DNA from: Lytechinus variegatus
Taxonomy: Eukaryota; Echinodermata; Echinoidea; Temnopleuroida; Toxopneustidae
Length of the DNA stretch: 64,000 nucleotides
Direction: 5' to 3'
Assembly: GCF_018143015.1 (NCBI RefSeq)
Contig: NC_054751.1
Location: 31,009,847-31,073,846 of the forward strand
This document shows, piece after piece, positions 1 through 64,000 of this stretch. Under the pieces are notes generated by a model. The model saw only the letters and a program-made list of their open reading frames with translations. It made no database searches and was not told the origin of the DNA. The translations under genes and the position numbers were made by a program. The first letter of the stretch is position 1, and every line of letters starts with the position of its first letter.

Positions 1-456
1 ATTATGGTGACGCCAGTTTAAATGGAGGTGAGAAAAGTTTCAATGGAGGTTTTTTCAAAAGAAACTGTACCACACATATCATGGTGAAGCCAGTTTAAAA
101 GGAGGCGAGGCAAGTTTCAATGGAGGATTTATAACTGTACTCTGAATTATGGTGAAGCCAATTTAAAAGCAGGTGAGGCAAGTTTCAATGGAGGTTTTTT
201 CAAAAGAATAAACTGTACCACACATATCATGGTGAAGCCAGTTTAAAAGGAGGCGAGGCAAGTTTCAATGGAGGATTTATAACTGTACTCTGAATTATGG
301 TGAAGCCAATTTAAAAGCAGGGAGGCAAGTTTCAATGGAGGTTTTTTAAAAAGAATAAACTGTACCACACATATCATGGTGAAGCCAGTTTAAAAGGAGG
401 CGAGGCAAGTTTCAATGGAGGTTTTTATAACTGTACTCTGAATTATGGTGAAGCCA
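1..456 (+). repeat. Left inverted tandem array of foldback element 1
   Basis: Tandem copies of a unit of roughly 60-70 bp whose core reads about gaggcaagtttcaatggagg, followed by a T-rich stretch, a segment like ctgtactctgaattatggtg and then aagccagtttaaaaggagg. The copies differ by small changes. The array is cut by the window start, so the outer end of the element is not visible. The same unit recurs in reverse orientation at 4985-6055, so the two arrays can pair. Confidence 0.85.
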
Positions 457-3400
457 ATTTTAGCCACTACTTGATGAAGTCATGTTGCCTTGTCAAGCTA
501 GATCTAATAAAGCATTATCTCCTTTGATGGTGCGTCACCATTCACATTATGCAACTACAGGTGAAGATCAAATCTGTGATTGTTTCTCTTTCATGTTATT
601 AACAATTTATTTTATATTATAGCAAGATTGGTATTTTTACAAGCATTCTTTCTGATGAAATTAATTTATACCCTGGGACACTGTTTGTGACTTTTTCTCG
701 TAGATGTATTCAATGCCTATGCAATATTTGTAAACATGTATTTTTTAAAGGCAGTTGGCAGCTGAATGTTATAGTTGTGAAACAGTACTAAATTACTCCA
801 TAACAGTATCTCTTGTAAAAATATTTGATTTTTGGCTGTTCAGTGGCCGGGGGGAGTTGATTCCCCCCCCCCCCCGAGACCTTGGTTGCCGATGGCGCAA
901 GTGCCACAATAATTTGCATGCTGGTATTGTGCGATGTAATCAACAAGGCTGTAGGATAAAATTTTCCAAAATAAGGAGATTTTATTTTATATAAATTAAT
1001 TATGCTAATTTATGCATAAATTATACTTCTTGTTCTAATTCACTAAATAATAAAGCTCCTTGAATGCTAAGTTTTGGTAAAATTATTCTTTGTAGCATTC
1101 TTAACAATCTCGATTGGAAAAAATTGTTTTGGAAATCAATTTCTATTGTATTTTATTGTTTTATGAATTTCTTATGTATTTCTCTGATTTTCAACCTTTT
1201 GTTTTTCTTTGTTTTTCCACCAGATTTATTGCACAACCTTTTTGAAGCATAATTATGCTAAAATCAATTTATTTCAGCTGTTTAAAGTATAAATAATCAT
1301 ATCTTTATGACTAAGATGAGAAAACTCAATTTGCATTGAATTTGTATACAAAATCATGTTTTGGCACAATTTTTGGTCAGACATGCACTTATAAAATGTT
1401 GCGTAATTTCAGAACCGCGTACATGGGCTTCGTAAATTTGGTCTCAAGATGCGCAAGACTTTTAAGTATAAACTCTGCAATGGCGTGGTCAAAATTCGCG
1501 CGGTGGGGTGGAATTATCGCAGAAAATGTTGAGGGGGGAGTTGATTCAACCCTCCCCTCAGCCTGTTTTGGGTTAAGAATAGTTGCTCTAATCAACTTGA
1601 GACTTAGTCTAAGTGTGTATAATTGAGTACAGATGATCTGATCAGATTTTGGGGTTAAGAGTCAATGACTCAATACATGATATATCCTATTCTTGCTGTT
1701 ATTCAGTTAAGAATCATTTGTGGGATCAAATTCAAAATTAAGGTAAGGTTCTGATTATATTGCAAGATTACAGATATGCAGTCGTTATATAAATTCAAAC
1801 AGTTCATTTTCACATCATCTGTACAATTGTCAATAGGATGAAATTCAAGCTTGGTTCCTGAATGCACATTTAATGCAGATAATCTCTGTAAATAGTTGTA
1901 GTTCAGTTCATAGGTCACAGGCATCAGTATACTTGTATACCCAAAATATCTCCTATTCCCATGTCTTATAGAATCATTTGAGGGTTCTACTTCCAATATG
2001 GCTTATCTGTGCATATCGCTGGTGAAATATTAGCCCATGAGGTCAAAGTTCATGGTATAACAGTCATGTCCTCAAAAAGCATATTTCATCCAAGTGATAG
2101 TTGTGACTACAGAGGTTTTGAATATTCAATGACCTTGATGAAGACAAAAGCACAAGCCACGGGAGGATTTGGATGATTCTGACCAATTAGCTCATTAGCA
2201 TCAGAGATGCCAAGTTCAAAGACCAGCTATGCGTGAGATTTTCTTTGAATCTGAGTGAGATCACAGACATTGTGTACAATGTATATGGGGATAGGCTGTG
2301 ATAGTTGCGTGAGACAGAGATTTGACGGGATGAACAAGAGTCCAAAATGCTCGAGTCTCACGCATAATGCATGAGACTTGGTAGCTCTGTAGCATAGGGA
2401 CCTGCACTCTGACTGATAACTTTTTAATCTCCTCAAATCTTTGAAAGGATCAATTTGAAAATTACCTCTTGTGTTAGTGAAGGTTTTAAGTCAAATTTCT
2501 ATTGTCGGCAAGGTCATGTTAAAAATGTAAATATATAATGTATTCTTGGTCTAGCAAAGACAGTGCCATAAGTTTTGACTGCATGTATTTGAGAATCCAT
2601 CTAGTTAGTCATAAAACATCAACTAATTGTATCCATTCAACTTAGGGTTCCTTAGGATACTTGCAAATGTTAACCTGTGTAAATAATGATACATTGTTTG
2701 TTGCATTAATCGGCATTGAGGCTGATCAATAAGTATTTGATGCAAGACTAAATGACCTTTGTGTTTTATTCAGTATTGTTAAAATGTCTCATATCATTCT
2801 GAACATAATTTGCCACAATTTTTGCTGCCCACATAACAGTCATTGTAGATGTTTGTGCATAAACTTGATTAGAATGCATGCCATTAGCACACAGTACTTG
2901 CCAACTTTTAGTATCTTATCATCTTTTATCATGATCCTAGGCCTGCCAGTACTGAAAATAAACGTATTTTAAACTGTATTATAGTGTATATTTTTATTTA
3001 CTCAAACTGCAGTTAATACTTGCTGTTAACTATTGTAATTATCACTTGTTCTTTTTAACAGCAAGAGTATGTTGCTATATGTGTCCAGACACCCCAATAC
3101 CAACAGTAAATACATTGATTTAAAGATTCTCATTGATCTTGAACAATCACATCCTAAGCTGTAAAATGATTTATCTTGATAATATTGATCAATAATATCC
3201 CTCGCTAGTACTTGATTGAATGCAGAAGAAGTTTGGTGAGAGCTTCAAATAAGAGAACAAGATATGGGGTTCACTTAAGCATGCGATGTGTAATATGTAG
3301 TTCAACTACTTAGCAGTGAGCAAAACACGGATATCGAAGTCTTGTATTTTGTCTTCAACTTTTACAACCTCACATTTTGACAGTATGAAGAAAAAAATAT

Positions 3401-4984
3401 TTTTTGGATAACCCAATGTTCTAATATACGTTTGGAAAACCGAATTACCATTTTGGTTATTTTCTACGAACCTTCACTGGCAACTTATTGTTGATATTTG
3501 GGTGGCTGGCCAAATTTCGTTATGTTGAGAAAAAATATCAAAGAGCATATGAAAAAAAAACATTTATGTAAAACAGCTTGCCTAGCTGCTAGTATTTTCG
3601 TCTCTTGCACTATTTCATGTTACTCTGATAGATTTCATGTTGTTACACAAAATGGGGTTTAGTATTCAGAACAACCCTTAACTTTGCCTCAACCACAACA
3701 GTACTTGCCAAACTGGATAAATCAACATTATCAAGCTGTGTAGAAGAACTTCATGATCATATAGATACCATTAAGTGCATACATATGTAATGTCTTTCAA
3801 GCTGTATGACATAGATTTTCTTTTCCATCCAATATCAGCTTCTATATGTTTTAAGCTTAGTATTTATTGTCATGTTGGCAAATTGTGAAATAGTTCATGT
3901 TGAAATATGTTGTATAACCTGTCATGCAGTTTTAATGTTATTTTTTAAGAAAATATTCTGTCATCATTTTCAGTACATATACAAGGTTTAAAAACTGTAT
4001 CTTATAAAAGTTTATTCAATGTATGCCTTTACCAAAGTTGGCCATAAGCACAGTGGGTACGAACTATCACTGATGACAACAGAGCAATCGCTCAAAATAT
4101 ATGTATAGCCTTATAAATGTGCAAGTCAATAAAATCTACTATGACTACATAGTTTTTCTTTGTGCAACACAGTCATATTTCATTTGGATGAATTAAAAAT
4201 TGAGTGGTGTGTTGGGGTAATGCTATGGTAACTGCAGTTCTGTTGTACTCTGACGGTTGGTGTTGTAATGATGTGATTGCCAGTGTGTGGACGTCATGTT
4301 GTAAGAGAAAGTTAAAGTGAGTGTTTGCTTTGAAATGGACTCAACCCATGAAAGTTCAACTTTGTGCTGCAGAAACTGGTGTGGTAGTGGGATAATAATG
4401 ATGATGAGGAACAGGGTACCCCAGTATTCAATGCTATTCTTAAAGCCACAATTTTAAGTATATTTTACTCAGTATTTTGCTAGAGTAAAATACTTATCCA
4501 TCGTTGGTATTCAATTGCATTTTTTTGGCTAAGTATTTTGCCTAAATGTAAGTCGGCCATCTACTAGACTTAAGTCTGCATATCCAAAAATGAAACGCAC
4601 AGAAATTCATTCATACATTTGGCACTATTTGGATAAAAATTTATAACATCACAATGGGTATTAGTATTTATCTCATTTTGGATAAGGTAAATTCTGAGAT
4701 CTGATCTGCATGCAAGTTTAAGCATTTTGTTAAGCCAGCCAAATTGCTAAGTAAAATACTAATAAAATCAAAACTTAGAAATTAAAAGGCGGCCAAGGTA
4801 TTATTTTTTCTCCAGAGGACATGTACAGATTTCTTGTTGACAAAGGATGACATGATTATTTTGCATAACCTGGCTTATAAAAAAATATATTATGTATATT
4901 CCATTTCAGTGATAATTGGATTTTTGAGAAGGGGATTTTTACGTATTGGGGGAATGGAAAAGTTTGCTTCTACATAAAATCCAT
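457..4984. other. Spacer between the two inverted arrays; no gene recognised
   Basis: About 4.5 kb of AT-rich DNA enclosed by the inverted arrays. No open frame looks like a protein or a spliced exon. It contains one short inverted-repeat element (3079-3516) and a G/C run near 865-877. It may be the internal part of a large foldback element, or simply DNA lying between two separate arrays. Confidence 0.5.
3079..3516. mobile_element. Degenerate MITE-like element, family A
   Basis: The ends read about atgtgtccagacacccc and gggtggctggccaaat, which are rough inverted repeats. The inside aligns by eye with 18738-19228: shared blocks include an aatgatttatctt/aatgatacataactc region, a gaatgcagaag/gaatgctgaag region and a shared cttgtatttt block. 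It is therefore a two-member dispersed family in this window. No coding capacity. Confidence 0.5.
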
Positions 4985-6055
4985 TCCATTCCTCACCTCT
5001 CAAGTTGGCTTTACCATCATTTGAAGTACAGTTTATTCTTTTTCAAAAACCTCCATTGAAACCTGCCTCACCTCCTTTTAAATTGGCTTCACCATCATTT
5101 GTAGTAGTTATAAAAAACTCCATTGGAACTTGCCTCACCTCCTTTTAAATTGGCTTCACCATCATTTGTAGTACAGTTATAAAAACCTCCATTAAAACTT
5201 GCCTCACCTCCTTTAAAATTGGTTTCACCATAATACCAGTACAGTTTTTTCTTTTTAAAAACCTCCATTGAAACTTGCCTCACCTCCTTTTAAATTGGCT
5301 ACACCATAATTTGTTCTTTTTTAAAAACCTCCACTGAAACCTGCCTCGCCTCCTTTTAAACTGGCTTCACCATGATATGTGTGGTACATTTATTCTTTTT
5401 AAAAAACCTCCATTGAAACTTGCCTCACCTCCTTTCAAACTGGCGTCACCATAATGTGTGGTACCCTTTATTCTTTTTAAAAAACCTACATTGAAACCTG
5501 CCTGACCTCCATTTAAATTGGCTTCACCATAATTTAGAGTACAGTTATAAAACCTCCATTGAAACTTGCCTCACCTCCTTTAAAATTGGTTTCACCATAA
5601 TACCAGTACAGTTTTTTCTTTTTAAAAACCTCCATTGAAACTTGCCTCACCTCCTTTTAAATTGGCTTCACCATTATGTGTGGTACAGTTTATTCTTTAA
5701 AAAAAAAACCTCCATTGAAAATTGCCTCACCTCCATTTAAACTGGCGTCACCATAATGTGTGGTACCCTTTATTCTTTTTAAAAAACCTACATTGAAACC
5801 TGCCTGACCTCCATTTAAATTGGCTTCACCATAATTTAGAGTACAGTTATAAAACCTCCATTGAAACTTGCCTCACCTCCTTTTAAACTGGCTTCACCAT
5901 GATATGTGTGGTACAGTTTCTTTTGAAAAAACCTCCATTGAAACTTGCCTCACCTCCTTTTAAACTGGCTTCACTATAATGTGTTGTACAGTTTATTTTT
6001 TTAATAACCTCCATTGAAACTTGCCTCACCTCCTTTCAAATTGGCTTCACCATGC
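4985..6055 (-). repeat. Right inverted tandem array of foldback element 1
   Basis: About fifteen tandem copies of the reverse complement of the 1-456 unit; the core reads cctccattgaaacttgcctc then acctccttttaaattggctt. Spacing between cores is roughly 65-80 bp. The variable linkers (a ttataaaa type and a ttattctttttaaaaa type) alternate irregularly. Some units share larger blocks, for example the near-identical pairs around 5450-5590 and 5750-5870. This suggests multi-unit duplications. Confidence 0.88.
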
Positions 6056-6784
6056 AGGTATATTCCATTCTTTTTAAAAAACATTATTGTTCACTTCCCT
6101 TACTTAGATCAATTGGCTATAATTATACACTATTCTTCCCTTACAAAAAGAAAACCTGATTGTACTCCAGCCTCCCCTGATCTGACATTTGCCTCTATTA
6201 CAGTATACGTCTACTGTACATAGAGTAATTATCTCTTTATATCGGAAACTTCGTTTAACCGAATTGCCATGCACTCTCTCCCATGCGGACAGCATGGAAT
6301 AGTACACACACGTTATTGACAACTTCTCTCTGGAGCCAATGTTCCTCTCATATAACTCTCTGCATGCATGCACTTCTGTGTGCATGTTTGTATGGAACAC
6401 ACACGACCACAATCTAATGAATATTCATCGGCGAGAGTGACGTCATTTTACGAGTGTCCTTTCAAACTGAAGTATTAAGTGCCTACCCTTCCAAAGACGA
6501 GGCTGTTGTCCGATAGTCTTCGCAAACAGGCGCTTGTTAAAAAAAATATCTCACTTCCAAAAATTCCTCCTTATAAAATTTCCCCTTGACTTGGTTGTAT
6601 GCATAGGCGGATCCAGGGGGGGAAGGGGCCCGCCCTCCCCTCCCCCCCCCCACCTATTAGAGGAGCCCCCCCAAAAAAAATAAAAAGGAAAGAAAGCAAA
6701 TAGGGGGAAAAGAGAGGAGAAAAAAGAGGAGGAAGACGATAACAAAAAGATATTGAGGGGAATTACGTCACTTTATAAAATTTT
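6056..6784. other. Intergenic, low-complexity patches
   Basis: No gene seen. A block at about 6600-6740 begins with aggcggatccagggggg, then C-rich and A/G-rich runs. A similar ggggcggatccaga start recurs at about 36283, so this is probably a fragment of a dispersed repeat. Confidence 0.4.
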
Positions 6785-8400
6785 CGGTCGCGCTTCTCGC
6801 TCGCATTGCCTGCTAGGTGATTTACATAACTTGTTCAATATGGAGCTTAAATATCAAGTTTGGAAGTCAATATACAAAACATATTTCACCTCGGAAATAT
6901 ATTATTTTGTGTGATTTACAAATTGATATTTTTAGATAAAGTGCTCTGTATAAATTGCAGTTTTATTGTCACAATATTAGTATTTTTTGCTCGCGCTGCA
7001 CGCTTGGCGCAAATTTTGATTGATCAGGTACTAATTATTTTCGTGTATTCCATAAAGTTGTCAAAATATCCCTTTTCAGGTGTCAGGTAGGGCAGGTAGC
7101 GCTGCACGCTCGCATTTATATTGCGAGTTATGTGTCAAGTATGCACAACAAACTACTTAAAATCCCATTTTCACGACAGTTTATCAAAAATTTCGGCTTT
7201 CGATTTGCACTCACATTAATTCAGCGCCCTCATTATGCATTAATAAATAAGATGTCAATTTAATAATTGAATTGTCGCTTTTGTTTCATCTCGCGCTTAA
7301 TTAGCAAGAGGAATAGAAAGATGACATGTCCTATGCCTAAGGATGTATGTAAAAACTCAAAGTAATAAAATATCAGCTCTTTATCAAAGGAAACCAAAAC
7401 CCAAGAAGAGAATTAGTAATCTTATTGGAAAAAGTAAAATGAGAGGAACAATTTAAGAAAAAAGATTCATCAAAATCGGGAAATAAGCAAGTTATATATG
7501 GGAGTTTGAAAACTCTTGTTGTACTTTTTATATGGGTATCCTCAGAATGGCTGATTTTGTGGACAACTCTCCATTTGTTTTGCCAATTTTCAGATTTTCC
7601 TCATTATCTTTCAAATTGCATCTTGCCTCCTTCTGAGCACAACATATCTGTCATGGGAAAATATAATCCACACCATATATGTCAAGGTCAGGAAGAGATA
7701 ATGTGAAATATGTAAAATAACCCGGGGAAAATCTGAAAATATGTGTACTAGAAAACAAATGGAGAGTTGTCCACAAAATCAGCCATATTTGAGGATCCAC
7801 ATAGTAACTACAACAAGACTTTTTAATCGTCCATAACTTGCTTATTTCGTAACCGATTTTGATGAAACTTTTTTTAAATTGTTCCTCTCATTTTACTCTT
7901 TCCTTGCTTTTTTCTTTTGTTTTGGTTTCCTTTAAGTGCGATCCATATCCATCTCACAATATTTTCCCGGCAAAAATTGAAGTGCTTGAAATATGCATGG
8001 AGCTGATATTCGGACCCCTTTTTAGAACGAAACATCAAATATTTTAAGCTCGCGCATCGCGCTAAGTTGATTTTCAGTGATAGATGCCTTTTTAAAATGC
8101 CTTAGATGAGAGGATTAAATCTGAAACACGGCCGCGCAGCTGCTCGCGCTTTGTGCTCACATTACTGTAGGAAGATCCTCTATTACATATCCTTTTCATG
8201 ATTTACAAAACATGAATAGATCGAGTGTCCCGTTTTTAGGTCTAATTTTCAATTTTTTTCAGCTCGTGCTTCGCGCTCGCATCTATTGTTTAGTTGTATA
8301 GCTATCCGTTCACGATATTGATTAAATGTTTCCATTCTTTACGTAGAAATGTCAAAAATTTTCAACTCGCACTTCGCGCTCGCAATATTTGATTATTGAA
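6785..8400. repeat. Degenerate repeat with a GCGCTCGC-type core
   Basis: AT-rich DNA punctuated by sites like cttcgcgctcgca: near 6790, 6990, 7100, 8050, 8140, 8265 and 8365. Each is followed by 100-150 bp of variable AT-rich sequence. It looks like an old, diverged tandem or dispersed repeat, interrupted by the MITE at 7385-7936. No coding sequence. Confidence 0.5.
7385..7936. mobile_element. MITE with long (about 200 bp) terminal inverted repeats
   Basis: The left arm starts aaaggaaaccaaaac; the right arm ends gttttggtttccttt. Matching blocks run inward in inverted order, including gtaaaatgagaggaacaatt, tcatcaaaatcgg, ataagcaagttat and tggacaactctccatttgtt. The arms differ at many positions, so the copy is old. 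No clear target duplication. Confidence 0.75.
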
Positions 8401-9593
8401 ATATTTAACTACGCATGGCCAAGTGCAAGCAGTCCTTAACATGTAATTAGGCTTACCTTTTCGATCGGTTCAAAAGGTATAGGACTAAACCCCTAACCCC
8501 GGACTCTCCTGACAGAGGAATGTCAGAGATGAGTTCATTCAGATTTCAGAAACAAGGAAAAAATGAGATCAAAGTTTACCATCACACAACAACATAACAA
8601 AAACACACATAAACAGGGGAAATAGGGGGGGGGCTAGGACTATATAAGCCAAGGGCCTACGTATGCCCCTGCATCTGCAATACCACGTAAGACAACACAT
8701 TTGTTTGTTTGTTTTTTATCTGCACCCATCTCTGAGCGGACAATAAAGGCGCGTCCTCTTTTTTTTCAATTGAAAAAAAAGTCAATTAATGGATTGAATC
8801 AAAATAGTGATCCCGCTATTTTCGATGATCGTAGGATCTGTTCAACCTGAAGAGCAAGTTCATTTGTAATATTTGATAGCTCTCAACTGCTTGCATAATA
8901 TTGGTGAATCCATTAGATTTGAGTCCAGCGATACACTGTATACAGTTAAGATTTGAAATAAATCCAGACCCTGTGTAATCATGAGTGACCATGCAGCTGA
9001 GCTATTATTTGTTAATACCTTCAAGGCAATTTCATTAAATATTAGGACTATATAGGTATCGGTCTCAATTACATTCTATAAGCACGATAAGTTTGTTGGT
9101 GTATGTTTCCAGAGAAATGACAAATTTTCGCAAAATAAAAGTCATAAAATTCACATGAACATTTCATTTTGTGTTCAATCGCTCTGCTCACTTGCATCAC
9201 TGTACAGCTGTATAGGCTATATTGAAAAAGGGGGCAAGTCCTAAACATGAGAAAGGGGTGTGCATGAATAGAGAGGGAGAGAGGAGGGGGGAGAGAGGGA
9301 GCTCAAGGATAGGTATAATTTGCCGATTTTTTTTTTTAATTTTCAAATACAACAGAACAAAATAAATAGTCGCATATACTCCAAGGAAATTTGCAATAAA
9401 ACTTGTATCAAGGTATATAGTCAAGGGTTTGCACAGTAAATTACTTTGAACATGTTGAAAGCTGCAAAAGCCAAAACCATGTCGAGCTATCTCCCGGAGC
9501 ATTATGCGCTGCGCGCTGCATGAGTGGACCGGTGAACTCCACAGCAGTGTAATTGTTGACGCCCTCTACGTTTACATGCCGCACCAATTTGGG
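8401..9593. other. Upstream flank of ARL3 copy 1
   Basis: No gene recognised. Contains short G runs (around 8627) and a GA-rich patch near 9265-9300. GC content and CpG frequency rise from about 9480 toward the ARL3 copy 1 start, consistent with a promoter region. Confidence 0.4.
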
Positions 9594-9622
9594 TCCGGTT
9601 TGACGTCACATAGCTTAGTTAC
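9594..9622 (+). promoter_or_regulatory. CRE-containing promoter block of ARL3 copy 1
   Basis: A full CRE palindrome, TGACGTCA, lies at 9601-9608, 68-75 bp upstream of the inferred ATG. The surrounding stretch, ccggtt then the CRE then tagttaca, recurs upstream of ARL3 copy 2 at 25144-25170. Upstream DNA is otherwise dissimilar, so the shared block is likely functional or a remnant of the duplicated promoter. CRE sites bind CREB/ATF factors; use here is inference. Confidence 0.55.
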
Positions 9623-9675
9623 AGAAAGCGTTTCTACTGATTTCATCACTGAATTGGTTTCTTATACCTCTAAGA

Positions 9676-12600
9676 ATGGTAAGAAATATTGGACTCTTTA
9701 TATCATCCCTTGTGTGTTTCTACCTTTCATGATTTTCTATTATTCTGTAATTTGTGCTAAAGCGTATCGTATCGAAAAAATATGGACAATGCAAGCTTGA
9801 AGTTGAACTTGAAGTTCGCATACCGTCCGGCGTCGTCGGACACGCGATCCGGTCATGCAGATGGATGGTGATGGGGCCGGCCCCGGGCCCGCCGGGCTAT
9901 CTCGATCTCGATGAAAACTGCCCGGCCGTGCCTAGCCTTGAAGTCTCCGATATTTTTTAATACTTTGACATATATGGCAGTGTATCCTATTGCCGGACAC
10001 CTTTATTTCAGTGCTTTAAAAATGACAACCAGAGGAAATACAATGAAGAAAAATTATACCTTGCTATTCCAAATATTCTGAAAATTATGAATATGATGAA
10101 ATTATTTTATATTTTCCAACCGTTTTCTTTGCACCGCACTTGCCGCATACCCCTCCGCGAAAAACAATTATTTTCGTGCGTAACAAATTACATCATAATT
10201 CCGGACGCGCGACGGACGGGTAAAAATATTCTTGATTATAATGATGTAAGAAAGAGTTGGTGTGATTTTTTCATGATATATCATCTCATGAGTAAATTCT
10301 AAGTTTTTGTTTGCTTTCTTATATCGATTTTGAGCAGATCTTTGTAATAAATTGGTGTTTGCTAACTAATTTCATTTTTTAATTTTTTTTTTGATTGCGT
10401 GTTCGATATGGCACTTTCCAGTATTAATGCTCGTTCATATCGTGACCCTCAGTCAAGTTCTCGTGCGCAGACGATCGTTGACGGCTCTCTATCTACCTCG
10501 CGCACGGACGGCCGGGGTATACCTTGAGAACTAGCCGTCGACGATCTGATATCGACGGAGCGGACGAGATTGAAATTCGGCGAATCAGGCCCGAAATTAG
10601 GTCCGTTTTGCCATCAGAAAATAGATCAATTGGGATCAATTGTTAATGCAAAACTATATTTTAAGCATTTTCTGTCATTTTAGAGAAAAATAAGGTAAAA
10701 GTTAGATTTTTTGGCCTTGTTTTTGCAAACTTGTTCTTTGAATTGATCTGTGAAATTGAACTGCGGAAGTCTTACGGTACGAAATTGATTTCGTACGCAG
10801 TAACATGCGCGTCCGGAAATATGATAGTGTCCGGTAATACAATACGTTACATATACTTCTTCATCATAGAGCCTTGAACCGCCTGCCATATATGTATAAG
10901 AGACTCACCAAAACAAAGATGGATTTCCCAAAGGCCTGAGTACCGCAATTGCTAAATGTTTTTTTATTTGATATTTTACAAGTTCATAACAATGCGTATG
11001 AAGGTTTCAAAATTCGATTAATGAAAAGGCGAAAAATTGAGGCAGTGTATACAGCCACACGCGTGTGTCTTTACCATCCAGCCACACGCGTGTGGTTATA
11101 TCCAGAACACCTATCTGTGGATACCGCCACACGCCGCCAGTAATAACAGTAAAACGCGTATGTAGGTCTGACCGTCTATATCACGATCAAAATAACCTCA
11201 TTTCTTCATTAAATTCTTACATTCTAAACCCCTTTGATATCCTTAGATCGTTTCAATTTCATTCTCACCGTCTTCTCTCCTTGCTTTTCTTGTCTTGTTA
11301 CAAACGGTCGTCTGTTTAACAGCAAATTCTCTTTTTCTACTTGTGTCGATTCTGGCTTCCTTCGCGGTGGCAGACCCATACAGCGTTAGCGCAGTGCAGT
11401 AGTAGTAGACATACACAGTTTGGGTTTCGTACGTATGCGCGCACGTACGCGCACATAGCCTAGAGTCAGTAGAGAATCGACACAAGTAGAAAAAGTGTGG
11501 AAATTTGCTATTTAACAGGCGGCCTTTTGTACCAAGACAAGAAAAAAGAAGACGGTGAGAATGAAATTGAAATGATTTAAAGAAATCAGAGTGGTTTAGA
11601 ATGTAAGAATTTAATGAAGAAATGAGGTTATTTTGATCGTGATATAGACGGTCAGACCTACATACGCGTTTTACTGTTATTACTGGCGGCGTGTGGCGGT
11701 ATCCACAGATAGGTGTTCTGGATATAACCACACGCGTGTGGCTGGATGGTAAAGACACACGCGTGTGGCTGTATACACTGCCAAAAATTGAAGGTTTCTT
11801 ACCAGATCAAACTCGTGTAGACCCCTCAATCTGTTTGTCAACAAAGCAAATACGAGTGGTCTGACCCTTTCTTTTCTTTTCTTTAAAAAAAAAAGAAGGG
11901 AATCTTTTTTTCTGTTTCGATCACTGGAATATTGACAATTCAATAACTTTGTTCTTCATTAAATCCGATTTTGATCAAATTTTCAGCATTTTTCTTTGTG
12001 AATTTTACTTTGTTTATTGAGATATATGATATTATCATGTTTGTTTGTTTCACAGCCCGGGTTACTAGATTTATTACGAAAGATGAAGCGGAAAGACAAG
12101 AGGGAACTGCGTGTTCTGCTCCTAGGTCTGGACAATGCTGGAAAGACGACCATTCTGAAGAAATTAGCGCATGAAGAGGCTCAAAATATCTCGCCCACAG
12201 AAGGATTCAACATCAAAAGTGTAGCATCGGGAGGTATAAATTTAAATGTTTGGGATATTGGAGGTAGGTTGGTCATCTTTTCGTATTTTTTTTTTGCTGT
12301 TGATGTAGTCTATATGTTGTTTTGTCAGTAAGTCAGCCCACACGTATGCTTTGAAATATATCCACATAAAGCCCTCCACTACTGTATTTATTATTATTTA
12401 TAAATTGTATTAAAAATTTTTGTTATTTTTATTATTCTTGTTGTTATGATATAAATAGACATTAACTCTGAAAGTTTAAATGAATTCGTGGACAGATTCT
12501 GTGGTTTATGTATAACCAAATGTGACACAAATCTGTTTCAGTTGGTATTTAATCAGCTCTTTTCATGCAACAAATGAAATTGATGAAAATGAAATAACTT

Positions 12601-15600
12601 TCTTCACCACTATTTAGTATGAAAAAGGGCACACAGCAAACATATGAATTATACAGTGTATCCTAATGTAGTTTTTACACTTACTGCCTCTCAATAGACA
12701 ATAAACACAGGCTAAGACCATGGCTTCAGTTAAACCATGAATCTAATTATCAACCATTAACATGGATACATATTTTTAAAGAGCCGAAGTCTGCTTTAGT
12801 ATGAATGTATGAAATATAATAACTGCACAGAAGACAGAGCACAACAACCTACATGTACCCCCCCCCCCCCGGTTTTACAAAGATTTAAGTATGACTTACA
12901 TGTAGAGTCGCACTTTGTAAATGCCTAGTTACTCGCGTTATAAAAGGCATAACCACATTGGTCAGATCATGCAAAGAGGATGCACACTACTGCGTATTGA
13001 TCAATAAGATTGCCGTATTTCAGAAGTGCGTCGGCATAAAAATTTATGTAGTTAAGTCATACTTACATCTTTGCGAACGCCCCCCCCCCCCCACGTTATG
13101 AAAGGCATAACAGCATTGGTCAGATCATGCAAAGAGGATGCGCACTACTGTGTATTGATCAATAAAATTGCGTGTTGTATTTCAGAAATGCGTTGGCATT
13201 TAAAAAAATAAATAAATAAAATCTTTGTGAAACACCATGATCACGTATGATTTTGACATCAAAATCTTAACCTCAGGTCAGTCAAGTCATATAATTTCAA
13301 CAGGCATTTAATTTGAAGGTTAAGTCTCTATTCCATTTTTTCAAGTGGACAGGAACTAAGTAATATGGCTGATGGTTTTTTCCCCCTCAATTTTGTCATT
13401 TTCACACCTTTTATTACAGGACAACGGAAACTTAGGCCGTACTGGAAAAATTATTTCCAAAACACAGATGTTTTAATCTATGTGGTAGATAGTGCTGACC
13501 ATGGAAGATTTGAAGAGACAAGTACGGTAAGTACATCAGGGCCCCGCTGTACAAAGAGTTACGATTGATCCGATCAATCGTAACTCTATGGAAATCTATC
13601 AGTGTCATAATTTTTTCTACAGGAAATTTGAAAAATGTCCTTTGTAATCAAAGGAGAACATCACCTGGAGAACATTCCACTTTGTCAAGAAATCAATGAA
13701 TTTATGGATATGGATTCATATCTAGAATTTTTTTTGAACAAACATGCATTTCATATGTTGACTTGGATGGCTTTCCATAGTTGGGATTGATTGGATCAAT
13801 CGTAACTCTGTGTACAACGGGGCCCAGGTCCATAAGGCAAATGTTTGCTGTCAATCTTGATAATGCTATGGCCAATCAGCCATTACCTGTGGTGTCTCTT
13901 ATTGCACAATGACCAATCAATATGGAGTTTTCAACCTTGAAATTAATCACAAATCTTTGTGTGAGAGTGGTGATCCTCTGCCCAATGGGTGATTTCGAGT
14001 ACGGTGTTGACCTTTTGGTGTTGGTGTTAGGTCAATTTTTACATGATTATAACACCAAACATAAAATGAAGATGGTCCTGAAAAGTAAGTCACTAGTTGT
14101 TGAGGTGTTAATAATGTGAACTGGATCAGTTTTGCAAACTGTGAATAAGTTTTGGAGCCAAGGGAAGCAATCCAAATTTCAACACCAACACCAAGGCCAA
14201 CACCGGACTTGAAATCACCCATTGTTGATTGAGACTGGTTTTAAAGTAAGCTCAGTTCTGTTTTCAAGTTTGACGTCAGTAAGGAAGTGAAGTTTATAAT
14301 GCAGATAAGTACATGTAGGCCTACTTGTGATTGCTGCACAATAATTGAAGTCACCAAAATTACAATTTATGCCATTCCGACAAAGGTCACATGCACAGAA
14401 ATGAATGTTTAGGACTGTACTTGTTAAAATTTCTGCCTCAAAAGTTTCTGTTTTTTTATTTATTATCATGTGTGAATTATAGCAGGTATTTAGTTGACCA
14501 TTATAATATAGGACAATTACATAAAATAATCAACCTGTTTGTACATCGGTGCCAGGTAAAAATGGCAGAGGTAAAATGGCAAAGATAAAAATGGCAGAGG
14601 TAAAAATGGCAAAGGTAAAAATGGCAGAGGTAAAAATGGCAAAGGTAAAAATGGCAGAGGTAAAAATGGCAGAGGTAAAATGGCACTTTTACCTCCGCCA
14701 TTTTTACACCTAGCCTGTACATCTGACCCCCATTTTCTCAAATTTCACTTCACTAAACTTTGAATGTCTTTGACAGATATATGGTACTATACAAATGCTG
14801 TGCATTATTATCATAATCATCTTCACCTAAACTGACCAAGTCATGGTCATTTGAGAGCATTACAGACTGTCAAAAGAACAAAAAATCAGATACAGAGAAT
14901 TTTATGAAGGTCCCTCATATACATACATACTTTATATTTTGATGGAATTGCCCTATATTATTATCTTATATCACCTTTTTTCTGTCACACAGCAACTTTC
15001 TGATTTGTTGGACGAAGACGGGTTACAAGGGGTACCTCTATTAGTATACGCCAATAAACAGGATCTTCTCGGTGCTGCATCTCCGGCAGAGATCTCGGAT
15101 GCGAAAAACCTTGATCTTCAAAGAATACGTGATAGGGCATGGCAAATACAAAGTTGTTCGGCTGTTACGGGAGAGGGTTTAAGCGTAAGTACTCCTTTTT
15201 TTTAAAGTGTATCCAGTATGGGTCTGTTCACAAAGTGGAAACCTCTTGGACATATAATTCCTGCATTCCTCTTTAATGAGTAATTCCAGTAGTTGCAGTA
15301 AACACTGATTTCATGAGAAAGTCTGTAAAACCAATCTTAATTGTCAGTATATCATCGAGGATCTAGATCTGGTAAAGTTACATAAACTGAACTTTGTGCA
15401 ATCTTGAAATCTACGCTGAAAATTGTTCACACTGAAGATCACCAACACAGATAGGCACACGTGGGACAGCGTATTATTATTGCTGGAATAAAGACCCGAC
15501 GGAAGTGACCGAATCCGCGCTTATTTTGCATATTTCTCAGCAATTACACAATTTCTTCCAGAATCCTTTGGCGCATATTTTTTATTCATACAAACACACA

Positions 15601-17675
15601 CTTGGGTGGTCATTATATTAGATTCTGTAAAAAGTCATTTTCAGATCGTTACCAATACTGGAATTCATCTTTAAGGGTCAAGTCCACCCCAACAAAAAGT
15701 GGATTTGAATAAAAAGAGAAAAAATCATCAAGCATAACACTGGAAATTTCATCAAAATTGGATGTAAAATGAGGAAGTTATGACATTTTGATAAGTTTCA
15801 CTTAATTTCACAAAACAGTTACATGCACATCCTGGTCGGTATGCAAATGAGGAGACTATTGATGTCATCCACTCACTATTTCTTTTGTATTTTATGAAAA
15901 ATGAAACATTCTAATTTTCTTCTCATTGTCAAGTGACACAATGATTAATTCCTCCCTGAACATGTGGAATTAGCATTGTATAATACTATATGGTTCTGTA
16001 AAATCTGCCCTTGTTGTCAAATCTGTAAAAAATGAAATAATGTATAATTCAAACAAAAAAAACAACAAAAGAAATAGTAAGTGAGGACACCGTCGACTGT
16101 CTCATTTGCATGTCACTGAGTTGTGCATATCACTGTTATGTGAAAAATAAGCAAAACTTTAAAATGTCATTACTTTCTTATTTTACATCCGATTTTGATG
16201 AAATTTTCAGTGTTATGCTAGTTTGATTTTTCTCTATGAAAATTACAGTTTTTTGGGGTGGACTTGTTTTTTAATATGAAAATAATCAGGTTATCAGAGG
16301 GAAAAAACAAGAGTCTGAGTAAAATCATGTGACAGATAGTGTTTCTTCACTTCTCAAATAATAATGTTTTATGGTCAAAAGATACCTTTTATTTCCAATT
16401 GGAAGAGAGAATTTCAACATATCCAAATTTATTTTCGTATTGTAATACTCGACCATAATTTTAAATGCATTTCATGTTTTGTAAAGTAAATTAGCCATTG
16501 ACAACACTTGAATCGCAAAACAGAATTTTACATATTCTTTACAATAACGTGGTTGGATTTTGTCAATCATGATTCGGTGGTCTGAAAGTTGTGAATTTTT
16601 CCTCAAATTTTGTTCATATGCTTGTTCAAAATTTTACCTGGTGTGACCAGGTCTAGAGATGACCGTTATTGTTAGACCCCATATTCATTATACCTCTTAA
16701 AACTAGTTTACTGGAAACTGGTTCAGGAAGATCGCTCTGCGAGCGTTCCGACATGATCACCTGAAAGTGGTTTTCAAAAGCGCTTCACGTAAAGCTGTCT
16801 TGTTGCTTCAAGAATGTTTCCCAGGAAACATGCGCAGTGTGGAATAGCGCACTCAAAATGTGCAAAGATCTCTTCTTGTAGAAGGGTTGTGTTCTCACTT
16901 ATGCTAAAACCAGGCAAACCAATCTTGAAAACTATGTCTGGTTTGGAACATCGCTTCCAAGACCGCTTCAAGTATTCCTATTACACGTTAAACTAGTTTT
17001 AGGATGATAATGAGAACAGGGTCTTAGACAAAATGAAAGAGAAATTTCTTATTTTTTCTCAAAATGACAGAATTTTTGAAAAGTGACATACCTTGTCTTT
17101 AGTGTGTGCATGGCTAGACAGATGGATTAATTTTTACACAGAAAGTAGTTAATGGTGCTTGGTGATATTTCAGTATTATCGAAATTATGTCATCTAGAAA
17201 AAATATTGAATGTTTGATAATGGTTTTATGATTGTGTTGATATATCACGATAAAATGATATGACCAAAATATGTTATTATGAAAAGTTAATTGCTATCTT
17301 GCAGTGGAGCACTGAAGGTAATAAAGAAAACCACCCGACTGACCCAACTTACCGTTTGGGAGCCTATGAGGGCAACGAAACAATTTTTTTTAGTAGGCTC
17401 ACTGTAAGTACAGCTGTATTGTTAAGAGGATATGCCATGTGACATCTAAGCCCTGTAACATAAAGATACTACAAATTGCAAAATTAAGCATTATTTTAAG
17501 TCTCTGGCAATCCATGTTCAAAATGATACCGGTACAATCAATCACAAATGGTTAGTGTAGCTCTCTCCGTTATACCCTTTGATGAATCAATGATTGTAGT
17601 AATGCATTTATATTGCTTTTTTCTTCTTTTCTACAGAAAGGTATGGAGTGGGTTATGAAGAACATGAAGAAGTAA
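9676..17675 (+). CDS. ARL3: ADP-ribosylation factor-like protein 3, copy 1 (spliced, 182 aa)
   Basis: Coding exons: 9676-9678 (ATG only, followed by GTAAGA), 12056-12263, 13420-13526, 14993-15184 and 17637-17675 (TAA). All internal introns are GT-AG and the phases join to exactly 182 codons, the length of human ARL3. ARL3 is a ciliary Arf-family GTPase; its GTP form releases lipidated cargo from PDE6D and UNC119 carriers, ARL13B is its exchange factor and RP2 its GAP. Visible motifs: P-loop GLDNAGKT (25-32), switch 1 ISPTEGFN (46-53), switch 2 DIGGQR (68-73) with the catalytic Gln72, NKQD (127-130), CSA (161-163). The N-terminal helix reads [10 protein letters not shown], one residue longer than the usual MGLL start. 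Exon 1 is the least certain part. It is supported by the matching arrangement in copy 2. Introns are full of MITEs. Confidence 0.9.
11041..11782. mobile_element. 742-bp MITE with about 300-bp TIRs and 9-bp target duplication
   Basis: The ends are ggcagtgtatacagcc and its exact reverse complement. Arms of about 300 bp are nearly identical, with short differences beyond 230 bp in. Both sides are flanked by the same 9 bases, aaaaattga (11032-11040 and 11783-11791). Long TIRs with a 9-bp duplication fit Mutator-like (MULE) non-autonomous elements. Each arm carries two cacacgcgtgtg palindromes. It lies in intron 1 of ARL3 copy 1; high arm identity suggests a fairly young insertion. Confidence 0.88.
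12857..13236. mobile_element. Two tandem MITE copies, family B (gtgtttcacaaagattt)
   Basis: In intron 2 of ARL3 copy 1. A block with ttacaaagatttaagtatga, gcataac, ggtcagatcatgcaaagagg and tattgatcaataa occurs twice, separated by a C run near 13080. It ends in atctttgtgaaacacc. The same family is found whole at 39330-39537. The arrangement suggests a duplicated or re-inserted copy. Confidence 0.7.
13539..13825. mobile_element. MITE with gggccccg termini, abutting a splice donor
   Basis: The left end is gggccccgctgtacaaagag and the right end is the inverted match ending gtacaacggggccc. Both arms continue with the gttacgattgatcc type sequence, and the left arm itself holds a small palindrome. 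It begins 12 bp after the exon 3 / intron 3 junction of ARL3 copy 1 (exon ends 13526). Confidence 0.75.
14556..14700 (+). repeat. 15-bp minisatellite
   Basis: About nine copies of ggtaaaaatggcaga with A/G variants in the last bases, in intron 3 of ARL3 copy 1. The array is closed by an inverted copy (cttttacctccgccattttt), so its right end can fold back. Confidence 0.88.
15671..16274. mobile_element. TTAA-flanked MITE, family C
   Basis: TTAA at both edges. Left end gggtcaagtccaccccaac, right end the inverted match with ggggtggacttg. Inner matching blocks include tcatcaaaattggatgtaaa, and catttgcat near both arms. TTAA target sites are typical of piggyBac-type transposases. It lies in intron 4 of ARL3 copy 1. 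A close relative is at 38472-38906. Confidence 0.8.
16674..17024. mobile_element. MITE with agaccc termini
   Basis: Left end agaccccatattcattatac followed by a ctaaaactagttta type block; the right end is the inverted match, aaactagttttaggatgata then gagaacagggtct. Inner palindromic parts (aagcgcttc type) match too. In intron 4 of ARL3 copy 1. Confidence 0.65.
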
Positions 17676-17756
17676 GAGAGCTAACAATCATCCTAAGCTA
17701 AAGGCTATAAGTAGAGAGTGTGAAGGAGGTCGTAATTCATCAGTAAACTGACCATT

Positions 17757-17839
17757 GCAGGATTGGATTTATTCACACTTGTTGATATATCACACTATAT
17801 TTACATTTTCCACCAAGGGGTTGTGATTTTCATGCTTCT

Positions 17840-17902
<63 letters not shown>

Positions 17903-18435
17903 AGCTTGCATACATTCCCCCTGGTGTAAACGGGTTTTGCGTCCATACTAGATGATTTATATTAAGTTTGTATGCATTCACACTTGTTAGATATTTCAGT
18001 GCCGGAGGTTGTATACAGTCATTCACACTGGATGGTGTATCACTAAAAAAGGAAGTACATGCATTCACACTTCCATTCAAGGGGTTCACGCACATTCACA
18101 ATATCCTTATTGGGCTTAGCATGCATTCAGTCTGGTTGGTATTTCAGTGAAATCAATCAATGCATACATTCACATCACCCTTTAGACTGTTCACATTCTC
18201 AAAATGAATACGGGTTTGCATGCATTGACAATATAAAGGGTTTGCACACATTCACTGATTAATACTCGAGCTTGCATGCATACAAACTTGTGGACAACCC
18301 AGTGAAAAAGGTACACAAAGATACTCATTGGCACCAGTTGATATATCAGTTTGATATATCAGTATACAAGTTTGGATGCATTCGCACCAGAGGAGTCATC
18401 GCAAAATGCATTTGCAAGTTTACATACATTCAGAG
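17757..18435 (+). repeat. Degenerate minisatellite, unit about 55-65 bp, with an (AT)n block
   Basis: Repeated theme: gcatgcattcacacttg, then gatatatcagtg, then a short G-rich spacer such as aaggggtt. About ten diverged copies follow the ARL3 copy 1 stop codon directly. An (AT)n tract at 17843-17899 interrupts it. It probably lies in the 3'UTR. Confidence 0.7.
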
Positions 18436-18737
18436 TCACACAGTGATTGATATAATTAGAGACTTTTGCACTATTATGGATCGCATCACTGATGATAACA
18501 GATTATTGCTCAGGATTATCGTGTGTTTTCGGCATTGAATTGTAGAATTTAAAAGTAGGTGTTGTAGCTATTTCTGTGACCCCGTGACTCTGCACACATC
18601 TCTGAAAAAAAAATCTCTATTTCTCCAGTCATCCTGTGTGATATTTTGGAGATTTCCTCTCCTCCAGTAAAGTAATGGCAGGGAGATGTATATTACTTTT
18701 TTAAAAGTGTGTATGAAGTCACCCAAGATGGTATAAC

Positions 18738-19228
18738 ATGTGACCAGCTACCCCCAAAGCAAAAAAATTTTTGAGATTTTTATTGAGCTTGAAAAACTAC
18801 TTCCTGAGCTTTAAAATGATACATAACTCGAAATTGATCAACAACGACCTCCTCAAGTATTTGTTTGAATGCTGAAGATACTAAAAGAGAGCTTCACAAA
18901 ATAAGGAGAAAATGTTTGAAGTTCAGGGGCACATTGTGCAATCTCAATTTAACTTCCAAGGAGTCTGCATCAAAGAAACTCTTGTATCTTGTTTTGTATT
19001 CAACCCTACAACTTCAAATCTTCAAATCTGTTTTTAGATAAGCAGTTTTCAGTAGCTTCTTTTTGCTGACTTCAAATCTTGACAGTACAAAGAAGTTCTT
19101 TCAGATGAGCTAATTTTATTTTGGCTTTTTGAAGAATTACAATTTAGGTTTTTTTTTTTACAGGGATCCTTCCCTGCCGACTTTTTGTTGTTGTTATTTT
19201 TTTTTTTGGGGGGGGTAGCTGGTCACAT
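18738..19228. mobile_element. MITE-like element, family A, second copy
   Basis: Terminal inverted repeats atgtgaccagctaccccc (left) and its reverse complement (right), about 490 bp apart. The internal sequence resembles 3079-3516. No coding capacity. Confidence 0.65.
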
Positions 19229-20990
19229 ATTTAGGGAACAGATCAAGCTTTATTTGTTTTATTAAATCCTAGACATCTCAGAAAATATGTAAGCCCTCAA
19301 AAGGCACCTTGCACTTCTGTTGGCCTCAATGCAAACACTGCTGGGATGATTTTTGTATTTAATCTGCAAAGTATAATCTGACCAAGTGTTTTTGTGAGTA
19401 AAACCAGTTTAATGTACTAAGTATAGACTCTTTACACTTTATAAACCAAAGCATGTTTGTAATTGAGTTGATAAACACATATTTACCATACGTCCTAACT
19501 CATCCAATGTCCTTAAAGTCCAATGAAACAGATAATCGGTATTTGACTGCTCATTTTTACACTATTTATTAGGGGATGTACCTCATTGTGTGGGGTAGGT
19601 TGTATGTTTGTATGTATTAAGTAGTGCTATATATATATATATATACACCAAGTTCATAATTGCACTTGAACCCCCCCCCCCCCCCCCACCTTCTCTTTCT
19701 GGGGGCTAAGTCCTAACATTGCAAATTGCTGTGATATCGATTATTGTGTATTTTAGATCAGAAGTGATTGTTATGAATTTCATTTGTTAAAAAGAAAAGC
19801 GCTGTAACCCACTGAAATCGTGAGTGTAATTACAAATGAAGTTGTTCTTGTATCGATCTTTACATTCAAGGCTCAAAAGATCGCATCGTATTTAATCCAT
19901 TTCAGATCAATATTCACGTTGCTACTGAAAGTGGAGAAGAAATTCAATACTCTGCTTATGTCAAAATTCTCTTTGTACTTCCCCAGTATTCATGTGCATT
20001 GATTGCAGCTGTAATCACCTTGAGTTCAATTCCTGCCTCTTGAGTATAGTTTATTCAGTAATTTATTTTCACATGTGCATGCCACCTCAAAAATTTGACA
20101 TACTGTACAAGTAGGTACCTAGTAACTCTGATACTGAGTGAATAGATTAATTAGAATTTATTTGTAAAATGAATAGAAACGGTAGTATGAAATGAATAGA
20201 TCTGTTCTACCAGTGGGAACTGGACCTTGTTCTGCTCAGTGTGAAGGGACCTTCAACACATTAACATTAACAATGAACCTGTAGTCAGTATACTAGATCC
20301 TGATAGTCCTTGTACAAAGCCTTCATTTGTGAGTGACTTATTTAGTAGTCAACATGATCAGAAAGTGGCAGGGAGGATATTTAATAACCCTGTTCATAAA
20401 ATAGTGTATTCAAGAATGGCAGCAGGTGTCAATGTGACGCACTTTGACAGAAGCGCACATCAGCATTGGAATTTTTTATATACACGGTACATTAATGCAT
20501 GACCCATGAGTTCAACTGAAAGTGTTCAAAACCACCTTCGTGAATTCAGGCAATAATACTTGATGAACTAGAATCTAAACCAAGTTAATGTTCCAGAAAG
20601 ATAGCAGCTAGTTAAGTGGGATGAAACTAATAGTGCTTTCACATTAGTGATAACATGGGTGATTATGATGATGATGATGGCGACAGTGACAATTATGATG
20701 ATGATGTTATGGTATTGTAGAAGATAGAAGATGATGTCATAAGGAACTGTAGAATATGATCCGTCAGTAACCTTGTATTTTGAATATATTATTTTATATT
20801 GCAAATTACACTTGATGTTGACTCAAATTTGTATATACATTAAAGATTGAAGGTAAATAGTCATTTGTTTGTAGAACAAAGATATGAGTGTATAAAATCA
20901 AGTGTCTTAGAGATTTATGTTTTTTTGTATTATATATCTCACTGCTCTATCTAGTTATTGTGAACAAGTTATGTATTGGCTTTGTTTAGC

Positions 20991-21200
20991 CGGTGGCACG
21001 ACATTTTCTCCTGCGACAATTGCTCCGGTCTTGATATCTCAGAGGCCATAATGTTGGAATTGTAGTAGAATTTTTGGTTCAGAATAACGTAAATATAAGG
21101 ATTAGGGTTTATTTAGTCTTGTAGGTTAAATGTTACGTTTGGCTTAACATGCAGATTTTCCATTGGAGCAATTGTCGCCAGAGCAAATGTCATGGAACCA
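20991..21200. mobile_element. Short MITE with gacaattgctcc arms
   Basis: The left arm includes cacgacattttctcctgcga then caattgctcc; the right arm includes ggagcaattgtcgccagagc then aaatgtcatgg. The arms are clear inverted repeats of about 35 bp with mismatches. Confidence 0.7.
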
Positions 21201-22385
21201 TTTATCCTAATGTTCTGATTTATCTGTGTAGGTCCCTGAACATGAAGCTTAGCAATTCATATTACAATTGATGTTTATATTTGATTGTACATATACATTA
21301 TGGTCAATACAATCAGTTTTAATATTTGTTCCATGGTGTAAATTGCTAAGCTTTTTGTTCTAGGGCGAGAGCTGAAACCAGACTTTTGTTTGATTTTTTT
21401 CTTCAATTTCTTCGAATCAACGTTGTGTCAGGATGGACTCACCTTTAAAGCATCTGTTTGATAGTTTCAGTTTATCATGGCAATCTACCATGTTATTTTG
21501 GTACCTGATATCAAACTCTTGCTTGACTTGAATCATTATGGCAAATGCATCAAATTTTTTTCATGTATAATTATTTATCTGGATGTAAAGTTTGTGAAAA
21601 ACGGCAATTCTTGGCGCTCTGACATAGATTGTGGATGACTGAACTAAATTAGTGAGATTTCAAATTTTATCCATGAATGTACTTAGCAGGGACAGTACTA
21701 TCATCTGAAATGCCGACATGTACTTTTATTGTAATTTAAAGATTTTGATTTGAAAAGCATCAAATAGCTTACTAAAAGTGCATCTGGAGTGCATTAAAAT
21801 AGTGTAGACAGACTGATGATCTTTAATAAAGACATAATGTGTATACACAGTCAGTTGAGCTAATGAACTTTCTCAGACATTTATTAAATGTTTGCTCCCT
21901 TATTGTGACCGAATACACACATGCATCTCATGTTGACATTTTAAGTATGTTTATAAGTCATGGTTAAATGTAGCTGTGAGTTAGGTGTTTTTAATCTCCA
22001 AAAGCATGAGTTAGAAATATTCAGATTTATGTGTATTAGTTCCTCTCTGTGTTTATTATGTAATGGTAGTTTATTGAAGTTTTGTTTTTAATAGAAAAAA
22101 ACATAGCACTTAATTTTATAGGCAAAAATCAAGTGCATTTAATGTGACATTGACAGCACATTACTTTGCATGGATGATACATTCATTATAGCTTTTCAGT
22201 GAAAACTGGCATCGAGTTGTCTAACAAAGTAAAATCCCAAGTATTACATTGATTTTTTTTTATTATATATAGATATGAATGTATGTATGAATAATATTAC
22301 ACATTTTAGAGCATTCAATTATGTTTTATTCTTGGAGCAGAACATTGGATGACTGGTAATATGCTGTATTGAAATACAAATGCAA

Positions 22386-22528
22386 GGGGGGGGGGCAGTG
22401 GCCCCAGTGGCGGACCACGACCCGGAGGAGACAAAGCATTGGAGCCAGGGGCACAACATTGTTTGCAAACAATACAGTGCCCCTCCAATCAATGTTTCCT
22501 CAATGGCCCACCACTGGGGGGGGGGGAT
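22386..22528. mobile_element. Short G-run MITE
   Basis: Bounded by G runs, with an inverted match between cagtggcggaccacgac (left) and aatggcccaccactggg (right), plus inner arms cattggagccaggggcac and gtgcccctccaatcaatg. The centre is a small palindrome. Confidence 0.6.
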
Positions 22529-22902
22529 GATCAATGCTTTTATTGTATATTCATGATGACATACATTCAAATGTTGCACAGAAATAATTCATATTGACAA
22601 ACTTGACAATGCCGTAACCTTGTAATTTTCATCCAATTTTAATGAATATCCCGGTGCTTGTTAATGTTTTAATCATTTAATTCCTATTATTTTCAGACAC
22701 AACAATCACATAAAAATATATAATTAAGTGCCTCAATAGGAAAACATTCTTTCACCGCTTACGAATTATGGCATTCCAATAGATAGCATTTGAATTGCAT
22801 GCATTATGTCGTTCTTACACCTGGATGTCATCCGCATTTTCTGTTGAAAAAAGCTTGTGATTCTGACTTCCTAAGTCAAATCAATTGGAATCACACAAAT
22901 CT

Positions 22903-23050
22903 GGGTGTCGTTTCATCAAGACTTGTTATAATAACAAATGCACGATTTCTAACACAAATCTCCTTTCAGCCAATCAGATTGGCCGATTTCAGTAGCTTTA
23001 AACTGTTATTACAAATTTGTTAATGTAACAAGTTTTAATGAAACAGGCCC
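22903..23050. mobile_element. Short MITE of the gtttcatcaa class
   Basis: The left end gggtgtcgtttcatcaagac is an inverted match to the right end gttttaatgaaacaggccc, and the inner arms are ttgttataataacaaat and ttattacaaatttgttaa. It carries a ccaatcagattgg motif like those in 31993-32157 and 41890-42047, which may share ancestry. Confidence 0.6.
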
Positions 23051-24037
23051 TTGTTCAACGTAAGCAGGTCAACCTTCTCTAAGTCGAATAATCACCTAAG
23101 TCTAAGCAATTTAAATAAAAGAATATGAAAAACAAACCTTGTCTTTGTCAAATTTGTAGGGTCCCATCAGATTATTTGGCCAACTACCTGCTTTGAGTTA
23201 GGTGATTATTCGGCCTAGAGAGAGATTGGTTTGGCTTTTCAGATATATTGGCTGTATTAATAGCACTACTTACAGAAAAGCCATGTATATTTCTAATGAG
23301 TGTTGTAACATAAACTAAGGTATCCTCGTGGGCAGGATACATCATCTTAGATGTATTTTCATAAATGAGGGTAAAACTAAATTCCAATAATCTATGTACT
23401 ATATGTGTAGTATTTGTGTTGTGTGTCAAACAGTTGGCATACAGCTTGTGCATGTTATGTTGTATGTATATATGGATTTCACAACTGTAGGATATGTGTG
23501 TAATTAGTTAATTGAATAAATAAGATGAACCTAATTGTTACACTTTGATTTTACTGAATCATTCATTGTCAACCATCCATTCCATAATTTTGGTGAGATA
23601 TGCCATTATGTTTACAGAAAATAGGACCATGCTGTCAGTGTTTGAAAAGATTTAAATCAAAATGAATTTACAAGTCATTATCGGAGTGAGGGTGAAAATA
23701 AAATATTTACAGTTTGATATTTTTTATGTATTAATCAAACTCACTGGTTAAATTGCCTCATATCCATTCATCATTCCTGCAATATTGGTGGATATCAACT
23801 GGAGCCAGTAAGAAAATTATTACCATTGGTCAGGTGAAGATCAAGGGGGGGGGGGCAAAGTGGCATATGCCCCAGATCTTTTGGATGATTTATCAATTAG
23901 AAAGCAGTGGTGAACTTTTACTATTTTTCTTCTGAGAAAAATTCTTCCCTTTGACTTCTAGCAATGAGTGGTGAGTTGGAAATAGCCATCCAGAAGTGTG
24001 GAACTATGGAAAGACTCTACTAGGCTGGCCTTTATAC

Positions 24038-24281
24038 ACAGCAAAAAAAGTGGTGTTAACTGGTGTACATAGAGGATTACACCAGTTATTTTACACCGGT
24101 GTTAAATTGGTGGTGTTAGTTTTACACCTATATGTGTTAATATTACAACACCTATGGTTGTTACATTTACACTCTGTGGTGTAATGTTCAATCTCTAGGG
24201 TGTTATTTTAACACCTCAGGGTGTGGTCCTCTATTAACACCAATTAGTGACAGTTTTAACACCACAGTTTTTACAGTGTAT
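24038..24281. mobile_element. Element with acacc/ggtgt internal repeats
   Basis: The left end is like tatacacagcaaaaaaagtg and the right end is the inverted match, cagtttttacagtgta. The inside is made of many ttaacacc and ggtgttaa motifs on both strands. The cactgta(a)n-type ends resemble those at 51931-52675. Confidence 0.6.
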
Positions 24282-24469
24282 AAATACTGCTGGCAAAGTG
24301 CAGTGATAGTATGACATGTTTTGTAAAAATACATAAGCTGAGTCAAAAGCTTTTTCAAAATAAATGACGCTATAAAACCAAACCCAAAACAAACAGTCCC
24401 AGCTTTGTCGTTATAAAACCTTCACCTATTAGGCTTGGGCATACATCTATTTTCCAAATAACCCACCTC

Positions 24470-25090
24470 CCTGCATTGCTGGTGATTTTTTTTTCCCCAG
24501 TGGGGGGGGGGGGGGGGCAGTCAAATAGATCGCTGTACACACGCGTGACCAAGGAATTTCCAAACACCCCCAAAACGAGTTTTCTCTGTGTGCAAAATAA
24601 CCCCCTAAGCAAGTTTTTTTTGCGAGCTTTATTTACACATTTTGGTCCCTATGCAAGTTGTTGCTAAAATATGACCTTAGGGAAAAGCTTGGGGGGAAAA
24701 AACGTACCCTAAACACGTTGGGCTAGTCTAAAAAAAAAAAATTAGCTTTGGGGAAAAACGTACCCTACATGACCCCGCGACTGACCATTGACCAGCTTTC
24801 AAAACGACCCTTTTCCTTGAAATTCAGCGTTTTGGATACCCTTAACAAGTCCACGCGCAGACCGCGTCCAAAACTGAAAAAAGTACCCATTTTAACATGT
24901 TTTTTGGTCGCGTGCGTGTACAGCAATATATTCGACTCCCCCGCCCCCTCTATTCAACCAGGGGCGAGTCTTAATTAATTACCCCTCTTCTTAAAGTAAT
25001 TATAGCTTGCTGTGGATGACCCGCTGTTTCGCCATTGGTAATTTTCAATAGCGACCACCCCCCCCCCCCCCAAAAAAAAACGGTACCCCC
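24470..25090. repeat. Dispersed repeat flanking the ARL3 copy 2 promoter
   Basis: Poly-T/G runs at both edges (about 24486 and 25058). Inside, motifs like ggaaaaacgtaccctaaaca recur (24680-24720, 24750-24770). Frames are interrupted and no protein is recognised. Probably a degraded transposon-derived repeat. Confidence 0.4.
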
Positions 25091-25143
25091 AAAACATGAT
25101 CTGCGACCGATCCGAGCAATAATCCATATCCGGATATCGATCC

Positions 25144-25170
25144 GGGCCGGTTCATGACGTCGTAGTTACA
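25144..25170 (+). promoter_or_regulatory. CRE-like promoter block of ARL3 copy 2
   Basis: TGACGTCG at 25155-25162 (one base off the full CRE), preceded by gggccggttca and followed by tagttaca, as upstream of copy 1. It lies about 50 bp before the inferred ATG at 25211. Conservation of this block between two otherwise diverged promoters is the main evidence. Confidence 0.5.
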
Positions 25171-25210
25171 CCAAGCTTCGGAGGAAAAAAACAGAGACAA
25201 GTTAACAGAG

Positions 25211-28009
25211 ATGGTAAGAAGATAGTTATTTGTGCTCAATTGCCCATATTTAGATTCATATTTTTACGATTGATTTGTTGCAATTGTTATTTTGTATCGG
25301 GAAGCCTTAGTCAGTATTGTTGTTGGTGCGTAAAATGAGTGATTGACTAGCCGAGCCGAGGCCCAGGAGAGCTCACTTAGCCAGATGCTGGCCGGTCCCG
25401 CACATGCCGCGCCGGCACCTGGCTGGGGCCGCTAGACGGGACCCTTCCCGTATGCCGGCGGAGGCCTAACTTTAATTTTAGAATATATCTGTTGATGTTG
25501 GCAGGGTAAAAAAAGGAGAGATAAATTGTATTAAAATAAACACCCACCCAGTCCAAACTAGTGTATGTCAACAGAAATTCAGTATCGTGCCCTAGCTTGC
25601 CTAGGGCTAGGCTAGGGCATGTAGGGCCTGGCCCTGGCCTGGAGGAGTGGAGGCGTCTGGCATGTCTGGCATGTCTGGGCCAAGTCATATACTGTACTCT
25701 ACGTGTGGTCACTCCCGAGCTCCCCACTGACGCCTGGGACCCCAACCTATATTCCCCATGTACGGGTACAAAACCAGAAACTTTCGCCCCCGAGAATTCT
25801 AATTTTCCTCTAAAAGATCTAACCTTAAAACATGTACGTACATGTGGTCCAACTTCATTTCCAACATGTCTGCGATATTGATTTTATTTTTAAAGAAGAA
25901 TTCATTAAAAAAAACGAGAAATTTGTTATGAAAAGATGGGAAGAGCTTACGGCCGCATTTACGTCGCCATCTTGATTTCTTTGTCTTCCGCTTGGCGACA
26001 GCACGCAAATCATCGCGCAATTTGCGTGCTGTCGCCAAGCGGAAGACAAAGAAATCAATAAATAATACGTGCTAACTTTTTTTCTCTCATTCATCATTGC
26101 CACATTCTCAGCCATACTTTTTAGATCTTCTGCGGAAACTGAAACACAAGCATCAGAGGGAGCTTCGTGTTCTTCTCCTCGGCCTCGACAATGCCGGCAA
26201 GACAACCATTCTTAAAAATCTCTGCAAAGAGTCTTATGAGAACATATCACCAACGAAAGGGTTCAACATCAAAAGCGTTAAAAACAAAGACTGGAATCTA
26301 AATGTGTGGGATATAGGAGGTATGTAGCTTGATGTGATGACTTGCAGAGCAATATTCAAAGCTTAATGGGCGTGGTCAAAATGCTAAATGTTAAAGGCCA
26401 CATAGGTCATAATCTTGAAAATATCTTATTGTCATGAAAACTAAATGATCATTTATAGTTCCAATAGATGGGTGAGATTACACTGTCTTCATGATTGCAG
26501 TGATGATATGATTAGATTTTGGGAAATTTAAGATGTGAAGTGTGTTATATCTTCCAAATCTGGCAGAGGTTGGACCATGACTTTGTGTTGAGTGTTACTT
26601 TATCAGACATGTTTCACATTCATTTGTATCCAGAGTGGATTCAATTCAATTTCATGAATTTTGCAGAGAAAATGCCTCTGATTTGAGTTGCACACACATA
26701 TCATCCATATTTGAATTCAATTTCAAGTGCACTATCACTATAAATTTTCTTGAAAAAATCTCATTGCTTCTAATATCTAATACTTTTTGTATTCTGTATC
26801 TTTACATATAAAGTATGCCTGTATCGCCCTTTCTCAACTACTTAGCTTGAAAATATATGAGAGATACCGTAAGGGCACTAGTATTCAACCCGTTTGGAGA
26901 GTTTCCTCAAATATATATAAATATAGAATTTACCTGAATTTCAAACTCGTCTTATTTCCAAGAGCAAATGCTGGTTATTCTTTTTCCGATAGTTTTTTCT
27001 TCAACCAGTCAACTGTGTGCGCGGGTGATCGAATTATACGGCGATGGTTTTCGGCATTAGTATTCAACCTAGCGATGAAAGATGGCCCTGTCTCTCAATC
27101 TGCCCTTGTCCCATCCGAATATGGACTAGACCATTTGAGATGAGACCAAACAGGGAATTAATCAAAGTCAGAGACTTACATAGATCTAATTTAGCAATCT
27201 AAACCCTTTTGAGATTCGCTATCCTTACTAGGTTGAATACTAGTGCCATTCAGTGCAAAGGCCATTGCCGCATAATTCGATCCTCCGCGCATACAGTCGA
27301 CAAATTGATAAAGAAAATACCGACAACAGATTAGCCTGGAAATAACAAAATTATGAAATTAAGATAAATTCCCTATTTCTAAATATTTGGGAGAATATGC
27401 CAAAATCTTTGAATTATGTCGGGTTGAATACTAGTGCCCATACGGTACACTGAGCAGAAAAGTCGAAGCCAGTATCCTTACTGCTTTCTCATCTTCTCTT
27501 TCATGTAAACAGGGCAGAGGAAGATTAGACCGTACTGGAGGAATTACTTTGAAAACACTGACGTTTTGATATATGTGATAGACAGTGCAGACAGAACAAG
27601 ATTTGACGAAGCAGGCGAGGTGAGTTAGTCCTTTCAAATCTATCCTTCATAATGCAGTTTTCACAGCAGATATATTTATATGAATATAATACTAATAATA
27701 AACGATTTGCAGAGCACAGCTTTTATATGGATATATTCAGCGGCACTTGTTCAGAGCTCTTTTAACCTATGTCTACACAGCATATTTTCCTAACTAAAGA
27801 GATATGTTTTTAATTTTGATTTGAAGAGAGCCAAGGATGGAGAGCTTCTATAAAGTAAATAAAGTTACACAGATAACGTGTGGTTCATCAGTACTTTATT
27901 GATGAACTGATGAACCACACGTTAATTGTGTAACTTTATTCATTTTATTTCATGCTCTGCCTCATCACAGACATCGAGCACTCTTAATTACAAGGATAGC
28001 ATTCACCAA

Positions 28010-28043
<34 letters not shown>

Positions 28044-29402
28044 TATATATGTATATATAAATGAAAAAAGTAAATAAAACCAAACTACTACATATGTTTC
28101 CATCCCTCTTTAGGAATTCAGTGAACTACTAGAGGAAGAGAAGTTACAGGGAGTGCCTGTGTTGGTGTTTGCAAACAAGCAAGACCTGGTGGGAGCCGCT
28201 TCGGCTTCTGATCTCTCCGACTCTGACAATTTGAATTTACAAATACTTCGAAACAGATCGTGGCAAATTCAAGCCTGTTCTGCGCAGACAGGGGAAGGCC
28301 TAGAGGTAAAGTCGCTTCTAGATTTTCATCTTTAACTTTCATTGAGAAGAATAATATACTTTCTCTTTAGGAGGTGGAGACTAGTCTGCAGCAACAGACC
28401 ATTGGTTTTTGCAATGAGCATAGTGCGTAATGCCGAGTCTGAAGTAGTGAGACTAGATTCAGTATATTGTACTTTGGCTGCCTATTCGACACAGACAGAA
28501 TGTGTGGAGTGTCGTCTTCACTCTAGACATAGTATAATTGGTAAAGTGTCAAATTTGAGTCTGTGTTTGGAGACTGAGTAGACACCATACTCTTCTATGA
28601 AAGCAAGTGAAAAGGGTTCTTTTGGAATGGAAATGTCGAGCCTCTTTTGCAAACTTTGGAGTGTTAGAGTTTACAGTTTGAGAATGAATCACTTTTCTTC
28701 CTTGTGTATATTTTCCTTGATTGTAAACTAGTCTAATGTGGAAATAACATCTTGCTTAATAGACAGTGTAATAATTGTTGAATTCATTTCCTTTATTCGA
28801 ATTTTATAATATGAGATACGCGTATCTGAATTTTAGATTATATTATGCAATTGAAAGTATTTATCCCCTAGTGATCATATTACTGCAAGAAAAATCATGA
28901 AATAAGGTAAAACATTGATGGATATTCCCATTCAATGAATTTATTTGTGCATTACCTATCATTAGTTGCAATTATTACATGATGAATTCTTACAGAATCC
29001 AATAAAATGATCACCCAAGTGCCAGTTTGCATAAATAAATATGTGCCAAACTAAGGATTCTGGAAGAAATTGTTTCATTGCTAACTTAAACCCAAATAAG
29101 CTTGGGATTCAAGCAAATTTTGGGGTCCTTTTCTAAGCAATGATAGTACACGGTGTGCTATGTGCTATTCTGTGTTGGCAATCTACAGTAGGGTCGTTTT
29201 CAGTTTAGATTTCACGATTTGACAAAGTTCAATCTAGGTAACTTCACCAGATCTTAATCTACCATGATATAGCGACATTTAATCTTCATTTTACATACAT
29301 GTGAAAATCAGTGTTTTCTCCAACTACCTTCATTTATCTTTAATCTGTCCCAAACAGGCAGGGTTAACGTGGGTTATGAAGACGGTGAACAGCAAAAAGT
29401 AA
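25211..29402 (+). CDS. ARL3: ADP-ribosylation factor-like protein 3, copy 2 (spliced, 184 aa)
   Basis: Coding exons: 25211-25213 (ATG, followed by GTAAGA), 26112-26319, 27513-27619, 28114-28305 and 29358-29402 (TAA). Exons 2, 3 and 4 have exactly the same lengths (208, 107, 192) and phases as in copy 1. Motifs: [26 protein letters not shown] and CSA are intact, so it should bind and hydrolyse GTP. Hand alignment to copy 1 gives about 69% identity. Differences cluster in the N-terminal helix ([14 protein letters not shown]), the interswitch loop (KNKDWN against ASGGIN) and residues 98-118. The tail is [13 protein letters not shown]. Copy 2 is closer to human ARL3 in several places ([12 protein letters not shown] type residues, LLEEEKL). 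The ATG-only first exon is inferred from the donor and the shared promoter block. Confidence 0.9.
25972..26058. repeat. Perfect inverted repeat (39-bp arms, 9-base loop)
   Basis: Arms at 25972-26010 and 26020-26058 are exact reverse complements; the loop is catcgcgca. The arms contain cgcttggcgacagcacgc and its complement. It sits in intron 1 of ARL3 copy 2, 53 bp before the exon 2 acceptor, so the nascent RNA would form a long stem close to the branch-point region. Confidence 0.93.
26865..27447. mobile_element. TA-flanked MITE with ccgtaagggcactagt ends
   Basis: Left end taccgtaagggcactagtat, right end its inverted match with ctagtgcccatacggta. The TA dinucleotides at each edge fit a Tc1/mariner-type target duplication. 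The motif ctagtattcaacc occurs at both ends and again inside at about 27054 and, inverted, at about 27228, with gatcgaattatacggcg also in both orientations. This suggests an element inserted within a related one. In intron 2 of ARL3 copy 2. Confidence 0.78.
27858..27940. repeat. Hairpin with about 34-bp arms
   Basis: The left arm includes aataaagttacacagataac then gtgtggttcatcag; the right arm is the reverse complement with a few mismatches in the middle; the loop is about 15 bases. In intron 3 of ARL3 copy 2. Confidence 0.85.
28016..28055. repeat. (AT)n microsatellite
   Basis: Simple AT dinucleotide tract in intron 3 of ARL3 copy 2, just upstream of exon 4. Confidence 0.9.
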
Positions 29403-29763
29403 AGAGCATCCAGCATTTAGCCCTTTTATACCAGGTTGGTCGCACCATTCTAGGAGAGAGCGTTCTCCCTATTCCATGCTGCCATCCACAATGGTAAGAT
29501 ATTTGGTTAGCTCCTGTTAGAAGAACACATTCAGGATATTGTTGTGATCTTCAGGTTGGACTCGCTATCTTTCCTGTGCATATGAAGCAATTGCCAGCCA
29601 AAGACTTTAAAGATGACAATCACTGCCCTTGGCTTCGTAATGAATATCAGCTCCCATAATGCAACGGTGGATTACCTCGCCAGACTTATGATATCGGTCG
29701 TCATGCCATGTCTGCAGTCACTGCCATGGTTTGATATCTGTGGGACGTTGCAAGGAACTTTTG

Positions 29764-30490
29764 TTGGGTCAGATGCATAAAAAGTAGCAACTGCTGTTGC
29801 TAGGCTTTTGCTTGATTCCGTATGCAAAAAAATGAGCAAGCAAACGCTTTTGGTAATAAGTTCAAGCAATTACCTACTTTCTGTTAGCATTTGCTTGACT
29901 ATTAATCTATTTGCTTAAAAGCGTATGCATGCATAAAGCTAACTTGTTGCTTGTGCATTTAAGCACTTGCTTGGGTTTTCAAGCTCCGTCAGAGTAGCTT
30001 GAGCGTCTGCTTGATCAGGGCATTTGCATTTTATAGTCATATTTATGCACCTAGGAGAGAACCCCCAAAGGGTACAGTAGCCTTCATGTACATGTTTTCT
30101 TCCTTCTTAACGTGAATCTATTGCCAAAGTACATTAATTCATTAAATGGAAACAAGTTAGACGAATAGTTTGATATCACGTCCAAGGGAAAAAGTGTAAC
30201 ATGAGAGAAAAGGCATATTTTGAACTGCCATATCAGGTAACGACTTACATTCGAGTCCTGCCTTTGTTCTGCAAGTTGTTTACCCCAGCATGACGTTGCT
30301 ATTGTTCAATCCGCTAGCAATATTGCTTTCTGAAGGCAAGACAAGGGTCTAAGCCCAGGCAAAGGGTTATGCATACGAAATGAAGCAGTTGCTACATGTA
30401 AGTCTTGATCTTTTGCTTGGCTGGCAATTGCTCGTGCTTGCAGCAATTACTTGAATGTAATAATTGCTACTTCTTATGCATATGACCCAA
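29764..30490. mobile_element. 727-bp MITE with ttgggtcagatgcat ends
   Basis: Left end ttgggtcagatgcataaaaa then gtagcaa; the right end is the inverted match, ttgctacttcttatgcatat then gacccaa. The inside is rich in gcttgc/gcaagc motifs on both strands. It begins about 360 bp after the ARL3 copy 2 stop. Confidence 0.75.
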
Positions 30491-30689
30491 TGACTAGCAA
30501 TCAATCATGACTTTTGCAATCAATCACTAATTTGCAATTGATAGTATGCTTCTTGCAATAGAAAATATGAATTGATTACACTGTATTTAATTATTGATAA
30601 TGCAATGAAAATTTGCGATCAACCGTAAATAAGTTTGTTACTACTTGGTCTTTATCCAAGAGGCTTGAAATACATTTATGTGTAACCAG

Positions 30690-30871
30690 GTGGGTGTTAC
30701 ATGAGGCTGTTCGTGTAAGTTAAGAGCGATCTTAAGAACGACTGGTGATCCCTACGCGCTGAATAATCACCAATGAACATTTAATAGTGAATATCATTTC
30801 CCACAAGAAAGGATCACCAGTCGTTCTTAAAGTCACTCTTAAATGACGAATAGCTTCATGTAACGGCCCCC
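30690..30871. mobile_element. Short MITE with ttacatgaagct ends
   Basis: Inverted arms: gtgttacatgaggctgttcg with agagcgatcttaagaacgac and ctggtgatcc, matched on the right by ggatcaccagtcgttcttaa and tagcttcatgtaacggcccc. About 65-bp arms with mismatches. Confidence 0.8.
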
Positions 30872-31833
30872 AGGTCCATTTCTGGCTGTTTCTTGGGCAG
30901 AAATTTCATGAGGTATGTCTGTGGCTCTTGTGATGGGGGGGAGGGGGTGTAGTTGAGCCTATGATATTTTTTCATGTAGGCACTTGAAAGAAAACAGACA
31001 TTTCTTGGAATTAAAAAAGAAGATAATGAAAAGAGAGAGGTCTGGGACTATAGATCTATGATACCTTGATACCCCTTTTACAGACCTGCCAACTAGTATG
31101 TTTTTTGGCGTATGTAGTACGTTTTTGCAACCAAAACACGGCAGTACATTTTTTCTTTAAAGAATATGTTTTTTTTTAACAAAATCATAATTTTCTTGAG
31201 AAAATCATCTCTATATGTCTCTAGATAAAAAAAATATATCAAAAACTTACACAAATATGGTTATTAGATCAATGTAATTTCAAGTAACTTGTTTTTTTTT
31301 CCAATCATTTTGTTAAAACCAGGGTGAGATATGTATGTTTCAATGGGTTTTTTTTCATCTGCAAGAGCAGTGACAATTTTAGCTTACATACAGCTTGTGT
31401 GCCGCGATGGGTGAGTGCGCCAGGCATTTTATTATGAAATGCACTTTTGGGGGAAAAATAGTTTTTTTAATCACAAAGTACAATTTTTCATTCCCAGAGG
31501 TTGGCAGGTCTACTTGTAGGACCTGGTGAAATGAAAATAAAAATGATGTCACTAGAAAGAAAGCCATCTTGCCTGCACCCTCCTTTATCAAATATTCTGG
31601 TGCCACTCCTGAAAGGCATTGGTATCTTTCATTCATTTGAAACTATCTACCATCTATCTTTATGCAAAAATGAAAAAACAACGAATCTATTTTCTGAGAA
31701 TGATGAAAAATATCCACATTGATAAAACCATTCTTGTCTTGCTGCGTCAGGTTCTCTTACAGAGCATATTGAGTTAAAACATGCTATATAATTTTGGAAA
31801 TGGTAAAAAGAAAGAAGGGTCTTGATTAGATCA

Positions 31834-31990
31834 GGGCGCCGTAACACAAAGGTTAGGGATTAATCGCAAAATGAAATGACTAATCAAGATCATCGTTGCA
31901 TGCGCATTTTGCTAAGTAGACTGACTATGAACCAATCAGAATTGTCCTTTGACATTAGCGATTAATCGCTAACCTTTGTGTTACGGGAAC
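31834..31990. mobile_element. Short MITE with gtaacacaaaggttag ends
   Basis: Left gccgtaacacaaaggttagg then gattaatcgc; right gcgattaatcgctaaccttt then gtgttacggg. About 35-bp arms. Confidence 0.8.
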
Positions 31991-31992
31991 CA

Positions 31993-32157
31993 GGGGACTG
32001 TTTCATGAAAGTTGTCAGCACTAACAATTTGTCTTTCTCCGACAGTTACCATAGTAACAGTCAGAGGCCAGTGCTTCTCAGCCAATCAAAAGCAAGGATT
32101 TCATTAAAATAGCACTGACAATTTAGTCAGTGCTGACATCTTTCATGAAACACCAAC
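31993..32157. mobile_element. Short MITE with gtttcatgaaag ends
   Basis: Left gactgtttcatgaaagttgt then cagcact; right agtgctgacatctttcatga then aacacc. It directly abuts the previous element. The internal ccatagtaac and ccaatca motifs are shared with 41890-42047. Confidence 0.75.
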
Positions 32158-34599
32158 CAGGTGAGACGAGTGGCACAAAGAGCTGGAGTGGTTGGAAAAG
32201 ATCAGCCTGGTTTAGACTGTCTCTTTGAACAGAGTGTGTTGTCAAAAACTACCAAAATCATGAAAGATCAAAGCCATCCTCTCAATACCCAATATTCATT
32301 CAATCGATCTGGAATCCATTAAAATGTCCCACGAACTAATAGGTCGCACTTCCGCGGTTCCACCAATTAATCTTTCGTTCCAAACTCTATTCACTTGCAT
32401 AATCAACTTCCCACAATAGTTACAACTACTGTACTTAACTGCACACCATCTGAATTCTCATGATAATAATAAAACAATGTAATAATAACAATAGTATGAA
32501 TGAAATAATAATGATAATAATAGCTGTACTGAATATTATATTGACATAAATATACCTATTTCTTGTTTCATAGATATGTATAACATAATGATAACGTACA
32601 GGATAAATAAGAATCCTTTTTCAACATGAATGCCATGATTTCTGGTGAAGAATCATACTTATATTTGTCTGTTTACATGTGTTTTTCACTATCTCTTTCT
32701 ATGTTCTCACATCCTCTATGTGTGTTTCATATATGTTTGTAATGCTGGTGCAAAGCACATTTCCATGAACTTGGACTACAATAAATATGAACATTTTTGT
32801 GAATTTTACCATATTTTCAGGAAATCTAAATCAAAATAGTACATTTTACATTCAGTTTGTTGACAAAGACTGTTGTTCCATATTAAATGACAAAGTTTTG
32901 ATCAGTGCCAAATATTTGTTCATATATAATTTGGGGCAATTATTAATGTGGTTATTTAGTCTATTTGAGAGGATGAAGTGGTCAAACTAGTGAATATCTT
33001 TGAAGCTATTTTATTGATATTGTAAACATACTGTTAATACTTCATTAATATTTTTATGATTTATATTACTTATTAGCCATTTCAACATTTGATTTTGGGG
33101 ATCATTTTACCTGCCTCTTTTTTATCTAAATTGAGGGAATAGTTAAAAAATATGCCATCTTTCTTAGAATCGATGTACAGTTTATGCATAATTATTTTGA
33201 TAAGCATTTGAATATTTTTTTGTTGTTTTTTTGGTGATATTTATGTACACCGAACTTGCATGAAACGTTATCACCTTGAGTTACATATCCGTCTCATTGA
33301 ATCATAATTGTAGATAACATAATGGATATTGATCTGATATTTTAGTATGTAAAGAATAAAGAGGTATGCAACTATGACAGATGGCAAGCACTGCAGATAC
33401 ACATACATGTACGGTAGCTCTAATTATAGTATACCGGTATTCAAAACAAATTTTTCATAGAACTATGAGATAGCAGATGTGGCAACCAAGATTTTATGTT
33501 TTACTTGTACTTTCATATAAATACCAAAAGAGTGCTTACTTTGAAAGTGGTGTGAAAAAAATGTCCCTATTTATATGTGCAAAAGAGAGAGGTGACTATA
33601 TCACTTGTATTTTTTAGTACTTAATTTTATCATTTCATTCATTTCAATTTTTCATAAGGTATGAATGATCAGGCGACTCATCATATTTTAGCAACGTATT
33701 ATTGTAGCCAAAATTGGAATGATTTTTAAGAAATAAACAAATACTTCATTTCATACAATGCAAAACATCAGGTGTTTTGAAATGTCGATTGGATAAATGG
33801 TTAATACCTCTGTGAAAAAGTACGTGTACATGGCTATAGCCATGAGTGTCGATGCACAATGATTTTGGGGGAAAATGCTATTTGTTCAAATGTTTATTTA
33901 AAGATTCCTTTTAGTTGCATAAAAAATTATGAATTCTGAATATTGGTCACTTTGCAATCAGTGATAAATAGGTACATAGTAGTTGGTGTAATTTTCCCAA
34001 GGAAGTGGAAGATGTGCAGTGCATACATCTAGTCATGGGCAGATTCAGTACAGCACCCTTTTAAAGTAGGGGGGGGATGATGTGAAACAATATACCCCCC
34101 CCCACTGCTTGAATCTTTTATTCTTTTACAGTGTATCTATTGCATCTTGTGTATGTACATGTGTACGTATATGTGTTGAATTTATTTTTAATCAAAGATG
34201 GATGTATTGTTAGAGAACTTCTGATTTATTTATGAAGTGATGAAGATGGACAATGTAAAGCACCATGGCCCGTATTCTGAACCGAGGTTTGATCTGAAAT
34301 CTGGTCTTAAGTTGTGGTGTAACCATGGATATAGCCAATTTGGGACACAAATCTCTACAGTACAAATTTCGATTTATGACCTCATCTGTCACACAAGTCA
34401 TCCAACTGTCTGGGAACAATTAGTAGAATTACATGTCGTTTTCTTGGCCATTGTACCATAAAGGCACTAGTGAACATGACAAATTTGCAATATTATCAAC
34501 AAAATTATGGTTTTTCCCTCTTCCCGTAATTTTAGTACAGTGTTAGACCTTTGTCTATAAACTTAGAGTGAACTTCAGAAGGCAGATCTATAAGATACT

Positions 34600-34848
34600 A
34601 CACTCTAAACAGAGATAAAATTCAGTTACCCAATATTGGGTAGAAAGGGAACTTATGCTGGATAAAAAGGGAATATGCATGACTTGTTTGCTTGGTAATT
34701 TTTCCCTCAATATTGGGCAAAATGCATGTTTGAAGGTACATTTGAATGCAACATTGAATAAAATTTACAAAATATTTGGTATCTTTTTACCCAACAAACA
34801 TGCATGTTGCCATTTTACCCAATGTAAACCTTTTTTTTAAGAGTGTAA
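34600..34848. mobile_element. Element with acactcta ends and cccaatattgggta repeats
   Basis: The left end is actacactctaaac and the right end is the inverted match, ttaagagtgtaac. Inside are tacccaatattgggta-type palindromes and ttacccaa motifs. The internal theme resembles 51931-52675. Confidence 0.6.
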
Positions 34849-36558
34849 CAGTTTAGAAAATTATGTATTCTTAAAGTTACAAAATTTCACAATGTTTCTG
34901 AATCAGTGAATGTATTCGTAAGAGTGAGTTTGATGTATATTTCTTTTAATATGTATTTATATTGAAATTCAAGTAATGATTCTTCATATTTTATTTCTTC
35001 ATTTCACCAAGAAATAAAAGAGCTTTGTAGCCAATATACATTAGTTGGAAGGTTTTCTATTGTGCAAGAATTTATGTGTCATACAGCGCTAGTTCATTTA
35101 CAATTATGGCTTATGCTTCTTGGTCTCGGCTTTTGTCCGGGGGGGGGGGGGGGGGGGGTGAGGTTTTCGCAGAGATACAGAGTTCAGCAATTATTTTCAA
35201 TGCTTTGTGTATCACACATGCACTGATATACAAACGGGGTGGGGGGACTTTGAAAAGTTATGGATCCCCACAATTATTCACGACCAAGAAATAAAAATGG
35301 AGAAAAAAAGGTAAGGAAAAGGGCGAAATATACTATTTTCTGAATATCATGAACTGTTGGTCATTCTCTTCACTCATAGCTTTTTAAATTTTTTTAGGAA
35401 CTTTGCCCCGTACGTCATGTCATGTCTGGTCCCCCTCAAAGATTTTGGCTCATTGTGCAGCACAAATGTAAACTTGTGTGAACTACATTCATATAAATAA
35501 TTCTGCCAAAACAGCCAGTAGCACTCGAAAGTTTTATTTTCATTTATTGTTTTCTGCATTTTTTTCATGAACGACATTAACAAAGAAAATACAGTTGACA
35601 GAGTATGTAACAAAAATTATTTATATTCAAGAGATATTTTTGGGAAAAAAGTGTTTAAAAGGTTACAAGGGTTCTGGTTCCTAGCGCTCTTCGATCATTG
35701 CCCAGGAACTCGATCTAATTTTGTGATTTTGAAACAACAATTCTAATTGGCTCCTGGATAGTGTTCGGAACAAATTGCTGATGTCACTATGATCTCGATT
35801 GGTCATTGTCATTGAGCAATATACCTTATGCATGAATGATGTCCTCACGCAGCCATCTTAGAGGCTGAAGCCATTGCCTTGCATGCCTTTGTGATCTGCA
35901 GCTGGCGCATCTCTGACAACTCGCTTTACATAAATTCCTATATCCTCTGAGGGAGGGCGCTATGATATTATGACGGCATGGACGTGCATGTAAATCATGT
36001 CATTTCTTTGTCAGCTAGACATCTTGGGTATGCTTCATTAAGTATCTTACCAGTTATTTTTACCAACAAACTTGCTCTGAACCAATCAGATGCAAGAATT
36101 TCAGTGGCTTATTACAAATAGTGAAAAAAAAATCTTTTTACAAAATGCTGTCAGTTCCTTGAAGCAGGGGGAGAGGGAGGGGGGATACATACCCTGATAA
36201 ATGGCTCTTATAAATGTGATGTTACAGTGTTCTATTTCATTGCCATATTCAAGACTGTTTATAATATTGTTTAGACAGGGGCGGATCCAGAATTTTCAAA
36301 AGTGGGGCAAATTTTTCGGGGGAAAATTTTGACATGCAGAAAAGAAAAGGTTTTCAACCACAAATGAAGGAAATTTCGTACCCGTAAAAATTGACAAGCA
36401 AAAAAAAACAAACTTTTTAAATATGTACCCGGTAGGATGGGAAAGATATTTCATGTTTTATTTTGCCAGCGCCATAATGAGGCTGCGATAAATGCAAGGA
36501 ATGCTCCCCAGGGAATGGAAATTGTGCACTTTTGTGCAGGATTGAAATGAATCCAATG

Positions 36559-36645
36559 ACCAGGTAATAATATGCTGTAAAGCGCTTTGAGCCGTTCTGG
36601 GAAAAGCGCTTTATAAAAATTGGCTATTATTATTGTTATAATGGC
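36559..36645 (+). mobile_element. 3' tail fragment of a LINE/SINE
   Basis: taaagcgctttgag, then aaaagcgctttataaaa and a ttattattattg tail. This is the familiar 3' end shared by CR1/L2-like LINEs and their SINEs. Only the tail is present. Confidence 0.6.
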
Positions 36646-37129
36646 ATTTTTACATTACAAATTTTTATTTTACTTCTCAAAAGATTTAAATTCACATCTT
36701 TTAGATTTATATTCAAATCAACAAGATTTAAATCTAAATCTAATATTCGGCTGGTCACTATTCACAGCCAATCTGGATTTATTTTCAATCCTTGGAATTT
36801 AGAGTGTACTTTGCAAAAAAAATGTATATTAATAAACCAAATTCTGCTTATTTCAACTTCAGCCACTGCAAGTAAATCTCATTGAAAACCCCATTTGGTT
36901 TGGCTTCCAAACTCCAGCCATTCATGACATATAATATGTTCATAATTTTTTTTGTCCACATTTTTAAACCGGTTTCGGTTTGTTCGGACAACAAACCGAA
37001 ATGGAAAGTCGTTTGAGGAAAGGTGAAAATCGGCAACGTAATAAATTTTAACAATAATATATGGTAAAAAGAGAAGTTTCATTTTTTTTAATATACACAA
37101 CAATTATGATTGATGCATTTTTTTTGTCT

Positions 37130-37275
37130 CGCCTGCGTATGCATGGTGAAACTAGCCGGCGTCGTCAACATTGAAATCTTAACCGAGGTTAAAGTTTTTT
37201 CAGTGTCATCAGATCTTTCTGAGAAAGTATGGACCTAAGACATGAAACTTTAACATAATTATTCAGGTCATGTAT
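37130..37275 (+). mobile_element. Fragment of the 55584-56704 element family
   Basis: Starts ttttgtctcgcctgcgtatg then gccggcgtcgtcaacat, followed by aaatcttaaccgaggttaa and agtatggacctaagacatga. This is the same order as at the start of the tandem-repeat element at 55584, but with one unit only. It lies about 110 bp downstream of the cystine-knot gene stop (minus strand). Confidence 0.65.
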
Positions 37276-37383
37276 AAATATATACATTATACACCTTTTT
37301 TATGATGGTGTAGCGTTTCGCATTCATTTGAACGCCTCCATATAATATGTATCTTTTGAAGGGAAAATCGGTAAATGTACAAA

Positions 37384-37608
37384 CTACGGTCCAAAACTTG
37401 CACACGACTCCACTTGGACTTCTTGAACATCGATGTGCGCGGATGTTACATCGTCGTCGAGACGGATAGCGACGAGGTAGACGGCCCTCTGAATGGTCTG
37501 GCATGAGATGTCGACCAGTTCTGAGCTCGAAACTCTGGACAATTGACCGTGAGGCGATAATGAGTTAACGCACTCTTGACGAAGAACCCATTGATTGAAT
37601 CCCGGGAA
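37384..37608 (-). CDS. Cystine-knot growth factor, terminal coding exon (74 codons and stop)
   Basis: On the minus strand this exon follows a long CT-rich tract ending in CACAG and reads FPGFNQWVLRQECVN...DISCQTIQRAVYLVAIRL...VQVESCASFGP then TAG, phase 0. It joins in frame to the exon at 40767-41221. The pattern of alternating beta-strand-like segments with a QEC, an ISC and a terminal ESCAS matches the second half of Spatzle and neurotrophin domains (for NGF: ETKC, SYC, TACVC). The cysteines equivalent to NGF C68 and C110 are absent, here replaced by a Ser-rich loop and by Ser after CA. Family members are secreted dimeric ligands (Trk/p75 in deuterostomes, Toll in insects). The receptor here is unknown. 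Coding call firm; family call moderate. Confidence 0.75.
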   Translation of the reverse strand, partial: FPGFNQWVLRQECVNSLSPHGQLSRVSSSELVDISCQTIQRAVYLVAIRLDDDVTSAHIDVQEVQVESCASFGP

Positions 37609-37790
37609 CTGTGGAGGAGGAAGAGGAGGAGGAGAAGAAGGGAGGAGGAGAAGAAGAAGGGAGGAGGAGAAGAAGTGGAAGGAGTGAGGAGGAGGAGGAG
37701 AAGAAAAAGAGAGGAGGAGAAGAAGTGGAAGGAGTTAGGAGGAGGAGGAGGACAAGAAGAAGAAGAATGAAAGAAGAAACGTGTGTTAAA
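37609..37790 (+). repeat. Purine-rich GGA/GAA tract, polypyrimidine tract of the cystine-knot intron
   Basis: About 180 bp of almost pure purine on the + strand (ggaggaggaagaagaag types), with a longer internal period in which agaagtggaaggagt recurs. On the minus strand it is CT-rich and ends exactly at the CAG acceptor of the terminal exon, serving as an extremely long polypyrimidine tract. Confidence 0.88.
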
Positions 37791-38189
37791 ATATCAACTA
37801 TCCCATACACAGTAAAAACACTGTTTGAAAATTTTACTTTAAGAAATTCCCAGTTGGTTAACAATGTGTTTCAAATCTTAAAGAACAACGTTTGGTTGTC
37901 ACTTGCCCCGTGACTTTTTATAATGCTCATTATCGCCACATTGTAACATTTATCCCGCCGTATCTATTGTGAGGGACAGGGCAGCGATTTTAAGGGGGCG
38001 CAAAATAAACGCAAGAGGGAAATCAAGAAATTCAATATCTGGGCTCGAGCGTTTCATGAAGGGAATCGTCGGACGTTTTATCCGAAAAGTAATGGTCAAT
38101 ATAGTAAATGGTAGTGATTTTTTTTTTACCTAATTCCTAAGAAAGCATGAATGCTTGTGAGCGAGCAACCAGAGAACCGATGACTTAAG

Positions 38190-38335
38190 GACCTCTCCGA
38201 GGGACCTGGAAATGAGGACTTAAATTCCTTATTTTTTACCAACTAGCGCACCAATTTAGAATCGAACCCGGGTCACCGGAATACGAAACCCCGCTCTACC
38301 GACTGAGATGAGCTATCGCGCATCCTCAAGTCCCG
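38190..38335 (-). mobile_element. tRNA-derived repeat fragment
   Basis: On the minus strand: gatagctcatctcagtcggt then agagc (A-box like) and, about 35 bp on, gggttcgattc (B-box like). The acceptor ends do not pair into a tRNA, so this is a SINE head or tRNA relic. In the intron of the cystine-knot gene. Confidence 0.5.
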
Positions 38336-38471
38336 TTTTATCCGACAGTTGCAGTTGCTATAGTAAAGGCTTCTCAGCTCATCAAAATCAAGGAAGTTGT
38401 CATAATCTGGAAACTTTTCGGACGGTTTATATGCTCCCCAGAAAACTCCCATCCCCCCTCCTCCCAGAAGG

Positions 38472-38906
38472 TTAAAGGCCAAGTCCATCCCAGATAATGT
38501 TGATTTGAATAAATAGAGAAAAATCAAACCAGCACAACGCTGAAAATTTCATCAAAATCGGGGGTAAAATAAGAAAGTTATAACATTTTAAAGTTTTGCT
38601 TATTTCTCACACAACAGTGATATGCACAACTCAAATGAGACAGAAAAATAGCATATTCCCTATTTCATGTAATAAAATTCAAAAGGAATAGTGAGTGCAT
38701 GGATGATGTCATCAGTCTCCTCAATTATTGCATACCAACCAGGATGTGCATATAACTGTTTTGTGAAATTAAACAAAATTTTAAAATGTCATAACTTTTT
38801 TTCTTTTACATCCAATTTTGATGAAATTTTCAGTGTTATGCTTGTTAGATTTTTCTCTTTTTATTCAAATCTTTTTTTTTTTTTTTGGGGTGGGCTTGTC
38901 CTTTAA
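38472..38906. mobile_element. TTAA-flanked MITE, family C, second copy
   Basis: TTAA at 38472-38475 and 38903-38906. Left aggccaagtccatccca and right tggggtgggcttgtcct are inverted matches. The internal sequence (tcatcaaaatcggg, catttt..gttttgc, ggatgatgtcatca) is shared with 15671-16274. In the cystine-knot gene intron. Confidence 0.82.
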
Positions 38907-39177
38907 TGCATCAAAACTTCGGGTCAAAACTATACATGTATAGAGTCTCAAAAGCATTAAAAACATTTTTGCTTTGTGCTTTCTCGCATTATTCCTCTCC
39001 GAACCCAATGATATCGCACATCTATTCCGAATAATAAAGCCCAGGGGCCCGTTTCTCAACACCGTCATAAGTCTAACTTCTGGAATGAATCGGAGATAGT
39101 TAGCTACTTATCCGCAAACCGTTTCACGAAGCCCTCCGTTTGCCAAGATCGGGGACAACAATCTGACTAAATAATAA

Positions 39178-39667
39178 TAATATGCAATTTTTTATATAGC
39201 GCTTATAATACAAATGTTTCTAAGCGCTGCATGCTATTTCCCCGGCTTTAGCACGGCTACCCTGATCGGGCGCATCAAGCATTCAAGGAATTCCTTCCGA
39301 GTACCGGGTACCCATTTACTACACCTGGGGGGTGTTTCACAAAGATTTAAGCATGACTTAAGTCGCACTTAAATGCCGACGCGTACATGATATGCAACGC
39401 GCGATCTTATTGATAGATACGCATTAGTGCGCGTCCTCATGACACGATCTGACCAATACGGTCAAGCCTTTCATACCGTACGCAACTCGGTATTTAAGTG
39501 CGACTCTAAGTCATACTTAAATCTTTGTGAAACACCCCCCTGGGTCGAGAGTGGCAAATGTAGATAAACGCCTTGCCAAAGGACGCTACTGCTGTGATGG
39601 GATTTGAACCCCGGACCTTATGTGGTTCACAGTCCGGAGACTTATCCACTGAGCCACAGTACCTCTA
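39178..39667 (-). mobile_element. tRNA-derived SINE, full-length type, split by a MITE
   Basis: On the minus strand: a tRNA-like head with tgtggctcagtggataag (A box) and ggggttcaaatccc (B box). Then a body with tcctttggcaaggcgtttat, aatgggtacccggtactcgg and aaagccgggg, and a 3' tail agcgctatataaaa then tattattatt. Fragments of the same family are at 47738-47960 and 51585-51780. The MITE at 39330-39537 is inserted in the body. Confidence 0.82.
39330..39537. mobile_element. MITE family B, nested in the SINE
   Basis: Ends gggtgtttcacaaagattta and its inverted match; arms continue agtatgacttaga/agtcgcacttaaatgcc in both directions. Flanked by cctggg on both sides, with the SINE sequence continuing normally beyond. 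This gives a clean insertion with about a 6-bp duplication. Confidence 0.85.
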
Positions 39668-40766
39668 CAATATATTTTATGACACCTCCGAACCTGTCAT
39701 AATTTCTTTCTTAATGACCTAGTAGCATCACGTGGGTTAGACTATGGTATTATGCAAAAGAGTCTCGAAATTTGAAAATGATAATCTAACGTAATCAATC
39801 ATATCGCAAAACAAGTGGGATAGATCATTCAATGATAATTGTGATGCAAAGAAACTATATTTAAAAACAAGTCACAAAACCATTCATTTTGAAATAGTAA
39901 AATGAGTGAATCAATACAGATTATACCACGTTAGGCCATATCATAACTGGAGTATCTGTTGTTTTCAGACCCTATTAACATTCGGATATATTCTATCTCT
40001 ATGCATATAATTTGTCAAATTGTATTTTTTGGTATTTTAAACAATTTATGTTAAAATATATTTTGATGATGTTTGGAATCATAAAAAACCGTATAATTAT
40101 CATCGTTCTACAATACCCATTATGGTTTACTTCCGTAAACTGTTAAAATGCCCATCTCAACGTCCACATTAGTGTGATTTTTTTAGTCATGAAATGAATT
40201 ATTCATAATTTTATTTTCTCAGCAATTGAATGCTCCAGTCTGCATGGTTTAAATAATCATGTATGACGCATAATTTACCTTTGCTATTATTTTGAAAACA
40301 TATATTTCCGAATTCTTCACATTTTTAATTTTATCATTTTATAATTTTCATAATTATTATTGTGACATAAGGCTGCGTCTCGTCTGATCTCTTTACCGAT
40401 TCTAGTTTAGCCTTTCGTGAAACGTGGTTTAGTATAACTCCGTGGTTGGTGGATAGAGATATGACTAACTTGTCCAGGTGTTGAGAAAGGGGCCCCAGAT
40501 AGTATGATAACGGGATACAATCATTTTGGATCTGGCACACAGAAAGCTTACCAAAATCTGACCAGTGAAAAAAAGGTGGATGTGCTTTCCAAAAAGAGGT
40601 CAAAACTTGCCTCGCCAAAAGATAAAAGAAAAATGATAATGCTTCAAATTTAGGGGATAGCCGGCTCTCCAAAAGAAGTACGGTCAAACTTTGCCTAGCT
40701 CACCAAAATAAAAAGATTAACATGAATAAACCGACGAGTAAGCAGCAAAAAAAGATGATCCCTTAC

Positions 40767-41221
40767 CTGGACAATCTGTAGCAGCTCATCATCAGTGTCG
40801 AATGCAGTTATGAGGGTCGTCATGATGTTGTTGACAGGGCAAATGGAAACTCCTGGAGCTACTGCGGATCTTCGTTTACGGCGGGGGACAAATTCGATTG
40901 GGACCGGGTAAGGTGTCGTCTCGTTGCCGATTTGGTTGTTGTATAGACAACTTTATCGTCCCAAAAAAGAGTACCATACTCATAGACCTGTCGGTTCCTC
41001 CCAAATCCTCCGTACACCTCCAAGATTTGGGCCTGCTGCTCCGCGGTGAACTCTTTTATGATCGGCTGTTGGTTTTGATAGGTCCGAATCTTGTTGGCCC
41101 GGAGTTCATCGATGATGCCGCGTTCCTTGGCGTCGATAATCTGCCTCGTCTGGATCTCCTCTAAGGGGATGTGACGGCATGGTTCAGGAGTAGAAAGAGG
41201 GGTGCATGGAGTTTGTATCAC
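40767..41221 (-). CDS. Cystine-knot growth factor, penultimate exon (prodomain, furin site, first knot segment)
   Basis: Minus strand; donor CAG|GTAAGG at 40767/40766, probable acceptor CAG before 41221. The first part reads VIQTPCTPLSTPEPCRHIPL, then a charged helical-looking region (ERGIIDELRANKIRTYQNQQ) to about 40950. The second part, in a frame one base off, reads NNQIGNETTPYPVPIEFVPR then RKRRSAVAPGVSICPVNNIM and ends DELLQIVQ at the donor. RRKRR is a clear furin site. Cleavage would release a mature chain of 108 residues with the next exon. SICPV followed 37 residues later by QEC equals the first cysteine spacing I recall for Drosophila Spatzle. The frame change between about 40950 and 40860 means a one-base indel in this allele or an assembly error. 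The signal-peptide exon was not found. Confidence 0.65.
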
Positions 41222-41889
41222 CTGAGGGCAACATCCATGCAGGGGATTTGCGAGCAAGGGCTCCGGAAGCGGGGGGGCAGGGGGGGCACTTGCCCCCCAA
41301 AGAAATTTTTTTGGGGGCAAAACGAGATTTTTGCCCCCAATGTGCCCCCCTAAAAGTAGAAAAAATGATATCATTTAAGGACAAAAGTAAACGATGAAGG
41401 CACTTTTCTGCCTAAGAATTGTCATTTCTTTTGTCAAAAATGAAAAAATTTCTCCCCTGACGGGGCAATTACACATCTTAGTAAGCCTTGCGTCTTTTGA
41501 CGAACATGTCCCTCTGTGAAACATACCTTTGATAAGCCCCTTTTCCATCTTATCACAGTGTGATAACGTTTAACCTTTTAAACCCCCATTCCACAGAGAA
41601 CAAGACCGCTGGAAGACATTTGAAAGACCATGAATTTTGGACAATGGTCTTTGAGGCCTTACACGAGTCCTGACCAATCTTTCAGTGGTCTTCATGGGCT
41701 CCAAAACTTTTTGAAACGGTTCAAAACAGTCTTACAACGGTCTTACAGGAAAATTGTTCAGTGGTCTTTCAATGGTCTCCGTTCTGTGGAATGGGGGCCT
41801 ATCAATGAATACATTTAAGACTAAAAAAATTGCATGCTGGCTGTGTCGGCTAACAAACGCGCGGTCGCCCAGAAACGCTCAGACTGGGG

Positions 41890-42047
41890 TTGTGTTTCAT
41901 CAATATTTTCGTCCGACAAGTTGTAAGATCTGACAACTTTCCTGTATTCTGATTGGTTGAGAAGCATTGTTACCATAGTAACTGTCGGATAAAACAGGAC
42001 TTGTCGGATAAAAGTCCTACAAGTCCTTTCATGAAACGCTCCCCGGA
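41890..42047. mobile_element. Short MITE of the gtttcatgaa class
   Basis: Left gttgtgtttcatcaatattt then gtccgacaagttgtaag; right gtcggataaaagtcctacaa then gtcctttcatgaaacgc. It has the ccatagtaac and gattggttgagaagca motifs found in 31993-32157 and, in part, near 53530-53560. Confidence 0.7.
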
Positions 42048-42134
42048 CCCGATATCACCAACGCACGGGAACTCTAGTTACTCGAGCAACATATGGAATC
42101 TGGAAATAGCTGTAAAACCGAAAAGTTTAAAGAG

Positions 42135-42639
42135 TTAAAGGGGAAGTTCACCCTGAAGAAAACTTTCTTGTAAAAATAGCAGAAAAAATAGTAAAAAATA
42201 TTGGTGAAGGTTTGAGGAAAATCCGTTAAAGAGTAAGAAAGTTATTAGAGTTCAAAGTTTTGGATTTGTGACGTCATAAACGAGCAGCTGTCCCATGTGT
42301 TATGTAATATAAAATGCATAAATTTCAAATTTTGTATGGTTCCTGATGACTTAATTTTGTTTTCTTTTCATGATCGGGTGTGAAACGATTTGTATATTGA
42401 TATACAAAAGTTACAGTGAAAACCATTTTCATTTTTCTGAGAAAATGACATTTCATTGATTTTTTACCATTCGCTATGTAGGAATGCTGCTCGCATATGA
42501 CGTCACAAATCAAATAATTGAAATTCTAATAACTTTTTAATTATTTGATGAATTTTTTTCAAACCTTCGGCAATATTTTTCATTAATTTTTCTGCTATTT
42601 TTACAATTAACTTTTTGTCAGGCTGAACTTCCCCTTTAA
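42135..42639. mobile_element. TTAA-flanked MITE, family D
   Basis: TTAA at 42135-42138 and 42636-42639. Ends aggggaagttcaccctga and the inverted tcaggctgaacttcccct; further inverted blocks include atagcagaaaaa, ttgtgacgtcat and aataacttt. Termini of the AGGNNAAGT type resemble family C, suggesting the same transposase class. Confidence 0.85.
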
Positions 42640-43690
42640 AGAGGATTGAGTAGTTGCTTATTGGATAAATGAGAAGATGCTAGCTTGAGTCGGCGAATGG
42701 AGTGCAGAGCAGGAGTACTCATCTATCAACTAATCAAGCCTCTTCTTCAACCTTTTCTGGTTTACTGTCTTTATCAGGACTATACGCTCGTTTGAACATA
42801 AAATTACTCGACTATCAACTGTCTACTTCCTCCTATCAATTTCACTTCTCCCTCTATCCACTTTTTTCGAAAACTCCACATGGTGTACCGTCAACCACAT
42901 CCGCTGTTGGAATGTAATTGTTCTTCTAAATAATGTTACATAATGTACATTATGAACTGCCGTAGTTTGTTAGTTCATGGTTATTTACATATGAATATTT
43001 CCTGGAATTTGGTATTCATCATTTCCTAGTTATGGTCACATTTTCCCCAGAAAATATGTAAAGAAAAAAGAAGATTTTGAAGGGGTCATCCAAAAGTGCT
43101 TCCCAGCCATACAAAACAATAATTAAGCAGGTCATATTTCTTTTTCCTCCAGTTATAAAATATGAAACGTTTTGCCTATGCATGGATAATCAGGGACTCT
43201 CTCCAATGCTGAGGTCAGAAATGATTTTAATAGAATGGGGATTCAAGCGCTTATCGTCGTCTGCCACGTCAGAACGGTATGACATTATGAATTTAAAAAG
43301 ACATTCATTAGAATGTATTTTGTTTCTGTAGTTACGCTTCTTCTGCTTAATACACTCCTTGAAACTTATGATAATTGTGCTCTCTCGCGTCGTCCTTGTA
43401 TATGTAAATGTACATAAATAAATATTTCTGAAAGGATATTGCATGAAAAATGTAATTTCTGGTATTTTGAGTCAATATAAGCGTATTACGTAATTTAATT
43501 GATCAGACACGAAAACCACATTCCGAATTAAGCGATCGTTTTGCGCGTAGATTTCATAGGTTCTCATAAACTCTGAGTATAGTCTTTCGTAGTGAATTCT
43601 ATGTTTAATTCTCAAGAAATTTATTTTTGAATTCTCTTAGAAACGTAACTTTTAAACTCCATTTTTACACAAAGTCCTTGCCGTGGGGGG
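42640..43690. other. Intergenic, nothing recognised
   Basis: AT-rich with short open frames that lack protein-like composition or splice context. A G run at about 43685-43696 precedes foldback element 2. Confidence 0.4.
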
Positions 43691-43697
43691 GGGGGGT

Positions 43698-45701
43698 TGT
43701 TACACCCACAAATGTAATAACGCCCACAAATGTAATAACACTTTACCCACAAATGTGATAATGCACTTTACCCACAAATGTAATAATGACTTTACCTACA
43801 AATGTAATAAATTTGAAGTGATTTTTGGCGAATTCGTTCTAAACTAATATCCTATAGTAATGCGTTCATATAGCACAAAAGTTCAAAGTTTTTTTTCCAG
43901 ACCCGGTTAATGAAATATTACAGTACAAGTCCAAGTCTTTTTCCAGACCCGGTTTTTCAAAATTATAATATAGGTCCAAAGTCTTTTTTCCAGACCCGGT
44001 TAATTCAAAAATTATAATGCAAGTCCAAAGTCTTTTTTTTTCAGACCCGGTCTTGTCAAAAGTTATGATATACGTCGGTGAGGGGTAAAGACAACACTCT
44101 AAGCCCAAGCATTAAAGTGGGTTTAATTTTGAAGATTGGTCTCAGCTGTCATTTTTTTTCAATATTTCTTTATCTTTTAAATAACCGGGTCCAGACGAAA
44201 GACTAAGCATAATACTCGTGTTATTCCACAAGAATAAGAATATGAGTCTTTTGTTTTTAGGATTGTTTAAATCATTGTTAAATCATCGGGTCTGGAATAA
44301 AGACAACGGTCTAAACATGTGCTTTTCTACATGCATGGTCTTAATTTGGAGGATTGTTGGTTCTTAGATTCGTTTTATTGATTTTTTATTCCTGAAATAA
44401 TTGTGTCTGGAGGAAAGTCGATCTTCGACAATCGGTCTTCATGTTGTTCCACAGTAATTAGATTATTGGGTATTCATTTTAGAATATTTGTAAAAACTGT
44501 TTTATTTTTCAAATAGTAACCAAGTCTGGAGAAAGGATGTCTGCTTTACCCACGAGTTATTACAATGTTTTGTAGGGGTAGTAGTATTATTTAAAAAAAA
44601 GACATTTTTTTACTGGGTGAAACTTTGGAAATTTGGTCTTAGATTCGAAATTTTTTAAGTTACTTTTTTTTAATAGCCGGGTCTGAGGAAAGAGTACGTT
44701 TTAAAACTCGTGTTATTCCACGAGAATAAGAATATAAGGTCTTATGTTCGAAGATTTTTTTTCGTAACTGTTTTAAGTCTGGAATAAAGACAACACTCTA
44801 AACCTCTTTTAAAACGGGTTCTTAGGTTGAAGGTTTGTTTGGTCTTAGACTTTGATTTTTTTTATTCTTACTATTAGCGTTTTTTTAAGAAAAAAATGGT
44901 CGGGCTGAAAGACTACGCTATATCCAGCATTAATAAGATTATGGGGTCTTTATACTGTTTTTAAACTGTTATTCATAATGTTTAAATAACAGGTAACCGG
45001 GTCTGGAGAAAAGACTACGCTTGGTTCTCAATTTACTCTTAGTGCATATATTCACAATATACACCGTATAAGTTGAAACAACAACAAAGACATTAATTCC
45101 ACCAGTTTTAATTAACTGGGTCTGGAGAAAAGACTAAGCTCGATTCCCATTTTTTCCACAGGAATATCATTATTTTCTAAATAACTGGGTCAGGAAAAAG
45201 ACTTTGGACTTTTTAAAATTCTTGAAACAACCGGGTCTGGAAAAAAGACTTTGGACTTATATCACAATTTTTTAAACAACCGGGTCTGGAAAAAAAGACT
45301 TTGGACTTTTATTATATTTTTTTAAACAACCGGGTCTGGAAAAAAGACTTTGGGTTTATATTATAATTTTTGAAACAACCGGGTCTGGAAGAAAGACTTT
45401 GGACTTGTACTTTGATGTTTTATTAACCCGGTCTGAAAAAAAAGTCTTTGCACTTTTGTGCTATATGAACGCGTTACTATAGGATTTTAGTTTAGAACGG
45501 ATTCGCCAAAAATCCCTTCAAATTTATTACATTTGTGGGTAAAGTCATTATTACATTTTTGGGTGATCAAAAATTATTACATTTGTGGGTAAAGTGTTAT
45601 TACATTTGTGGGCGTTATTACATTTGTGGGTAAAGTGTTATTACATTTGTGGGTAAAGTGTTATTACATTTGTGGGCGTTATTACATTTGTGGGTGCAAC
45701 A
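43698..45701. mobile_element. Foldback element 2: 2.0-kb element of nested inverted tandem arrays
   Basis: Ends tgttacacccacaaatg and its inverted match gggtgcaaca. Outer arrays: acccacaaatgtaataa in five copies at left (43703-43810) and about nine inverted copies at right (45520-45695), spaced 18-25 bp. Next inward is a unique inverted block (ttggcgaattcgttctaaac with tatagcacaaaagt). Then come inner arrays with a unit of about 49 bp whose core is ccgggtctggaaaaaagact: four copies at left in reverse, five close copies at right, and about nine more diverged forward copies across the centre (44185-45200). Flanking ggggt on both sides is a possible 5-bp duplication, blurred by the G run. No protein. 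The layout recalls sea urchin TU foldback transposons. Confidence 0.9.
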
Positions 45702-46735
45702 GGGGTCCCACGCCCTCCCCCCTCGATCGCTTCGGTAACTCACGCTGTCAAAAATATTGTGCCCCCTTCGGGATTTTGCCCCCCCCCAAAAAAAAAAAAA
45801 CTGAAAGTGTTCCGGCGCGCCTGTAAACTTTTAACAATTATATACTGTTGGAGTGACGAGCTAAAACAGTGCGCTTAAAAATGTGTTTAAACAGCGTTTT
45901 TACAGTGAAATAAGTCATTGTAGAAAACGTAAAAGGAAAATGTATTTTTCAAAAGTCACTAATTTTAAGTCCGACGGGGAAGTAGGCTCCAGAGAGAGGG
46001 GGGGGGGGGGGTGGAGAAAGAATGGGGAGAATTATGAAACCTCAACCCTATAGAGATATAATTAAGATGAAATTGCATTAGTTTATTATATTAAGTCTCC
46101 ATAACAAATCAATTGACCAGGTACCTTCATATTGGGAAACCCTGTAGAAGAATGCTTATTAATATTTGACAGTGCTCTGTTTAAAATTAAATTTCAATCA
46201 AAAAGTGATAAAGGCGATTTGAAGCTATCTTTTATTCACTGAATAATAACGCTGAATGTTATTCAATCTGAGAAGAAAAAATAAACCCGGGCATAAAGTA
46301 GGTAACCGCTTTTGTCGATATTATTTACTTATCATTTCTTTTCTTCCGCTGTGTCGACGGTTTCAGACCTTAAGAGCGTTGAAATTGTTGATTGAACACA
46401 AAAATATAAATAAAGAATTTTAAAGATAATTGTCAAACATAGGAACTGGGCAAGCGCTCATGTACGGTGTGTACACAAGTCAATTTTGTGGAGATAATAA
46501 GTGCCTTATTTGTAATTAGTAGTAGTCAATAATGGTTTGCAATATGTATGTGCTAATGCTTGTACTAATAAAAGTATGAAAACTCGATATAAAACAAGCA
46601 ATTCGATCATCCCCATTTTTTTTATTATTATTTGGAATATTCTGCATCAGCCTGAGCAAGCAATGGAACGTTGCCCTCTACGCCGCCACATGAATAGTCT
46701 CCAAGATAATATCCTTATTTTCCCATAAACTTGTC
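45702..46735. other. Intergenic between foldback element 2 and 7SL RNA
   Basis: Repeat debris with gatcgcttcggtaactc and C/A runs at 45779-45801, and a G run near 46001. No gene. AT-rich DNA with TATA-like bits (for example ttattttcccataaac at 46715-46730) just before the 7SL gene. Confidence 0.4.
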
Positions 46736-47037
46736 GACTGGGCGTTGTGGCGTGCGCCTGTAATCCAGCTGCTTTGGAAGTCGGGGTTGGTGGATCGCTT
46801 GAGAGCGGGAGTCCTGTATGTCGTCGGTCTATGGCGATCGGGCGTCCGCGCTAAGCTCGGCATCGATATGGTTACTTGGTCGGAGGATCGGGCAACCAGG
46901 TCGTCTAAGGAGGGACGTACTGGCCCAGGGCGGAAACGCAGCAGGCAAAAGTCCCCGTGTGGAGCAGTAGTGGGATAGCGCCTGTGAATAGTCGGCGGCT
47001 TACAGCCCGTTCAACACAGTGAGACCCAATCCTTTTT
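46736..47037 (+). ncRNA. Signal recognition particle RNA (7SL)
   Basis: About 302 nt, the usual length of animal 7SL RNA. Near-exact conserved blocks in the right order: 5' domain tggcgtgcgcctgtaatcca and ggatcgcttgag; the helix 6 region gatcgggcgtccgcgctaag ctcggcatcgatatggt; helix 8 with the SRP54-binding core ggcccagggcggaaacgcag caggcaaaagt; then the returning strand agtagtgggatagcgcctgt gaatag and a gtgagaccc 3' end. It stops at a T5 run (47033-47037), a Pol III terminator. The RNA is the scaffold of SRP, which targets secretory ribosomes to the ER. The intact core argues against a pseudogene. Confidence 0.95.
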
Positions 47038-47737
47038 GCATTTTTGTTTTCTTTCATATTTTTTCTTTTTTTACTTTACATTTTTTACTTTACATTTTTT
47101 TCATTTTGATTTTCTTACTACATTTATGTTTTTTCTTTTATTTTATTGATATCAATTTATTCATTTATGGTTTTTCTTTATTTTATTGATATCAATTTAT
47201 TCATTTCTTTTTTTGGGGGGAGCCTTTTTTACTTGGATGTGTTTATTTTCTCTGTTTTATTTTTAGATAAAATAATTTACATTTCGTTTTATTTATTTTT
47301 TTTGTATAAGTTTGCGTTTTGTTGACTTAATGTATGTGAATCAGTGAAAGTTTATTTTTTAAGGAAAAATCTACGGTTGGGTGAAATGTGCAGGCGCATC
47401 CCGTACAATTTGAAAATCCAATGAAGCGGCCTGTACAATGTATTTATTGAAAAAAATGAGTGATGATTTTTTAAAATATAATTGAATTTACTTTTTACTT
47501 GTAATTTTTTTTTCGAAGAAAATATGCCAATCATCTTTTATTTAAGATTTTTTTTTGCTTTTTGTCAAACTTTTCATGCAAAATCCGCGCCTGTGCAATG
47601 TAACAGCAAGTTCACTTTTTAACATTTTCGACTTCAATTCTAAAATTCATTGTGCGTATGAAATGCAAATTAAATAAAACCCCAATTCATCATCAGATAA
47701 AAATATATATTTCACAATGAAGTGTTATCATAACAAT

Positions 47738-47960
47738 GATAATAATAGCTGTATTTATAAAACGCTGCTATTATTACCCCGGCTTTAGCTCGAGCTATCA
47801 TCAACGACACTCAGTGCTTGCAAGGAATTAATCCTGCCGGGTACCCATTCATCTCACCGGGGTTGAGTGCAGCAGTGTGGATAAATTTCTTGTTGAAGGA
47901 AAACACGCCATGGTAAGGATTCGAACCCATGACATTCTGTTTGAAAGGCGAGAGTCAGAA
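47738..47960 (-). mobile_element. SINE copy, same family as 39178-39667
   Basis: On the minus strand: tRNA-like B box gggttcgaatcctta, then gaatgggtacccggcagga, then aaagccgggg and a tataaa/tattatt tail. The A-box region is degraded. Confidence 0.7.
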
Positions 47961-50900
47961 CTACATCATACTACTACGAAAAATACTACTTTGAAAAGTT
48001 TTTATACCGATTTGCCAATGAGAATTGTGTTCATAAACGAATTTAATCACAAGCCTCTGTATTTCTTCGCAGATAACCCTAGGCAGATAATACATACATT
48101 CCTAATCGAATCATGGCATTTCAAGTAACTTTTGACATTCTATATGATTCAATATCTCATTTAAAAATAAACAACAGAATTTAGAAACAAATTGTTGGTG
48201 TTAAGATGAAACTCAAAACGTGAGTAGACGTTTATTACCCCCACCCCCCCCCCTCCTGGACCCCTCGAGCCTCACATTAACAGGGATCAAAATATTCTTT
48301 GTTGACCTGGCTTCTCAAACGAACCGACAAAAAATTAAGCCTCAAATTCTTTTAAACTCACGCGTACTAATAAAAACGTGACTTTGACCATTAGACCGTA
48401 TCCTTGAACCTGAGATGAATATCATATTGTGACGTCACTGCACACCAAGCAAAAATATTCATCGGTGTTGAAAACTAGGCTCACCTTTTCCTCGCCCCGT
48501 CCACTCTCTCTCCCCCTCCCTCTTTCTTTTTTCTCTCTCTCTGATTTCTCTTTTATCCATTTCTTTTGAAGTTCTACTTCAAGTGAACCTTGCTTGACTT
48601 TTGACACAATTCCATGCAGGGGGTTAATTTACTGTGATTTCAATTCACACTCTGTTATCAAAGTTGACCCTCGAGTTCAGTGAATAGAACCGCTCCATAA
48701 AGCGGAGCAAATTATTATTCCTAATTTATAAAAGCTTTTGGGACCACGATCATGAGGGTTGGGGATTAAAGTGTGAAATGCTGTCATAATTATGGTGAAA
48801 AGCTTCCCACTCAAGCCATTATTATAACGCAATTTTTATTTCTTTCGGCCGCTGTTGTCTCTTCCATACTCAAAACTATAGGTTTGGCAATGAATTTCAC
48901 AATGACAATGAATGGAGTAACCCCATACTCCATGTAAATCTTCCAAAACCAAGAATATCCATTGTGATAATTAGATTGACTCTTAATATTTGGAAACTGA
49001 CAAAATTATCAAGAGGTTTAGTAGTTTAGTGTTTGACATTTTATAGTGTTAAAACTGCACCACAATTTCAAAATAATCTCGCTCGATCTCCAAGAATCTT
49101 ACACCGGGTGTCATCGATGTTAGTCTGGGCCCGACCTCGACTGCCTCGGGCCCAATATTCTGTAGATAACAGACGAATTGGTTGTAGACAAAATGAGTTT
49201 AGACCATTTTCAAGTTGGACGAACCGAGAATTAGACCAACCGATAATACCCTTACTTTTAACATAATTATGGCAAGAAATTAAAATAATTATTACGGTGA
49301 AAGACAGCGATAATTTCAAAGAATGCAAACTGAATAACTATCGTCATCATCAGTCAGAGCTACTCTACCACCAAAACACAACAAAGTTAAAATACGTCTT
49401 TTGGGTTTACCTATATATTACTAAGCATGTCAATATATACATCAGAATTAAAATGCTCAAAGGTCACATCTCTTAACAAACAAACCCCATGACAACTGTC
49501 TACTTTTTTATTATTTGTGTTCTTATGGAACATGCCAATCGAGGCATCAATCTTGAATAATATTTGTTATTAAGCCTCTCTCGACCCACGACCGCAGATC
49601 CCGGCTGTATGGTGAATTCTAAATCACACATGAATAATACTTTTTTATCATTATTATTTTGATGGTTTTCGGCTTCCTGGGGGTAAAATCTTATTCAAAG
49701 AATCGTCATCAAGTGTTTTGATTTGTTTGCTAGACCGTGGAACTGAACTCGGGTATTCGACACGTATAGCGGACCCACAGGTGTCATTACCCGGGATTGC
49801 CGGTATGGCAAGGATCTTCTTCAACCTTGGCGGACGTGGTTAAACGTTTTCTCGAACTTGAAGCTGACGGCCCCGTTAATATGTTATTTGTTTCGTTAAT
49901 TAGTCAATATTTTGATCAATACTGGTATTCTTCTGAAGAATTCACAGAAAAAAGTTAGATGTCCTTTTTTTTAATTTATTTGAATTCATTTCAATTTCAA
50001 AGGGCATCTTCTGAGGATTTGTTCATCAGAACTGAATCGATTTCAAGGGAAATCTGCTGAATATCGTTGGATATTAACATTAATCTGGAAATGTATTCAT
50101 GGAATGTTTTTGGTAATAACATTCATCACCAATTGGCCTCTTGATAACCAAGGATTCAACAACTGTAAGACGAAGCCTAGATAAGTGATAAAAAGCACTT
50201 AAATCAGGTAAGGATTGAAATTAGGAATCTAACGTTTGACATTTGTCATCATTTTTATTAGTTTCACGAATAATTATTTATAATTTGACAGTGTATCTGT
50301 AATAAATTTTCATTTTCTCATCCTACGCGATATAATATTTTGATGAGATTAAGACCCGCCATTGCTCTAAATTGGATATTCATTTTGGATCGTGTACGAC
50401 AAGAGTAAAACATTAATAAAAGTAAGATCTCACTATGTGGTGACTACATATAATGACTAGACGTTTCTATTTAAAGAGATATAATCATTATTTGCTTGTG
50501 ATAAAGAACAAATTATTAGTACAAAGTTTGATTGCTTCTTGCTTCAAGTACATTATGAGTTCATTGTTCATGTTGTAAGCTCACGGTGTAGGGGTCATAT
50601 TCGAAAGGTTGCTTTTCAAAAAAAAATCTTACATTATATAGCTTTGCATTTTATTTTCATGTAAATAAACATGAGAAACTATTTTTCATGCCCCGTCTTG
50701 AAACTATTACACTGTTAAAAAAACCCTGATTTTACAGAAAAATAAAAGAAGATTTTGCAGAAAGCAATACCAGAATCATTCTTTAAATTCATGAAACAGG
50801 AATTTTTCTGCAATTTAACAGAACAGGTCTGTTAGAAAAAGGGGAAAAGGGTGTTTTATTTAAGGAAATTTGTAAGATTACACACACCAAATACCAATTT

Positions 50901-51584
50901 CCTGTAAGATTACGCAATCTGGTAAGATTACAGGTGTGGCTCGAGACTCTGCTGAAGGAACTTCTTTTAGTTTAAGGATACATTTTACATAGACCCTTAT
51001 TCTTTTCTACATGTAGTGATATCATGATATACAAAAATATGGGGATATTGTTTGTGCATTATATATAAAATGCAGCCTGATAACCTAATCAAGAAATGAA
51101 AAAAAATATGTCGTATTAAATTGATAATAAATAAAAATAAAACAGACTTCTTCTTCTTCGTTTTCTTCTTCCTCTTCTTCTTCTCCTTCTTCTAAAACAG
51201 TAAGAAGTAGGAATATAAACTTAATGTTTTATTGACAGGTCTGAGGAAAGAGCATGGGATAATTTCCAAATCAATGCTTGGCTGTGTCAGTGTGTCCCAA
51301 TTTTATCTTATGGCACCAGGATGGAAATTCATGTGATAATTGTATTCAGATTATAGATACGAAACTATCTTGAATAGCCTAAAACACAAGTAAATCGTTT
51401 CAGTTCAAAATTCATTTCACAAAGATTTATAGAATTATACATGTAGCAAGAGCTGCTTGCATTTTAGATCGTATCCCCGCTGAAATCAAGTGTCGTGCAG
51501 ATTCTAATTGGCATTTGTCTGTAAAGAACCTCAGTTAACCAACTTCATAGCAGATTTGCCAGCTATGGCGTAATTTCATCCAGC
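47961..51584. other. Intergenic, no convincing gene
   Basis: Includes a C run at 48240-48253, a CT-rich patch at 48490-48545, a (TTC)n microsatellite at about 51146-51195, and a GC-richer patch at 49730-49870 with no supported exon. Open frames here are short and lack recognisable motifs. Upstream exons of the 53999-54859 gene could lie here unseen. Confidence 0.35.
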
Positions 51585-51780
51585 AAGAAATGTATCCACA
51601 TTGTGCTGCACTCACCCAAGGTGAGGTGAATGGGTACCCGGGGAATGCTTGAGCGCCTAGGCAGCTCAGAAAGCCAGGGTGATAATAATAGCAGGGCCCA
51701 CTGGGAGAACAGTTTTCGGAACTGAAGTGACTTCCCTGGGTAAATATATCACCTATATTATCATTATTAGTATTTTCTAC
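51585..51780 (+). mobile_element. SINE fragment, same family as 39178-39667
   Basis: Contains tgcactcacccaaggtgagg then tgaatgggtacccggggaat, tgcttgagcgc, and a cagggtgataataatagca tail. The tRNA head is missing or too diverged. Confidence 0.6.
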
Positions 51781-51930
51781 CACCTGATTTCCAACGAACA
51801 GTCATACTTTTGATAAGTTACGAGAAACAGAGGGCGATATTTCACTTCAGCACAATAAAAATAAAACACACACACGCAAACAAATTTATAGATACCTAAA
51901 TAATACTACTTCGTTTTGAAGTTGTTACTG

Positions 51931-52675
51931 TATACACTGTGAAAAAAAAGAGTAAATTTACGTTGGTCATTTTTTTGTTGGGTAATATATACGTTGGTTA
52001 TTGTTTTGTTGGGCATTATGTGCCCAATACTTAGGCAAATTTTTACTCTGCCGCTGCCAAAATACAGATGTCCAATTGTTGGGCTAGTAATTGCCCTGCT
52101 GAGTGGTAAATGTTGCGAAACTTTACGATCACGAGTTGCGCTTGCAGCATGCTACACACGGTCGATAAGATATGGAGGAGCTTCTAGATGACTGGGGGCT
52201 GGGGAGCCTCGCTGAATCTTTCATAGATGAGTTGCTTAAACGTTTTTTTAATTTTTTTATTTTGGACTTTACGTTAAGCATAATTTGTAAGGAATTTGTC
52301 AGAATAGGCCTACATACATGACATATATCTGACGCTGTTTTGTTTTTGCTTCACTCACTTGAGATATGCACTTGCACTTGTATGCAGCGTTATTGTGCAT
52401 GCAAAGCACTTTCGGATAAGGTCTCCGGATCGACACGGACCAGGTACACGAAGTGAGTGTAGGCCTTGCCCAGATGTTGGGTTAATAACTTTATTAAAAA
52501 GTTGGGCAAATTAATGTCCCCCAAAATGTAGTTCAAAATATTACCCAACAGTTGGGCACATTAATGCCCCAACAACGTTGGGTAAAATATTGCCCAGTAG
52601 TTGGTAGGGTTGACTATCGGCCCAACGTTGGGCAAAATATTGGGTAAAATATTGCCCAATTTTTTCACAGTGTAT
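51931..52675. mobile_element. 745-bp element with tatacactgtgaaaaaa ends and gttgggcaaaatattg repeats
   Basis: Left tatacactgtgaaaaaaaag, right its inverted match ttttttcacagtgtat. Near the right end gttgggcaaaatattg-type units repeat about seven times in alternating polarity; a few gttgggtaat/gttgggcatt units lie at the left. The middle (52090-52440) is unrelated AT-rich DNA. Confidence 0.72.
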
Positions 52676-53998
52676 GCAAGGGCGACCCCAGAGTATTTTA
52701 ATATTGGGGGTAAGGCGCCCCCTTTCCTTTTGAATATTTGAAAAATAGGGGTGCTGAGCCAATCGAATCCATTTTTTTCTACCTTTTTATTTTTCACAAG
52801 TACCAATTAAAGGCAACAATTTTTTGAGGGGATGAGATTTTCTTTCACATCAAACATGGCAAAGAATACGCCAAAGCTTTTTTTTTAAATAAATCTCTCT
52901 TCCAGGAGACAAACAAAAGAGTATTAAGTATCATTTCAAATGATTGATTATACCGTATATCATATTGAAATACCAATGACTCTTTAGATTTTCTTTCGCT
53001 GGTGCGAAGTCACTTCAAACGATGTTGTTTTAAGTTTTTTTTTCTATATTGTAACTAAAAACAATTTAAACAAACACTAATCTTGTTAACATCCAAATAT
53101 ATTGTTTACATGCAAAGGAAAATGATTTTGAAAAAGAGGAAAATGTGCTTGATTGAGGAAGGATTGGAACAAATAGAAATTAAGTGTTATCATTATTTTC
53201 TCGCCCCTTTTATTTGCATTTTCTTACTCTGTTATTTCAAGAATGTTTTGAGGTTTTTTTTTTTAACAGCCCTTGAGTGACTCTCATATATGACAGTATT
53301 TCTCAGATATCCTGATAAGATTTTATATAAACTTTATCATCCATTCGTGCATTTACTGTTTTCTTATGTATTTCTTATCACCTATAGGCCTACTTATTTT
53401 ATTTCATTTCGATCACATGTCATTCACAACAGTCGAAAGATTCAATCAATGCATGCAAATGCATTTCCAGGGGGGGGAGCATTTCATCAGTACATGCATT
53501 TATCGTCTGGATCCCATAACTTTCCTTGAATTTGATTGGCTGAGAAGCACTGATGTTGGATAAAACGACCGATAGGGTCCTTCCATGTCTTGGTCAACGT
53601 TCATTACATTGACCTCATCATCTATATTAAGATACAATCGTGAGGGACACTCGAAAAGCAAATTGGGGATATTCCCAATGTAGCTAAGGTGCAATGGCTG
53701 GACCCTCTTTAAACAGATAGCGTGATAACGAGGCGCAAAGACAAATAATAAAGGAGACATAATCCTTTATATGACTGTCAGGCTACAGGTTAACTTAAGG
53801 CTTTATGGGGTCAATATTATTGATTATCGAACACATCCGGTTTATCAAGTACTACAATATTTTTTACTGAGTCAGATTTGAAAAATAAATATTAGTGTTG
53901 TAATTGGTCAAAGAAGCAAGGTTGGTATAACAATCACTCGAGGAAAGGAAGGAAGGTCATTTTGCTGATTGTTATGAGCGAGAACGGATATCTTAATC

Positions 53999-54859
53999 AT
54001 GACTTTAATGGATGAATATGTTTGTCGTTTCAGATCACTTTGCGGGGATCTGTCTCCTTCCAGAGGTAGTTTTGGACAGCTAACATCCCCCACCATGCCG
54101 ATCTCTTCCACCCGATCACCACCGAACACAACCCGATCTCAGTATCGGATCAAACGAAGCCAACTTCGGCTAATCCGATCCGGTCGGAACGAACAGACGA
54201 GTGACTCGAATTCTTCCCGTGATGTCAGCTTACGGAGCAGCGGGGTGGCTATGTCGTCGGACGCGTCGACGGCTTCGATCACGTGTTCAGCCAAACCAAG
54301 TTCAGTGCCTCAACCGAGACTCTTAGGGAGGCGATGGAGATGTGAGACCCCTGTGCCTCGCGATGACGCTGATGATCTTTCCGATGTCGACAACCAGCTT
54401 ACCAAAGAGGACACATTAAACCAACGCTGTCGACTCGATAACCTCGTCAACGAACCCGATGTCGATCTCCTTCACCAGAGGCTTCCCAGCATTGATCAGC
54501 GACCCGTTTCCCGACACGTTGTCTATACCGTTCAGTACGACGGCAAGACGAGTGACAAGACGAAGTCATCAAGTACCATGTCCGCCATAGTTTCCTCGTC
54601 CTTTGATTCACCGCGTACTTTAAGAGAGAAAGCGATGCACAAGGACCTTCGAGAAACGGTGAGTACGACCAAGCTGTCGAGACAAGATAGAGACATCAAA
54701 GTGACGTTTGCGAGAAAGACAACGTTTCCAAGCGATGACTTCGTCGATGAGTGCACAAAGAATCGTATTTTATCTTGGTTGGAAAATGTAGAGACAGCTC
54801 AGATTGAAGATTCGATTGATTCTAAAACCTTGACGGCCATCCAAGAAGAAGCGCTCTGA
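53999..54859 (+). CDS. Serine-rich protein of unknown function (probably a terminal exon)
   Basis: Open frame of 286 codons from the ATG at 53999, the longest credible one in the window, with echinoderm-like coding bias (many TCG, CGA, GAC). A good 3' splice site (tttgtcgtttcag, ending at 54033) suggests the true exon starts at 54034 in the same frame, so residues before about 12 may be intronic. Residues 12-170 are Ser/Thr/Arg-rich and look disordered. Residues 230-286 are better ordered: RDIKVTFARKTTFPSDDFVD, then NRILSWLENVE and an acidic tail ending QEEAL. KVTF at 234-237 fits a PP1-docking RVxF motif. No family recognised. No signal peptide or membrane segment. Upstream exons not found. 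Confidence 0.65.
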   Translation: MTLMDEYVCRFRSLCGDLSPSRGSFGQLTSPTMPISSTRSPPNTTRSQYRIKRSQLRLIRSGRNEQTSDSNSSRDVSLRSSGVAMSSDASTASITCSAKPSSVPQPRLLGRRWRCETPVPRDDADDLSDVDNQLTKEDTLNQRCRLDNLVNEPDVDLLHQRLPSIDQRPVSRHVVYTVQYDGKTSDKTKSSSTMSAIVSSSFDSPRTLREKAMHKDLRETVSTTKLSRQDRDIKVTFARKTTFPSDDFVDECTKNRILSWLENVETAQIEDSIDSKTLTAIQEEAL

Positions 54860-54861
54860 CT

Positions 54862-55583
54862 GAAATAGACTTGGTCACCATAAACATAATGGACATTAAC
54901 TTGTTTTAACATTGGAACTTTTATTTTAATTCTGAAATAATCGTGTTCGCCCTTTTTACCCAAGATTTATGAAACATCCAAGAGGAATATTCAGGAGACA
55001 GCTGTACTTTTCAATAGTACATAATGCTTATTTTTCTATAATTATTATCGTTCTATTTTAACGAAATTGCTGCTCAGTCAAAATGATGATCACCAATCAT
55101 ATTGCCTCAATTATGCTGCTATTTTTCAGCTGTTTGAGAATGAATTTGATTATGTAGTTTGCTGCTAAATAGTATATTTTATTTGGAGATGTAATTTGTC
55201 ACGAAATGCCAATGCAGGTACAAATTAAGCTTATGAAAATATACCTTGTTTTACATTGAATATGTTACAGTATGTTTTAATCAAAACAAGTTTCGTTCTA
55301 TAACTGTTTTACATTTCAGCTAAGAAGGTGGTTACATTTTGTTTACATTTAATGTTTATCTCCTTTTCTTTGCAATTCTCAACCATTCCGATTGCTCGAA
55401 CGTTGCTTTTAAACCGTGTACAAAAACGTAAAAACTACCATATGATTGTGATTTTTTGCATGGTCAGCCCCCCCCCCCCCCACTTTGAAAACCGTTCCGC
55501 GGCCCCTGTATTGAGAAAGTACATGTATTGCATCGGCTTAAAACGTTAAGATGGTTGGCTATTTTTTAACTTAAGGTTTTGTT
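54862..55583. other. 3' flank of the unknown gene
   Basis: AT-rich, presumably containing the 3'UTR. A C run lies at 55469-55481. No further gene. Confidence 0.4.
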
Positions 55584-55652
55584 GTCTCACCTGCGAAGCA
55601 AAGTGAGACTATAGGCGCCGCTTTTCCGACGGCGACGGCGACGGCGGCGGCG

Positions 55653-55685
<33 letters not shown>

Positions 55686-56704
55686 TCAACATCAAATCTT
55701 AACCTGAGGTTAAGTTTTTGAAATGATGTCATAACTTATAAAGTATATGGACCTAGTTAATAAAACTTGGCCATAAGGTTAATCAAGTATTACTGAACAT
55801 CCTATCAGAGTTTCATGTCACATGACCAAGGTCAAAGGTCATTTAGGGTCAATGAACTTAGACCATGTTGGAGGAATCAACATCGAAATCTTAACCTGAG
55901 GTTAAGTTTTTGAAATGTCATCATAACTTAGAAAATATATGGACCTAGTTCATGAAACTTGGACATAAGGTTAATCAAGTATCACTGAACATCCTGCATG
56001 AGTTTCACGTCACATGACCAAGGTCAAAGGTCATTTAGGGTCAATGAACTTTGGCCGAATTGGGGATATCTGTTGAATTCCCATCATAACTTTGAAAATA
56101 TATGGACCTAGTTCATGAAACTTGGACATAAGGTTAATCAAGTATCACTGAACATCCTGCATGAGTTTCACGTCACATGACCAAGGTCAAAGGTCATTTA
56201 GGGTCAATGAACTTTGGCCGACTTGGGGATATCTGTTGAATTCCCATCATAACTTTGAAAGTTTATGGATCTGATTCATGAAACTTGGACATAATAGTAA
56301 TCAAGTATCACAGAACATCCTGTGCGCGTTTCAGGTCTCATGATTAAGGTCAAAGGTCAATGAACTTTGGCCGAATCGGGGGTATCTGTTGAATTACCAT
56401 CATAACTTTGAAAGTTTGTTGGTCTAGTTCATTAAAGTTGGACATTAGAGTAATCAAGTATCACTGAACATCCTGTTCGAGTTTCAGGTCACATGATCAA
56501 GGTCAAAGGTCATGTAAGGTTAATGAACTTTGGCCATGTTGGGGTTTTTTGTTGAATAACCATCATATCTCTGTAAGTTTATTGGTCTAGTTCATAAAAA
56601 AGGGAAATAAGAGTAACCATGTATCACTGAACATCTTGTGCGAGTTAGAGTAGTATTCAAAGTCAGCACTGCTGCTATATTGAACCGCGTGATGCAGGTG
56701 AGAC
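55584..56704 (+). mobile_element. Tandem-repeat transposon with 11-bp TIRs and about six 165-bp units
   Basis: Ends gtctcacctgc and gcaggtgagac are exact inverted repeats. After the left end comes a GAC/GGC tract (55628-55687), then about six tandem units of roughly 150-190 bp. Each contains cataactttgaaa, atggacctagttcatgaaac ttggacataag, atcaagtatcactgaacatc and caaggtcaaaggtca. Middle units are most alike and the last is shortest and most diverged. A one-unit relative is at 37130-37275. The design recalls the non-autonomous pearl-like repeats described from bivalves and echinoderms. No coding capacity. Confidence 0.82.
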
Positions 56705-59060
56705 GGCCAGAGGCATTCCACTTGTTCGTAATTGCATTTGGTTACGTATCACAATGGTAAAAAATTGTTTATTCTTCATCAACTGACTGATTTTTTTAAC
56801 AAGACCAAGCTTTGTCTTCGAGTGTATTTAAAGTTAAGATAAAGGGTAACATAAGTGTTAATCGGAATTGATTCAAGCATGTTTTTTTTTGCTAGCATGA
56901 ACTCATCCCAAGTGGTTATGGTTGAAACAGATGTGCATGCAAAACGAATCGCAATATTCCTTTTTTAATCATATTGTAGTTTTGGGGAGAGAATTCTTTA
57001 TGGAATTTTGTATGAATTTAAAATAGATTTGTCGTAAAAATATATTTTAACCTGTCTATTAGGGGAGTGACATCTGGGATAAATCGAACCTGTAATACCA
57101 ATCACTCCAAAGTTACTCTTATTAGAAACAGTATATTTACTTATTCTTCTTAAAGGGAAAGTCATATACCAAATAAGGAATAGTTAAATAAAGAGGTTAC
57201 CCTTTCACCAGCTTACTAAATAAAACAAATATATAGCGAGTGCGTAAATAAATTATTTGTGGGTGTATAAAATCATGAAAATCTATCTTAAATATTGTTG
57301 CAATGAAGGTACGAAACTATGGATCATCCCGTTTTCGAGTGAGCAAAAAGTCGTTGTAGAGTGTTCTTTAGAAAGAATAAGTAAAATAGCTTTTATTTTA
57401 TAATTCATTTTCACTCTCCATTAGTTTTTAATAGAGATATCGTCGCGATATTTTGCCTCAGATATCCATTTTTTATAAAGAAATAATAAGATTTTACTTC
57501 ATTTTAAAAATATTTTATTATTTATGTCTTTACACAATTAAAAACACGCTTTATTTTTTTTAACAACGCTGTTTATTAAATTTTATCGTAAAGTAATAAT
57601 GCTTAATATCATTTATTGAGAATTAAATATTAGAAATTAATCTTTGTTGTTTAAGAATTTAAACACTGTTAAAACAACTACTGAACGATTCACGATTATA
57701 GTAAACAGTGTTGTTTTAAAATTCTAAACGGCGTTTTTGCTGTGTATGTAGTTTGACCTTATTATTTCTATTTTGTGCAATAATCATTTATCACGAGTTC
57801 TATAAGTTCCAAAATGTTAGAGTGGGAGAAAATGGAACTACCAGAAATAACACTCAACATATCAGTTAAAAAGCAAGAGTATGTTTCAGTCATATTCGTG
57901 TTTATTTTTCTAGTTTGATAAAAACCTACTCGAGTTTTTTTTTGCCGTACAGACAAGTTCTTTTTTTTATTACTGAAGAGAGAAAATATGTTCTGAAATA
58001 AATACTATTCCAATGATAATTTCTTGCATGGAATCGTTTATCTTTTATCCACATGTATTTAAGTATTCATATATTTTCTAGAAATAACGGGCAACTACAG
58101 CAAATCAACGATTTTATCTCATAGGTCATGCACAGTACAAGAGTCCTTGAATTTGAAATGCTTAGCGGACAAAATATTGTCGCAGACATTTCACATAATG
58201 AACATGAGTATATTTTATGACGAGCATGACGCATAATAATGTTGCGAAAGGGATTTCATTTTTAAAGGTAACAAAGACGATGTCAATATTATGTAGGTGA
58301 ACCTTTGCAGGGAGGATAAGCTTGAATAGAAGCATTGTTCATCGTTGTGAAATATTGTAAAAGAGAACCCTTGGGGGCGCCACCAACCGTGAGCCTTAAA
58401 GGGTATAATAAAAAGTCATGCAGTCAAAGCGTGATGATGCGACCAATAATGATATACAATATTTGGGGAAGATTGCTGGGGTGTGCATTTATGGAGCCCA
58501 GACAGTAAAAAAATAAGTTCAATTAGGATTACAAAATGCGAGATGAAAGGAGAGGGAGGGGGTGGGGGACATCCCTGATGTATGCCTATGTGGAACTCGC
58601 CAGTCTGCTTTCTCGGCAAAATTACCACCAGCACTTAATGATTTTATAGCTTTTTTGCATTATAAATTTAAAAGAAAGATAAAAAAAACGAGTGCATATT
58701 CATGTTGTACTGTACTGGGAGACTTTAAGCATTCCACGGAAATATCAAAACAATGTCAAATGAAATTTCTTTCTTCCTTCCTTCCTTCTTGCTATCTTTT
58801 TTTCCTTTCTTGCTTTCTCCATTCTGTCTCCTCAATCTAGCGCCACCTTGTGGTATATGTAGGTCAATTGTACACACACAAAAATTAAACTGTCAACACC
58901 ATTTTCTTTTAGGCAAGAATGCTGTGACCAAAAGACATTCTTAAAAGTTTGTACTTTATTAGAAATGAATGCATAATGGATTAGTTAGTACAATCCATCT
59001 TGGAAATGGAATGTTAATGAATGGAAATATGAAAAACAGTGAAAACTATATGACATCTCC
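56705..59060. other. Intergenic, nothing recognised
   Basis: Very AT-rich. Weak inverted sequences around gtgttaaaacaac and gtgttgttttaaa (57665-57725) may be a small element. A CT-rich patch occurs at 58770-58830. No gene. Confidence 0.4.
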
Positions 59061-59067
59061 GCAAAAG

Positions 59068-59205
59068 AAAATAATGTTGACGGTGTTGATGACGATAATG
59101 ATGACGATGATGGTGATGACGACGACGATGATGATTATGATGCTGATGATGATGATGATAATGATGATGGTGGTGATGATGATTATGATGATGGCAATTA
59201 TGACA
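59068..59205 (+). repeat. (GAT)n-type microsatellite
   Basis: Imperfect gatgatgat tract with ggt, gac and tat variants; it creates spurious open frames on both strands. A shorter similar tract is at 20655-20705. Confidence 0.9.
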
Positions 59206-59694
59206 ATAATGTAATGGCAATTTTTACAATGGCGATGAAGATGTTGGTAATTCTGTCTGAGGGTTTCCACTAAACATCATTTAAGTAGATTTTTCGACTA
59301 ACAAACATGGGAAAGTGCAATCAATGTTGCAAGTACAAATTACCATAAGCTTGAAAATGGAAAAGCGAGACAAGTTCCTATTGCTATTGCCATACTAATT
59401 TGTATAAGCACAATCCGAAATTACAAGCGCACCCCAGCCATGGACTTTCCTGACTAGATTTAGGAGGGTAATTCTCTATAAGGCTTTGCAAATTAACCTA
59501 AAGGAAAAAGAAGTCTAAAGAGCCGGGTTGAACATATTTTCCAATATATATTTTTTTCTGGTGGCAGGGGAGGGGTTAATCTTGATGAGCCTATTATTAG
59601 GACGGCCATTAAAGCAACGTTTTTACTTAAAAAAGTTCTTAGGGGGCAGTGCATTTCCGCATTCCTTCTCTTGACGCCCGTCCGCTCTGCTTCT

Positions 59695-59905
59695 CTCCCC
59701 TGCTTCCCCTCCCCTGCTTCCCCTCCCCTGCTTCCCCTCCCCTGCTTCCCCTCCCCTCTTCCCCTCCCCTGCTTCCCCTCCCCTGCTTCCCCTCCCCTGC
59801 TTCCCCTCCCCTCTTCCCATCCCCTGCTTCCTCTCCCCTCTTCCCCTCCCCTGCTTCCCCTCCCCTGCTTCCCCTTCCCTCTTCCCCTTCCCTCGATCCC
59901 CCCCT
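59695..59905 (+). repeat. Pyrimidine minisatellite, 14-bp unit
   Basis: About fifteen copies of tgcttcccctcccc, with variants that lack tg or carry ctt. One strand is almost pure pyrimidine, followed by more CT-rich DNA to about 60055. It creates Pro/Ser-rich and Gly/Arg-rich spurious frames. Confidence 0.93.
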
Positions 59906-60055
59906 CTCCCCCCTTCATTCCCTATCTATCTCCCTCTTTCTCACTGTGCGTGCATGTGTATGCTCTCCCTCCGCATCTCTCTCCACCTCCCCCCCTCTCT
60001 CTCTCCCTCTCTCACAACCCCCCTCCTCCCTCTCTGCCCCCTTTCTCTCTCTCAT

Positions 60056-61512
60056 TCCAAAACACACCAAAAATATATGCATTCACCCTCCCATGCAAAC
60101 ACTATACCGATCACAAGGGCATACATGTGTCGACATCATCTAGTGGTAAATAAACCTTCAGAAAAAAATACAAAGAATCAATATAAACGAACGAATAATG
60201 ATGATAGGAGGACGTGGGTACACAAAGCCAGTATAACAAGGTATAATTAGAAGAAAGAAGTAGTGGGCGATCAAGCGATTGACGGATGTGTGTGTGATCG
60301 TATCGACTGTCTGGAATAGATTGCAGCCTTCCATTCAATAGCAAGCGATCAAACTTAATGAATTGACTTCATATTCATGCTTGCATCATTTTGGAAAAGG
60401 ACGGAAACGAGTTGATGCCAGCTGAGCAGAAGTATAAAGGATATGTTTTAAGGTAATTACGATCATAATCAATTATTCTTTAAAAAGGGATTGAAAAAAT
60501 GCATCTTTATGAATATGACGAAGTGAAATTTAGTTTTAAAGAGAAATTTTGTTGTGAATAATAATATCGTATTTCACGTATTGTGGAATAACCACGTGGA
60601 TCTCTAATGGATCACATTATCCCTCGAAAATTAATGAAAATTTTAAATTTAACTAATTTACTCATATTCACTTCAGAAAAAGTCATGTTTTATAGAGGGG
60701 TTGTGCAATTTTGTTTGAAGTGATTATAGAAGCTAAAATATTCCATAAAAACCCATATCATTGATTCGAAAAAATACGTTTGTATATTATTTAGTATTTT
60801 TGTTTGGCAAGATATTGCTGGATTATGTGTAAACATAATGATGCGTGAAAGTTTACTGAGGAAACATGCTTTTACGTGACATTTTACTGGGCAGATACAC
60901 ATATTACCTATTACTTAATAATGGACCAACTTTGTATTTGTATTGTTGCCATCAGAGAGACATAAAACTAATTTTATGATATGAATTAAATGAAGACATA
61001 AATCAAAGGTTGAATTTGATATGAACTATTGTAACTAACGAATTCCATTGCCATCGATGTTTGCATTTGTATGGAATTTGATTAAATTCAAAGGGCATTA
61101 AACTTATTGTTGCTTTTAATAATTATATTTTATGAGCGAAGGTACAGTAGGTTTCAAAAGCACTTTCAAAATAAAGGTATGATGTATTTTTTTCGGAGAC
61201 CAGTCTGGTGTGTGTGTGTGTGTGTGTTTTTAATAGAATTTCAATTCCTTTCAGAGCTTACTTGTATGTGCTTATTTCATTTGTATTATAACCATAAACG
61301 TTGCGAAAAATGCGTCTGTCAACGATCGAAAAGCATTTAAGGTTGCAGTTAAATATTATTTTCATCTCTCTTTACATCAACCAAAAACATGTTTAGAAGG
61401 CATATTCACTAAGATTGTAAATAAATTATCACCTGTACATGTATTCATCGATCTCGGAAACGTAGCCATTTATATTTTTTTTACTGAAACATTTCGACGG
61501 TAGTGAAAACTT
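60056..61512. other. Intergenic, nothing recognised
   Basis: AT-rich; a (TG)n tract at 61208-61227. No gene, no repeats of note. Confidence 0.4.
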
Positions 61513-61789
61513 CGGGTCGTGCGGTCCAGTGGTTAGAGCATTGGACTCATAATCGCAAGGTTGTGAGTTCGAATCCCAACTCTTCCACTATTGTCTCCAC
61601 TTTGATAAAAAGGCCCAAGAGTGATATCTTTCGTCTATTACGTCAGCCACTATGACTGATTAACCTAGACGTAAAATGTTTCCAAGGTAATTGGTTATAT
61701 ACCAGCTTGGCGTTTACCAGCAAAATGCTGTCCTGTCGAGTTTCTACGGGAGTTACCACAAACAGAAAACAGAAACAAAAAAAAATCCA
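61513..61789 (+). mobile_element. tRNA-derived SINE, second family
   Basis: Head: gtccagtggttagagcattg (A box), an anticodon-like ctcataa loop and gagttcgaatccc (B box), similar to tRNA-Met but without a pairing acceptor stem. Body: gattaacctagacgtaaaat, ccagcttggcgtttaccagc, gtttctacgggagttacc; A-rich tail to 61789. The two Pol III boxes look intact. Confidence 0.78.
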
Positions 61790-62127
61790 GTTCTGTTATC
61801 TATAATTAAATGCAACTTAAAGTAAACTTAATTACGTAATAATGGACCAAATCCAACACATTATGTTAAAAAATTTTGGGAAGAATATGTTGATAATTTA
61901 AGGAAACTTAAGAGAACTACTGGTTGAAATTAACTATTGTTACTTCGAATTCTGGAATATGAGGTAAAACTCCCTCCCCCTCCAAAAGTTTAGAGTTTTT
62001 TTTCTTTGCATTTCCAAATTCCCCAAACTGTGCATCATAAGATCCTTTAATTTCGAATGTTAAAGGTAGTACTCTCGTAATCAACTCAATAACTCTGCCT
62101 TTGATGGCCCATTTCCCCACACTCTTA

Positions 62128-62320
62128 AAACAAATCAATCAAATTGACTAGACCAGTATAGTCAGCCTGTCAGGTGGGTGCAAGTGATATGCCAATCACT
62201 GGCATTTCTGGCATATTATTTTGTCAGAAATAACTCTGTTCTAGTAAAATATGACTGGAAAATAATCAAATATGACCAGAATAACAGTTGCATCCAGCGC
62301 TGACATTCTTAGAGTGTAAC
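62128..62320. mobile_element. Short element with acactcttaaa ends
   Basis: Left cacactcttaaaa and right tcttagagtgtaac are inverted. Inside, gccaatcactggcatttc and tatgactgg/tatgaccag motifs repeat. Similar ends occur at 34600-34848. Confidence 0.5.
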
Positions 62321-62856
62321 ACGTTACATAGACATATATTTTTTCCTCGACAAAAAAACAAGATTCATAGACATTGACATTGCGACGAGCCCTTTCTTTG
62401 ATTGGTATTACGTTCATACTGTTTGAATATCATGAATATTTATTTCTCATTTTGTAATTGAACATACCCGATATCAAATCATCTCAGCTTCAATTGATTT
62501 CAATTGTAAGAATAAAATCCATTTAGATAATTTTAGCTTAAAAATCTTGAATTTATGGACTCACCATTCACGAAGAATCAAATGTATATTCCCCCAAATT
62601 TAAACCATTTTTGGCACAATTAAATGCGCAGTAATCCCATTAATGTCACTAGCATTGGCAGCTTTATGTATACTCATACCCCCCCCCCACTTCTATAAAA
62701 CATTCATGTTGTCCAGTGTTCATTGTTATTCATGTAGCAACATATCAATGTCAGCAGACTATGGGCTGTTTGTGTGCTATGACAACGTGACAGAGTGGTA
62801 AAGAAAATATAAAAAAGGACGTGTCTAATGGCTCCTCCATTTATTTGAAGTCAATA

Positions 62857-63169
62857 GCCCGTATTCTGAAGTCATGTTTAACTTAGACCATTATCTACAT
62901 CTGTGCTAAAATTATGGGAAGCCAAACGTGTCAATTTTTTTTAGTTAAGTTGTGTTTCTTATATTTACTGTGCTCTTTCCTGATTCTTCAATGGTGAAGA
63001 CAATCATCTGTTTGTATTTCCTATACAATTATGAATGATTTGAGAGCCAAATGAGCTGGAATATGATATCTCTACTCTTAGTGATTTATGTAACAATTAT
63101 TTGCTATCCATACTTAAACCACAACTTTAAACCTGAGTTTAAGTTAAACCCGACTTCAGAATACGGGTC
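62857..63169. mobile_element. MITE with cccgtattctgaagtc ends
   Basis: Left cccgtattctgaagtcatgt then ttaacttaga; right taagttaaacccgacttcag then aatacggg. A one-armed relative, cccgtattctgaaccgaggt, lies at 34269. No coding capacity. Confidence 0.75.
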
Positions 63170-64000
63170 ACTGACTTCAATTCTGTTACAACAGATTTCA
63201 TATTAAAGTTATTGGTTAACATTTTACTAAATGATAGATTGCCCAAATTATTATATCGACAAGACGTAGCCGATTATGAAGCGGGCGGGACACATAAACC
63301 TACTTATCTTTTGGTATCATAACCGCTTGCAATATTTACTTAAAACTTGATTCGGTGTTAACAGATACTAAATCCACAATTATTTCGTTATTGAATCAAG
63401 TGTTAATGGGTTAATATAACAATATAATTTGAATATTGAGCCCATTTTTGACACGTCCGCGATATAGAAATCATTACGATTAATCAAGTAGATTAGAAAA
63501 GTAAATCACTGTTGTACATGATTTTGAGCTGATGCTTATGAAATTAATACATTTTAAATAAACTAATTTCGCAAAGTGGGATTGAATAATCTGAGTGCGA
63601 TAAAGTTAATGAGTCGCTTATTTTGGTAATTTAATAACCAGCAGACTTTGGAAAATGATGATGAGTAGAAAAAGTCTACACATTACTGGTCTTATTGGCA
63701 GTCAAAGTCCCAATGCAGAATAAAAATAGCATAAAGTTCATCGAGGTTATTATATGCAATAACGCAAGAGGTGTTCAAATATCTATATCTATCAGACCGT
63801 AATTCCCAACCGTTGAAAATAGATCTGTATTCTACATGGTGATTTTACAAATAGTCTTCAAAATTACTTAAATTGATTTAGGCCCTATTGGACCCCCTAT
63901 TATGTTTTTTTGTGTGCGTAGAATTCTAATTCATGATACCAATGTGGAATCGTTAAATAAAAAAAAAATAGCTCGACTTTGACAATGCTTTGAATTATAT
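63170..64000. other. Intergenic, nothing recognised
   Basis: AT-rich DNA up to the window end with no supported feature. Confidence 0.4.

Follow-up and report, generated by a model that had tools for sequence, protein, structure and literature searches.

Four cysteines in a Spätzle-like chain of Lytechinus variegatus: open knot or eroded gene copy?

Could a cystine-knot growth factor drop bonds of its knot, and still fold and signal? The question is raised by a putative gene of Lytechinus variegatus, found in a window (the whole stretch of DNA analysed here) of 64,000 nucleotides. A sequence-only reading of this locus had described a secreted Spätzle/neurotrophin-like factor in which one entire disulfide seemed to have been lost by coordinated evolution. 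If the four-cysteine plan were real and conserved, such a growth factor could indeed dispense with knot bonds and remain functional, in parallel to IL-17. Here, we examine the gene model, its kinship and the identity of the missing cysteines.

Gene model and break of frame

The features of the locus are listed in Table 1.

Table 1. Features of the Spätzle-like locus, in positions of the window
Feature	Position	Strand	Remark
Exon 1, propeptide part: frame A (VIQTPCTPLST...TLFWD)	40956..41221	minus	frame A scores above the other two in a small test of codon usage
Zone of the required switch from frame A (propeptide) to frame B (RRKRR, mature chain)	40884..40955	minus	without plausible intron
RRKRR, putative furin-type cleavage motif	40869..40883	minus	
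Exon 1, mature part: residues 1-34, including C10 (codon 40841-40839)	40767..40868	minus	ends ...LLQIVQ at donor CAG/GTAAGG
Intron	37609..40766	minus	phase 0, 3158 bases, several repeats inside
Exon 2: mature residues 35-108 and TAG	37384..37608	minus	
Exon 2 codons	C47 37572-37570; S58 37539-37537; C70 37503-37501; C103 37404-37402; S105 37398-37396	minus	
Stretch whose next frame reads CPEFRAQNWSTS, with a Cys and a Trp spaced like C3 and W76 of neurotrophins	37504..37541	minus	suggestive only

The two minus-strand exons join in phase 0, as had been proposed, with exon 1 ending at its donor at 40767 and exon 2 starting at 37608 after TCCTCCTCCACAG. According to a generic splice matrix, this donor is equalled or beaten by 0.06% of 3189 GT sites on the minus strand, and the exon 2 acceptor by 0.4% of 3266 AG sites; a GGA/TCC microsatellite at the 3' end of the intron (37613-37763, TCC-rich on the minus strand) includes the pyrimidine tract of that acceptor. 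The acceptor at the 5' end of exon 1 (41221, CCCTCAG/GTG) is weak, with a score of about 0 and 14% of AG sites as good, and the 5' end of the propeptide exon at 41221 is uncertain. Beyond the stop codon of exon 2, an ATTAAA is present at 37092.

The mature chain also reads as previously described, with 108 residues between TAG and RRKRR, a putative furin-type cleavage motif. It contains four cysteines (C10, C47, C70 and C103), compared with the six knot cysteines of Spätzle. Its frame is open over all 108 codons, spanning the intron with good splice sites, and frame 0 outscores both other frames in 4/4 pieces up to V100, in a weak codon-usage test trained on just 323 codons of ARL3-like genes. 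A fifth piece extended beyond the stop, is not comparable and was left out of this count, and in the C3 segment frame 0 is barely ahead (-6.8 vs. -8.1). The open mature frame, the good intron and the codon scores in the four pieces are observations that speak against decay.

Absent from the earlier account is a change of frame, since the propeptide sequence up to 41221 does not share the frame of RRKRR and the mature chain. A TAA at 40955-40953 closes the mature frame on its upstream side, while frame A continues through the cleavage site and meets a stop just after 40862. Within the zone of the frame change, the codon scores do not favour the mature frame (-10.9, its stop counted, vs. -6.1 and -0.1). 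A small intron reconciling the two frames was considered and rejected, the best of six GT-AG pairs of at least 30 nt reaching a total of -6.5 bits. Elsewhere in the window, six exons that belong to two ARL3-like genes (323 codons, with bounds set by us) have an unbroken frame throughout, and sequence error is therefore not window-wide. If the propeptide exon had suffered just one lesion or one wrong base call, the four-cysteine plan would still be genuine, and this consideration also speaks against decay.

The Pfam search with the 171-residue frame-A ORF gave no match, and a 90-residue part of it gave a weak match to DUF7842 (E=0.06, 14.5 bits vs. a cutoff of 27). Upstream of the propeptide exon, 0 signal-like phase-0 first exons with a fair donor were found, compared with 1 on the opposite strand over the same length; a continuous precursor with a signal peptide, as in Spätzle, is thus not found here. 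Consequently, given also the frame break and the weak acceptor at 41221, the label "secreted" is unsupported.

Kinship with Spätzle

Spaetzle (PF16077) is the sole Pfam family matched by the mature chain at E<=10 (15.7 bits, E=0.023, residues 8-95 on profile positions 2-85 of 96). The score misses the gathering cutoff of 27 bits, and becomes 14.7 bits when 28 extra residues are included at the N end; NGF itself reaches merely 23.0 bits on this model. Of the two profiles that had been suggested as a check, Spaetzle was matched below the cutoff and NGF gave no match at E<=10; the IL17 profile gave no match at the same threshold. Among ten shuffles with fixed cysteines, 0/10 match Spaetzle and 3/10 match unrelated families (E=0.022, 0.091 and 0.11). 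When the chain alone was compared with small alignments by hhalign, the probability stayed under 1%, which is uninformative.

All four cysteines align with Aedes Spz1C, and the global score to this protein is reached by 8/2000 free shuffles and 6/2000 shuffles with fixed cysteines. Two Spätzle chains score above most shuffles, with one of the two alignments off register, namely the best global alignment to Drosophila Spz, which lays C70-C103 on its C10-C47. This alignment was set aside, considering the Pfam match and the co-linear Aedes Spz1C, yet it shows that the signal is weak. For NGF, BDNF and NT-3, the similarity is no higher than that of shuffles; the neurotrophin motif is absent in frame 0, and the next frame fits, by eye, just the C, the W and the last C. 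The spacing of the first two cysteines, said to be 37 as in Drosophila Spätzle, is borne out by Drosophila Spz (C10/C47) and Aedes Spz1C (C5/C42), both with 37, against 43 in NGF (C15/C58). Within the Spätzle/neurotrophin superfamily, the sequence data support a relationship on the Spätzle side.

Further copies of the exons were searched for in the window by tblastn, which returned, beyond the exons themselves, just matches at E of 1.1 or worse. A pattern search for relatives in genomic contigs gave 31 matches with 0 confirmed, and the exon 2 query gave 11 matches in viral contigs, also with 0 confirmed. With a piece of exon 1, 34 matches were obtained in viral contigs and 1 was confirmed (L001, 22 residues, 55%); FVPRRKRR is common to both, the sequence then differs, and the match was taken as chance.

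Cysteines kept and lost

Which bonds would be missing? It had been claimed that C108 of NGF is kept as C103 and that exactly the C68-C110 bond is lost. One part of this claim stands, since MAFFT sets S58 on C68 of NGF. However, in both MAFFT and the Spätzle profile, C103 immediately precedes the position of the fifth knot cysteine and falls on the extra cysteine of Spätzle, so that the knot positions are taken by Ala104 and Phe106. The same register is obtained in 3/3 gap settings of the Aedes alignments and for 5/5 relatives in ungapped strand scores, and VESC103 lies opposite the IPSC/LPSC of Drosophila Spz and Aedes Spz1C. One of 15 global alignments, that to BDNF with a gap setting of -8/-1, maps C103 to C108 and sets S58 opposite C68 and S105 opposite C111 of BDNF; 11/15 are off register and uninformative on C103. 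Because C103 falls, in most of these comparisons, on the extra inter-chain cysteine of Spätzle, more than one bond may be lost, and in this register C47 would be without its usual partner. Two Cys-to-Ser point changes are possible and require the mapping of C103 to C108.

In the next frame of the C3 region, a cysteine at both neurotrophin spacings together with Trp at +8 is matched by 0.065% of 200,000 codon-order shuffles. With the C3 segment read in that frame, the Pfam Spaetzle match improves from 15.7 to 23.1 bits (19.5-21.3 in four controls with fixed cysteines), and with the C-terminus read likewise it attains 26.9 bits (cutoff 27). A cysteine alone at the C3 place adds 3.0-5.6 bits. Among codon-shuffled controls with all paired shifts allowed, 27/200 show an equal gain with the Spätzle profile and 6/200 with a five-relative profile, and 50/200 and 8/200, respectively, reach an equal final score. 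Both the gain from a cysteine alone and the controls that gain equally speak against decay. The C3 Cys and Trp of the next frame are suggestive only. The view that the cysteine loss reflects coordinated evolution and not decay is not supported, considering that the same precursor is frame-broken and that a third Cys and a Trp are readable in the next frame, the latter being suggestive only.

Competing explanations and known systems

The explanation that we prefer, with a probability slightly short of even, is that a Spätzle/NT2-like gene is in decay, wrongly assembled or wrongly modelled, the missing cysteines being due to erosion or assembly errors and not to a selected open knot. Most of a Spätzle-like (NT2-type) gene would be present, with its propeptide, its furin-type site and its cystine-knot domain, which a phase-0 intron divides. 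The intact ancestor of this gene was presumably a secreted dimeric ligand of Toll-, Trk- or p75-type receptors. As sequenced, the precursor has no single frame that leads from the propeptide into the mature chain. The simplest account of the missing knot cysteines is the erosion that also broke the frame, through recent insertions, deletions and substitutions in a copy that is decaying or non-functional, or else local assembly errors. This reading is favoured because no credible intron accounts for the frame change between the propeptide and the mature chain, because the next frame of the C3 segment supplies Cys and Trp and raises the Spaetzle score, and because C103, when placed on the extra cysteine, strands C47. 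In the case of decay, the locus would be an ordinary broken Spätzle/NT2-like gene copy, and a caution against calling cysteine loss from one unchecked gene model coordinated evolution while its precursor is out of frame.

It is possible, though doubtful, that the gene encodes a working invertebrate Spätzle-like ligand with a dismantled knot, in which C10-C70 is kept, C47 and the old inter-chain C103 form a replacement intrachain bond or a dimer lock, and the frame break in the propeptide exon is a sequence error or an allele. A functional open-knot ligand, in which C10-C70 and C47-C103 form, C68-C110 is replaced by S58 and S105 and the frame change stems from an error of sequencing or assembly, is unlikely. 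It agrees with the open mature frame, the good splice sites, the single BDNF alignment and the MAFFT position of S58, and PMC4517768 offers a precedent in chordate and vertebrate IL-17, where two Ser replace the cysteines of the third bond. However, the other register of C103 is preferred by the strand comparisons, MAFFT and the Aedes alignments, the NGF-based mapping is weak because the similarity to the three neurotrophins is no better than that of shuffles, and the precursor is frame-broken. The frame break argues likewise against a functional rewired ligand, where C103 would be the ancestral inter-chain cysteine, both ring bonds would be lost, C10-C70 would stay, and C47 and C103 would pair together or link the dimer. 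We know of no family member with just one of the three knot bonds, and consider this arrangement quite unlikely. It is in line with the match of VESC103 to IPSC/LPSC, with the central inter-chain bond conserved between Spz1C and Drosophila Spz (PMC9427763) and with the extra cysteine adjoining the fifth knot cysteine in sea urchin NT2, as described in PMC2772990.

Alternatively, the resemblance to Spätzle could be a chance property of open frames. The Pfam score is under its cutoff and a shuffled control matched an unrelated family at E=0.022; the PDB sequence search gave no match at E<=10, the predicted model of exon 2 alone is unusable (pLDDT 54), a fold search with it gave 0 matches at E<=0.001, and the alignment to Drosophila Spz is off register. 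Nevertheless, RRKRR, the intron, the four cysteines and the 37-residue spacing coincide with the single family matched, no shuffle with fixed cysteines matches that family, and NGF itself scores low on the model, which makes chance very unlikely. The least probable explanation is an incomplete gene model, with a true transcript that is spliced out of exon 2 ahead of the in-frame TAG and takes the last knot cysteines from another 3' exon. In sea urchin NT2 and in Daphnia NT, the precursor is encoded by several exons (PMC2772990), and TGT/GCAAGT at the end of exon 2 resembles, by eye, a rare GC donor. But a scan of the minus strand from 28400 to 37383 gave one phase-0 AG/CxC candidate (12 residues) and no [ILVFM]x[STA][CA]CxC motif, and the missing third cysteine and the frame change would be left unexplained.

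Among known systems, IL-17 is missing a different bond, the threading bond. It is similar as a cystine-knot cytokine that has lost one bond through two Cys-to-Ser changes (PMC4517768), and differs in that the present chain does not match its Pfam profile. NGF, BDNF and NT-3 share the general plan, with a C2-C4 distance of 23 here vs. 22 in NGF and a next-frame Cys and Trp at NGF spacing; however, they show no similarity above shuffles and no NGF Pfam match, and here an intron lies within the mature domain. Ambulacrarian neurotrophins, which cluster nearer to the protostome ones, include an NT2 with several exons and an extra cysteine beside the fifth knot cysteine, a likeness by description and not by sequence, while the available portion of PMC2772990 reports no loss of knot cysteines for them; in that of the sea cucumber genome paper (PMC6018497), the topic is mentioned only as a pathway. 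Compared with Spätzle C-106 (Drosophila Spz and Aedes Spz1C; PF16077), the present chain is below the Pfam cutoff, lacks an in-frame C3, has one cysteine of CCxC and belongs to a frame-broken precursor, but it shares the C1-C2 spacing of 37, a Gln seven residues before C2, a VxSC near its end that resembles IPSC/LPSC, and the only Pfam family matched.

Structure of the precursor and its frame break

The candidate gene is a minus-strand Spätzle/neurotrophin-like precursor, and its parts are listed in the table with other features of the window. The sequence-only reading had joined two exons in phase 0, and frame B (that of the RRKRR site and the mature chain) indeed carries on across the intron. 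The cysteine plan of that reading also stands, with a joined mature chain of 108 residues and four cysteines at positions 10, 47, 70 and 103. Based on generic splice matrices, only 2 of the 3189 GT sites of the minus strand score at least as high as the donor, and 13 of the 3266 AG sites at least as high as the acceptor (counts derived from fractions), both sites being among the strand's best. A microsatellite forms the pyrimidine tract of the acceptor.

Absent from that reading is the finding that the propeptide, back to 41221, lies in frame A, not in frame B. Six GT-AG introns of 30 nt or longer would connect A to B with no stop in the joined frame, the best with a total of -6.5 bits. The sequenced precursor therefore has a break, which lies between 40955 and 40884. 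A scan of the upstream DNA for phase-0 first exons that begin like a signal peptide and end at a fair donor found none, versus one in an equal length of the opposite strand. The six exons of the two plus-strand ARL3-like genes stay in frame; consequently, gross sequence error is not general in the window, and one single error may be present.

Features of the candidate gene and of the window (window positions)
Feature	Positions	Strand	Details
Frame A open frame	41374-40862	-	171 codons
Frame B stretch		-	RRKRR, then SAVAPGVSIC...LLQIVQ, then donor CAG/GTAAGG; closed upstream by TAA 40955-40953
Intron between exons 1 and 2		-	3158 bases, phase 0
Exon 2	37608-37384	-	FPGFNQWVLRQEC...VESCASFGP, then TAG 37386-37384; phase-0 continuation of frame B
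Next-frame segment of exon 2	37541-37504	-	CPEFRAQNWSTS, directly before C70
Inverted repeat within the intron	39324-39543		outer arms of 37 nt that are 95% complementary and include GTGTTTCACAAAG; at a guess, a small DNA transposon
Inverted repeat	42135-42639		159-nt arms, 81% complementary, spacing 187 nt; at a guess, a small non-autonomous transposon
ARL3-like small GTPase gene	12059-15181	+	three exons found
ARL3-like small GTPase gene	26118-28305	+	three exons found; pieces of the two genes 56-83% identical each to human ARL3, one exon assigned to the Arf family by Pfam
Signal recognition particle RNA	46737-47035	+	full-length metazoan match, 276 bits (Rfam RF00017)
Open frame	53978-54856	+	293 codons, no Pfam match at E<=1
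Low-complexity repeats	59496-60247		several frames open; + strand Pro/Ser/Leu-rich, - strand Gly-rich

Family placement

Spaetzle is the sole Pfam family matched by the mature chain at E<=10 (E=0.023; its 15.7 bits fall short of the cutoff, 27 bits); a longer version of the chain scores 14.7 bits, and the 171-residue frame-A product has no Pfam match. None of ten shuffles with fixed cysteines matches Spaetzle, and three of them have hits to families with no relation to it (E of 0.022, 0.091 and 0.11), which cautions against trusting E-values of such size. Human NGF reaches 185.9 bits against the model of its own family, NGF, and 23.0 bits against that of Spaetzle. Among small local profiles, that of two Spätzle chains (Drosophila Spz and Aedes Spz1C) gives 5.4 bits, equalled by 6/2000 free and 5/2000 Cys-fixed shuffles, that of three neurotrophins (NGF, BDNF and NT-3) gives -0.3 bits (451/2000 and 467/2000), and that of all five relatives gives 4.6 bits (15/2000 and 7/2000). 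The global pairwise score is reached by 8/2000 and 6/2000 shuffles for Aedes Spz1C, 19/2000 and 20/2000 for Drosophila Spz (alignment off register), 713/2000 and 711/2000 for NGF, 769/2000 and 843/2000 for BDNF, and 1479/2000 and 1519/2000 for NT-3. A phmmer search of PDB sequences returned nothing at E<=10. Judged by these scores, the product is probably a distant member of the family on the Spätzle side. Fold prediction covered exon 2, as a contiguous translation; the model (mean pLDDT 54.3, pTM 0.43; strands 30-39, 42-50 and 57-64) matches no PDB fold at E<=0.001 and, being of low confidence, bears neither way on the knot.

Missing knot cysteines: erosion or coordinated loss

The sequence-only reading proposed an open-knot cytokine that lost the bond C68-C110 (NGF numbering) by coordinated evolution, from a mapping onto NGF. 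In favour of this mapping, it is recovered in one of 15 global alignments (BDNF, gap -8/-1), 11 of the 15 being off register, and MAFFT places S58 at NGF C68. Against it, VESC103 falls on the first cysteine of the Spätzle CCxC ending in MAFFT, the Spätzle profile and the Aedes alignments (3/3 gap settings), and ungapped scoring of the last strand prefers this register in all five relatives. Spz1, Spz2 and sea urchin NT2 are described as having an extra cysteine adjoining the fifth knot cysteine (PMC2772990); the central inter-chain bond at Cys-94 of Spz1C is reported to be conserved in Drosophila (PMC9427763), and Cys-94 would be the first cysteine of CCKC, provided that the paper's numbering is that of chain 7b1b. 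If the favoured register holds, C47 would be without its usual partner and C10-C70 would be the sole standard knot bond.

The next-frame reading CPEFRAQNWSTS has a cysteine that fits both NGF spacings to within two bases, and a Trp at +8, matching the place of NGF W76. In 200,000 codon-order shuffles, such a cysteine occurs in 4.3%, with Trp in 0.065%, and with Trp or Tyr in 0.15%. On Pfam Spaetzle this version scores 23.1 bits, four Cys-fixed scrambles of the segment 19.9, 19.5, 21.3 and 20.3, S58C alone 18.7, and S58C with S105C 20.2. Taking the next frame after C103 alone gives 19.9 bits and both pieces 26.9, where the C-terminal piece carries little weight because the one extra base it assumes was chosen by the analyst. 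When all paired shifts were searched, 27/200 controls (Spätzle profile) and 6/200 (five relatives) improved by as much, and the best real reading does not coincide exactly with the one chosen here. Within the segment, the frames cannot be told apart by codon usage. As a trace of a lost third knot cysteine, the Cys/Trp reading is suggestive only. Given the certain break in the pro-exon together with this suggestive evidence, erosion or error is the simplest reading, to which we give slightly less than an even chance.

Precedents among cystine-knot factors

Among the titles in the literature matches listed, with subscription journals mostly outside, no Spätzle or neurotrophin missing a knot bond was found. 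According to PMC4812194, the subfamilies of cystine-knot growth factors all have six cysteines; IL-17, as described in PMC4517768, is an exception. The metazoan signal recognition particle RNA match and the ARL3-like genes point to an animal as the source of the window, which the sequence-only reading takes to be an echinoderm. It would not be very surprising for a deuterostome to have a Spätzle-like gene whose mature domain is interrupted by an intron, since ambulacrarian neurotrophins (sea urchin NT2, acorn worm NTa and NTb) cluster nearer to protostome ones and NT2 is spread over several exons (PMC2772990).
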